From Geodermatophilaceae bacterium (lineage in GTDB: Bacteria; Actinomycetota; Actinomycetes; Mycobacteriales; Geodermatophilaceae): 40,477 nt of DNA. Shown here piece by piece: positions 1 to 40,477 of the stretch. The stretch's first letter is position 1; each line of letters opens with the position of its first letter. The notes beneath the pieces are model-generated. The model did no database searches. It was not told the DNA's origin and saw only the letters and a list, made by a program, of their open reading frames with translations. Both the position numbers and the translations under genes were made by a program. The DNA lies in the NCBI GenBank assembly GCA_013812145.1, contig JACCTY010000047.1, positions 1 through 40,477 of the forward strand. Reading direction: 5' to 3'.

Positions 1-842
1 GTGGCGATGACGAAGATGTCCTGGCTGATGGCGAACGCCCCGATCACGCCATCGAAGCTGAACGACGCGTCGAGGACCTCCAGATAGAGGAACAGGAAGA
101 ACGCCGCTTTGCCGGTCGCCACCACGAGCGGCGTCGGTCCGCCGCCGGCCGAGCCCTTGGCCACCGGGTCCGGCGCGTCCTTTTCCCCGGCGGCGAGAAT
201 GCCCTGCGACTCGAAGAGCGCCCCCAGGCCGTTGACCACGATGTAGGTGACGGCTCCGAGCAGACCGGCGACCAGGACAGTTTGAGCGAACTCGTTGGCC
301 CAGGTCTCCGCGGCAACGATCAGCAGGACGACTGCGATGACGACGGACAGCTGGTCGAGCTTGCCGATCTTGGCCAGCGGACGTTCCAACCAGCTCAGCC
401 AGGTGACCTCGCGCTCCTCCAGGATGAAGTCGAGGAACAGGATGAGAAGGAACATCCCCCCGAAGGCGGCAATGGCGGGATAGGCCTCCTCCAGCAAGAA
501 GGCATAAGTCCCCGGCTCGTCGACCGGGCCGCCGGCCAAAGCCAGCGTCACGACGTCGATCGGGTTGAGCGACGCGGTAATCCCGACGAGCACGAGGGGA
601 AAGACCAACCGCATGCCGAACACGGCGATCGCGATACCGACGGTCAGGAAGATCTTCTGCCACAGCGGGCTCATGCGCACCAGCACGGTGGCGTTGATGA
701 CCGCGTTGTCGAAGGACAGCGACACCTCGAGCACGATGAGGATGGCGACGATCAGCAGCACCTCTGGGCCACCGAGCCACAGCGCAGCGGCCAGCGCCAA
801 CGCGGTCAGCCCGAATGACCAACCGAAAATCCTGAGAACCAC
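1..842 (-). CDS. DUF475 / TerC-family integral membrane protein, C-terminus cut by window edge
   Basis: Reading leftward from a GTG at 842 the frame stays open to the window edge, giving about 280 residues without a stop, so the gene is partial. The translation is strongly hydrophobic with several membrane helices and contains the paired acidic motifs typical of TerC/DUF475 proteins: SFDNAVINA near residue 44 and SFDGVIGAFAISQD near the truncated end. The family is a membrane partner of Ter stress proteins, probably in metal-ion handling or export, but its exact activity is not established. A GGAAAG ribosome site lies about 8 nt upstream of the GTG. The neighbouring terD and terB genes support a ter-type role. 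Family call is secure; function is inferred. Confidence 0.85.
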   Translation of the reverse strand, partial: MVLRIFGWSFGLTALALAAALWLGGPEVLLIVAILIVLEVSLSFDNAVINATVLVRMSPLWQKIFLTVGIAIAVFGMRLVFPLVLVGITASLNPIDVVTLALAGGPVDEPGTYAFLLEEAYPAIAAFGGMFLLILFLDFILEEREVTWLSWLERPLAKIGKLDQLSVVIAVVLLIVAAETWANEFAQTVLVAGLLGAVTYIVVNGLGALFESQGILAAGEKDAPDPVAKGSAGGGPTPLVVATGKAAFFLFLYLEVLDASFSFDGVIGAFAISQDIFVIA

Positions 843-865
843 ACGCTGTCTTTCCGTGAGAGGGC

Positions 866-885
866 GCCCGGCTGCCTGGCCGGGC
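866..885 (-). terminator. GC hairpin between terD and the DUF475 gene
   Basis: GCCCGGC (866-872) and GCCGGGC (879-885) form a perfect 7-bp stem with a 6-nt loop, in the 59-nt gap after the terD stop. There is no T-tract, so this could be a U-less actinobacterial terminator or an mRNA-processing hairpin. Confidence 0.4.
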
Positions 886-901
886 CTAGCGGGCTATCGC
901 A

Positions 902-1483
902 CTAGACGTTAACGCCAAAGTCTTGAGCGATGCCGCGCAGGCCGGAGGCATAGCCCTGCCCCACCGCGCGGAACTTCCACTCCTGACCGCTGCGGTACAG
1001 CTCACCGAAGATCATCGCGGTCTCCGTCGAGGCGTCCTCGGTGAGGTCGTAGCGCGCGAGTTCGGCGTTGTCGGCCTGGTTGACGACCCGGATGAAGGCG
1101 TTGCGGACCTGTCCGAAACTCTGCGACCGGGTGTCGGCGTCGTAGATGGACACCGGGAAGACGATCTTGTCGATGTCCTGCGGTACGACGCCGAGATCGA
1201 CCTTGATCGCCTCGTCGTCGCCCTCGCCCTCACCGGTGAGGTTGTCCCCGGTGTGCTGGATCGATCCGTCCGGCGTGGCCAGGTTGTTGAAAAAGACGAA
1301 ATGCTGGTCCGACAGCGCCTTTCCACTGGAGGCGAGCGCGATCGCGCTGGCGTCCAGGTCGAAGTCGGCACCGGTCGTGCTGCGCACGTCCCAGCCCAGG
1401 CCCACCATGACCGCACTGAGGCCCGCGGCCCCGGCCTCCTTGGTCAACGAGACGTTCCCGCCCTTGCTCAGGCTGACTCCCAC
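902..1483 (-). CDS. terD: TerD-family tellurite/stress resistance protein
   Basis: A single TerD domain fills this 193-residue protein, the usual length of the family. It opens with [15 protein letters not shown], then [15 protein letters not shown] and the acidic stretch [14 protein letters not shown], followed by [10 protein letters not shown]. These are the conserved calcium-binding TerD signatures. The GTG at 1483 is preferred to the GTG at 1495 because GGAGG sits 5 nt upstream of it and because homologues begin at [10 protein letters not shown]. TerD proteins are cytoplasmic or peripheral stress proteins linked to tellurite, phage and colicin resistance; the biochemical role is unsettled. 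The gene lies between a DUF475/TerC-like gene and a divergent terB, a typical ter neighbourhood. Confidence 0.93.
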
Positions 1484-1644
1484 GACATCCTCCACGCGTT
1501 CTGGGGCTGGCTGCCCACTGATACAACTGACCGCACGGCCTCGACTGTAGATGACTGGCCCAGAGCAGCACGCGCCCGATCATGCTCGGCGTTCTCGTGG
1601 CACAGTTGTCGGCGGGAACCCAAAGTGAGGGAAGGAAACCAACG

Positions 1645-2100
1645 ATGGCCCTGTGGGATCAGCTCCGTCAGCGTTCGCAGGACATGAGCAGTCAGCTCAA
1701 GACCAAGGCGAACCAGTTCAAGAACAAAGACTTCAAGAACGGCACCATGGCGATGTGCGCGCTGATCGCCGCGTCGGACGGGAACATCGACCAGAGCGAG
1801 CGCGCCAAGGTCGCCGGCCTGATCACCAGCAACGACGTGCTGTCCATTTTCCCGGCTTCGGAGCTTCGTGAGACCTTCGACCACTACTGCAACAAGCTGA
1901 CCTCGGACTACGACTTCGGCAAGGTCGAGGCGGTCCAGGCGATCGCCAAGCTCAAGCCGAAGCAGGACCAGGCGCGCGCAGTCATCCAGATCGGCATCAT
2001 CATCGGTGGCGCCGACGGCAACTTCGACGAGAACGAGCGGGTTGCCGTCCGCGACGCCTGTTTCGCCGCCGGGATCGCTCCGGGCGAGTTCGATCTCTGA
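1645..2100 (+). CDS. terB: TerB-family tellurite resistance protein
   Basis: The predicted protein has 151 residues, the same size as classical TerB. It begins MALWDQLRQRSQDM and carries two repeated acidic metal-binding-like motifs, AASDGNIDQSER (about residues 43-54) and GGADGNFDENER (about 119-130), the hallmark of the all-helical TerB fold. The ATG at 1645 is chosen over an upstream in-frame ATG at 1582 because a GAAGGA ribosome site lies about 9 nt before it and homologues start here. The gene is divergent from terD, and the 161-nt gap presumably holds both promoters. TerB is thought to act with TerC/TerD at the membrane in metal and envelope stress. Confidence 0.92.
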   Translation: MALWDQLRQRSQDMSSQLKTKANQFKNKDFKNGTMAMCALIAASDGNIDQSERAKVAGLITSNDVLSIFPASELRETFDHYCNKLTSDYDFGKVEAVQAIAKLKPKQDQARAVIQIGIIIGGADGNFDENERVAVRDACFAAGIAPGEFDL

Positions 2101-2124
2101 CCGGCTTCGAAGCGCCGCCCGCCG

Positions 2125-3963
2125 ATGAGCCACTACAAGAGCAACCTGCGGGACCTCACGTTCAACCTGTTCGAGGCCTTGCGCATCCAGGACTGGCTCG
2201 GCTCGGAGCCGTTCGCGCAGGTGGACACCGCGACCGCCCTGAGCGTGCTGTCGGAGTTCGAACGGCTGGCGACGGGTCCGCTCGCGGCGTCGTTCGTCGA
2301 TGCCGATCGCAACCCACCGGCCTACGACCCGGCCACCAAGTCGGTCACCTTGCCGGAGTCGTTCAAGAAGAGCTGCCAGGCCTTTCTGGACGGTGAATGG
2401 CACCGGCTGGTCGTGCCCGAGCACCTCGGCGGCTACGGGGCACCGCCGACGCTGTTCTGGGCCTGCGCCGAGATGCTGCTCGGGGCGAACCCGGCGGTGT
2501 TCCTCTACATGTTCACCGGCCCCAGCTTCGCTGCGATCATCGACAGCCTCGGGACGCCGGAGCAGCAGCAGTTGGCCCGGACAGCGATCGACCGCCACTG
2601 GGGCGCCTCGATGATCCTCACCGAGCCCGATGCCGGTTCGGACGTCGGCGCCGGTCGCAGCCGCGCCGTGGCGCAGCCTGACGGCACCTGGCACATCGAG
2701 GGCGCGAAGCGGTTCATCACCTCCGGCGACTGGGACTACACCGAGAACATCTTGCACCTGGTGCTGGCCCGACCCGAGGGTGCCGCTCCGGGCACCAAGG
2801 GCTTGTCGCTGTTCATCGTCCCGAAGTTCCTCTTCAACGCGGAGACCGGCGAACTCGGTTCGCGTAACGGCGTCTTCGCCACGGGCATGGAATCGAAGAT
2901 GGGCCTCAAGGCGTCGGCGACGTGCGACGTGGTGTTCGGCGAGAGCGAGCCGGCCGTCGGTTACCTTGTCGGTGATGTCCAACGCGGGATCGCGCAGATG
3001 TTCACGATCATCGAAGGCGCTCGAATGATGGTCGGCACCAAGGCCATCGCGACGCTGTCCACCGGCTACCTCAACGCCCTGGCGTACGCGAAGACCCGGG
3101 TCCAGGGCGCTGACCTGATCCGCTCCACCGACCCCAGCGCACCACGCGTCCCGATCATCAGGCACCCCGACGTACGCCGATCGTTGATGCTGCAGAAGTC
3201 CTACTCCGAGGGGATGCGGGCGCTGTATCTCTACACCGCCAGTTGGCAGGACCGCATCCGGCGAGCCGACGCCGACACCGGTGTCGACCTGGACCTCGCG
3301 AAGCGGATCAACGACCTGCTGCTGCCGATCGTCAAGGGATTCGGCTCCGAGCGGTCCTACGCCCTGCTCGGAGCAGAGTCGCTGCAGGTCATGGGCGGCT
3401 CGGGATATCTCACCGACTACCCAATCGAGCAGTACATCCGCGACAGCAAGATCGACACCCTCTACGAGGGCACCACCGCGATCCAGGGCATGGACCTGTT
3501 CTTCCGCAAGATCGTCAAGGACCAGGGGCGGGCGCTGACCGCGGTGTTCGCCCGGATTCAGGGTCTGCTCGACAACGAGGCGGGCGACGGCCGGCTCAAG
3601 GACGAGCGGGCGTTGCTCGCGACGGCATTGGGCGACGTTCAGGCGATGGTCGGCGCAATGGTCGGGCAGCTCACCAGCGCCCAGGACGACATGGCCAACG
3701 TCTACAAGGTGGGGCAGAACACGACCCGGCTGCTGCTGGCTCTCGGCGAGCTGCTCACCGGATGGCTGCTGCTGCGCCACGCAGAGCTCGCCTTGGCGGC
3801 GCTCGGTGCGGACACGTCCGCCAAGGACCGTGCGTTCTACGAGGGCAAGATCGCCTCGGCGCGGTTCTTCGCCACGCAGGTGCTGCCGAAGCTGTCCGCG
3901 GAACGCTCGCTGGTCGAGAACACCGACAACAGCCTGATGGAAATCGCCGAGCAGAGCTTCTAA
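2125..3963 (+). CDS. fadE5: FadE5-like acyl-CoA dehydrogenase
   Basis: At 612 residues this matches the long, FadE5-type acyl-CoA dehydrogenases of actinobacteria rather than the common ~380-residue type. It starts [17 protein letters not shown] like mycobacterial FadE5. Middle-domain FAD contacts are visible ([10 protein letters not shown] at 164-173; RFITSGDWD at 196-204). The catalytic-base motif is LYEGTTAIQ, with Glu448 as the probable base, and an extra C-terminal helical domain follows. The enzyme would make the alpha,beta double bond in acyl-CoA during beta-oxidation; FadE5 is broad in chain length. It starts 24 nt after terB, with which it may be cotranscribed, though no functional link is evident. 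Confidence 0.92.
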
Positions 3964-4037
3964 TCGTCGATCGCCGGCGCGACTGACAGACTAGGCCTGT
4001 GACCCGGACCCGCCGTGGTCACCAAGGAGGTCTCAAC

Positions 4038-4265
4038 ATGGGCGTCGGAATCTCGATTTTCCTGCTCGCTCTGGGCGCGATCCTCGCCTTTGCGATCGAT
4101 AGTGACGTGGTCGATGGCATCAATCTCGGCATCGTCGGCTTTGTCCTGATGGCGGTGGGCGTCATCGGCATCATCATCTCGCTGGTGTTGATGAATCAGC
4201 GCAGCAACACGAGTCACCGGGTGGTCGAGGAGCGGCGCTACCGCGACGACGGCACCCTGTACTGA
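4038..4265 (+). CDS. DUF6458-family small membrane protein
   Basis: A 75-residue protein with two predicted membrane helices (about residues 4-22 and 31-54) and a short charged cytoplasmic tail ending RRYRDDGTLY. The pattern MGVGISIFLLALGAILAFAI plus an NLGIVGFVLMAVGVIG second helix matches the DUF6458 family of actinobacterial two-helix proteins of unknown role. The ATG at 4038 has a near-perfect ribosome site, AAGGAGGT, at 4023-4030, which rejects an upstream in-frame start at 3999. No operon partner is obvious. Confidence 0.85.
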   Translation: MGVGISIFLLALGAILAFAIDSDVVDGINLGIVGFVLMAVGVIGIIISLVLMNQRSNTSHRVVEERRYRDDGTLY

Positions 4266-4313
4266 GCAGACCGGCCGGTCAGCCGCGCCGTCGTCGATGC
4301 CTACCCTGCGGTC

Positions 4314-5111
4314 ATGATGGTGGCTCGGCGGTGGGTGCAGTTGGAGGGCGCGGTCAATGTCCGTGACGTCGGCGATCTCCAGACGACCGACGGCCGCAGG
4401 ACGGCCAACGGGCTGCTGTTTCGTGGCGACAACCTGCAGTCCCTGACCGTCGTGGACATCCGCCGGCTGGTCGACGAGCTCAGGGTCCGGCTGGTCCTGG
4501 ATCTGCGGACCGGCGTCGAGGTCCGATCCGAAGGCCCCGGCCCGCTGCATCAGCAGCCCGTGGAGCACCGGCACCTGTCGCTGTTCCCGGAGGCGGGCCA
4601 GACCACCGACGTCGTCGCCGACGACGTACTCCCGTGGGCCAGCGACGCTGCCCGAGCCCGGGACCGCAACACCGCCAACCCGGACGGTGCAGCCGGCTAC
4701 TACCTCGGGTATCTCCGGGATCGTCCGGACAACATCGTCGCTGCGTTGCGGGCCATCGCCGAGCAGGAGGACGGCGCGGTGATCGTGCACTGCGCGGCCG
4801 GCAAGGACAGGACCGGTGTCGTCATTGCGCTGGCGCTCAGTGTGGCCGGCGTGGAGCGGCAGGCGATCATCGACGACTACGCGGCCAGCGCCGACGTTCT
4901 GCCGCAGATCGTCGCTCGACTCAAGTCCAGCCCGACGTACGCCGAGGATGTCGCCGGGCGCAGCTTGGACAGCCACCGGCCGATCGCGAAGACGATGGAA
5001 CGCTTTCTCGCCGTGCTCGACGAGAAGTACGGCGACCCGCGGGGCTGGCTCGACCGGCACGGGTTCGGTGCCGGAGACCAAGAGGCGCTGCGCTGCCGGC
5101 TGGTCGCCTAG
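4314..5111 (+). CDS. Tyrosine-protein phosphatase, MPtpB-like
   Basis: A 265-residue protein with the Cys-based phosphatase loop HCAAGKDRTG; Cys160 is the nucleophile and Arg166 the phosphate-binding arginine of the CX5R motif. The Asp between Lys and Arg in the loop is typical of the bacterial MPtpB class, which has dual Tyr and phosphoinositide activity in some members. An N-terminal NVRDVG motif and a LFRGDNL segment are also characteristic. There is no signal peptide, so it acts in the cytosol or is exported by a non-Sec route. Start choice between adjacent ATG codons at 4314 and 4317 is open. It appears monocistronic. Confidence 0.9.
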   Translation: MMVARRWVQLEGAVNVRDVGDLQTTDGRRTANGLLFRGDNLQSLTVVDIRRLVDELRVRLVLDLRTGVEVRSEGPGPLHQQPVEHRHLSLFPEAGQTTDVVADDVLPWASDAARARDRNTANPDGAAGYYLGYLRDRPDNIVAALRAIAEQEDGAVIVHCAAGKDRTGVVIALALSVAGVERQAIIDDYAASADVLPQIVARLKSSPTYAEDVAGRSLDSHRPIAKTMERFLAVLDEKYGDPRGWLDRHGFGAGDQEALRCRLVA

Positions 5112-5175
5112 CGGCCTGTCCCGCTGCGCAGGATCAGCACTGAACCAGTGAGCGCCTGGTGCAGGCTCCTGCTGC

Positions 5176-5246
5176 CGATCATGACGATCTGTGGCCCGAT
5201 TCGCCCGGTTTATCCGACCCTCGGGTTGGCCGAATCGTCATGATCG
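5176..5246. repeat. Intergenic inverted repeat with 13-bp perfect arms
   Basis: CGATCATGACGAT (5176-5188) is matched by ATCGTCATGATCG (5234-5246). An alternative inner pairing exists: CGATTCG (5198-5204) with CGAATCG (5231-5237), which overlaps the right arm. The element lies about 65 nt after the phosphatase stop and before the convergent 49-aa gene. It could be a REP-like intergenic element or a bidirectional terminator. Confidence 0.6.
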
Positions 5247-5318
5247 ACGGGGGCAGGGGGCCGGAAAGAAGCGAACCCCGGTCAGCGAGGAGCGCTGCCG
5301 GGGTCCGGGTCGGGTGGC

Positions 5319-5468
5319 TTACCGGAAGATCTGCTCGCCGCGGTTGGCGATCGCGAGCAGCTCGTGGCGCATCGAGGGCGACGGCGCGCGCGCGATCGCC
5401 TGGTCAATCTCGCGTCGGCCACGGGCGATTCGGCGCCGCTGGCGCCACTTGGCGCTGAACGTACTCAT
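5319..5468 (-). CDS. Small basic protein of unknown function, 49 aa
   Basis: An open frame of 49 codons starting ATG AGT ACG and ending TAA. The product is basic and probably alpha-helical: MSTFSAKWRQRRRIARG at the start, then DQAIARAPSPSMRHELLAIA, ending GEQIFR. Small proteins with an R-rich start followed by an S/P-x-x-R-x-E-L-x-x-x-A pattern are widespread in actinobacteria and have no known role; this resemblance is from memory. Support for translation is the AGGAGA ribosome site 8 nt upstream of the ATG and a relatively AT-rich region upstream of it. Confidence 0.65.
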   Translation of the reverse strand: MSTFSAKWRQRRRIARGRREIDQAIARAPSPSMRHELLAIANRGEQIFR

Positions 5469-5620
5469 GAAGCTCATCTCCTGTTGCTGTTTTGGACTGT
5501 ACGCCTAAGATAACACGGCGGATCGCCAGATATTCCGATGTATCTTTGGTCCGTAGGCTCTCGGAACGCCGGCCCCGGTTGCTGCAGGTCTCGGTCGTTA
5601 CAAGTCGCCAACCGAGCTGA

Positions 5621-5637
5621 TACACCTGCGAGGTGTA
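5621..5637. promoter_or_regulatory. Probable vapBC operator
   Basis: TACACCT-gcg-AGGTGTA is a perfect 7-bp inverted repeat with a 3-nt spacer, ending 10 nt before the vapB ATG. VapB-type antitoxins usually bind such palindromes to autoregulate their operon. Confidence 0.65.
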
Positions 5638-5647
5638 AAGTGTGTGT

Positions 5648-5857
5648 ATGAGTCGCACCAACGTTGACATCGACGACGTTCTGGTAGCCGAAGCGATGCG
5701 CAAGTACAACCTGCGCAGCAAGCGCGAAGCAGTCGACCTCGCCCTGCGCCGCCTCGTCGGACCGCGTCTCTCGCCGGCTTTCCTGGACAGCCTGGAAGGG
5801 ATTGGCTGGGACGGCGACCTCGACGAGATGCGCGGCTCGAAGATCGACGAGCAGTGA
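5648..5857 (+). CDS. vapB: VapB-type antitoxin
   Basis: A 69-residue protein with an N-terminal ribbon-helix-helix segment: [20 protein letters not shown], then [17 protein letters not shown]. This is the standard VapB/DUF2191 DNA-binding half. The C-terminal acidic part ([16 protein letters not shown]) matches the toxin-neutralising tail with its G-W-x-G-D-L-x-E-M-R pattern. The ATG at 5648 is preferred over a GTG at 5642 because homologues begin at the beta strand. Its stop TGA overlaps the toxin ATG by one base (TGATG), so the pair is translationally coupled. It would bind the operator just upstream together with VapC. Confidence 0.92.
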
Positions 5858-6264
5858 TGGATCTGATTGACAGCTCAGCCTGGATCGAATACCTGCGCGC
5901 CACGGGTTCCCCAGCTCACCAGGCCGTCCGCGATACTCTTCGGGAGCGTCCGTACGACGTCGTGACGACCGAGCCGGTGGTGATGGAGCTTCTTGCTGGT
6001 GCCGCCAACGCGACGGTGCTCGGTCAGCTTGACAAGCTGACCAGCGGACTGCGTCTGCTTGCCGTCGACGGAGCCAGCGACTTCCGTGACGCTGCCCTGG
6101 CGTACCGCGCGGTTCGTGCCCGCGGGAGGACTGTGCCGCGGTTGTTGGACTGCCTCATCGCGGCCGTCGCCGTCCGCACCGAGGCGCGGCTCGTCCACCG
6201 AGATCGGGACTTCGACATCCTCGCCGAGGCCCTACCGCAGCTCAGCGTCCGCTCGCTGGTGTGA
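5857..6264 (+). CDS. vapC: VapC-type PIN-domain ribonuclease toxin
   Basis: A 135-residue single PIN domain. The acidic active-site residues are in place: Asp5 in LIDSSAWIEYL, Glu44 in EPVVMELLAG, Asp98 in RLLDCLIAA and the C-terminal HRDRDFD cluster (Asp116 to Asp120). VapC toxins cleave RNA with Mg2+, commonly tRNA or rRNA, and are held inactive by VapB. The gene overlaps the vapB stop by one base. The ATG at 5857 is favoured over the GTG immediately before it. All catalytic residues are intact, so the toxin looks functional. Confidence 0.93.
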   Translation: MDLIDSSAWIEYLRATGSPAHQAVRDTLRERPYDVVTTEPVVMELLAGAANATVLGQLDKLTSGLRLLAVDGASDFRDAALAYRAVRARGRTVPRLLDCLIAAVAVRTEARLVHRDRDFDILAEALPQLSVRSLV

Positions 6265-6299
6265 GCCCCGCGTGAGGTCGCTTCACCGACGTCAGCCGG

Positions 6300-6619
6300 C
6301 TACCGTTGGCGTGGGAGGCGCCGGAGCAGCCCGACCCGGGCGGCGACCGGCCCTTCGCAGTGGACTACCGCCCGAACCGCGCCTGCTGACCTGGTCCGCC
6401 CGGGTCGACGACCTGGACGAGGCCGTTCGTTCTGCCCAGCAGCGCGGTATCCACCCAGGGCGCATCACACCGATGTCCCGCCGCGAGGATGGGACAGTGC
6501 TGACTGGCGGCTCGCGGTGCCGCCGGACGCTGGGGGGCTTTCACCCCGACGTGGCCAAGGTCGAGCCGGCGTTGCGGGTGGTGCTGCTCACACCGGCCGG
6601 CGAGGTGGAGCTGAGCTGA
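6300..6619 (+). pseudogene. Decayed VOC/glyoxalase-like domain gene fragment
   Basis: Pieces of a glyoxalase-3-like VOC protein appear in successive frames. First LPLAWEAPEQPDPGGDRPFA, which runs to a TGA near 6390. Then, in a second frame, PRLLTWSARVDDLDEAV and a PMSRREDGTVL motif. Another shift gives DWRLAVPPDAGGL, and the frame after that recovers a typical end, LRVVLLTPAGEVELS, with a TGA at 6617-6619. Intact relatives run PRLVTWAVRVDDLDAA...SR..PDG..L.WRL...GG continuously (from memory). At least two frameshifts and the missing N-terminal half mark it as non-functional. Its end overlaps the tail of the opposite-strand FAD oxidoreductase gene. Confidence 0.6.
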
Positions 6620-8183
6620 CAGGCTGCATGCTCAGCACTGCCATGGCGGCGTTGTGACCGCCGATCCCGCTGACGCCGCCGCCGCGCAACGCCCCACCGG
6701 CGTTGGCGTGGACCAGCCTCGGTTCGTCCGTCTCCACGCCCCACCGGCCGACCTGGGACTCCTCGCCGGCATACGGCCAGGACAGGTCACCGTGGAAGAT
6801 GTTGCCGCCGGTCATCCCGATCAAGTTCTCCAGATCCACCGGCGTGGCCGCCTGCAGGCACAGCTGACCGTCGGCGTCACGGGCCAGGCATTCCGACAGT
6901 GGCTCGGCCAGGACGGCGTCCAGCCCCTCGACGGCCAACCGAGCCGCCTCGGCACGCCGGGCGTCGTTGTCGCCGTCGAACAGCCCCACCGGCGTCTGCA
7001 TCGCGAACAGCGTCAGCGTGTGATATCCCGCCTCCCGCTCGGCCGGGCCGAGGATCGAGGGGTCGGCGAGGGAGTGGCAGTAGACCTCGAACGGCAACGG
7101 ATCCGGCAGCAGACCGGCCGCCGCGGCGGCGTACGCCGCATCCAGCTCTGACGCCGACTCGGCGACGTGCATCGTGCCGGCGAGCGCGACCGCGGGGTCG
7201 ATGCCCGACCGGAACCTGGGCAGCCGGCGCAGCACCATGTTCACCTTGACCTGCGCCCCCACGGGCCGCGCAACGGCGCCGAGACCGCCGCGCAGCTGCG
7301 CCAGCACAGACGGCGCGACCCCCGACACGACCACCGAGGCACCGGTGATGTGCTCGACGCCCGACCCGTCCACCCAGCCGACCTCGCCGCCGGAGGCATC
7401 GAAAGCAACGTGCCCAGCTGTCGCGTCAACCTCGAGTTCGGCACCGAAACGCCGGGCGGCGGCCGCCATGGATGCGGTGACAGCACCCATTCCGCCGATC
7501 GGGACCCGCCACTGACCCGCTCCGTTTCCGATCAGGTGGTAGAGGAAACAGGCCGACGCCCGGCCGTCGTCGGCGTGCACGTCGGCGAACGTCCCCACGA
7601 GCCCATCGGTCAGGACGACACCTCCGACGACGTCGTCCTTGAACCACCGGCCTACCAGCTCGCCCAACGGAAGGTCCCGCAGCTCAGCGAGTACCGACGG
7701 GTCCCGCAGCCGGCTCGTCAGGTCGGCAATCCCCATCAGCGGCTCCAGCAGCGTGGGCGCCAGATCCTCGGCCAGTACGGCGATCCGCCCATAGAACTCG
7801 TGCCACGAGCCGTATTCGACGTCCGAGCCGGTCACCTCGGCGAATGACGCCCGGGTAGCCGACCCGTCCGGCCGCTCAACCAGCAAGCCCAGATCGCGAC
7901 CGTCCCGAGCGAACGGCGTGTAGGACGCGAACGAACGGTCGGCCAGCCGCACCGACAGCCCGAGGTCGGTCACGATCTGGTCGGGCAGCAGGCTGACCAG
8001 ATACGAGTACTTCGACAGCCGCACGTCGACGCCGGGAAACACGGCCTCGCTGACCGCTGCTCCGCCGACGTGGCCCAGCTGTTCCAGCACGAGCACCGAG
8101 CGCCCGGCCCTCGCCAGATAGGCCGCAGCCACCAGCCCGTTGTGGCCGCCTCCGACCACCACGACGTCGTACCTCGATTTCAT
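6588..8183 (-). CDS. PYROXD2/phytoene-desaturase-like FAD-dependent oxidoreductase
   Basis: A 531-residue flavoprotein. The N-terminal dinucleotide fold is complete: YDVVVVGGGHNGLVAAAYLA (residues 5-24), then VLVLEQLGHVGGAAVSE. A C-terminal second FAD segment (GGGVSGIGGHNAAMAVL) is the family closing motif. This places it in the COG1233 phytoene-dehydrogenase-like group close to PYROXD2; substrate unknown. The ATG at 8183 follows AGGAGG and overlaps the Rieske gene's TGA by one base, so the two are coupled and probably act on the same substrate. The last ~14 residues, past the conserved end, run into the decayed VOC remnant and may not be ancestral. Confidence 0.85.
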   Translation of the reverse strand: MKSRYDVVVVGGGHNGLVAAAYLARAGRSVLVLEQLGHVGGAAVSEAVFPGVDVRLSKYSYLVSLLPDQIVTDLGLSVRLADRSFASYTPFARDGRDLGLLVERPDGSATRASFAEVTGSDVEYGSWHEFYGRIAVLAEDLAPTLLEPLMGIADLTSRLRDPSVLAELRDLPLGELVGRWFKDDVVGGVVLTDGLVGTFADVHADDGRASACFLYHLIGNGAGQWRVPIGGMGAVTASMAAAARRFGAELEVDATAGHVAFDASGGEVGWVDGSGVEHITGASVVVSGVAPSVLAQLRGGLGAVARPVGAQVKVNMVLRRLPRFRSGIDPAVALAGTMHVAESASELDAAYAAAAAGLLPDPLPFEVYCHSLADPSILGPAEREAGYHTLTLFAMQTPVGLFDGDNDARRAEAARLAVEGLDAVLAEPLSECLARDADGQLCLQAATPVDLENLIGMTGGNIFHGDLSWPYAGEESQVGRWGVETDEPRLVHANAGGALRGGGVSGIGGHNAAMAVLSMQPVSSAPPRRPV

Positions 8184-9304
8184 CACCCCTCCTGCAGGTG
8201 CGGCGGTATCCCGCGGTAGGCCCGTCCGATCATCGTCACCCAGCGATGCACAGCGTCCTCGTTGGGGGCGAACGGCCCGGGGCGGAAGTGCGGCGAGGCC
8301 AGGCCGCGCTGCACCGACTCGCACGCCCGCCAGTCCTGGGAGTTGACCAGATCCCAGAACTCGACGGCGTACGACGGGTCGACGTCGGCGGACCCGAAGT
8401 ACCAGGAGCACTCGACCCAGGTCCGATCCGGCGCGAGCGGGACCAGCCGGTGGGTCATCACATAGTCGGGGTGTAGCGACAGGAGCAGGTTCGGGACCAG
8501 GCCGAGGTACTCGACCCGGCCAACCGGCGCAGCTGGCAGCGGCGGTCCGGCGGACCGGCCGGAAAGCGACATCGTCTCCGAGCGCAGCTCCATCGACCCG
8601 CCCACCCAGGCGCCCGGGAGCGTGTAGTTCGCGCCGGACGCAGGTGGTGACACCCGGCACAGTTCCGGGTGGATCTGCGGGCAGTGGTAGCACTCGTGGT
8701 AGTTCTCGCAGACCACCTTCCAGTTGGCGGCGACGTCGTAGCTGTGCCGCGCCCGCAGGTGCAGCGACTCCGGTCGGTACGGCGCGAGGATCCCGGCCAG
8801 CGCACCGACGTGCCCGGTGAAGGGTGCGGCGTCGCCGGTGGCGTTCACGAAGACCCATCCGTGCCAGGTCTCACAGGGCAACTCCACCAACGGGTACTCC
8901 TCGGGGCGGAACGTCGCCACCTGCCGGAAACCCGGTGCTGCCCGCAGCGTGCCGTCCAGGCCGTAAACCCAGCAGTGATAGGGGCATCGGACGACCGTGC
9001 TGTCCGAGGAGCCCTCGAGCAGTTCGTGGCCGCGGTGCCGGCAGGTGTTCGCGAATGCGCGCACCTGCCCGCCGGCGAAAGTGAGCAGCACCGGGATGTC
9101 CCCGGCCAGCAGGGCCCGTTGAGTCACGCCGGCGGTGCCGAGTTCCTCGGCCCGGCCCAGGCAGGGCCAGGTGCCGGCAAACAGGTGCCGTAGCTCCCAG
9201 GCCAGTACGTCGTCGCCCGTGTAGGCAGCCGCTGGCAGCATCGTCGACAGACCGAACGCGCGTAGCGACCGGTCCAGAGCGTCCGGATCGACCGGCGCAT
9301 TCAC
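8183..9304 (-). CDS. Rieske non-heme iron oxygenase, alpha subunit
   Basis: A 373-residue two-domain oxygenase. The Rieske [2Fe-2S] ligands are C88-x-H90 (in CRHRGHE) and C107-x2-H110 (in CPYHCW). The mononuclear iron motif ENYHECYHCPQIHPEL gives His203 and His207. The WKVVCENYHECYHCPQIHPE stretch resembles quaternary-ammonium oxygenases such as choline monooxygenase or the GbcA/CntA group more than classic aromatic dioxygenases, but substrate cannot be assigned. No reductase or beta-subunit gene is nearby. The GTG at 9304 leaves only 26 nt to the divergent tetR start; Met22 is an alternative start. It is translationally coupled to the FAD oxidoreductase. Confidence 0.88.
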   Translation of the reverse strand: MNAPVDPDALDRSLRAFGLSTMLPAAAYTGDDVLAWELRHLFAGTWPCLGRAEELGTAGVTQRALLAGDIPVLLTFAGGQVRAFANTCRHRGHELLEGSSDSTVVRCPYHCWVYGLDGTLRAAPGFRQVATFRPEEYPLVELPCETWHGWVFVNATGDAAPFTGHVGALAGILAPYRPESLHLRARHSYDVAANWKVVCENYHECYHCPQIHPELCRVSPPASGANYTLPGAWVGGSMELRSETMSLSGRSAGPPLPAAPVGRVEYLGLVPNLLLSLHPDYVMTHRLVPLAPDRTWVECSWYFGSADVDPSYAVEFWDLVNSQDWRACESVQRGLASPHFRPGPFAPNEDAVHRWVTMIGRAYRGIPPHLQEG

Positions 9305-9330
9305 CGCAGTCCCCGCAGTACGTTGGCGCG

Positions 9331-9930
9331 ATGGCCCGCCGGCGCGTCGACGTACGCCGCGAGGAGATCCTCGACGCCGCCGTCGGCGAGGTGACCCGTC
9401 GCGGCTTCGCGCGGACCCGGGTGGCCGATGTGGCCGAGACGCTCGGCGTGAGTACGGCGCTCGTCTTCTACCACTTCGACTCCAAGCAGCGACTGCTCGC
9501 CGCGGCGCTGGACCACGCGGTCGGCCGTGACCTCGACCGGCTGGCAGCCGCGATTTCCAGACCGGGCACGGACCTGGCCCGGCTGCGCCGCATTCTCTCG
9601 CTGTATGCCCCGCAGGGTTCGGCACCAGGATGGACGCTGTGGGTCGATGCGTGGGCCGAGGCGCTGCGCAATCCCGAACTGCGCACGCACTGCCGCACCC
9701 TCGACCGCCAGTGGACCGACGCGATCGCTGCGACGATCAACTCCGGCGTCGAGGCCGGCATGTTCGTCTGTCCCGATCCGGAGTCGACGGCGCGCCGAAT
9801 CACCTCGCTCATGGACGGGCTGTCCGTGCAGGCGACCGTGCATCGCCGGCTCAGCCGGACCCAGCTCAGGACCTGGACGCGGGAGTACGCCGCCGCACAG
9901 CTCGCGGTGCACCCGGACGCGCTTGCCTGA
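9331..9930 (+). CDS. TetR-family regulator with BetI-like C-terminal domain
   Basis: A 199-residue TetR protein. The helix-turn-helix spans roughly residues 10-55 (EEILDAAVGEVTRRGFARTR, then VADVAETLGVSTALVFYHF). The C-terminal half has the BetI-type pattern (W..WVDAWAEALRNPEL, then LMDGLSVQ), as in the TetR_C_6 group. It is divergent from the Rieske/FAD pair with 26 nt between start codons, so it probably controls that pair. No palindrome is visible in that short gap. The only strong palindrome nearby is downstream of this gene, before the GST gene. Confidence 0.88.
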   Translation: MARRRVDVRREEILDAAVGEVTRRGFARTRVADVAETLGVSTALVFYHFDSKQRLLAAALDHAVGRDLDRLAAAISRPGTDLARLRRILSLYAPQGSAPGWTLWVDAWAEALRNPELRTHCRTLDRQWTDAIAATINSGVEAGMFVCPDPESTARRITSLMDGLSVQATVHRRLSRTQLRTWTREYAAAQLAVHPDALA

Positions 9931-9963
9931 CACTAGACAGCCAGCCTCTCGTGCGGGGGCGCC

Positions 9964-9983
9964 TACTGACTCGCGAGTCAGTA
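9964..9983. promoter_or_regulatory. Perfect 20-bp palindrome, likely TetR-type operator
   Basis: TACTGACTCGCGAGTCAGTA reads identically on both strands. It lies 34 nt after the tetR stop and 49 nt before the GST start, where an operator for the GST promoter would be. TGACTNNNNAGTCA-like palindromes are common TetR-family sites. The binding protein could be the adjacent TetR or one encoded elsewhere. Confidence 0.7.
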
Positions 9984-10032
9984 TGCCGGTCCGCACGACT
10001 ATCCGGCCTGCACGCTGGGTAGGTTCGCTGAC

Positions 10033-11058
10033 ATGGACGATGACGGCTACGTCGAGCAGAGCTTCGACCGCGACACGAACTACCTGTCCGCGCGCATCAC
10101 CGCGGACGGATCCTCGGATTGGCCCGTCGAGCCCGGTCGCTACCGGCTGGTCGTCGCCCGGGCCTGCCCCTGGGCGAACCGCGCGATCATCGTCCGGCGG
10201 CTCCTGGGCCTGGAGGAGGCGCTGTCCATGGGGATCTGCGGCCCGACTCACGATAAGGACAGCTGGACGTTCGACCTCGATCCCGGCGGCGTGGATCCGG
10301 TACTGGGCATCCCGCGGTTGAAGGACGCGTTCGAAAGGGCGGTCCCAGGCTATGAGCGTGGCATCACCGTGCCCGCAATCCTCGACGTGCCTTCCGGGGC
10401 GGTCGTGACGAACGACTTCCTGCAGATCACGCTGGACCTGTCGACGCAGTGGTCGGCGTTCCATCGCGAGGGCGCTCCAGAGCTGTATCCGGAGCAGCTG
10501 CGAGCGGAGATCGACGAGATCGCCGAGCTGGTGTACCGAGACGTCAACAACGGCGTCTACGAGGCGGGCTTCGCGGGGAGCCAGTCGGCGTACGACGCGG
10601 CGTACCGGAAGCTGTTCGACCGGCTGGACTGGCTGTCGGAGCGGCTGGCCGATCAGCGCTACCTGGTCGGCGACACGATCACCGAGGCAGACGTCCGGCT
10701 GTTCACGACCCTGGCGCGCTTCGATCCGGTCTACCACGGGCACTTCAAGTGCAACCGGCACAAGCTCGCCGAGCTGCCCGTGCTCTGGGCGTACGCGCGG
10801 GATCTGTTCCAGACACCCGGCTTCGGCGACACAACCGACTTCGTGCACATCAAGTCGCACTACTACGAGGTGCACACTGACATCAACCCGACCGGCATCG
10901 TGCCGCTGGGTCCGGACCTCACCGGCTGGGCAACGCCACATGGTCGCGAACAGCTCGGCGGGCGGCCGTTAGGCGACGGCACACCGCCCGGCCCGCCGCC
11001 GCCGAACGAGCGGGTGCCCGCCGACCACAATCCTCCGCTTGCCGCCTTACGTCCGTAG
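10033..11058 (+). CDS. Glutathionyl-hydroquinone-reductase-like GST (Xi class)
   Basis: A 341-residue protein of the YqjG/ECM4 family. The catalytic cysteine is Cys45 in the motif ACPWANR. Other family motifs are TVPAILD, the segment around VTNDFLQITLDL, and a C-terminal helical domain with TEADVRLFTTLARFDPVYHGHFKCN. These enzymes reductively remove thiol adducts from hydroquinones in the cytosol. Actinobacteria generally use mycothiol rather than glutathione, so the physiological thiol is uncertain. The proline-rich tail (PPGPPPPNE) past residue 315 is unusual. A 20-bp palindrome just upstream suggests TetR-type control. Confidence 0.88.
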   Translation: MDDDGYVEQSFDRDTNYLSARITADGSSDWPVEPGRYRLVVARACPWANRAIIVRRLLGLEEALSMGICGPTHDKDSWTFDLDPGGVDPVLGIPRLKDAFERAVPGYERGITVPAILDVPSGAVVTNDFLQITLDLSTQWSAFHREGAPELYPEQLRAEIDEIAELVYRDVNNGVYEAGFAGSQSAYDAAYRKLFDRLDWLSERLADQRYLVGDTITEADVRLFTTLARFDPVYHGHFKCNRHKLAELPVLWAYARDLFQTPGFGDTTDFVHIKSHYYEVHTDINPTGIVPLGPDLTGWATPHGREQLGGRPLGDGTPPGPPPPNERVPADHNPPLAALRP

Positions 11059-11104
11059 ATCTGAGCGGTATGGCGCTCAACCGGCCGCGGCTAGGGTCGG
11101 CGCC

Positions 11105-11818
11105 GTGGACGTCCGGATTGCCATGTGGTCGGGGCCGCGTAACCTTTCCACGGCACTGATGCGGTCTTGGGGCAGCCGCCCCGACTGCCACGTCGTGGAC
11201 GAGCCGTTCTACGCCTATTACCTGAGCCGCACCGGCGTGGACCATCCCGGTCGCGACGACGTACTGGCCGCCCAGCCCACCGACTGGCGCGATGTCGCCA
11301 AGATTCTCACGACGCAGCCGCTACCGGACGAGAAGACCGTGCTCTACCAGAAGCACATGACGCACCACGCTTTGCCTGAGATCGATCTGTCCACTATGGA
11401 CGGTCTACGCCACGGGTTTCTGATCCGGGAACCAGCAGCGGTTCTGCGGTCCTACTCGAAGGTCCGCGGCCGTCCGTCGCTGGACGACCTCGGCTTCCCG
11501 CAGCAGCTGCGGCTGTTCGAGCGGTTCGGCGGACCGGTCGTCGATGCCGACGACCTGCTCCGGCAGCCGGCGATGATGCTCGCCCAACTCTGCGCGACGC
11601 TCCGTGTGCCTTTCGACCCGGCCATGCTGAGCTGGGCGCCGGGTCCCCGCCGGACCGACGGCGTGTGGGGCAGGCACTGGTACGACGGCGTATGGGGATC
11701 GACTGGTTTCGCGCCGCCACAACCGTCCACTGTGGATGTGCCGGACGAACTGCAGCCACTCGTGCGACTGTGCCGGCCGTACTACGAGACGATGGCCCAC
11801 CATCGGCTCACTGTCTGA
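11105..11818 (+). CDS. Sulfotransferase-like family protein
   Basis: A 237-residue protein opening with MWSGPRNLSTALMRSW, a P-loop-like phosphosulfate-binding motif of sulfotransferase-fold proteins. VDEPFYAYYL, HMTHH and FLIREPAAVLRSYSKV follow, as in the family's 3'-phosphate-binding region. Whether it transfers sulfate is not shown. The GTG at 11105 is chosen over a longer frame opening at 11039 because that would overlap the GST gene and lacks family similarity. AGGAGG for the next gene overlaps this stop. Pairs of this protein with a class IV aminotransferase recur in bacteria (from memory), suggesting a shared pathway that I cannot name. Confidence 0.8.
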   Translation: MDVRIAMWSGPRNLSTALMRSWGSRPDCHVVDEPFYAYYLSRTGVDHPGRDDVLAAQPTDWRDVAKILTTQPLPDEKTVLYQKHMTHHALPEIDLSTMDGLRHGFLIREPAAVLRSYSKVRGRPSLDDLGFPQQLRLFERFGGPVVDADDLLRQPAMMLAQLCATLRVPFDPAMLSWAPGPRRTDGVWGRHWYDGVWGSTGFAPPQPSTVDVPDELQPLVRLCRPYYETMAHHRLTV

Positions 11819-11827
11819 GGAGGCGTG

Positions 11828-12733
11828 GTGCTGCAGACCTTCGACGAGCGCAACCGCGACCTGATCGTCAATGTGGCCGGACGGCTGTCTCATCGCGACG
11901 AAGCCCGGGTCAGCCCGTTCGACTCGGTGGTCCAGGGTGGCGACGCGGTGTGGGAGGGCCTGCGCCTGTACGGCGGCCGCATCTTCCACCTGGATGAGCA
12001 CCTGGCCCGGTTGCGCCGGTCGGCGCAGGCGCTGGCCTTCGCCGACATCCCGCCGTACGACGAGATCGTGGAGCAGGTCCGGCGCACGCTGGAGGCCAAC
12101 GGCATGCGTGAAGACGTACACATCCGGTTGACCCTCACCCGTGGCGTCAAGAGCACGAGCGGGATGGACCCGCGGCTGAACACAACCGGACCGACGCTGA
12201 TCGTGTTGGCCGAGTACAAGTCACCGGTGTATGACGCGGCCGGCATCAGGCTCGTAACCTCCAGCGTGCGGCGCTCACGGCCGGACTCGCTGGACCCGAA
12301 GATCCACCACAACAACCTGCTGACGTCGATCCTGGCCAAGATCGACGCGAACGTCGCCGGCGCTGACGACGCGCTGATGCTGGACGACCTCGGCTTCGTC
12401 GCGGAGACCAACGCCACCAACGTGTTTCTGGTCGCCGGCGGAACGGTGATTACGCCGACCACCCGCGCCTGTCCCGAAGGCATCACCCGCGCCGCCGTCC
12501 TGGATCTCTGTGCCACCGCCGGGATCGCGGCGGACGTCGGCGACTGCTCGCTGACCGACGTCTACACCGCTGACGAGGTGTTCGTCACCGGGACGATGGG
12601 CGGCCTCACGCCGGTCGTGGCGGTCGACGGACGCCGGATCGGCACCGGAGCACCCGGACCAGTCGCCCAAGGACTGACAGCTGCGTTCGCGGAGCTGACG
12701 GCGACCTCCGGCACGGCGATAGCTATCGGCTGA
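11828..12733 (+). CDS. Class IV (branched-chain-like) PLP aminotransferase
   Basis: A protein of about 301 residues of the BCAT/D-amino-acid aminotransferase/ADC-lyase fold. The PLP-binding lysine is in SLDPKIHHNNLL (about residue 158), and the later motifs ALMLDDLGFVAETNATNVFLV and TGTMGGLTPV are diagnostic. Whether it acts on branched-chain, D-amino or other substrates cannot be read from sequence. Two adjacent GTG codons (11825, 11828) are possible starts; the second is preferred since AGGAGG (11818-11823) is then 4 nt upstream. It is coupled to the preceding sulfotransferase-like gene and its end overlaps the convergent small membrane gene by 11 nt. Confidence 0.88.
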   Translation: MLQTFDERNRDLIVNVAGRLSHRDEARVSPFDSVVQGGDAVWEGLRLYGGRIFHLDEHLARLRRSAQALAFADIPPYDEIVEQVRRTLEANGMREDVHIRLTLTRGVKSTSGMDPRLNTTGPTLIVLAEYKSPVYDAAGIRLVTSSVRRSRPDSLDPKIHHNNLLTSILAKIDANVAGADDALMLDDLGFVAETNATNVFLVAGGTVITPTTRACPEGITRAAVLDLCATAGIAADVGDCSLTDVYTADEVFVTGTMGGLTPVVAVDGRRIGTGAPGPVAQGLTAAFAELTATSGTAIAIG

Positions 12734-13031
12734 GCGGCGGCAGCGGATCGGCCAGCCCGGTGCCGACTGCTCCGGCCGCGGCTCCGACACCCAAGCCCCC
12801 GACGACAGACGCGGCGCATGGTCGGCCCGATCTCCGCAGCGTCGCCGCCGTCAGCAGCGCCAGGGTCCCACCCACCGGCAGGTCGGAGCGGCGCAGCCGC
12901 GTACTGCCGACCCGGACGGCCCACCAGAGCGACAGGGGTTTGCGGTGGGACTGGCGGGTGACGACGACTCCGGCAGCGAGGCCGAGCGCCGCGGCCGCGG
13001 CCGTTCTCATGCGCTCAGCTGTGGGACGCAC
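12723..13031 (-). CDS. Small hydrophobic protein of unknown function
   Basis: A 102-residue (or 95-residue) protein with two or three hydrophobic segments: AAAAALGLAAGVVV, LPVGGTLALLTAAT and VVGGLGVGAAAGAVGTGL. A polar WWAVRVGSTRLRRSDLPVGG connector is reminiscent of conserved actinobacterial membrane proteins, which I recall only loosely. The start is unclear: GTG at 13031 has a distant AAGGTG, and ATG at 13010 lacks a ribosome site. It runs convergent to the aminotransferase gene and overlaps it by 11 nt. Strand choice rests on sensible hydrophobic pattern rather than a known family. Confidence 0.5.
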   Translation of the reverse strand: MRPTAERMRTAAAAALGLAAGVVVTRQSHRKPLSLWWAVRVGSTRLRRSDLPVGGTLALLTAATLRRSGRPCAASVVGGLGVGAAAGAVGTGLADPLPPLSR

Positions 13032-13179
13032 CGAGCGACGTACCGGACACCTTGGCGTATCGGGATCATGGCGGCTCCTGGGCGGGGGAGATCATCGTAG
13101 GACGCCGCTCTGGGGGAACACAGCGGGCCGCAGACCTGCTAGAGAGGAGCAGACCCGACAGCACCGACAGAGGAGAGCC

Positions 13180-14109
13180 ATGCCCAACGCATACGGATTC
13201 ACTGAGTACGGCGGCCCGGAGGTGCAGGAGGTTCTGGACGTTCCGATGCCGTCGCCCGGCGCCGGCGAGGTGCTCGTGGCGGTGCGAGCCGCCGGGGTCA
13301 ACCCGGTGGACTGGAAGATCCGGGCGGGCTACCTGGCCGAAGTCATGCCGCTCAACCTGCCCGCCGTCCTCGGACGCGAGGTGGCCGGCGTCGTTGCGGA
13401 GGTCGGGCAAGACGTCGACGCGTTTTCGGTGCACGACGAGATCCTGGGCACCGTCGCGCCCGGCTCCGGCGGGTACGCCGAATACACCTTGGTGACGGCG
13501 AGCACGGCGGCCAAGAAGCCGGTCCAGGTGTCGTTCACCGACGCCGCGGCGTTGCCGGTTGCCGGCGGCACGGCGTACGACGCCGTAGCGCAGCTGGAAC
13601 TCGGTACGGGCCAGACCCTGCTGATCAACGGGATCGGAGGCGGGGTGGGCGTGGTTGCCGCGCAGCTTGCTCGGGACCGTGGCGTGTTCGTGATCGGCAC
13701 CGGCAGCGAGGACAAGCGCGAGCTGGCCGAGTCGCTCGGGGCCACCCTGGTGACGTACGGCGACGCCCTCTCCCCCATCGCCGACCGGGTTCGCGAGATC
13801 ATGCCGGACGGGGTCGACGCGATCCTCGACCTCGTCGGTGGCGACGCCCTGCGCTCGGTCGCCGATCTGGCGGTGGACCGCTCCCGCCTGCTGACGACCA
13901 CAGACCCCGACGTCGTCGCCGAGCTCGGTGGCGTCGGTGTGGTCCGTGACGGCAGCGGGGCCGTGCTGGCCGAGATCGCGCAGCTCGTAGCCGACGGCAA
14001 GCTTGACCCGCACGTGGGCGACGTCGTCCCGCTGGAGCGCGCCGGGGAGGCGCTCGCCGGCGTCGAGGCGGGGCACACCCGCGGCAAGATCGTCATCGAG
14101 GTCGGCTGA
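13180..14109 (+). CDS. Zinc-free quinone oxidoreductase (MDR family)
   Basis: A 309-residue medium-chain dehydrogenase/reductase of the NADPH:quinone reductase type. The GroES-like half contains AAGVNPVDWKIRAG and LPAVLGREVAGVV. The Rossmann nucleotide-binding loop is INGIGGGVGVVAAQLA (GIGGGVG at 151-157), and the C-terminus ends with HTRGKIVIEV, all typical. The catalytic zinc cysteines of alcohol dehydrogenases are absent. It would reduce quinones or related enones with NADPH. AGGAGA (13171-13176) precedes the ATG at 13180, ruling out a much longer frame from 12760. It appears monocistronic. Confidence 0.88.
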   Translation: MPNAYGFTEYGGPEVQEVLDVPMPSPGAGEVLVAVRAAGVNPVDWKIRAGYLAEVMPLNLPAVLGREVAGVVAEVGQDVDAFSVHDEILGTVAPGSGGYAEYTLVTASTAAKKPVQVSFTDAAALPVAGGTAYDAVAQLELGTGQTLLINGIGGGVGVVAAQLARDRGVFVIGTGSEDKRELAESLGATLVTYGDALSPIADRVREIMPDGVDAILDLVGGDALRSVADLAVDRSRLLTTTDPDVVAELGGVGVVRDGSGAVLAEIAQLVADGKLDPHVGDVVPLERAGEALAGVEAGHTRGKIVIEVG

Positions 14110-14214
14110 GCGCCCTGGGCAGCCGTCTCGCCCGGGTTCGGCATGAGTGGCCGGTTGCCGCACAGCGCTGACCGTGTGTCAGACCGGCGGTTCGGCATGA
14201 CACAGTAGGCCGTC

Positions 14215-14742
14215 ATGGCCACCGTCTCGGCTGTCCGCCTCGCTCTGGCGACAGCCCTGCTGTTGGTTGGCTGCGACAGCGTCGTGGCGCCAGGCGAGGG
14301 CACGATCGCCCGCTCCGCCCCCACCGGAGCACCATCTACCGGCAGCCAGCCGACATCGACATCCGAACCACCGGGCACCTCCACCCCGACGGAGACCGAC
14401 GACCCGTCGGAGCCCTCGACGCCCTCGACGCCCGCGACGACCTCGCCGGGCGGGACCGGCGACGCTGCGCTGGCCGCCGCTGTTGGCTTCCTGTTCGCTG
14501 CCGAAGTGAACGAGGGTGATCTGGCCGGGGCCTACGCACTGCTGTGTCCGGAAGACCAGGCCGAGGTGACACTGGAGGACTTCAGCGAGGACGCACCGGC
14601 ACCGGGCACCTTGAGTTTCGAGCTGGGTGAGCAGCTTGGCCCGGGCGAGTTCGTCGGCACGATCACCTTCGAAGGCGAATCCGAAGACATCCTCGTCCGC
14701 AGTGACGATGCGGGCGGCTTCTGCCTGAGCGACGACACCTGA
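14215..14742 (+). CDS. Secreted lipoprotein with Ser/Thr/Pro-rich linker
   Basis: A 175-residue lipoprotein. The signal peptide ends in a lipobox LLVGC, with Cys20 as the lipidated residue. A low-complexity T/S/P linker (about residues 35-80) follows, then a small globular domain (AVGFLFAAEVNEGDLAGAYA, LCPEDQAEVTLEDF) resembling the DUF4878/NTF2-like extracellular domains of actinobacterial lipoproteins. Function is unknown; such proteins sit on the outer face of the membrane. It converges on soxG with 9 nt between stops and no visible hairpin. A 12-bp direct repeat (GGTTCGGCATGA at 14135-14146 and 14189-14200) lies just upstream. Confidence 0.8.
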   Translation: MATVSAVRLALATALLLVGCDSVVAPGEGTIARSAPTGAPSTGSQPTSTSEPPGTSTPTETDDPSEPSTPSTPATTSPGGTGDAALAAAVGFLFAAEVNEGDLAGAYALLCPEDQAEVTLEDFSEDAPAPGTLSFELGEQLGPGEFVGTITFEGESEDILVRSDDAGGFCLSDDT

Positions 14743-14751
14743 CCTGCTGGA

Positions 14752-15369
14752 TCAACCCGAGGATCTGGTCGGATCTTCGCAGAGATACTCCGTGGCGGCG
14801 TCCAGCAGCCATGCCACCAGGTAGCGGGCGAAGGACGAGCGGACCCAGATTCGATAGGTCGGGGCGTCGTCGGTCAGCGCGAACACCACCTGCGCCTTGG
14901 CCAGCATCGTCCGCGCGGACCGTCCCCGGCCGAATACCCGCGGGTGCAGGTCGATCGAGCAGCCATGGGCCAGTACGGCGGGGGCGCGCGGGCCACTGAG
15001 CTCCAGGACGGCGAAGCCGGCCGACACCTCGACCGCGGACAGCTCGCCGCCGCTGTCCCGGAGCCGGTGCACGAGCGGCGCCTCAAGCGTTCGCGGGCCG
15101 GTGGCCGCCGGCGCGTCGAGCAGCCACCACCCGGGTCCGAGCCAGACCGCGAGCTGCTGGCCGTCCCTCGATGTGTGGCCGGCGGCCGGCAGGTCGAAGC
15201 CGAGGGCGGACTCCACCGCGCCCGAGCCGTCCTGGTTGGTCGCGACCCGCAGCTCCACCAGGGTGCGCCCAGGCACGTCCCGCACTGCCACGGTCTGCGC
15301 CGAGCCGGCCGCCAGCGCGCCGGTCAGCGGACCTCGGCGAACTGCGAGCAGCCCCGGGTCAGCCGTCAC
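14752..15369 (-). CDS. soxG: Sarcosine oxidase gamma subunit
   Basis: A 205-residue SoxG protein, the last of the soxBDAG set. It resembles a minimal GcvT-like fold with the SoxG segments LGFDLPAAGHTS, LAVWLGPGWWLLDAP and GCSIDLHPRVF. It is a structural subunit of heterotetrameric sarcosine oxidase. The GTG at 15369 is inferred; it overlaps the soxA end by 11 nt, consistent with translational coupling. The order B-D-A-G is the classical one. Confidence 0.9.
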   Translation of the reverse strand: MTADPGLLAVRRGPLTGALAAGSAQTVAVRDVPGRTLVELRVATNQDGSGAVESALGFDLPAAGHTSRDGQQLAVWLGPGWWLLDAPAATGPRTLEAPLVHRLRDSGGELSAVEVSAGFAVLELSGPRAPAVLAHGCSIDLHPRVFGRGRSARTMLAKAQVVFALTDDAPTYRIWVRSSFARYLVAWLLDAATEYLCEDPTRSSG

Positions 15370-18133
15370 GACGCACCCCGTCCGGGTCGTAGGGAACCGG
15401 GGACACCACCTGGACGGCGGTTGCATGGCCGTCGTCCACCGCGTCCAGCACCTCGCCGTGGCGGGAAGCGCCGGCGTCGAGCAGGGCCAGCGCGAACGGC
15501 GTACCCAGGGCGACGGAGTGGTAGCTCGAGGTCACATGCCCGTGCATGGCCACCGGCGGTTGCGTCAGCACCGCCCCGTGCGAGACGAGCTGCGCTCCCT
15601 CGGCGACCCGGCTGCGGCCGTCAACCGGCACCACACCGACCAGCTGACGGCGATCCGAGCGCGAGGTGTCCGCGCGGGCGAACGAGCGCTTGCCGACGAA
15701 GTCCGGCTTCTTCTTCGACACGATCCAGCCCATGCCGAGGTCCTGCGGGGTGACCGTCCCGTCGGTGTCCTGCCCGACGATCGGATACCCCTTCTCCGCC
15801 CGGAGCACGTGCATCGTCTCGGTTCCGTACGGCGTGATCTCCCCGGCCGCGAAGACCGCCTCCCAGACCGCCAGCGCGTACCAGGAGGCGACGGTGATCT
15901 CGTACGCCAGCTCACCGGAGAACGACACTCGCATGATCCGCGCCGGGATGCCGGCCACCGCCGCCTGCCGCACCGTCATGAACGGGAAGCCCTCCACCGA
16001 GCAGTCCAGCTCCGGCGCGAGCTCCTCGAGCGTGTCGCGCGAGCGCGGCCCCACCAGCACGACCGTCGACCACTGGTCGGTCACCGACGTGCACCGGACG
16101 TCCAGGTCGGGCCACTCGGTCTGCAGCCATTCCTCCAGCCATTCCAGGATCTTCGCCGCGTTGCCGGTCGTCGTGCTCATCAGCCAGCGGTCCTCGGCCA
16201 GCCGCGCCGTCGTGCCGTCGTCGATCACCATCCCGTCGGGACCACACATCACGCCGTAGCGGACGCTCCCAATCTTGAGAGACGAGAAAACGTTGGTGTA
16301 CAGCCGGTCCAGCAGTAAGCCGACGTCGGCGCCCTGCAGCTCGATCGTCCCGAGCGTGGAGGCGTCCATCATTGCGACGCCGGTTCGGGCGGCGGCGCAC
16401 TCCCGGCGCACCGCCTCGTCCATCGACTCCGCCGGCCGCGGGAAGAACCACGGCCGCTTCCACTGCCCGACGTCCTCGAAGACCGCTCCGTGCTCCACGT
16501 GCCAGTCGTGGATCGCGGTGACCCGCTCCGGGTCGGCCAGCCGCCCCCGATCGCGTCCGGCCAGCAGTGCAAACGAGATCGGGGTGTACGGCGGCCGATA
16601 CGTCGTCGTACCGATCTCAGCCATCGACCGCCCGGAAAGCTGCGCGAGGACGCCGACCGCGAGCACTCCTGAACCGCGACCCTGGTCGGCTGCGGTGCCG
16701 ATCGTCGTGTAGCGCTTGATGTGTTCGACCGAGGTGAGCCCCGCGCCGACAGCGCGGCGGATGTCGTGCAGCGTCGCGTCCCGCTGCAGGTCGACGAACA
16801 CAGTTTCCTCCGCGGCGGAATCGACGCAGAAGTACGCCGCCGGCGCTGCCTCCTCCCGCAACTCGCCCTCGACGCTCGGCGTGGCCGGCTCGGTGACGTC
16901 GAGACCCGCCGCGCGGGCTGCTTCGGCACCAGCTCCCGCACCCTCCGACAGCACGCGGGCGAGCGAGACGGCCCCCGTCAGCACACCGGCGCAGTGTGTC
17001 GGCTGAGCTGCCGTGTCCGGGACAAATCCGGCCGCAGCTTCGGACCAGAAAGTGCGGCCACCGGACTGGCTGAACAGCTCCACCGCCGGGTTCCACCCGC
17101 CGGACACCGCGAGGAGGTCGGCCGCGACGGTCTCTCCGGCCGATGTCAGGACCGCCCGCAGCACACCGTCGTCATCGGCAAGGGTGCCGCTGACTGTCGC
17201 CCCGGTTTGGACGCTGATTCCGCGCCGGGCCAGAGCCGCAGCGAAATCTGCACCGACAACGTCCCGGACGTCGAGTACTGCCGCCACCTCGACTCCGGCA
17301 TCGGCGAGTTCCACTGCTGCGGCAAGCGCGCCGTCGTGGGCTCCGAAGACCACGGCTCGGCGACCGGGACGGCAGCCGTACCGCCACGCGTACGCCGTAG
17401 CGGAGTGGGCCAGCATGATGCCGGGGCGGTCGTTGTCGGCAAAGGCGATCGACCGCTCGTGCGCTCCGGTGGCGAGGACGACCTGGCCGGCCCGGATGTT
17501 CCACAGTCGGTGGCGCGCCATGGTGGCCGGTGCAGCAGACCCCAGGTGGTCGGTGCGCCGCTCGACCGCGACGAGGTAGTTGTGGTCGTAGTAGCCGACA
17601 ACGGCGGTCCGGGAGGTGACTGTGACCTCGGGCAGCGCCTGGAGCCGGTCCCGCATCGACGAGACCCAGTCGTGGACGGCGAGGCCGTCCACGATTGCCC
17701 TACTTGCGAGCAGGCGGCCGCCGAGGCGCGGTTGATCGTCGATCAGCAGCACGCGGGCGCCGCTCTCCCCGGCCGCCAGCGCGGCCATCAGCCCGGCCGG
17801 CCCACCACCGACGACGAGCACGTCGGTGTGCGCGAACGTCTTGTCGTAGCGCGCCTCGTCCGGCTCGTCCGGTAACAGGCCCTTGCCGGCGAGGGTGCGC
17901 ACGCGCAGCCCGTCGTACGCCTCGATCTCGGTCGCCCGCACCATCGGCTCCCCGGAACCGGACAGCACCTGCACGAAGACGTTGCTCTCCTCGACGCCAG
18001 CGGACACCAGACCGCGTGGGCGTCCGGTGTAGATCCCCTGGGACAGCACCCGGCGACCGGCTCTCAGCAACGCCGAAGCGAGGGTGTCGCCGGGCCGCGC
18101 GGCCAGCTGCACCCCATCGACGGTGATCCTCAC
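15359..18133 (-). CDS. soxA: Sarcosine oxidase alpha subunit
   Basis: A 924-residue subunit. The N-terminal ~90 residues form a ferredoxin-like domain; next come the NAD-binding Rossmann fold (TDVLVVGGGPAGLMAALAAG near 103-122) and a second dinucleotide region. A C-terminal GcvT-like tetrahydrofolate-binding half contains LRAEKGYPIVGQDTDGTVTP. In the complex, sarcosine is oxidised to glycine on SoxB and the methylene carbon is passed to tetrahydrofolate here, giving 5,10-methylene-THF and H2O2. The GTG at 18133 overlaps the soxD stop (GTGA), so translation is coupled. Length and domain order match the family. Confidence 0.95.
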   Translation of the reverse strand: MRITVDGVQLAARPGDTLASALLRAGRRVLSQGIYTGRPRGLVSAGVEESNVFVQVLSGSGEPMVRATEIEAYDGLRVRTLAGKGLLPDEPDEARYDKTFAHTDVLVVGGGPAGLMAALAAGESGARVLLIDDQPRLGGRLLASRAIVDGLAVHDWVSSMRDRLQALPEVTVTSRTAVVGYYDHNYLVAVERRTDHLGSAAPATMARHRLWNIRAGQVVLATGAHERSIAFADNDRPGIMLAHSATAYAWRYGCRPGRRAVVFGAHDGALAAAVELADAGVEVAAVLDVRDVVGADFAAALARRGISVQTGATVSGTLADDDGVLRAVLTSAGETVAADLLAVSGGWNPAVELFSQSGGRTFWSEAAAGFVPDTAAQPTHCAGVLTGAVSLARVLSEGAGAGAEAARAAGLDVTEPATPSVEGELREEAAPAAYFCVDSAAEETVFVDLQRDATLHDIRRAVGAGLTSVEHIKRYTTIGTAADQGRGSGVLAVGVLAQLSGRSMAEIGTTTYRPPYTPISFALLAGRDRGRLADPERVTAIHDWHVEHGAVFEDVGQWKRPWFFPRPAESMDEAVRRECAAARTGVAMMDASTLGTIELQGADVGLLLDRLYTNVFSSLKIGSVRYGVMCGPDGMVIDDGTTARLAEDRWLMSTTTGNAAKILEWLEEWLQTEWPDLDVRCTSVTDQWSTVVLVGPRSRDTLEELAPELDCSVEGFPFMTVRQAAVAGIPARIMRVSFSGELAYEITVASWYALAVWEAVFAAGEITPYGTETMHVLRAEKGYPIVGQDTDGTVTPQDLGMGWIVSKKKPDFVGKRSFARADTSRSDRRQLVGVVPVDGRSRVAEGAQLVSHGAVLTQPPVAMHGHVTSSYHSVALGTPFALALLDAGASRHGEVLDAVDDGHATAVQVVSPVPYDPDGVRRDG

Positions 18134-18408
18134 GCCACGTCCGGTCGAGAAGTACCGGGCGGGTAGCTGGCGGAGATTTCATACGTCACCGTGTGACGCA
18201 CGACGTTGAACCACCGCTGACAGCCGGCGCGGTGCATCCACCGCTCGGCGAACCAGCCCTTGGGGTTGTCCCGGAAGAACAGGTAACCCGCCCAGTCGGC
18301 ATCGTCCACTGTGGACGGATCCGCTGGGTACGGGACGTGCGCCTGGCCGCCGTAGCAGAACTCGGTCTCATCGCGCGGGCCGCACCACGGGCAGGGAATC
18401 CTCAGCAT
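18130..18408 (-). CDS. soxD: Sarcosine oxidase delta subunit
   Basis: A 92-residue zinc-binding subunit. Cys6 and Cys9 in CPWCG plus His59 and Cys63 in WMHRAGCQRWF form the usual Zn site. Family motifs GYLFFRDNPKGWFAERWMHR and FNVVRHTVTYEI are intact. The ATG at 18408 overlaps the soxB stop by one base, and its own stop overlaps the soxA GTG. SoxD helps assemble the alpha/beta core. Confidence 0.95.
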   Translation of the reverse strand: MLRIPCPWCGPRDETEFCYGGQAHVPYPADPSTVDDADWAGYLFFRDNPKGWFAERWMHRAGCQRWFNVVRHTVTYEISASYPPGTSRPDVA

Positions 18409-19637
18409 CAGTGCGCGACGGCGGCCGCGCCGTGCTCGTCGATCAGCGCGCCGTCGGCGAACCGGGCCAGCGCGAACGGCTGGGCCAGCGGATGCGGCCG
18501 GTCGTTCGCGATCGTGTCCGCGAACACCCAGCCGATACCGGGTGTGGCCTTGAAACCGCCGGTCCCCCAACCACAGTTGACGTAGAGACCCTCGAACGGC
18601 GTCAACCCGACGATCGGTGATGCGTCTGGGGAAACGTCAACGATCCCGCCCCACGTCCGAAGCACGTGAGCGCGGGCGAAGATGGGGAACAGCTCGATCG
18701 CGGCCGCCATCTGATGCTCGATCACCGGGAACGAGCCGCGCTGGCCATAACCGACATAGCCGTCGATGCCGGCCCCCATGACCAGCTCCCCTTTGTGCGC
18801 CTGCGACACGTAGACATGCACGGCGTTGGACATCACCACTGTGTCCAGCACCTGCTCCAGCAGTTCGGACACCAATGCCTGCAACGGGAAGCTCTGCAGC
18901 GGCAACCGCAGGCCGAGGGATGCTGTGATGACACTGCTGTGCCCGGCCGCGGCCAGCGCCACTCGACCGGCCCTGATCGGTCCGCTCACGGTGTCCACGC
19001 CGACCACCCGGTCGCCCTCGCGGAGGACGCCGGTGACCTCGCAGCCCTGGATCAGATCCACCCCCATCGCGTGGGCCGCCCGTGCATATCCCCAGGCGAC
19101 CCAGTCGTGCTTGGCGATCCCGGCGCGCGGCTGGAACGTCGCGCCCAGCACCGGATACCGCACGTCGGTGGAAATGTTGAGGATCGGTGCGATCTTCTGC
19201 ACGTCCTCCGGCGTGAGCCATTCGGCGTCCACGCCGTTGAGCTGGTTGGCGTTGACACGTCGGCGTCCCTCGCGGACGTCGCCCAGGCTGTGCGCGAGGT
19301 TCAGTACGCCTCGCTGGCTGAAGGCCACCTCGCAATCAAGATCGGCCTCCAGGCCCTCCCACAGTTTCAGCGCATGCTCGTAGATCCCGGCGCTCTCGTC
19401 CCACAGGTAGTTCGACCGGATGATCGTTGTGTTGCGGGCCATGTTCCCGCCGGCCAGCCACCCGCGCTCGAGGACAGCGACGTTCGTGATGCCGTGATTC
19501 TTCGCGAGGTAGTAGGCGGTCGCCAGGCCGTGCCCGCCCGCGCCGACGATGATGACGTCGTAGGACGCCTTGGGCTCTGCCTCGGCCCACAGGAAATCGG
19601 GTTGCGCAGGGAGTCGTGGGGTCAGCTGCCAGGTCAT
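18408..19637 (-). CDS. soxB: Sarcosine oxidase beta subunit
   Basis: A 409-residue flavoprotein that demethylates sarcosine. The FAD-binding motif is [20 protein letters not shown] (25-44). His177 in the segment [16 protein letters not shown] sits where the covalent FMN histidine falls in heterotetrameric sarcosine oxidases. The late motif [18 protein letters not shown] is also characteristic. The gene starts 8 nt after the dimethylglycine oxidase stop with no strong ribosome site, so it depends on the upstream message. It handles the sarcosine made by that enzyme. Confidence 0.95.
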
Positions 19638-19644
19638 GAGCTTG

Positions 19645-22056
19645 TCACGACCGCAACCGTGTCATATCGGGGTCGAACAGCGGCTCGGCGGCGACCGTAG
19701 CCGGGATGCGCTCGTCGAAATATCCGATGTGGACAGACGTCCCGGGTTGGCTCAGTTCCACCGGCAGCCAGGCGTAGGCGATCCCTAGCCCGACGGTGTA
19801 GCCGTAGGCCGCGCTGGTGACGTAGCTGACGCAGCGATCCCCGTCGTACACCGGCTCCTTGCCGACGACAACCTTGGTCGGGTCGGCGATCGTCAGGCAG
19901 CAGAGGCGGGAGCGCAGTGGAGCGTCGAGCAACGCCGTACGGCCGAGGAAGTCGCCCTTGTCCATTCGGACGGCGAACCCGAGCCCGGCTTCGGCTGGAT
20001 AGTGGTCCCACGTCATGTCCGCGCCGAACGAGCGGTAGCCCTTCTCCAGCCGCAGACTCGTGAAAGCCCCGCGACCGCCGGCGAAGACGCCGAAGTCCGC
20101 ACCGGCCTCCCACAGGGTGTCCCAGAGCTTCAGTCCCATGTCGGCTGTGGTGTACAGCTCGTATCCGAGTTCGCCGACGTAGGACAGCCGCAGCGCGGTG
20201 GTTGGAACCATGCCGACGGCGAGCTGCCTGCCCCGGAAGTAGCCAAAGCCGAAGTCGTCGCGCGAAACCGCCCGGAGCAGGTCGCGGGCCTGCGGGCCCC
20301 AGACGCCGAGGCAGCACGTACCCGCGGTGATGTCCCGGGCCTCGACGCTGCGGTCGTCCGGGAGGTGGCGAAGGAACCAGTCGACGTCCAGAGCGCCGTT
20401 CCCGCCCACTTGATAGTGGTCCGCGCCGAGCCGGCTAACCGTCACGTCGCTGCGGATTCGGCCGCGCTCGTCCAACAGCAGGCAGTACGTGACCGACCCG
20501 ACGGACTTGTCGACGTTGCCGGTCGTCAACCGTTGCAGGTACGCCGTCGCACCGGGGCCGGTGATCTCGATCCGCTTCAAGGCGGTCATGTCGTAGAGCG
20601 CGACCCGCTCCCGGGTCGCCTGTGCCTCGGCGCCGACGATCGGCGACCAGTAGCGGGCAGCCCAGTCGTTCGGGGTGGCGATGTCGCGACCGTCGAGCAG
20701 GTGCTCGTTCGCGGCGTACCACTGCGGCCGCTCCCAGCCGCTCGCCTCGAGGAACACCGCGCCCAGATCGACCTGACGCGGGTTGAACGGGCTGGTGCGC
20801 AGCGGCCGCGGATGTTCCATCGGCTGCAGCGGGTGCAGTACGTCGTACACCTCGACGAAGTTCTGGCAGCCGCGCGCCAACACGTAGTCCGGCCCCAACT
20901 GGTGGGGCTCGAAGCGGTTCACGTCGCAGTCGTGCAGGTCGACCGACGGCGAGCCGGTGACTATCCACTCGGCGAGGGCGCGGCCGACACCGGCGGCGTG
21001 GGTGACCCAGACAGCCTCGGCGACCCAGAACCCGCGGACGTCCGGCGATTCTCCGATGAGCGGCATGCCGTCGGTGGTGAAGGAGAACAGACCGTTGATG
21101 CCCTCGCCCAGCTCGGCCTCACGCAACGACGGCATGAGCCGCAGCGATTCCTCCCATGCCGGCTCGAAGTCCGCAGGCGTGAATTCCCGGATGCTCGGCA
21201 TCACTGTGGCGTCTTCGCGCCGGGTGATCTCGGACGGGTCGACCGGCATCGGGTCGTGACCGTAGTAGCCGATCCCGACTTGGTCGCCGCGCTCGCGGTA
21301 GTACAGGTCATGGTCCTGGTGGCGCAAGATCGGCCTCGGGACGCCGGTGTCGATTCGATCCAGCTCCGGCACTGCAGTCGTCCACGCGTACTGGTGCGCC
21401 AGCGGTGTGAGCGGCAGCGTCATGCCGACCATGGCGGCGACCGATGGCCCCCAGATGCCGGCGCAGCAGACCACGATGTCCGCGCTGAACCCACCCTGCG
21501 TCGTTTCGACGCCACGGACCCGGCCGTCCTCGACCCGGACATCGAGGACCTCGCAGTCGCCGACGAAGCGCACGCCACGCCCTTCGGCTACCTTGGCCTG
21601 CGCGCTGACCGCAGTGACCGGGTTGGCCAGGCCGTCGGTCGGTGTGTGCAGGCCCCCAAGGATCCGCTCCGGGTCGAGCAGCGGGTGCAGCTTGGCGCAT
21701 TCCTCCGCCGAGACGACCCGGCTGCTGACCCCCCACGAGGTCAGCCAGCCGTGCCGGCGGTGCAGGTCGGCCAGCCGCTCCGGAGTCGTGGCCACCTCCA
21801 AGCCGCCGACCTGCAGGAAGCCCGGTTGTCCGTCGTACTCCAGCCCACAGAACTTCTCGACGGTGTAGCGAGCGAGTTCGGTCATCGTCTTCGACGGGTT
21901 GGCTTGGAAGACCAGACCGGGGGCGTGCGAACTCGATCCGCCGGTGGCGAACAGCGGACCCTGGTCGAGCACCGTGACGTCTGTCCAGCCCAGCGCCGAC
22001 ATCTCCTCGGCGACGGCAGCTCCAACCACGCCGGCCCCGATGACCACTACCTGCAT
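19645..22056 (-). CDS. dmg: Dimethylglycine oxidase (FAD + GcvT-like domains)
   Basis: An 803-residue bifunctional enzyme that oxidises N,N-dimethylglycine to sarcosine and hands the methylene group to tetrahydrofolate. The N-terminus is a DAO-type FAD domain ([17 protein letters not shown] at 3-19). His44 in [12 protein letters not shown] lies where dimethylglycine oxidase/dehydrogenase carries its covalently bound FAD histidine. The C-terminal half is a GcvT-like folate domain ([50 protein letters not shown]). Length is close to the ~830-residue Arthrobacter enzyme. AGGAGGT sits 6 nt before the ATG. It lies between the ABC binding protein and soxB, the expected pathway position. Confidence 0.94.
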
Positions 22057-22099
22057 TCGCCTACCTCCTGAGTTGCGTGTGGCGCGGCGGCGGGTGCTG

Positions 22100-23068
22100 C
22101 TAGCCGAGCCAGCCTTCGACCACGTCGGGGTTGTCCTCGACCCACTGCGCTGCGGCGTCCTCGGGGTCCATCCCGTCCTCGGCGATGTACTTCGCGACCA
22201 GGTTCTGATCGTCGTTGGTCCATTCGAAGTTGGCTACCAGGTCGTACGCCGGACTGCCGGACTCCGCGAAGTCGGTGGCCACGATCTTGTCCAGGATGTA
22301 CTCGGGGTAGTCGCACGCCACTGTCTCGGGGTCGGCGTCGCAGCCCTCTTCATACGGCGGCAGGTTGACCTTGACCAGCGCGATCTCGGACAGGAACCAC
22401 TGCGGGGCGTAGAAGTAGCCGAGCAGCGGTTCCTGGTTCTCCTCGGCCTGCCGGAACGCCTGGATCAGCGCCGGTTCGCTGCCGGCATAGACCACTGTGA
22501 AGTTCAGGCCGAGGTTCTGCACCAGCGCCTCGTCGTTCGTGACGAACGACGGGTCACCGTCGAGCAGCTGGCCCTTGTCGCCGGACTCCGAGGTCCTGAA
22601 CATCTCGGCGTACTTGTTGAGGTTCTCCCACTCGGTGATGTCGGGGTACTCCTCGACCATCCACGGCGGCAGGTACCAGCCGATCACGCCGACGTTGCCG
22701 TTCGGCCCGGCGTCCTGTGCGGTGCCCTGCTCCTCGATGTACTTCTGCTTGAGGTCGTCGTGGCCCCAGTTCTCGATGACTACATCCACTTCGCCGCTGC
22801 CGAAGCCCTGCCAGGCCACCTCCTCCTTGAGCGACTTGTACTCGATGTTGCAGCCGAGTTCGGTTGCCGCGACGTAGCCGACGACGTGCGCCGACGCCTC
22901 GTAACCGACCCAGGGGTTGATGGCGATGTTGAAGTCGCCGCATTCCGCGTCGCCCTCCTGCGCGGCCGGGGCCTCCTCGATATTGCCGCCGCCGCATGCG
23001 GCGACGACGAGACTGCCGGCCGCGATGAGTGCGGCGAGCCTGACAACTCGTGCTCTTCCTGTTCTCAC
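22100..23068 (-). CDS. Glycine betaine/choline ABC transporter substrate-binding lipoprotein
   Basis: A 322-residue OpuAC/ProX-type binding protein. The signal peptide ends in the lipobox LVVAAC with Cys25 lipidated. The mature part has the aromatic-rich pattern of betaine binders (NPWVGYEASAHVV, VVIENWGHDD, VIGWYLPPWMV, YFYAPQWFL), which forms the tryptophan/tyrosine cage for trimethylammonium groups. I cannot say whether it prefers betaine or choline. The GTG at 23068 is favoured because AAAGGAG lies 5-6 nt upstream; a longer frame from 23083 is possible. It follows the permease after a 75-nt gap with two short hairpins. Confidence 0.92.
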   Translation of the reverse strand: MRTGRARVVRLAALIAAGSLVVAACGGGNIEEAPAAQEGDAECGDFNIAINPWVGYEASAHVVGYVAATELGCNIEYKSLKEEVAWQGFGSGEVDVVIENWGHDDLKQKYIEEQGTAQDAGPNGNVGVIGWYLPPWMVEEYPDITEWENLNKYAEMFRTSESGDKGQLLDGDPSFVTNDEALVQNLGLNFTVVYAGSEPALIQAFRQAEENQEPLLGYFYAPQWFLSEIALVKVNLPPYEEGCDADPETVACDYPEYILDKIVATDFAESGSPAYDLVANFEWTNDDQNLVAKYIAEDGMDPEDAAAQWVEDNPDVVEGWLG

Positions 23069-23082
23069 TAGCTCTCCTTTCA

Positions 23083-23128
23083 CGGCCGGTACGCCGGCCG
23101 GCGGGTAGTCACCGACGCCCGAAGGGCG
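23083..23128 (-). other. Two short intercistronic hairpins before the binding-protein gene
   Basis: CGGCCGG (23083-23089) pairs with CCGGCCG (23094-23100) across TACG, and CGCCC (23116-23120) pairs with GGGCG (23124-23128) across GAA. Both lie in the gap between the permease and binding-protein genes. Such hairpins can stabilise the downstream message so the binding protein is made in excess. Confidence 0.45.
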
Positions 23129-23143
23129 GAGGCGTGCAGGTGT

Positions 23144-25156
23144 TCAGCGCCGCCCCTGACGGGCGGCGGCGTGCTGTGTTATCCGGTCGAGCATGATGCC
23201 GAGCGCGACTATCGCGATGCCGGCGGCGAGCCCCTTGCCGAACAGCTGAGCCTGGGAGAAGCCGCTGACCACGGTGTATCCGAGGGCGCCACCTCCCACG
23301 AGACCGCCGATGACGACCATCGACAGCACGTAGAGCAGACCCTGGTTGGAGGCCAGTACGAGAGCGCCGCGCGCCATCGGCAACTGCACCTTGGTGATGA
23401 TCTGGAACGTGCTCGAGCCGGCGGATCGAGCCGCCTCGACAGTTGTCGGCGCGACGCCCCGGATTCCGTCTGCGACGAGCTTGATCGCAGCCGGGCCGGC
23501 ATAGACGATCGCGGCGACGATGGCGGTGAAGCGGCTGGGCCCGAACAGCGCCAGCGCCGGTACGAGGTAGACGAACGGGGGGATCGTCTGCCCCGCGTCG
23601 AGCAGCGGTCGGAGCGCGGTATCGGCCCGCTTGCTGCGTCCCATCCACACGCCGAAAACGACAGCGAGGAACATCACGAGAACGGTCGCGACAAGGGTCA
23701 TCCCCAGGGTGACCATCGAGTCCTGCCAGAGACCGACGCCGAAAATGACGGCCAGGCAGACCGCGGTCGTCAACGCAGGGCGCCAGCCGCCGATCAGGAA
23801 CGCCACGGCGAGGAGCGCCGCAGCCACCAGCCACCAGGGCGAGTCGGCAAGAAGGGACTGGAACGGGTTGAGCAGCCCGTAGGTGAACCCGTCCTTGATC
23901 GCCCCGGTCAGCTGGCCGAAAGTGTCGGTGAACCACTCGGTCGCGGACCCGACCGCATCGGCCAGCGGCCGACCCAGGTCCGGCAGCGTGTCGGGGTCAG
24001 CGGCCCAGAGATAGCTGCGCGACAGGTACACAGCGACCGCCGCCACGACACCACCGCCGATGAGGGCTGCCCGCCGACGACGCGGATCGTGCACCGCGGT
24101 CCGGCGTTCGGCCTCGGCCCGTTCGCTGGCTGCCGTCGTCGTGCGGTCGAGCATGATCGCGATGATCACGATGCACAGTCCGCTCACGAACGCGGTGCCG
24201 ATGTCGAGGGTCTGCAGTGCTTCGATCACCGGCTCGCCGAGCCCCGGCCCGTCGATCAGCGCGGCGATGGTCGCGATCGACAGCGCGGCCATCATCGTCT
24301 GGTTGACCCCGACGATGATCGTCTGCTTGGCCATCGGCAGCTGCACCTTGCGCAGCAGCTGTGCCCGGGTCGACCCCATCGAGGTGGTCGCCTCGATCGT
24401 GGACGGCGCGACCGTGCGCAGACCGTGCGCGGTGATGCGGACGACCGGCGGCAGTGCGTAGATCAATGTGGCGACGACAGCGGCGGACGGCCCGATGCTG
24501 AAGAGCAGGACCAGCGGAAGCAGGTAGACAAAGGACGGCATCGTCTGCATCACGTCGAGCACGGGTGTGACGACCGTCGTGACGGTGCGACTGCGGGCCA
24601 TCGCGATCGCCAGCGGGATCCCGACCGCCACGCTGATCAGTACGGCGGTGAACGTGATGATGAGAAGGTCGATGCTCTCGGTCCAGAACCCGAACACACC
24701 GAAGGCCAGGAAGCTGACCACGACGAGGATGGTGGAGCGCACACCGGCCAGGGCATAGGCGATCCAGGCGGCAACGGCGAGCACCCCGAGCCACCCGATC
24801 TCCGGCACCGGCCGCGGGAAGGCGGGCTGACTGAGCAGATTCTGGGCTGCGGTGACCAGCGCTTCCAGTCCGTCGCTGGCACCGCCGACGACGGTTTCCA
24901 AAAAGAAGTTGCTGTCGCGGGCGGCATCGAAGGCATCCCGCAGATCGTTGAGGCTGCGCTGGAAGTCGGTGAGGGTGGCCCGCCCGAGCGGCAGGGTCGC
25001 CGTGCCCTTGAACAGTGCCCAGCCGAGCGCCCAGATCCCGAGGATCGCTGCCAGCAACACACCGGTACGCCGTACCGGATCGCGCTGCTGCTGTTGGGCT
25101 GTGGGTGGCGGTTCGGGGGCGGCCGGCGCGGCCGGCCGCTCCGCAACGGCGGTCAC
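23144..25156 (-). CDS. Double-length betaine/choline ABC permease
   Basis: At 670 residues this is roughly two ProW/OpuAB permeases in one chain. Each half has a BPD_transp_1 domain with its own EAA loop: STIEATTSMGSTRAQLL then KVQLPMA (residues 252-276), and TTVEAARSAGSSTFQII then KVQLPMA (571-595). Each is preceded by a matching TMPSFVYLLPL or TIPPFVYLVPA segment (about 205-215 and 524-534). A charged linker (340-362) separates the halves. It would form the whole membrane channel, with two ATPase chains docking at the two EAA loops. The GTG at 25156 overlaps the stop of a 60-codon frame upstream by 4 nt. Confidence 0.92.
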   Translation of the reverse strand: MTAVAERPAAPAAPEPPPTAQQQQRDPVRRTGVLLAAILGIWALGWALFKGTATLPLGRATLTDFQRSLNDLRDAFDAARDSNFFLETVVGGASDGLEALVTAAQNLLSQPAFPRPVPEIGWLGVLAVAAWIAYALAGVRSTILVVVSFLAFGVFGFWTESIDLLIITFTAVLISVAVGIPLAIAMARSRTVTTVVTPVLDVMQTMPSFVYLLPLVLLFSIGPSAAVVATLIYALPPVVRITAHGLRTVAPSTIEATTSMGSTRAQLLRKVQLPMAKQTIIVGVNQTMMAALSIATIAALIDGPGLGEPVIEALQTLDIGTAFVSGLCIVIIAIMLDRTTTAASERAEAERRTAVHDPRRRRAALIGGGVVAAVAVYLSRSYLWAADPDTLPDLGRPLADAVGSATEWFTDTFGQLTGAIKDGFTYGLLNPFQSLLADSPWWLVAAALLAVAFLIGGWRPALTTAVCLAVIFGVGLWQDSMVTLGMTLVATVLVMFLAVVFGVWMGRSKRADTALRPLLDAGQTIPPFVYLVPALALFGPSRFTAIVAAIVYAGPAAIKLVADGIRGVAPTTVEAARSAGSSTFQIITKVQLPMARGALVLASNQGLLYVLSMVVIGGLVGGGALGYTVVSGFSQAQLFGKGLAAGIAIVALGIMLDRITQHAAARQGRR

Positions 25157-25331
25157 GGGTTCGCCTCCCCAGGTCGGCTTTGCCCCCCGGGCGCGTGGAC
25201 ACGCCGCTCGACACGCCGAAGGAATCTGCGCTCAGGGGGCAACGTCACGACCCCGGAGGAGGTTGCCCCCTGGGCACGCGGACACGCCCGGTGAAACCGC
25301 CGCACAAGGGCAATGTCGAGATGGTCCGCGG

Positions 25332-25335
<4 letters not shown>
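25153..25335 (-). CDS. Candidate 60-aa coupled ORF between ATPase and permease (doubtful)
   Basis: The 175-nt gap between the ATPase and permease genes is read through by one open frame of 60 codons. Its ATG overlaps the ATPase stop (ATGA) and its TGA overlaps the permease GTG (GTGA), a perfect translational bridge. The product is basic and of no known family (start [20 protein letters not shown]). Against it, the DNA is largely repeat sequence and stop-free frames this long are not rare at high GC. It may simply let ribosomes carry over to the permease. Confidence 0.35.
25180..25289. repeat. Direct and inverted GC-rich repeats inside the ABC operon
   Basis: Two direct copies of a 27-nt element, at 25180-25206 and 25263-25289, match at 23 of 27 positions and begin TTGCCCCC. 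Between them AGGGGGCAAC (25234-25243) is an inverted copy of the start, forming a 10-bp perfect stem with GTTGCCCCCT (25262-25271) across 18 nt. It may be a REP-like element or mRNA-processing structure. Confidence 0.6.
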
Positions 25336-26437
<1,102 letters not shown>

Positions 26438-26441
<4 letters not shown>

Positions 26442-28129
26442 GCATGTCCTCCAGTCACGACGGGAACCGGTGGCTCGAGCGGGCTGCCGTCGCGGTAGGA
26501 GTACCAGGCGGCGTGCGACGGTGCGAGCGGCGTGTTGCCGAGGATCAGATCCGCGGACTTCTCGGCCAGCATCATCACCGGCGCATAGATGTTGCCGTTG
26601 GTGATATGGGGCATTGAGGAGGCGTCGACGACACGCAGGCCGTCGGTTCCGTGCACTTGCATGGTCGCCGGGTCGAGGACGGACAGGTCGTCGACTCCCA
26701 TCCGCGCCGTGCCCGACGGGTGCAGCGCCGTCTCGGCATCGGCGGCGACCCAGTCCAGGATCTGCTGATCGGTTTGTACGCCGGGACCTGGGGACAGTTC
26801 GCCGCCGTTGTAAGGCTCGAACGCGGGCTGGTTGAGGATGTCGCGGGCCGCGCGTACGCACTCAACCCACTCCTGCCGGTCCTGCGCGGTGGACAGGTAG
26901 TTGAACCGCAGCGCCGGATGCTCCCGCGGGTCGGTGGACTTGATCGCCACACTGCCGCGGGCGTCTGAGTACATCGGACCGATGTGCACCTGGTATCCGT
27001 GGCCCTTGGTCGGGGAGCTGCCGTCGTACCGGATCGCGATCGGCAGGAAATGGAACATCAGGTTGGGGTAGTCGACGGAGTCGTTGCTGCGGGCGAAGCC
27101 GCCGCCCTCGAAGTGGTTCGTCGCGCCGAGTCCCCGGCGGAGGAACAACCACTCGGCGCCGACCCGTGGCCTGTTCCGCCAGCGCAGCCCAGGCGCGATC
27201 GAGACCGGAAGCTTGGAGGCGTACTGGATGTAGACCTCGAGGTGATCCTGTAGCGCTTCACCCACTCCTACAACGCTGGCGATGGGGTCAACTCCCCGGG
27301 CAGTTAGCAGGTCAGGGTTGCCGATTCCGGAGAGTTGGAGGAGTTGGGGGGAGTTGATCGCTCCGCCGCAGAGGATGACCTCGGCGGCGTCGGCGCTTCG
27401 GCGTACCCGGCCGGTCTTGAGATAGTCGACGCCGACCGCGCGGTTTCCGACGAAACGAACCTTCGTCGCCAACGCGAGGGTCTCGACGGTGAGATTCTTC
27501 CGGTGCCGGACCGGGTGCAGGTAGGCGCGGGAGGCGCTCAGCCTCCGTCCATTGTGGATGTTGCGGTCGAAGCGGCCGAAACCCTCCTGCCGGTAGCCGT
27601 TGACGTCGTCGGTCAGCGGATACCCGGCCTGTACGGCGGCGTCGAAGAACGCTTGAAACAACGGGTTCGTGGCCGGACCGCGCTCCAGGATCAGCGGCCC
27701 GTCGCCGCCGCGCCACTCATCCGCGCCGGCCAGGCAGTTCTCCATCCGCTTGAAGTACGGAAGGCAGTGCGCGTAGTCCCACTGGCTCATGCCGTTCTCG
27801 CGTGCCCAGCGCTCGTAGTCCATCGGGTTGCCCCGCTGGAAGATCATCCCGTTGATGCTGCTGCTGCCACCGAGCACCTTGCCGCGGGCGTGCGAGATCC
27901 GCCGGCCGTTCATGTGCGGCTCGGGCTCCGAGACGTAACGCCAGTCATAGAGCCGGCTGCCGATCGGAAACGGCAGTGCGGCCGGCATGTGGATGAACGG
28001 GTCCCAGCTCCAGTCCGGGCGGCCCGCCTCCAGCACCAGGACGGTAGTCGACGGGTCGGCGCTGAGCCGGTTCGCGAGTACGCAGCCCGCCGAGCCGCCG
28101 CCGACGATGACGAAGTCGTATTTTTTCAC
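26438..28129 (-). CDS. betA: Choline dehydrogenase, GMC family
   Basis: A 563-residue GMC flavoprotein. The FAD motif is [20 protein letters not shown] (residues 4-23), followed by [18 protein letters not shown], the GMC signature 1, and [16 protein letters not shown], signature 2. The active-site end carries [10 protein letters not shown] (His) and [19 protein letters not shown] (His/Asn pair region), which is close to BetA. It oxidises choline to betaine aldehyde and can often continue to betaine. The GTG at 28129 overlaps the betB stop (GTGA). It sits between the aldehyde dehydrogenase and the importer. Confidence 0.92.
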
Positions 28130-29595
28130 GAGCCGAACCAGTGCTGCGGGGCCGGCCGGATGTTGTGCCAGATGTGCTTGGTCTCCCGGTACTCGTCGAG
28201 GCCCGCCCGGCCGAGTTCGCGGCCGATGCCGGACTGCTTGTAGCCGCCCCACTCGGCTTGCGGTACATACGGGTGGTAGTCGTTGATCCAGACCGTTCCC
28301 ATCCGCAGCCGGGCGGCGACCCGCTCGGCCCGGCCGGCGTTCGACGTCCAGACCGCGCCGGCCAGTCCGAAGCGGCTGTCGTTGGCGATCCGGACCGCGT
28401 CGTCCTCGTCGGTGAACGTCTCCACGGTGAGCACCGGTCCGAAGGACTCCTCCTGAACGACGGCCATCTCGCTGGTGCAGTCGTCCAGGATGGTCGGTAG
28501 GTAGTAGTACCCCTCGGCGAGCCCGGGGTCATCCGGCTGGCCGCCGCCGCAGCGAAGCCGCGCGCCGGCAGCGACCCCGGCGCCGACGTACTCCTCGATC
28601 TTGTCGCGGTGGGCGGCGGAGATGAGCGGGCCGGTCTCGGCAGCCGGATCGAACGGGCCGCCCAGGCGGATCTTCTCCGCTCGCGCGACGAGTTCGTCGA
28701 CGAACTGGTCGTGGATCTCCTCGGCAACGACGAGTCGGGCACCGGCGGAGCAGACCTGACCGGAGTGCAAGAAGACGGCGGTCAACGCCAGGTCGAGCGC
28801 GGCGTCCAGTTCAGCGTCGGCGAACACGATGTTCGGGTTCTTGCCGCCTAGCTCGAGCGCCACCTTCTTGACTGTGCCGGCGGCCGCGGCCATCACGGCG
28901 CGACCGGTGGCCAGGCCGCCGGTGAAGGACACCAGGTCGACGTCGGGGTGCTCGGCCAGCGGCGCGGCGACCTCTGACCCGGCGCCGAGGACCAGGTTGG
29001 CGACACCGGCCGGCAGGCCTACGTCAGCGAGTATCCGCATCAGCAGTATCGCCGTGGACGGCGTCAACTCACTCGGCTTGAGCACGAAGGTGCAACCGGC
29101 AGCCAGCGCCGGCGCGACCTTCCAGGCGACCTGCAGCAGCGGATAGTTCCAGGGGGTGATGAGCCCACACACCCCTACCGGCTCGTGTCCGACCCGGCTG
29201 ACGATGTCAGGTCTGCCGGTGTCCACAACACGGCCGGCGTCCTCGCCCGCCGTACCGGCGTAGTAGCGGAGGACCGACACGACGTCGTCCACGTCGTATT
29301 CGCTCTCCACGTACCGCTTACCGGTGTCCAGCGACTCGGCCCTGGCGACCGCCGGCTTGTCCCGGACCAGCCGGTCGGCGACACGGTGGAGCAGCGCACC
29401 CCGCTCGAGGGCGGACGTCGTAGGCCATTCGCCGTGGTCGAAGGCGGCCCGAGCAGCGGCGATGGCAAGGCCGGTGTCTTCAGCTGTTGCCTCGTCCAGC
29501 GTCGCGACAAGGGTGCCGTCGGCCGGGCAACGGATCTCACGTCGGCCACCCGCGCGCGCCTGAACCCATCGTCCACCGACGAAGAGTTCAGGCAC
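28126..29595 (-). CDS. betB: Betaine aldehyde dehydrogenase
   Basis: A 489-residue NAD(P)+-dependent aldehyde dehydrogenase. Catalytic residues are in place: Asn150 in TPWNYPLLQ, Lys173 in VLKPSE, Glu248 in LELGGKNPN and Cys282 in SGQVCSAG. The C-terminal [19 protein letters not shown] segment is similar to GbsA-type betaine aldehyde dehydrogenases. It oxidises betaine aldehyde to glycine betaine. The GTG at 29595 is chosen because GGAGG is just upstream; an upstream GTG-opened frame extends to 29655 but would cover the promoter. It is the first gene of the ~15-kb leftward run and follows an operator region. Confidence 0.92.
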
Positions 29596-29630
29596 ATTGC
29601 CTCCGATCCGGTCCGTGCCGGGGGACTGAC

Positions 29631-29680
29631 ATGCTAGGCGGATGTTGCGTGTCACGCAACCTATGCTGTTCTACGCAACA
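29631..29680 (-). promoter_or_regulatory. betB operon promoter with IclR-type operator
   Basis: On the minus strand TAGCAT (29631-29636) fits a -10 box, leaving a leader of about 30 nt with GGAGG before the betB GTG. Seven nt upstream lies the inverted repeat GTTGCGTG-T-CACGCAAC (29644-29660), followed by an outer half-site ACGCAACA (29673-29680). A further inverted pair, CGTTGCG (29711-29717) and CGCAACG (29736-29742), lies beyond. The layout is repeated upstream of the BCCT gene. Confidence 0.7.
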
Positions 29681-29748
29681 GACCCTACCGCGCCGGGCGT
29701 CGCGCAAGAGCGTTGCGATGACGATGGTGGGCCAACGCAACGGCAATC

Positions 29749-29788
29749 CGGCCGGGCCGCCCGGCGATGCTCACGGGCGGCCCGGCCG
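29749..29788 (-). terminator. Strong terminator hairpin after the BCCT gene
   Basis: A perfect 15-bp GC-rich stem (29749-29763 with 29774-29788) and 10-nt loop start 3 nt after the BCCT stop codon. There is no T-tract. It would insulate the betB promoter from readthrough. Confidence 0.8.
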
Positions 29789-29791
29789 TGT

Positions 29792-31372
29792 CTATCGGCT
29801 CGCCTCGCCGCGACCGCGCTCTCGCGCCCGCTCGGTGTCGACGAGGGCTTCATGCGCCCTCTGCAGGACAGGTTCCCGCGGCTGCATCATCGGGTCGTTC
29901 TTGATGTCCTTGGCCAACGACACGCATAGGGCGACCATGACCAGGGCGAACGGGAACGCGGCCAGGATCGTCAGATTCTGCAGGCCCAACAGGGCCTCGT
30001 CGCCACCGAGCAGCAGCATCAACGCGGCCACCGCGCCCATGAGAACACCCCAGAAGATGACAACCACGCGGGTCGGGTGCTGGGTGCCCCGCTGCGACAG
30101 CGTGCCCATGACCATGGAGGCAGCATCGGCGCCGGAGACGAAGAAGATCGCCACCAGGACCATCACCAGAATGCTGGTGACGATGGCCACCGGATACTGG
30201 TCCAGAAGCCCGAACAGCTGCGCTTCCACACCGTCCTGCCCGGCGATGTCTGTGCCAGTGGACTGCTCGTCGATCGCGGCGCCGCCGATGATCGCGAACC
30301 AGACCAGGCTGACAGTGCTCGGTACGGCAATGACGCCGATCACGAACTGCCGGATGGTGCGGCCGCGGCTGATCCGGGCCAGGAACATGCCGACGAACGG
30401 CGTCCACGAGACCCACCAGGCCCAGTAGAAGATCGTCCAGCTGGCCAGCCAGTCGGCTGTCGCCGCGTCCCCGCTGGCAGCGGTCCGTGCGAACATCCCG
30501 GGTAGTTCGCTGATGTAGGAGCCGACCGCAGTGGGCAGCAAGTTCAGGATCAGCACGGTCGGGCCGATGACAAAGACGAAGAGCGCCAGCGTGATGGCCA
30601 GGACCATATTCGTGTTGGCCAGCCACTGGATGCCCTTGGCCACGCCGGAGACAGCGGAGGCGACGAACGCGATCGTCAGCACGACAATGATCAACACGAG
30701 CACGACCGTGCCGGCGTCGACGCCGCCGGTCACGTTCAAGCCTGCACCGATCTTCAGGGCACCGAGCCCGAGCGAGGCGGCCGAGCCGAACAGCGTCGCG
30801 AACAGCGCGAGGAGGATGTCGATGGCGCGTCCTCCGGCGCCGTTGACCCGGCGCTCGCCGAGCAGCGGCGCAAAGGCCGAGCTGATCAGCTGACGGCGGC
30901 CGACCCAGTAGGTGCTGTAGGCGATCGCGAGCCCGACGACGGCATACATGGCCCACGGGTGCAACGTCCAGTGGAACAGTGTGGTCGCCATGGCCGCCGA
31001 GGTGGGATCGATGTCTCCGCTGCCGGGCGGCGGCGCGACGAAATGGCTCAGCGGTTCGACCACGCCGTAGAACATCAGGCCGATGCCCATACCGGCGCTG
31101 AACATCATCGCGATCCAGGACACCGTCCGGAACTCCGGCTTCTCTTCGTCCTGGCCGAGCGGGATCCGACCGTAGCGGCTGAACGCCAACCAGAGCGAGA
31201 ACAGGACGAAGCCGGTCGCTGCGAGGACGAACAGCCAGCCGAACTTGGCGACCACCCAGTCGAGCGCGCCGCCGACCACCGTCCCCAGGGATTCGGTCCC
31301 GAACGAGCCCCAGAGCACCAGCGCGACGGCGAGGACGGCGACCGTCCCGAGGATGACCTGGTCGGTCGACAC
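29792..31372 (-). CDS. betT: BCCT-family choline/betaine transporter; N-terminal tail interrupted by in-frame TAG
   Basis: A 526-residue BCCT secondary transporter with about 12 helices. Family motifs are GMGIGLMFYGVVEPLSHF (94-111), HWTLHPWAMYAVVGLAIAYS, TNMVLAITLALF and FYWAWWVSWTPFVGMFLA with its Trp-rich substrate site. It imports choline or betaine with Na+ or H+. The GTG at 31372 has no ribosome site. Directly before it is an in-frame TAG (31373-31375), preceded by 27 codons from an ATG at 31456 encoding a BCCT-like tail ending PPTETEQPG. A -10-like TAGGAT at 31469-31474 places transcription start just before that ATG. So either the tail was separated by a nonsense mutation with reinitiation at GTG, or the TAG is a sequence error. 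Confidence 0.88.
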   Translation of the reverse strand: MSTDQVILGTVAVLAVALVLWGSFGTESLGTVVGGALDWVVAKFGWLFVLAATGFVLFSLWLAFSRYGRIPLGQDEEKPEFRTVSWIAMMFSAGMGIGLMFYGVVEPLSHFVAPPPGSGDIDPTSAAMATTLFHWTLHPWAMYAVVGLAIAYSTYWVGRRQLISSAFAPLLGERRVNGAGGRAIDILLALFATLFGSAASLGLGALKIGAGLNVTGGVDAGTVVLVLIIVVLTIAFVASAVSGVAKGIQWLANTNMVLAITLALFVFVIGPTVLILNLLPTAVGSYISELPGMFARTAASGDAATADWLASWTIFYWAWWVSWTPFVGMFLARISRGRTIRQFVIGVIAVPSTVSLVWFAIIGGAAIDEQSTGTDIAGQDGVEAQLFGLLDQYPVAIVTSILVMVLVAIFFVSGADAASMVMGTLSQRGTQHPTRVVVIFWGVLMGAVAALMLLLGGDEALLGLQNLTILAAFPFALVMVALCVSLAKDIKNDPMMQPREPVLQRAHEALVDTERARERGRGEASR

Positions 31373-31456
31373 CTAGCCGGGCTGCTCGGTCTCCGTTGGT
31401 GGCACTCCGTCCTTGCCGAGGTCAGTTCGATCGCGGGGGGTTTCTCTGGTGGACAT
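31373..31456 (-). pseudogene. N-terminal tail of the BCCT transporter ending in an in-frame TAG
   Basis: ATG at 31456 opens a 27-codon frame that stops at TAG (31373-31375), immediately and in phase before the transporter's GTG. The translation begins MSTRETPRDRTDLGK and ends PPTETEQPG, which reads like the hydrophilic cytoplasmic tail common in actinobacterial BCCT proteins. It probably belongs to betT; whether it is a leader peptide, a lost exon-like tail or an artefact is unresolved. Confidence 0.55.
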
Positions 31457-31468
31457 CGCTCCGGCCCT

Positions 31469-31519
31469 ATCCTAGGGTGGGTGTTGCGTGACGCAGAACA
31501 CACTTCTTGATGCGCAACA
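31469..31519 (-). promoter_or_regulatory. betT promoter with IclR-type operator
   Basis: The minus strand has TAGGAT (31469-31474) as a -10 candidate. Eight nt upstream is GTTGCGTGACGCAGAAC (31483-31499), an imperfect inverted repeat, and an outer half-site GCGCAACA (31512-31519) lies at the same 29-nt offset as in the betB promoter. The operator would cover the -35, so repression is likely; IclR activation is possible. Confidence 0.68.
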
Positions 31520-31598
31520 CTGCTCACACAGGCGGATCAGCGTCAAGGTCTACGGCAGTGTCGAGATCCCGGTCCGGTAACGATTCACCAAGGGGTCG

Positions 31599-32387
31599 TC
31601 AGGCATCGCGCCAGCCGAGCCGCTCGGACACCTGCTGCGCGGCTGCGGTGAGCAGCGGAAGCAATTCGGCCACTCGCGCCTCATTCAGGCGGAAGGTGGG
31701 ACCGGAGACGCTCATCGACGCACGCACGTCGCCACTGGCGTTGCGGATCGGCGCTGCGACCGCCGTCAGACCCAGCTCGAGTTCGTCGACGGCGACGGCG
31801 TACCCCCGCTCGCGGACGTCGGCGACAGCAGCCCGCAGCCGCTTGACCGAGCTGATCGTCGCCGTGGTGAAGGATCGCAGCTTCCCGGCGGTCGCCGAGA
31901 TCTGCGCGTCCGGGAGCCCGCTCAGCAGCACCTTGCCGTTGGATGTCGCGTGCAGCGGGATCCGCTGCCCTACCCAGTTGTGCGACTGCAACGCCGATGA
32001 CCCCGCCACCTGGTCGACGTAGAGCGCCGCACCATCGGACAGCACGGTGAGGTTGACGGTCTCACCGGTTTGTGCGGCCAGCTGCCGGGTGATCGCTCGG
32101 CTCTCCTGCACCAGGTCGAGCCGGGCAGTGGTGGCTCCGGCCAGCCGCAGAATCCCCACGCCGAGGCAGTACTTTCCACGCTCGGAGTTCTGCTCGACCA
32201 GGCTACGGTTCTCCAGCGCGGCGATGAGCCGGAACGCCGTCGACTTGTGGACGCCGAGCTCCGCGGCGATCTCGGTGACGCCGGCTTCTCCTGTCCGGGC
32301 GAGGATCTCCAGGACGGTGACCGCCCGGTCGACGGATTGGACCGTGGTCAGTACCCCATCCACTCGCGTCGGCGTGGTGTTGCCCAT
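31599..32387 (-). CDS. IclR-family regulator of the betaine genes (inferred)
   Basis: A 262-residue IclR protein. The winged HTH covers about residues 14-75 (SVDRAVTVLEILARTGEAGV; HKSTAFRLIAALENRSLVEQ). The C-terminal effector domain contains ETVNLTVLSDGAALYVDQV, HNWVGQRIPLHATSNGKVLL and ERGYAVAVDELELGLTAVAAP. It lies directly upstream of betT on the same strand, and matching operator-like repeats occur before betT, before betB and over its own start codon. It probably senses choline, betaine or a catabolite; that is inference from position. Confidence 0.9.
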   Translation of the reverse strand: MGNTTPTRVDGVLTTVQSVDRAVTVLEILARTGEAGVTEIAAELGVHKSTAFRLIAALENRSLVEQNSERGKYCLGVGILRLAGATTARLDLVQESRAITRQLAAQTGETVNLTVLSDGAALYVDQVAGSSALQSHNWVGQRIPLHATSNGKVLLSGLPDAQISATAGKLRSFTTATISSVKRLRAAVADVRERGYAVAVDELELGLTAVAAPIRNASGDVRASMSVSGPTFRLNEARVAELLPLLTAAAQQVSERLGWRDA

Positions 32388-32397
32388 GGCGGAACAC
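32377..32397 (-). promoter_or_regulatory. Possible autoregulatory site over the iclR start codon
   Basis: A 21-nt window that includes the iclR ATG starts GTGTTGC and ends GAACAC, like the 21-nt window at 31481-31501 in the betT operator (same ends and GC at inner positions; the middle differs). Weak but suggestive of self-control. Confidence 0.35.
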
Positions 32398-32443
32398 TAG
32401 AGCACAGCACCGAACGCCCTGCGAGGTTGTCAGTGCATCCGCG

Positions 32444-32956
32444 TCACCGGCGGCGCGAATCCACTGCCAACGGAGGCAGTCGCTTCGTCAGTGTCACCTC
32501 CTCCTCGGCATAGCCGAGGCCGGCGTACATCGCCCGGGCGGCCGCGTTGCCCGCGCCGGTCTCCAACGACAGACTCGCCAGACCGCGCCGGCGGGCCCAG
32601 TCCTCGGCGGCGGCCATCAACGTCGCAGCGACACCGGCTCGTCGGTGAGGTGGCGCCACGACGAGCTCGCCCACGTAACCCTGCCGCTCCCCGGTGAAGT
32701 GCAAGCGCTCCGTCACGCTCACGAATCCGAGAACTGTGGGGCATGGCTCAGCCAGCGATGCTGTCGGAAGAGCGACCAGAACTGCCGCGTCGTTCGTGCG
32801 TGCAGCGGTCAGCGCGTCGTCCACCCAGCCGGCGACGGCCGTCCGCTGCCGGTCGGCCGACCGCCACGCCGGCATCCCGGCGGTGAGTTCCGGCGCCAAG
32901 AGACGGATCTGTTCATGGTCGCTGTCCTGCGCCGCTCGAATGCTGAAGGGGGTCAT
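32444..32956 (-). CDS. GNAT-family N-acetyltransferase
   Basis: A 170-residue GNAT protein with the acetyl-CoA loop VGELVVAPPHRRAGVAATLM (about residues 94-113; core R-R-A-G-V-A) and the later LSLETGAGNAAARAMYAGLGY motif typical of the fold. The acceptor substrate is not predictable. The gene lies 24 nt after the MttB-family gene and 56 nt before iclR on the same strand, so it could be cotranscribed with them. A role in betaine metabolism is not evident. Confidence 0.88.
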   Translation of the reverse strand: MTPFSIRAAQDSDHEQIRLLAPELTAGMPAWRSADRQRTAVAGWVDDALTAARTNDAAVLVALPTASLAEPCPTVLGFVSVTERLHFTGERQGYVGELVVAPPHRRAGVAATLMAAAEDWARRRGLASLSLETGAGNAAARAMYAGLGYAEEEVTLTKRLPPLAVDSRRR

Positions 32957-32980
32957 AGCACAACGATGCCGAGGACATAG

Positions 32981-34420
32981 TCAGTCGCCGAGCTCGGCGC
33001 GCCGGCGTACGACGTACGCCTCCAACTCCGCGCGGATGGCGTTGTCGAGCGGTGGCTGCTCGTAGGAGTCCAATGTGGACTGATAGATCTTGGTTGCCCG
33101 CGCGTTCGCGTCGGCGCCGCCGCCGCGCATCCAGCGCTCGTAGTTCTCCGACGAGGACAGCAGCGGCCGGTAGAAGCAGGTCCGGAACCGCTCCATCGTG
33201 TGCTCCGCGCCCAGGAAGTGCCCGCCGTGGCCGACCTCCTGGTGCGCTCCGAACGCGAGTGACTCCTCGGAGATCTCCAGCGGGGTGAACTCCACCCGCA
33301 TCATCTGCAGCAACTCGATGTCGACGATGAACTTCTCATAGCCGGCGACCAGCCCGCCCTCGAGCCACCCGGCGCTGTGCATCACCCAGTTGACCCCGGC
33401 GAGGAACGTCGGCAGCAACGTCATCAATGCCTCGTAGCCGCCCTGCGCATCGGCCACCTGGCTGGAAGTCATCGCACCGCCGGAGCGGAACGGCAACCCG
33501 AAGTGCCGGGCGATCTGGCCCGTGCACAGCAGCCCGACCGCGGATTCCGGCGTACCGAAGCACGGCGAGCCGGACTGCATGTCGATGTTGGACAGGAACG
33601 AGCCGAAGATCACCGGCGATCCGGGCCGGATGAGCTGCGACAGCGCGATGCCGCTCAACGCCTCGGCCATCTGCTGCACCAAAGCGGACGGGATCGTCAC
33701 CGGCGACATCGCGCCCATGAGCAGGAACGGCGTAAGTACGACTGCCTGGTTCGCCGCGGAGTACTCGAACTGCGCCTCCAGCATCCGGTCGTCCCAGCGC
33801 AGCGGCGAGTTGCAGTTGATCAGGCTGATCGTCACCGGCGCCTGCTCGATGACGTCGCGGCCGCCGAACAGGATCGAACTCATCTCGATGGTGTCCCGCG
33901 CGTTGACCCCGGAGACGACGTTGCCCATGTACGCCTTGTCGGTCAGCGTCTGCAGCGCGTAGGTCATGTCCAGATGCCGGGAGTCCAGCGGCGCGTCGTT
34001 GGGCTCGCAGATCACCCCGCCGGCGGAGTCGAGCACGCTGAAGGACTGCGACAGCTTGGTGAAGTTCCGGTAGTCCTCCATGGTGGCGTCCCGGCGTACC
34101 TCGCCCTGTCGCACGAACGGCGGGCCGTAGACCGCGCCGAAGGACATCATGTCGCCGCCGATGTGCAGCGAGTTGGCCGGATTGCGGGCCGCGACGTCGA
34201 ACTCGTGGGGCGCCTTGGCGACCTGCGCCAGCACGAAGTCCGGGTCCAGGAAGACGGTGTTCTCCTCGACTCGCTGACCTGCCTGCCGGAACAGCTCCAA
34301 CGCCCGGTCGGACATGAACTCGACGCCGATGTCGGTGAGGATTCGCCGCCAGCCGCCGTCCAGGACCGCCATCGCGTCCTCGGACAGGATCTCGTACCGC
34401 GGCATGGTGTTGCGGAACAT
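32981..34420 (-). CDS. mtgB: Pyrrolysine-free MttB-family methyltransferase, MtgB-like (glycine betaine:corrinoid)
   Basis: A 479-residue protein of the trimethylamine methyltransferase superfamily. Family features are the N-terminal LDGGWRRILTDIGVEFMSD, DSAGGVICEPNDAP (131-144), SPLRWDDRMLEA (205-216) and the conserved FRSGGAMTSSQVADAQGGYE (311-330). There is no in-frame TAG, so it is not a pyrrolysine enzyme. Such MttB relatives transfer one methyl group from a quaternary amine to a cognate corrinoid protein; MtgB uses glycine betaine and makes dimethylglycine. Carnitine, proline betaine or gamma-butyrobetaine are alternatives. The start has AGGAGG 5 nt upstream. It is divergent from its corrinoid protein and MtgA-like partner, and the downstream operon consumes dimethylglycine. 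Confidence 0.85.
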   Translation of the reverse strand: MFRNTMPRYEILSEDAMAVLDGGWRRILTDIGVEFMSDRALELFRQAGQRVEENTVFLDPDFVLAQVAKAPHEFDVAARNPANSLHIGGDMMSFGAVYGPPFVRQGEVRRDATMEDYRNFTKLSQSFSVLDSAGGVICEPNDAPLDSRHLDMTYALQTLTDKAYMGNVVSGVNARDTIEMSSILFGGRDVIEQAPVTISLINCNSPLRWDDRMLEAQFEYSAANQAVVLTPFLLMGAMSPVTIPSALVQQMAEALSGIALSQLIRPGSPVIFGSFLSNIDMQSGSPCFGTPESAVGLLCTGQIARHFGLPFRSGGAMTSSQVADAQGGYEALMTLLPTFLAGVNWVMHSAGWLEGGLVAGYEKFIVDIELLQMMRVEFTPLEISEESLAFGAHQEVGHGGHFLGAEHTMERFRTCFYRPLLSSSENYERWMRGGGADANARATKIYQSTLDSYEQPPLDNAIRAELEAYVVRRRAELGD

Positions 34421-34459
34421 GTAGTCCTCCTTGACGCGATTACGTGCCTGACCTCATAG

Positions 34460-34479
34460 TGTGGGACAGCAGTTCCACA
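34460..34479. promoter_or_regulatory. IclR-type operator between mtgB and the second iclR gene
   Basis: TGTGGGACAGCAGTTCCACA has 8-bp arms with one mismatch and a 4-nt spacer. It sits in the 86-nt divergent gap, 40 nt before the mtgB ATG and 27 nt before the iclR ATG, so one regulator could control both directions. The sequence differs from the betB/betT operator. Confidence 0.65.
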
Positions 34480-34506
34480 TAGTGGCTTAACCCGGGCGGG
34501 AGGGCA

Positions 34507-35255
34507 ATGACAGGGACGCAGGCGATCGATCGGGCGGCCGAGCTGGTGTCCCTCGTCGTACACGCCCAGCACCCCTCCAGTTTCGCGGATCTCCTGACCC
34601 GAACCGGCCTGGCCAAGTCAACCGGATCACGGTTGCTGCAGGCGTTGGAGCGCCATCAACTCCTGGAACGGGACAGCGGCGGAGCCTTTCGTCCCGGTGC
34701 ACTCTTCGCCCTGTACGCCGCCCGGCACGAGCCGATCATCGAACTCGAGCGGATCGCCGAGCCGTTGCTGCAGCGGATCGGCGAGGTCACCGGAGAGACC
34801 GTCAACTTGGCGATCCCTCGCGGGCAGAGCGTCGTGCAGATCGCTCAGGTCGACTCGCGATTCATGCTCGGGACGAGCAACTGGGTGGGCGTCGACGTAC
34901 CGGCCCACTGCTCCGCCCTCGGCAAGGTTTTCTACGCGCACGGCCGGATCCCGCTTCCAGCCGGGTTGTTGGAGCGCCGCACGCCACGCACCCTGACCTC
35001 CGGTCAGCTTCGGCGGGAGTTGCGGACGGTTCTGGAGCGCGGCTACGCCACCACCCGCGGCGAGTTGGAGCCGGGGCTCGACGCGGTCGCCGTACCGGTC
35101 CATGGCCATGACGGCGCTGTCGTGGCCGCGCTCAGCGTCTCCGGCCCCGACGTACGCCTGGCCGACCAACTCGATGCCATCGGAACGCTGCTCGTCAAGG
35201 AAATCGCCACTCTGTCCGCCTTGCTCGGACACCACCCCGGAAGGGAAGGGGCGGC

Positions 35256-35259
<4 letters not shown>
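34507..35259 (+). CDS. IclR-family regulator of the corrinoid methyltransferase genes (inferred)
   Basis: A 250-residue IclR protein. The N-terminal winged HTH runs from about residue 6 to 65 (QAIDRAAELVSLVVHAQHPS; LAKSTGSRLLQALERHQLLE). The effector domain has ETVNLAIPRGQSVVQIAQVD, SNWVGVDVPAHCSALGKVFY and ERGYATTRGELEPGLDAVAV. GGGAGGG precedes the ATG. It is divergent from mtgB over an inverted repeat, and its stop overlaps the start of the corrinoid-protein gene (ATGA), so it is made in the same message as the system it probably controls. Confidence 0.9.
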
Positions 35260-35921
<662 letters not shown>

Positions 35922-35930
35922 GGATTCGGG

Positions 35931-36785
35931 ATGCACACCACATTGAGCTCGGCCACCCGCGAGGTAGTCATCGGCCACGACCAGCCGTTCTGCCTGATCG
36001 GCGAGCGGATCAATCCGACCGGTCGGAAGATCTTCCAGGAACAGCTTCGCGCCGGTGACCTCTCGGCGATCGAGAAGGACGTGGCCGCGCAGGTCGCCGG
36101 TGGGGCCAGCGTGCTCGACGTCAACATGGGCGTGCCGCTGACCGACGAGCCGGCGCTGCTGGCCAACGCGATCAAGCTGGTGCAGAGCCTCACCGATCTC
36201 CCGATCTGCATCGACTCATCCGTCGTAGAGGCGCTGGAGGCGGGGCTGGCGGCCTATGACGGCCGGGCGCTGGTGAACTCGGTGACCGCCGAGGACGAGC
36301 GGATGGAGCTGATCCTGCCGCTGGTGAAGCGGTACGACGCCGCAGTCATCGCGCTGCCCAACGACGAGTTCGAGATCCCGATGGAAGCCGACCGCCGGCT
36401 CGAACTGGTCCGGCACATCGTGGACGTGGCCACCGGGAAGTACGGCATGGCGGTAGAGGACATCGTGATCGATCCGCTGGCCATGCCGATCGGGGCGGAC
36501 ACGACAGTGGTCGCGACGACACTGGAGACGATCTCGCGGATCCGCTCCGAGTTCGGGCTCAACATGTGCCTCGGCGCGTCCAACGTCTCGTTCGGAATGC
36601 CGGGGCGGCACACGCTCGGGGCGACCTTCCTGCCGATGGCGATGTCCCATGGGCTGACGAGCGCGATCATGGACACCCGCTCAGAGCACATCGTCGAAGC
36701 GGTCAAAGCGGCGGACCTGTTGCTGGGCAACGACGAGTGGGGCATGAACTGGATCGCCGCCCACCGGGCCAAACAGGCAGTATGA
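35931..36785 (+). CDS. mtgA: Methylcorrinoid:tetrahydrofolate methyltransferase, MtgA/AcsE-like
   Basis: A 284-residue pterin-binding TIM-barrel enzyme of the MeTr/AcsE group. Motifs are IGERINPTGRK (23-33), GASVLDVNMG (58-67), ICIDSSV, ALVNSVTAE, a DPLAMPIG segment and CLGASNVSFGMPGR near the C-terminus. In the MtgABC system it moves the methyl group from methyl-Co(III) corrinoid protein to tetrahydrofolate, giving 5-methyl-THF. It begins 10 nt after the corrinoid gene and its stop overlaps the next start (ATGA). The direction (away from betaine) is inferred from the neighbours. Confidence 0.9.
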   Translation: MHTTLSSATREVVIGHDQPFCLIGERINPTGRKIFQEQLRAGDLSAIEKDVAAQVAGGASVLDVNMGVPLTDEPALLANAIKLVQSLTDLPICIDSSVVEALEAGLAAYDGRALVNSVTAEDERMELILPLVKRYDAAVIALPNDEFEIPMEADRRLELVRHIVDVATGKYGMAVEDIVIDPLAMPIGADTTVVATTLETISRIRSEFGLNMCLGASNVSFGMPGRHTLGATFLPMAMSHGLTSAIMDTRSEHIVEAVKAADLLLGNDEWGMNWIAAHRAKQAV

Positions 36786-38692
36786 CGCGAGCGTCGCGGT
36801 CCGACCTGCACCGGGAAGGGCTGCTCGACCCGCCCGGTACTCCCGAGGTCTCGCACGACGGGTCGGGACGGGTCCGGCTGCACTTCCTGCCGCTCGAGCG
36901 TGACGTGCGGGTACCGCCGGGGGTGACCGTGTTCGACGCCGCGAGCTGGAACGGCATCGCGATCGACTCCACCTGCGGTGGGCACGGAACGTGCAAGAAG
37001 TGCCGGATCCGCATCACCTCCGGCTCGGTGCCGGTGTCGCGGCTGGACGTGCGGTGCTTCACCGCCGACGAGCTGCGGGACGGCTGGCGGCTGGCCTGCA
37101 TGGCCGCCGCGCTGGGCGACGTCTCGGTCGACGTACCGCCGCTGTCGACCCGACCAAAGGCGGCCACCGTCGGGGTCGGACGGCAGGTGATCCTGCGGCC
37201 GGCGATCCAGAAGCGGTACGTCGAACTGGCCGAGCCGTCGTTGCAGGATCAGCGGCCGGACCTCGACCGTGTCCTCGATGCGATCGACGACCTGGAGCTG
37301 CGGCCGGATCTGCATGTGCTGCGGCGGCTGCCCGGCGTACTGCGGTCGTCGTCGTTCGCGGTGACAGCCGTCGTTGTCGACGACGTCCTGGTCGACGTGG
37401 AGCCGGGCGACACGACCGGGCGCCGGTTCGGGTTGGCAGTCGACCTCGGTACGACGACGGTGGTGGCGACCCTGCTGGACACATCGACCGGTACGCCGGC
37501 TGCGGTGGCATCGATGCTGAACAAGCAGCAGCCGTTCGGGGCGGACGTGATCACCCGGATCAGCGCGACCATGCTAGACCCCTCGGCGCTGGTGCGACTG
37601 CGGACGTTGGCGCAGGAGACGCTGGCCGAACTGGCGGTCGAGGTGTGCGCGCAGGCCGAGGTGGACCCGGCCGAGGTGTACGAGGTGGCGCTGGCCGGAA
37701 ACGCCACCATGACGGCGCTGGTGCTGGGGATCGACCCGGAGCCGCTGGGAGTGGCACCGTTCGTGATGTCCACGGCGTCCTGGCCGGCGTTATTGAAGGC
37801 CTCGGATCTCGGGCTGCCCGTGCATCCGGCCGCGCCTGCAGTGGTCTTTCCCGCTTTGGGCGCGTACGTCGGCGGGGACATCGTGGCCGGGATGTTGGCC
37901 TCGGGGATGGACCGGGACAAGCGGCTGCGGCTGTTCATCGACGTGGGGACGAACTGCGAGATCGTGCTCGGGGACGGCGAGCGGATCGTCGCGACCGCGG
38001 CACCGGCCGGTCCGGCGTTCGAGGGCGGGGCGATCCGGTGCGGCATGCGGGCAGCCGACGGGGCGATCGAGGTAGTCAAGCTGTCCGAGGACGATGTAGG
38101 CCTGCAGGTGATCGGCGACGTCGACGCCGTGGGCTTGTGCGGCTCCGGCCTGGTCGACGCAGTGGCCGAACTGGTGCGGTTCGGGCTGCTGGATTCGACC
38201 GGCCGGCTGGTCAGTCCTGAGGACGCCAAGGAGATCGCACCGGGGCTGGCCGACCGGTTCTGCTCGGTCGGGGCGGAGCGGGTGTTCGTGCTGGCGTGGC
38301 GCGGAGTCGAGGCTGCCGAGTCGGTGTACCTGTCCCAGCGGGATGTCCGCGAGCTGCAATTCGCCAAGGCGGCGATCGCGACGGGATGGACGCTGTTGCT
38401 GGCGGAGTTCGGGATCGAACCGGGCGACGTTCAGCAGGTGCTCCTGGCCGGTTCGTTCGGGAGCTATCTGTCGCCGGCCTCGGCGGTGCGGATCGGCCTG
38501 GTCCCGAAACTGTCGGTTCTGCGCATCGTGAGCGCGGGCAACGTGGCAGGCGAGGGCGCGAAGATGGTGCTGCTCTCGATGCAGGAACGGGCTGGTGCGG
38601 CCGCGCTCTTGAGGGAGGTGCGCTATGTCGAGCTCTCCGACCGACCGGACTTCAACGACCGATTCGTCGACATGCTCGCGTTCCCGGGCTGA
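36782..38692 (+). CDS. Corrinoid-activation ATPase with N-terminal [2Fe-2S] domain (RACE/DUF4445)
   Basis: A 636-residue reductive activator of corrinoid enzymes. The N-terminal ferredoxin domain has Cys65, Cys71, Cys74 (CGGHGTCKKC) and Cys106, a C-x5-C-x2-C-x31-C plant-type [2Fe-2S] pattern. The C-terminal ASKHA ATPase domain has FGLAVDLGTTTVVATLLD (216-233), FIDVGTNCEIVLG and LLAGSFGSYLSPASAVRIGL. It restores inactive Co(II) corrinoid to Co(I) using ATP and an electron donor. The ATG overlaps the mtgA stop. Methanogen RamA uses [4Fe-4S] centres, so this is the bacterial RACo type. No dedicated reductase for it is seen here. Confidence 0.9.
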   Translation: MTRASRSDLHREGLLDPPGTPEVSHDGSGRVRLHFLPLERDVRVPPGVTVFDAASWNGIAIDSTCGGHGTCKKCRIRITSGSVPVSRLDVRCFTADELRDGWRLACMAAALGDVSVDVPPLSTRPKAATVGVGRQVILRPAIQKRYVELAEPSLQDQRPDLDRVLDAIDDLELRPDLHVLRRLPGVLRSSSFAVTAVVVDDVLVDVEPGDTTGRRFGLAVDLGTTTVVATLLDTSTGTPAAVASMLNKQQPFGADVITRISATMLDPSALVRLRTLAQETLAELAVEVCAQAEVDPAEVYEVALAGNATMTALVLGIDPEPLGVAPFVMSTASWPALLKASDLGLPVHPAAPAVVFPALGAYVGGDIVAGMLASGMDRDKRLRLFIDVGTNCEIVLGDGERIVATAAPAGPAFEGGAIRCGMRAADGAIEVVKLSEDDVGLQVIGDVDAVGLCGSGLVDAVAELVRFGLLDSTGRLVSPEDAKEIAPGLADRFCSVGAERVFVLAWRGVEAAESVYLSQRDVRELQFAKAAIATGWTLLLAEFGIEPGDVQQVLLAGSFGSYLSPASAVRIGLVPKLSVLRIVSAGNVAGEGAKMVLLSMQERAGAAALLREVRYVELSDRPDFNDRFVDMLAFPG

Positions 38693-39299
38693 CCGGGTCG
38701 CGGTCATCGCGTGCGGCGCACTGTCGAGAGACATCGGCTCGATCGTCGATCGGAACGGCTGGGCTGTGGACGTGTATCCGCTGCCGCCGCTGCTGCACAA
38801 TCGACCCGAGCGGATCGCGGCTGCGGTCGAGGCTTCGGTCGACGACCTGGAGCTGCGCTACGACCGGATCGGGATCGCATACGCCGACTGCGGCACATAC
38901 GGCGCGCTCGACGAAGTCTGCAGGCGGCGAGGCCTGCAGCGGTTGCCGGGCCTGCACTGCTACGACCTCTATGCCGGCCCGGAGCGGATCCGGACGTTGA
39001 TCGAGGATGAGCCGGGAACCTATTTCCTCACGGACTTCCTGGTCGCCTCCTTCGACCGGACGGTGACCCAAGAGCTGGGCCTGGACCGGCATCCCGAGCT
39101 GAGGGACGCCTACTTCGGGAACTACACCCGCGTCGTCTGGCTGGCAACCCGCCCGACAGCCGAGTTGGCGACCCTCGCCGACCGCGCCGCGACAACCCTC
39201 GGCCTGCCGCTCAGCGTGGTGACTGCGCGCCTTGACAGACTCACGCTGGCGATGAGCGACCTTCTTGCTCCGGCGCGTGCCTTCCAGCCGGGAACGTAG
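38625..39299 (+). CDS. DUF1638-family protein
   Basis: A 224-residue DUF1638 protein. Visible family pieces are VAVIACGALSRDI, IGIAYADCGTYGALDEVC and LPGLHCYDLYAG, with conserved cysteines at about 30, 89, 98 and 111. This family is often beside MttB-type methyltransferases and corrinoid activators; its activity is unknown. The ATG at 38625 has GGGAGGTG 4 nt upstream, but it lies inside the activator gene, so the two reading frames overlap by 68 nt. No downstream start before the conserved VAVIACGAL segment exists, so the overlap looks real. Confidence 0.85.
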   Translation: MSSSPTDRTSTTDSSTCSRSRADRVAVIACGALSRDIGSIVDRNGWAVDVYPLPPLLHNRPERIAAAVEASVDDLELRYDRIGIAYADCGTYGALDEVCRRRGLQRLPGLHCYDLYAGPERIRTLIEDEPGTYFLTDFLVASFDRTVTQELGLDRHPELRDAYFGNYTRVVWLATRPTAELATLADRAATTLGLPLSVVTARLDRLTLAMSDLLAPARAFQPGT

Positions 39300-39318
39300 A
39301 AGCGTGCGCTCGGCAGTT

Positions 39319-39606
39319 TCAGGGTGCCCGGTCGTCCAGTTCCGCACGCAACGCCGCGTTGTCGGTCTCGAGGTCGAGGACGACGGCGATTCCGGCGAGG
39401 TTGAGGCCGAGCGCGAGCAGTTCCGAGATGCGTCGCAACCGGTCGAGGTCGTCGGTGCTGTAGCGGCGGGTGCCCCCGTCGGTGCGGCCCGGGTCCAGCA
39501 GCCCGCGTCGTTCGTACGCACGCAGGTTCTGGGCGCCCATTCCGACCAGGTCAGCAGCCACCGAGATGCCGTAGACGCCGCGGGTCGGGTCGTGCGGCGG
39601 CGTCAT
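39319..39606 (-). CDS. MerR-family regulator, HspR-like
   Basis: A 95-residue MerR protein with the HTH GVYGISVAADLVGMGAQNLR then AYERRGLLDPGRTDGGTRRY and SAxD-like STDDLDRLRRI. The short coiled C-terminus and the A-Y-E-R-R-G-L motif are HspR-like. It is divergent from the hsp20 gene, so it probably represses that gene and itself as HspR-type regulators do for chaperones. A TATA-rich inverted repeat lies in the gap. Confidence 0.88.
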   Translation of the reverse strand: MTPPHDPTRGVYGISVAADLVGMGAQNLRAYERRGLLDPGRTDGGTRRYSTDDLDRLRRISELLALGLNLAGIAVVLDLETDNAALRAELDDRAP

Positions 39607-39661
39607 GACTGGTCTCCTCCTGGCTCACATTCTGGGTCTTGCGCCGACTATCCCTCCAGTG

Positions 39662-39690
39662 CTATAAGAAACCTATACCAGCCGTTATAG
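39662..39690. promoter_or_regulatory. AT-rich inverted repeat in the merR/hsp20 divergent promoter
   Basis: CTATAA (39662-39667) and TTATAG (39685-39690) are inverted arms with 17 nt between, in a gap much more AT-rich than its surroundings. Placement suits a MerR/HspR-type operator or -10 boxes for the divergent genes. The classical HAIR sequence (CTTGAGT) is not present. Confidence 0.4.
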
Positions 39691-39753
39691 ATCGATCCAG
39701 CGGCCGGCTACGGATAGGGCATCGACAACTGACTGTCTGTGGAGGTGGAACCC

Positions 39754-40206
39754 ATGCTGATGCGCACCGATCCGTTCCGCGAGCTCGACCGGCTGACCCA
39801 GCAGGTCTTCGGCAATCCGGGCACGACTGCCCGTCCGTCCGTCATGCCGATGGACGCGTGGCGGGCCGGCGAGGAATTCGTCGTCGAGTTCGACCTACCT
39901 GGTGTGGACCCTGGTCCGGTCGACCTGGACGTCGAGCGCAACGTGCTCACCGTCAGGGCCGAGAGGCCCGGTTTGAACGGCGATCACGAGCTGATCGCCG
40001 CCGAGCGCCCACGCGGGATCTTCAGCCGGCAACTGATTCTGGGCGACAACCTGGACACCGACCGAGTGCAGGCCAGCTACGACGCCGGCGTGCTCACGCT
40101 GAGGATCCCGGTGGCGGAAAAGGCAAAGCCCCGCCGGATCGAGATCACTCCGTCCAACAAGGAGATCTCGCAAGCCAGCAACAGCCACCAGGTGATCAAC
40201 GCCTGA
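39754..40206 (+). CDS. Hsp20 / alpha-crystallin small heat-shock protein
   Basis: A 150-residue small heat-shock protein. The alpha-crystallin domain spans about residues 34-130: [33 protein letters not shown] and the closing [19 protein letters not shown], whose A-G-V-L-T-L-x-I-P matches the family consensus. It binds unfolding proteins in the cytosol independent of ATP. The ATG at 39754 has GGAGGTGG 5 nt upstream, so a GTG at 39739 is rejected. Divergent from an HspR-like MerR gene. Confidence 0.93.
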
Positions 40207-40219
40207 CCGTCAGCGGTCA
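40204..40219 (+). terminator. Weak hairpin at the hsp20 stop codon
   Basis: TGACCG-TCAG-CGGTCA is a perfect 6-bp stem with a 4-nt loop that includes the hsp20 TGA. There is no T-tract, so termination is uncertain. Confidence 0.3.
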
Positions 40220-40234
40220 CCAGATAGGACGCGG

Positions 40235-40477
40235 ATGGTGGTGGTCCAATTGCTCGCGAGTGATTCCGTAGCCGCGCAGCCCGACGCGCGGCTGGTGGAG
40301 GAGATGTTCCTCGACCTGCTCTGCTCGGACGAGGAGTGGCTGCGCGCAGAGTTCGACGCGATCATCGCCGCCGGGTGGGGCGGTCCGCGCACAGCCAGGC
40401 CGCTGCGGCCGGCGTCACCGACGCCGTCCCCGCCTCGGTGCCACAGCCGTCCCGAAGTGGCCGCGGATACCCCGGCG
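40235..40477 (+). CDS. Small acidic protein of unknown function, truncated by window edge
   Basis: From ATG at 40235 the frame is open for 81 codons to the window end. The translation has an acidic helical core, LVEEMFLDLLCSDEEWLRAE then FDAIIAAGWGG, followed by a Pro/Arg-rich tail. Short actinobacterial proteins with an LC-x-D-E-x-x-x-x-x-E-F-D-A-I-I-A pattern are familiar to me but have no known role. The end of the gene is unseen and the ribosome site is weak, so boundaries are tentative. Confidence 0.5.
   Translation, partial: MVVVQLLASDSVAAQPDARLVEEMFLDLLCSDEEWLRAEFDAIIAAGWGGPRTARPLRPASPTPSPPRCHSRPEVAADTPA

Follow-up and report, generated by a model that had tools for sequence, protein, structure and literature searches.

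To our knowledge, the characterised proteins that control choline and betaine genes (BetI, GbsR and GbdR) belong to families other than IclR. BetI is a member of the TetR family and GbdR of the AraC family; both govern choline/betaine uptake, oxidation or demethylation, with families and operators unrelated to those of the regulator considered here, IclR1. The MarR-type GbsR/OpuAR, as outlined in the literature, likewise controls choline/betaine genes and is unrelated to IclR1 in protein family and operators. Within the IclR family itself, PcaU and PobR of Acinetobacter are activators. TTGCG/CGCAA arms bound by an IclR protein, as proposed below, are quoted for TphR of Comamonas (TTTTTGCGCATAGCGCAAAAA; Suvorova & Gelfand 2021, PMC8222616), but in the form cited there they make up a single palindrome with other spacing at terephthalate genes. 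The same article defines a GTT-11-AAC subgroup of IclR regulators with tandem sites 18-22 nt apart, which are thought to take a tetramer; its main text holds no choline/betaine target (PMC8222616). A literature search of partial coverage returned no IclR regulator of choline/betaine genes.

Here we describe a 38-bp element that precedes both betB and betT in a stretch of 40,477 nucleotides (the window) from a Geodermatophilaceae bacterium (GCA_013812145.1, contig JACCTY010000047.1, positions 1-40,477, forward strand). Judged by sequence comparison, each element would be an operator of the adjacent IclR1, acting as repressor of choline/betaine genes, a reading to which we assign a probability of roughly 0.85, with repression as such somewhat less probable. 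For actinobacterial choline/betaine catabolism, the finding defines an operator, names a candidate regulator gene and predicts a regulon.

The locus and its two tandem elements

The first part of the locus is devoted to choline uptake and oxidation (Table 1). The top match of betB is TIGR01804 (615 bits, under the cut-off of 668.6). The betT frame reaches upstream to an ATG at 31456 with a normal-looking N-terminus and is interrupted at codon 28 by an in-frame TAG (31373-31375, minus strand) immediately preceding the GTG at 31372; the frame of the relative L080 runs through this position, and the TAG is either a real mutation or an assembly error. The second part of the locus (32981-36785), with mtgB-like, B12-binding and pterin-binding methyltransferase genes, looks like an actinobacterial cluster for the corrinoid route of betaine demethylation that has been reported in marine bacteria (PMC12478193). 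The mtgB/iclR2 pair is kept across Nocardioidaceae.

IclR1 (262 aa) shows the make-up of the IclR family, proteins of about 250 aa with an N-terminal HTH_IclR domain (PF09339, 57.3 bits) and a C-terminal IclR_C domain (PF01614, 154.5 bits), both matches exceeding the Pfam cut-off, and IclR relatives with solved structures are detectable by sequence. It falls into none of the named NCBIfam subfamilies tested (BhcR, KdgR, PcaR/PobR, IclR, AllR), all of which stay below cut-off, the top match being BhcR with 196 bits against a cut-off of 350.

Table 1. Coordinates of genes and putative regulatory sites in the window
Feature	Position	Strand	Remark
ABC transporter (betaine/choline type) plus dimethylglycine-dehydrogenase-like (DMGDH) gene	19645-26861	minus	
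DMGDH-like gene	19645-22056	minus	
ABC transporter binding protein	22100-23083	minus	
ABC transporter permease	23144-25156	minus	
ABC transporter ATPase	within 25332-26861	minus	Pfam sets frame
betA, choline dehydrogenase	26438-28129	minus	downstream of betB, same direction; TIGR01810 above cut-off
betB, betaine-aldehyde-dehydrogenase-like	28126-29595	minus	start GTG 29595, GGAGG just upstream
betB operator TGTTGCGTAGAACAGCATAGGTTGCGTGACACGCAACA	29643-29680	minus (reads 29680 to 29643)	matrix score 40.2, window excluded from training
betB operator, proximal palindrome P2	29644-29660		perfect
betB operator, distal palindrome P1	29663-29679		degenerate inner arm
betT-like, BCCT transporter	29792-31372	minus	profile matches
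betT operator TGTTGCGCATCAAGAAGTGTGTTCTGCGTCACGCAACA	31482-31519	minus (reads 31519 to 31482)	matrix score 43.6, window excluded from training
betT operator, P2	31483-31499		degenerate inner arm
betT operator, P1	31502-31518		degenerate inner arm
CAGTGT, -10-like for betT	31517-31522		18 nt from TTGACG; overlaps first operator box
TTGACG, probable betT -35	31541-31546	minus	present in 5/5 related loci (window, L011, L012, L013, L080)
IclR1, IclR-family regulator	31599-32387	minus	Pfam HTH_IclR and IclR_C; presumed binder of both operators
GNAT-like gene	32444-32956	minus	named from sequence
mtgB-like, MttB superfamily	32981-34420	minus	
IclR2 operator AAGCCACTATGTGGAACTGCTGTCCCACACTATGAGGTCA	34449-34488	minus	between mtgB and iclR2; conserved tandem, GTTCCA boxes
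IclR2, second IclR-family regulator	34507-35259	plus	32% identity to IclR1, other recognition helix
B12-binding protein and pterin-binding methyltransferase genes		plus	alongside IclR2

Both promoters carry the 38-bp element with its GTTGCG and CGCAAC boxes. The shared arrangement that a sequence-only reading of the window had pointed out is present: GTTGCGTG stands at 29644 and 31483 on the plus strand and is followed 29-30 nt further, in keeping with the offset claimed, by CGCAACA, which delimits two elements of 36-37 bp. For the pattern GTTGCGTG-N15-30-CGCAAC, the window contains two occurrences where 0.01 are expected, and none of 100 shuffles gave two. With exact spacing and zero mismatches (GTTGCG-N23-ACGCAAC), these are the only two places in the 3.08-Mb source assembly, in which, as in the other genome-wide scans, patterns were used; looser matches there are background (51 vs 38-43 in the reversed control).

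The consensus of 156 aligned sites consists of two palindromes, GTTGCGcat..cGCAAC and gTTGCGcgATaCGCAAC, whose centres lie 19 nt apart and whose outer arms are strong and inner arms weaker. When 53 single perfect palindromes were taken as the start, 37 of them had a second GTTGC at -19 and three had it at -20. The element is a pair of tandem GTTGCG-N5-CGCAAC palindromes with partly degenerate inner arms, and the 29-nt offset is thus the distance from outer arm to outer arm (19 + 10). The earlier description as a GTTGCGTG-containing inverted repeat plus a CGCAACA half-site was therefore right about the boxes and is dropped as to the structure; at betT, moreover, the supposed inverted repeat is imperfect (GTTGCGTGACGCAGAAC), and the P1 palindromes of both window operators match poorly in the inner arm. 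As first seen, a palindrome with a further box outside, the element resembled the operators of PcaU and PobR. Such a three-box operator, in which a lone direct half-site accompanies the palindrome, was rejected because, across the 156 sites, a conserved arm pairs with the outer box, which hence belongs to a second palindrome as its outer arm; the two systems also differ in half-site sequence, in regulon and probably in sign.

In its anatomy, the sequence places the operator in the known GTT-11-AAC tandem type of IclR proteins, as the main text of PMC8222616 describes it. The shared traits are a 17-bp GTT-N11-AAC palindrome (GTTGCGTGACACGCAAC at betB, GTTCTGCGTCACGCAAC at betT), a tandem partner whose centre lies 19, sometimes 20, nt away and so within the range of the class, and a position near promoters of regulator-adjacent genes. 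Compared to the published GTTYCRY-W3-RYGRAAC, a consensus that averages many proteins and need not hold for each, the element agrees at the outer GTT/AAC and at the CG positions, whereas the fourth base is G instead of C/T, with C as its partner (half-site GTTGCG vs GTTYCR), and A/T does not occupy every base of the centre.

Two further places in the window hold related boxes. A GTTGCG...CGCAAC inverted pair between betT and betB (29711-29742), previously listed as a third pair, has the wrong spacing for an operator and is absent from the matrix matches. Just ahead of the DMGDH-like gene, a half-site CACGCAAC is present at 22072-22079 (minus strand); GTTGCGTG at 22072 was rejected as a full operator, the window retaining half a site only. 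In the close relatives L012, L013 and L151 paired boxes precede this gene.

Occurrence of the element in related genomes

Using the window's proteins, we mapped 80 loci with IclR1 relatives of 63-86% identity (Geodermatophilaceae, Nocardioidaceae, Brevibacterium and others); because these were picked by IclR similarity and many are from Nocardioides, locus counts are not independent events. Upstream of betB, betT, iclR and DMGDH-like genes the offset from TTGCG to CGCAA was 29 (80 times), 30 (6 times) or 10 (54 times), with almost nothing at other values, and the control regions, taken upstream of betA, mtgB and the permease and binding-protein genes, contained one TTGCG/CGCAA pair. A matrix built from 71 sites, with the window left out, gives the two window operators the scores listed in Table 1 and the next-highest place in the window -5.6. 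Over 1.45 Mb (the 80 loci plus the window) it found 339 matches above 14, compared to 2 in reversed sequence. These comprise 174 distinct sites, which lie upstream of betB (44), DMGDH-like genes (43), iclR1 (40), betT (10) and opu/ABC transporter genes (2), the remaining 35 lying mostly at MTHFR-like genes or at DMGDH-like genes truncated where the fetched stretch ends; no assigned operator site falls inside a mapped coding gene. Since the promoters are unrelated, shared flank ancestry does not account for the shared element.

Across 115 genomes of the window's family, the strict element pattern gave 13 matches (0 in the reversed control), ten of them no more than about 170 nt away from an IclR1-type gene. 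The other three comprise one by a 48% IclR homologue and a DMGDH-like gene, one before a DMGDH-like gene and one orphan. From other genera, 25 IclR homologues of about 52-56% identity were retrieved, and each of them has the element nearby, usually on both sides. In the examples examined, their neighbours are a GbcA-like Rieske oxygenase, with its top NCBIfam match, under the cut-off, to glycine betaine monooxygenase, and a small protein that by sequence resembles ferredoxin, after which comes a pyridine-nucleotide reductase. Ten Nocardioidaceae genomes contributed 19 distinct strict sites and no control matches; by coordinates 17 are at iclR1/betB, and the other two precede a BCCT transporter gene and a serine dehydratase gene, respectively. 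The genome scan proposed along with the motif thus finds it anything but randomly scattered, strict matches in whole genomes adjoining almost exclusively iclR1, bet, DMGDH and other betaine-demethylation, BCCT or serine-dehydratase genes.

That the two window sites are a chance similarity, or copies of a repeated non-regulatory element such as a small mobile palindrome, could be suspected from their palindromic nature and from a mild over-representation of GTTGCGTG in the window. Given the expected number stated above, and a geometry that recurs in dozens of species ahead of several promoters unrelated to one another, where flanks and linkers have diverged, without excess in reversed controls, we regard this explanation as practically negligible.

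Two groups of sites lie at genes beyond uptake and demethylation. In two genomes (L073:556-593 and L171:1500-1537) the operator stands ahead of L-serine dehydratase genes, consistent with a flow from betaine via glycine and serine to pyruvate. In L069 (430-467), L040 (785-822) and similar Nocardioidaceae it lies over the start codon of an MTHFR-like gene (ATGCGCAAC, protein beginning MRN), so that folate C1 handling joins the predicted regulon.

Assignment of the element to IclR1

The sequence-only reading had proposed a single regulator covering some 37 bp, probably the IclR encoded nearby, and comparative data support this proposal. Across families, the element accompanies IclR1 orthologues as well as more distant homologues, whose identity falls to about 48-56%, and it stands ahead of iclR1 itself in 40 loci, which makes the adjacent IclR1 very probably the regulator. 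The window and its closest relatives carry no such site upstream of iclR1, so autoregulation is not universal.

The locus also encodes IclR2, which is conserved in most of the loci and might for this reason be considered, like any other regulator, as the protein that binds the betB and betT sites. We consider this highly improbable. The divergent intergenic region between mtgB and iclR2 holds a different tandem operator, with GTTCCA boxes, and an IclR2 matrix scores 24.3 at this site and at most -9.5 elsewhere in the window. The two matrices do not cross-match: that of IclR1 never exceeds 0 in 47 mtgB/iclR2 intergenic regions, and that of IclR2 never exceeds -9 in 123 regions upstream of bet and DMGDH genes. 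The recognition helices differ too (VHKSTAFRL in one, LAKSTGSRL in the other). IclR2 is thus disfavoured by a motif of its own, and the GTTGCG element, found before iclR1 and beside distant IclR1 homologues, is attributed to IclR1. Two paralogous IclR proteins with two operators in one locus offer a natural test of how the recognition helix sets half-site preference.

Promoter geometry and sign of regulation

All promoter elements given here are consensus matches. TTGAC[GCA] occurs upstream of the operator in 41 of 44 betB, 39 of 43 DMGDH and 9 of 10 betT cases, compared to 1 of 121 control stretches, and at many betB sites a CATTCT/TATCCT-like -10 box follows after 16-18 nt. With the -35 element upstream, and often a -10-like box between, the operator would in most of these promoters lie on or after the transcription start, which suits a repressor. 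From this arrangement, IclR1 likely represses betT and betB. At the window's betB, TTGAC is absent upstream, so that the promoter and the repressor geometry are uncertain there.

Alternatively, the same IclR could use the same operator to activate betT and betB, or act as a dual regulator, in the manner of PobR and PcaU. TAGCAT (29631-29636) and TAGGAT (31469-31474) do lie 7-8 nt downstream of the elements, as had been noted, and as -10 boxes would make the element span roughly -20 to -57, a placement that is activator-like and overlaps the -35; TAnnnT shortly past the operator in 35 of 40 iclR1 promoters, in which the operator is upstream of the -10, points the same way. Activators are also among the IclR proteins covered in the main text of PMC8222616. 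However, TAGnAT was rejected as a shared -10, since it comes after no more than 5 of the 139 assigned operators, the two of the window included; it may still serve as such at the window's betB. Considering further the upstream TTGAC elements described above and the MTHFR-like genes, where the operator touches the start codon or includes it, we judge activation to be unlikely.

Under repression by IclR1, the proposed mechanism would run as follows. A tetramer would occupy the two palindromes as two dimers side by side on one helix face, the 19 nt between the centres amounting to about two helix turns. Sitting at the transcription start or immediately past it, and at betT overlapping the -10/+1 region, IclR1 would block the genes for choline/betaine uptake and oxidation until a pathway metabolite, most likely glycine betaine or dimethylglycine, releases it. 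These two are likelier signals than choline because betaine-demethylating genes are accompanied by the element even where no bet genes were seen alongside, as in Brevibacterium and other Geodermatophilaceae.

Taken together, these parts may describe a previously undescribed IclR regulator-operator module that, in several families of actinobacteria, serves as the master switch for breaking down glycine betaine; as a whole, this joint reading appears to us about evenly balanced between right and wrong. It would have the IclR protein family and the 38-bp tandem operator kept while the enzymes beneath change: Nocardioidaceae and the window's genus have bet and DMGDH-like genes next to a corrinoid (mtgB-type) cluster, other Geodermatophilaceae a Rieske betaine-monooxygenase-like gene accompanied by ferredoxin and reductase. 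The regulator would sense glycine betaine or dimethylglycine and repress from the transcription start. One operator before chemically different betaine-demethylating enzymes presents a clean case of a conserved regulator with a replaced enzyme.

A side observation concerns the iclR1 promoters of Nocardioides (L018, L020, L024 and others), in which the operator is followed by TAGTGT or TAGTCT and then, about 6-8 nt on, by ATG. Since the start codon lies only a few nucleotides past the -10, the iclR1 transcripts of these loci are possibly leaderless.

What the first reader, a model, noticed from the sequence alone, without database searches (positions are those of the whole stretch)
32981..39299. 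Complete Pyl-free B12 methyltransferase module (MtgB, corrinoid protein, MtgA, activator, DUF1638) in an apparently aerobic actinobacterium
All parts of an anaerobe-style glycine betaine demethylase are present and intact: MttB-family enzyme without in-frame TAG, corrinoid protein with D102-x-H104-x-x-G107, MeTr-type methyltransferase, [2Fe-2S] activator and DUF1638. It stands next to O2-using dimethylglycine and sarcosine oxidases. The adjoining operon lacks the betaine to dimethylglycine step, which this module could supply; aerobes usually use a Rieske GbcAB or a homocysteine methyltransferase. How the oxygen-sensitive Co(I) state is maintained is an open question.
Basis: partly seen in the sequence, partly recalled or inferred. 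Interest (0 to 1): 0.85.

Follow-up and report, generated by a model that had tools for sequence, protein, structure and literature searches.

The report
B12 betaine demethylase in soil actinobacteria
A soil actinobacterium carries a complete vitamin-B12-dependent gene set that probably strips the first methyl group from glycine betaine, beside genes that process the product; the same set recurs in many related bacteria and resembles one recently shown to work in air-breathing marine bacteria.

Summary
The module is real and complete. Window 32981-39299 encodes a non-pyrrolysine MttB-family enzyme, divergent from IclR regulator - corrinoid protein - pterin methyltransferase - RACo activator - DUF1638. 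It adjoins choline/betaine uptake, BetA, betaine-aldehyde dehydrogenase, a dimethylglycine dehydrogenase-type protein and sarcosine oxidase BDAG.

It is no oddity: in the 80 actinobacterial loci fetched, every missing core gene falls where a contig ends. MTHFR-like, PurU and Fhs genes lie beside it in many relatives (not in the window), so the methyl probably goes to THF and is oxidised.

Corrections: the 'MtgA' is AcsE/MtgD-type, not of the D. hafniense MtgA sequence family. The aerobic principle is published (Ruegeria pomeroyi, 2025). RACo and DUF1638 are the likely Co(I) rescue pair. The own genome keeps full-length MetH, so a Ruegeria-style methionine role looks unlikely. It also holds a BHMT1-like gene and a Rieske oxygenase nearest quaternary-amine types, so Mtg is the best but not the only betaine-to-dimethylglycine candidate.

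New here: a conserved palindrome between the divergent units and an invariant Cys3-His set in DUF1638. Verdict: new member of a known kind.

The parts
32981..34420 (-). mtgB-like gene: non-pyrrolysine MttB-family methyltransferase, 479 aa
   Evidence: PF06253 610.8 bits; 40.9% identical to D. hafniense MtgB (2qne) and 43.5% to 4yyc
34421..34506 (.). divergent promoter region with an operator-like inverted repeat at 34472-34488 (GTTCCA-N5-TGGAAC, 3 mismatches in the window)
   Evidence: 62 of 77 mttB upstream regions have the repeat with 2 or fewer mismatches, against 15 of 1520 random stretches; the motif was derived from the same 77 regions
34507..35259 (+). iclR1: IclR-family regulator, first gene of the corrinoid operon; overlaps the corrinoid gene
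   Evidence: PF01614 105 bits, PF09339 35 bits
35256..35921 (+). mtgC-like corrinoid protein, 221 aa, D102-x-H104-x-x-G107
   Evidence: best NCBIfam NF047996 MtgC 203 bits (below cut-off 370); PF02310, PF02607
35931..36785 (+). methyl-THF:corrinoid methyltransferase, AcsE/MtgD type (not MtgA)
   Evidence: PRK07535 307 bits (cut-off 259); PDB 2yck 146 bits; 6SJ8/6SK4 (MtgA) not listed at E up to 10
36782..38692 (+). RACo-type ATP-dependent corrinoid activator with N-terminal [2Fe-2S] domain, 636 aa
   Evidence: AcsV NF040756 424 bits (below cut-off 800); PDB 3zyy 324 bits; PF00111, PF17650, PF17651, PF14574
38697..39299 (+). DUF1638 protein (longest frame starts at 38625; the start is judged by homologues)
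   Evidence: PF07796 83.6 bits; C6, H34, C65, C88 invariant
31599..32387 (-). iclR2: IclR regulator of the choline/betaine side
   Evidence: PF01614 154.5 bits
29792..31372 (-). BCCT transporter, glycine betaine type
   Evidence: PF02028 568 bits; NF047988 533 bits (below cut-off 650)
28126..29595 (-). betaine-aldehyde dehydrogenase
   Evidence: TIGR01804 615 bits (below cut-off 668.6)
26438..28129 (-). choline dehydrogenase BetA
   Evidence: TIGR01810 828 bits (over cut-off 732)
22100..26441 (-). betaine/choline ABC transporter: ATPase 25332-26441, permease 23144-25156, binding protein 22100-23083
   Evidence: proV TIGR01186 353 bits (over cut-off), TIGR03416 365 bits (over cut-off), TIGR03414 44 bits (below cut-off)
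19645..22056 (-). dimethylglycine dehydrogenase-type FAD/GcvT protein
   Evidence: DAO 198, FAO_M 77, GCV_T 242, GCV_T_C 76 bits
14752..19637 (-). heterotetrameric sarcosine oxidase soxB (18408-19637), soxD (18130-18408), soxA (15359-18133), soxG (14752-15369)
   Evidence: TIGR01373 623 and TIGR01374 121 bits (over cut-off), TIGR01372 1117 and TIGR01375 103 bits (below cut-off)

Best explanation
A dedicated catabolic glycine betaine demethylase of the MtgBCD kind. The MttB-family enzyme moves one methyl from glycine betaine to Co(I) on the corrinoid protein, releasing dimethylglycine. The AcsE/MtgD-type protein passes the methyl to tetrahydrofolate, and methyl-THF is oxidised onward. Dimethylglycine goes to the neighbouring DMG dehydrogenase-type protein and sarcosine oxidase. 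Co(II) that forms in air is returned to Co(I) by RACo (ATP plus a [2Fe-2S] electron), with DUF1638 as a helper of unknown chemistry. IclR1 probably controls both divergent units through the palindrome between them. Shown here: gene content, motifs, recurrent synteny, conserved palindrome. Inferred: substrate, direction, enzymology, regulation.
For: Complete module. In 80 loci: corrinoid protein in 77, methyltransferase in 75, RACo in 71, DUF1638 in 66; every miss is in a locus whose contig ends within 4.7 kb upstream of mttB; BADH in 55, BetA in 52. Beside it in relatives: MTHFR-like in 55, PurU in 50, Fhs in 20 of 80 loci, one representative of each typed by Pfam. Of 49 MttB-bearing genomes searched, 7 have a GbcA-like protein at 366 bits or more and 16 no match at all. 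Active-site positions as in MtgB and 4yyc: L or M at the Pyl place, His at Tyr364, Tyr at Gly110. Genetics of the same parts in R. pomeroyi and of RamA-like and DUF1638 proteins in P. inhibens. DUF1638 is in 41 of 49 MttB-bearing genomes, against 65 of all 296 sampled.
Against: No substrate data. MtgB of D. hafniense falls outside the 57-row clade that holds the window, so betaine specificity cannot be carried over by orthology. The MTHFR-like, PurU and Fhs neighbours are absent from the window and from the gene lists of its two closest loci, L002 and L031. The own genome has a BHMT1-like gene next to betaine-type transporter genes and a Rieske protein nearest the QA oxygenases in the same window. 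GbcAB lies right beside the module in N. limicola, which may mean redundancy or a different substrate. CbiC was not found in the own genome, so the cofactor may have to be taken up. Corrinoid, RACo, BADH and BCCT proteins score below their best NCBIfam equivalog or exception cut-offs.
Confidence: 0.7

Rival explanations
1. The betaine-to-dimethylglycine step is carried mainly by another enzyme of this genome (a BHMT1-like homocysteine methyltransferase on contigs C6/C54, or the Rieske oxygenase at 8183-9304), and the B12 module is secondary or acts on another donor.
For: BHMT1-like gene: the full-length same-genus copy has vertebrate BHMT1 as closest PDB match (180 bits) and clusters with SoxB-like, IclR, ProV and OsmF-like genes; present in 5 of 5 MttB-bearing genomes of the family sample. 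Rieske: best NCBIfam is GbcA 144 bits, best PDB is carnitine oxygenase CntA; a BetI-type TetR is divergent to it.
Against: Two of three BHMT aromatic-box residues differ (W44 to F, Y160 to T; positions counted in the alignment, roles recalled). The Rieske protein's best stretch to GbcA covers 30-226 of 420 positions, at the level of generic Rieske proteins in other genomes (up to 181 bits), and no GbcB above 120 bits is present. Of 47 other named MttB-bearing genomes, 7 have GbcA-like and 1 a BHMT1-like protein (58% identity), so 39 have neither; weaker PF02574 matches (107 bits or less) in many of these are not excluded as betaine-using enzymes.
Confidence: 0.15
2. The module demethylates another quaternary amine (carnitine, gamma-butyrobetaine, proline betaine, choline) and sits near betaine genes because all feed the same pathway.
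For: MttB-family members at 53% identity (MtyB and MtcB) are specialised for different amines (passages); the window enzyme is only 40.9% identical to MtgB; a Rieske gene nearest carnitine oxygenase lies nearby.
Against: Choline-to-betaine enzymes are in over half of the 80 loci (BADH 55, BetA 52) and a DMG dehydrogenase-type protein in 15 by tblastn or 22 by clusters. Of the recurrent neighbour clusters, 10 representatives were typed by Pfam and none is carnitine- or proline-betaine-specific.
Confidence: 0.1
3. As in Ruegeria, the corrinoid and pterin proteins double as a split methionine synthase.
For: Same parts list including RACo and DUF1638.
Against: The own genome has full-length MetH with its activation domain (TIGR02082 1461 bits, PF02965). 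In 44 of 47 named MttB-bearing genomes a homocysteine-methyltransferase match lies in an open frame of 1173 or more codons, the size of MetH (read; MetH itself not scored there). No PF02574 gene is among the neighbour clusters typed, though the contig of L002 has one some 7 kb from mttB.
Confidence: 0.05

Closest known systems
MtgBCD (+ RamA, DUF1638) of Ruegeria pomeroyi and relatives (PMC12478193)
   Same: PF06253 enzyme, corrinoid protein, pterin-binding methyltransferase, corrinoid activator and DUF1638 in aerobic bacteria; DMG/sarcosine steps often nearby; an MTHFR takes methyl-THF onward
   Different: Full MetH kept in the own genome; divergent block with an IclR regulator and palindrome; Actinomycetota; MTHFR-like, PurU and Fhs neighbours in relatives
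MtgABC of Desulfitobacterium hafniense (glycine betaine, anaerobic)
   Same: MttB-family donor enzyme and corrinoid protein; methyl to THF
   Different: MtgA is of a different sequence family; MtgB falls outside the clade that holds the window
4yyc, putative trimethylamine methyltransferase (rhizobial origin recalled; function untested)
   Same: Best PDB match, 420 bits; same 57-row clade in the tree
   Different: Only 43.5% identical; falls in the other part of that clade
Split methionine synthase of Phaeobacter inhibens (PMC5764234)
   Same: B12 protein, pterin protein, RamA-like protein and DUF1638 needed together in an aerobe
   Different: Methionine synthesis rather than amine demethylation; partner is a PF02574 protein, not PF06253

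Membership tests
MtgBCD-type B12 glycine betaine demethylase (aerobic type) | PF06253 donor enzyme without pyrrolysine | tested here: met
   610.8 bits, no in-frame stop; M at the Pyl position
MtgBCD-type B12 glycine betaine demethylase (aerobic type) | stand-alone corrinoid protein with D-x-H-x-x-G | tested here: met
   PF02310 and PF02607; D102/H104/G107
MtgBCD-type B12 glycine betaine demethylase (aerobic type) | pterin-binding methyltransferase of PF00809 type | tested here: met
   PF00809 93 bits, PRK07535 over cut-off
MtgBCD-type B12 glycine betaine demethylase (aerobic type) | corrinoid activator and DUF1638 partner | tested here: met
MtgBCD-type B12 glycine betaine demethylase (aerobic type) | demethylates glycine betaine | not testable with these tools
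   needs enzyme assay or mutant; only gene context here
D. hafniense MtgABC system | MtgA-family methyltransferase (6SJ8) | tested here: not met
   6SJ8 and 6SK4 absent from the 17 matches at E up to 10, while AcsE structures match at 146 bits
NCBIfam MtgC (NF047996, NF047995) | score over the curated cut-off | tested here: not met
   203 of 370 and 163 of 310 bits
RACo/AcsV reductive activators of corrinoid proteins | N-terminal [2Fe-2S] domain plus linker, middle and ASKHA domains | tested here: met
   PF00111, PF17650, PF17651, PF14574, all over cut-off
NCBIfam AcsV (NF040756) | score over the curated cut-off | tested here: not met
   424 of 800 bits
Substrate clades MtcB, MtpB, MtyB | clusters with the characterised enzyme | not tested
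   their sequences were not obtained; the 5 PDB matches are 4yyc, MtgB (two) and MttB (two)
GbcA glycine betaine monooxygenase (for the window's Rieske protein) | match at the level of GbcA-like actinobacterial proteins | tested here: not met
   144 bits, best stretch 30-226 of 420, against 366-442 bits over nearly all positions in 7 genomes; cut-off 670 reached by none
Dual-function (methionine synthase) MtgCD | lack of MetH (in about 70% of MtgBCD genomes per PMC12478193) | tested here: not met
   full MetH in the own genome

The most novel reading that the evidence does not exclude
Actinobacteria hold a dedicated, IclR-controlled, oxygen-tolerant B12 demethylase lineage in which DUF1638 is a metal or Fe-S protein (ligands C6, H34, C65, C88) that works with RACo to keep corrinoid usable in air. 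The four residues are invariant even in distant DUF1638 proteins and lie after the first, second and third strands and in a later loop of a predicted Rossmann-like fold, consistent with one shared site.
Probability: 0.3. Interest if true: 0.62.

Novelty: new member of a known kind. Interest (0 to 1): 0.42.

Why it matters
It extends the recently described aerobic B12 route for glycine betaine from marine Proteobacteria to a conserved gene block in Actinomycetota, many of them named Nocardioides strains. That makes it testable in such strains, most of which show neither a GbcA-like nor a BHMT1-like protein (39 of 47 searched). It ties RACo and DUF1638 to keeping Co(I) chemistry running in oxygen and gives a concrete hypothesis for DUF1638.

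Tried and rejected
MtgA label: rejected by the absence of 6SJ8/6SK4. Pyrrolysine: no in-frame stop. Riboswitch: no Rfam match in the window at gathering thresholds. sigma-70 and terminator scans: 1 and 3 sites against 0.5 and 3.4 in shuffles, so chance level, though the one promoter-like site (34431-34460, plus strand) lies between mttB and iclR1. GbcAB in the own genome: best GbcB 120 bits, one PF00848 protein at generic level. Mutual exclusion of MttB and GbcB-like proteins within the family: 5 and 9 of 96 genomes, overlap 0, expected under 1, so not informative; and GbcA-like proteins coexist in 7 of 49 genomes elsewhere. MetH loss: not seen. Tree: 63 rows, with 20 of the 80 named loci; midpoint root; long branches flagged. 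SoxB hits (10 of 80): only 3 (L054, L072, L073, 77-80%) are true SoxB level, 7 at 24-26% are cross-hits to DMG dehydrogenase-type proteins. The 'ATPase' query was an overlapping wrong frame (25153-26445); the right one is 25332-26441, so that count is not used. The co-occurrence P of 2e-25 takes no account of relatedness. The palindrome was found by word counts in the same 77 regions and its control stretches may overlap real sites.

Literature. Judged by titles and abstract starts, plus passages of three papers opened afterwards, none describes this module in Nocardioides; Geodermatophilaceae was not searched by name. Nearest: PMC12478193 gives 5% of TARA mtgC reads to Actinomycetota; PMC10805028 reports Actinobacteriota MAGs in a mire expressing methylated-amine demethylation genes, some with pyrrolysine mttB. 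What was read: PMC12478193 parts 1-3 of 6 and its bioinformatics section; PMC5764234 passages and one section; PMC7154762 part 1 of 2; PMC8604678, PMC9842639, PMC12155760, PMC6081815, PMC10805028 and PMC6299022 passages; others as listings.

Full report
WHAT IS THERE. The module is real. On the minus strand lies an MttB-family gene (32981-34420). Divergent from it, on the plus strand, lie iclR1, corrinoid protein, pterin methyltransferase, RACo and DUF1638 (34507-39299), with start/stop overlaps at iclR1/corrinoid and methyltransferase/RACo. Family searches support each assignment. The minus strand beyond MttB holds a GNAT gene, iclR2, BCCT transporter, betaine-aldehyde dehydrogenase, BetA, a betaine-type ABC transporter, a DMG dehydrogenase-type protein and soxBDAG. 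Two same-genus contigs and one same-family contig have the lengths of named Geodermatophilaceae MAG contigs (15693, 26190 and 3324 bases), so the window is most likely from such a MAG (3.08 Mb, 95% complete).

RECURRENCE. A scan of named genomes found 330 stretches that encode a relative of the MttB protein. Only the best 80 were kept; all 80 are Actinomycetota by title, 42 of them Nocardioides, at 78-95% identity. By tblastn of window proteins on these 80 loci the corrinoid protein is in 77, methyltransferase in 75, RACo in 71, DUF1638 in 66; each miss is in a locus whose contig ends within 4.7 kb upstream of mttB. BADH is in 55, BetA in 52, a DMG dehydrogenase-type protein in 15 (22 by clusters), SoxB at 77-80% in 3 (flanks are 10 kb at most). 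Clustering of called genes found three more recurrent neighbours: MTHFR-like in 55 loci, PurU-type (ACT plus formyl-transferase domains) in 50, formate-THF ligase in 20. These are the enzymes expected if methyl-THF is oxidised, as proposed for MetF2 in R. pomeroyi. They are not in the window nor in the gene lists of its closest loci L002 and L031. The own genome has a normal MTHFR and a second, divergent one elsewhere (C70), 29-32% identical to the recurrent type. In a sample of its family the MttB gene is rare, 5 of 96 genomes; in a phylum-wide draw 49 of 296 have the Pfam family.

ENZYME. The window protein is 40.9% identical to D. hafniense MtgB, 43.5% to 4yyc and 24.3% to pyrrolysine MttB. 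At the three MttB active-site positions named in PMC9842639 (Pyl334, Tyr364, Gly110) it has Met, His and Tyr. Of 25 rows of its clade 19 have Leu and 6 Met, 24 His, 24 Tyr; of 31 other non-pyrrolysine rows 20 Leu and 1 Met, 30 His, 25 Tyr; MtgB and 4yyc have Leu, His, Tyr. In a 63-row tree it sits in a 25-row actinobacterial clade (100/100); MtgB lies outside the 57-row clade that holds the window, 4yyc and alphaproteobacterial plasmid copies (100/100). Orthology to MtgB is therefore not shown. The pterin protein matches AcsE structures (146 bits), and MtgA (6SJ8, 6SK4; codes from PMC7154762) does not appear at E up to 10, so in kind it corresponds to the pterin-binding MtgD of R. pomeroyi; a direct comparison with MtgD was not made. 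A Paracoccus aminovorans plasmid carries the same parts plus MTHFR genes in one cluster, at 44-49% identity for MttB, corrinoid protein, methyltransferase and DUF1638, and 35% for RACo.

COMPETING ROUTES. I asked for the genomes of 50 of the 80 loci; 49 were held, two of them (G445, G446) showing the same contigs as G002 and G001. Of the 49, 7 have a GbcA-like protein at 366-442 bits (cut-off 670, reached by none), 16 have no match, and 26 have only matches of 181 bits or less. In N. limicola gbcA and gbcB lie directly beside the module. In the own genome the only PF00848 match is in the window itself (8183-9304); it scores 144 bits to GbcA, overlaps an FAD oxidoreductase gene and faces a BetI-type TetR gene. 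It is not GbcA by score, but a quaternary-amine role is possible. The genome also has a BHMT1-like gene split over contigs C6 and C54; its full-length same-genus copy matches vertebrate BHMT1 at 180 bits, with W44 to F and Y160 to T. Among 54 handles searched, 8 have it at 58% identity or more: five genomes of the window's family, two duplicates of these, and N. hwasunensis. So in 39 of 47 other named genomes neither a GbcA-like nor this BHMT1-like protein is seen; weaker PF02574 proteins there (107 bits or less) are not excluded. In those genomes the B12 module is the best betaine demethylase candidate. The window's own genus is less clear-cut.

METHIONINE. R. pomeroyi uses MtgC and MtgD for methionine too. 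Here full-length MetH with its reactivation domain is present, so a dual role is unlikely.

REGULATION. The mttB upstream regions share an inverted repeat GTTCCA-N5-TGGAAC: 62 of 77 have it with 2 or fewer mismatches, against 15 of 1520 random stretches of the same loci. The motif came from the same regions, and many loci are close relatives. The window copy has 3 mismatches. IclR1 as its binder is inferred.

OXYGEN AND DUF1638. RACo is of the structurally known type (3zyy, 324 bits). In aerobic P. inhibens a RamA-like protein and DUF1638 are both needed for B12 methionine synthesis, and the authors had no specific proposal for DUF1638. Here DUF1638 co-occurs with MttB in 41 of 49 genomes; 8 lack it, and 24 of 65 DUF1638 genomes lack MttB. 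C6, H34, C65 and C88 are invariant wherever aligned, including 22 distant rows recovered from the 30 phylum loci (C6 in 19, gap in 3). A metal or cluster site is a hypothesis. A B12-synthesis marker (CbiC) was not found in the own genome, so corrinoid may be taken up.

VERDICT. Real, well conserved and functionally coherent; most likely an aerobic B12 glycine betaine demethylase. The principle was published for Proteobacteria in 2025. The actinobacterial form, its retained MetH, its palindrome and the DUF1638 ligand set are the additions.

Noticed in passing
window 6588-9930: Rieske oxygenase alpha (8183-9304) overlapping an FAD oxidoreductase (6588-8183), divergent from a BetI-type TetR gene (9331-9930); the only Ring_hydroxyl_A match of the genome, function unknown.
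   Followed up: partly
G000 contigs C6 (L134:1-774) and C54; L187:3898-10905: BHMT1-like homocysteine methyltransferase clustered with SoxB-like, IclR, ProV and OsmF-like genes in the same genus; aromatic box partly changed.
   Followed up: partly
L034:2159-4650: Nocardioides limicola carries gbcAB directly beside the B12 module: two possible betaine routes in one locus.
   Followed up: partly
L037:19028-20485: A Jatrophihabitans MAG has a second MttB-family gene near the module, 56% identical to the window protein, with Gln instead of the usual His at the Tyr364 position.
   Followed up: no
G294:C4 and G062:C12: MttB-family genes with one in-frame TAG in other Actinomycetota, possible pyrrolysine users (pyrrolysine mttB in Actinobacteriota is already reported in PMC10805028).
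   Followed up: no
window 34472-34488 and 77 upstream regions: Conserved inverted repeat GTTCCA-N5-TGGAAC between mttB and iclR1.
   Followed up: yes
G000 whole genome: No CbiC (PF02570) match, so the cofactor of the module may come from outside.
   Followed up: no
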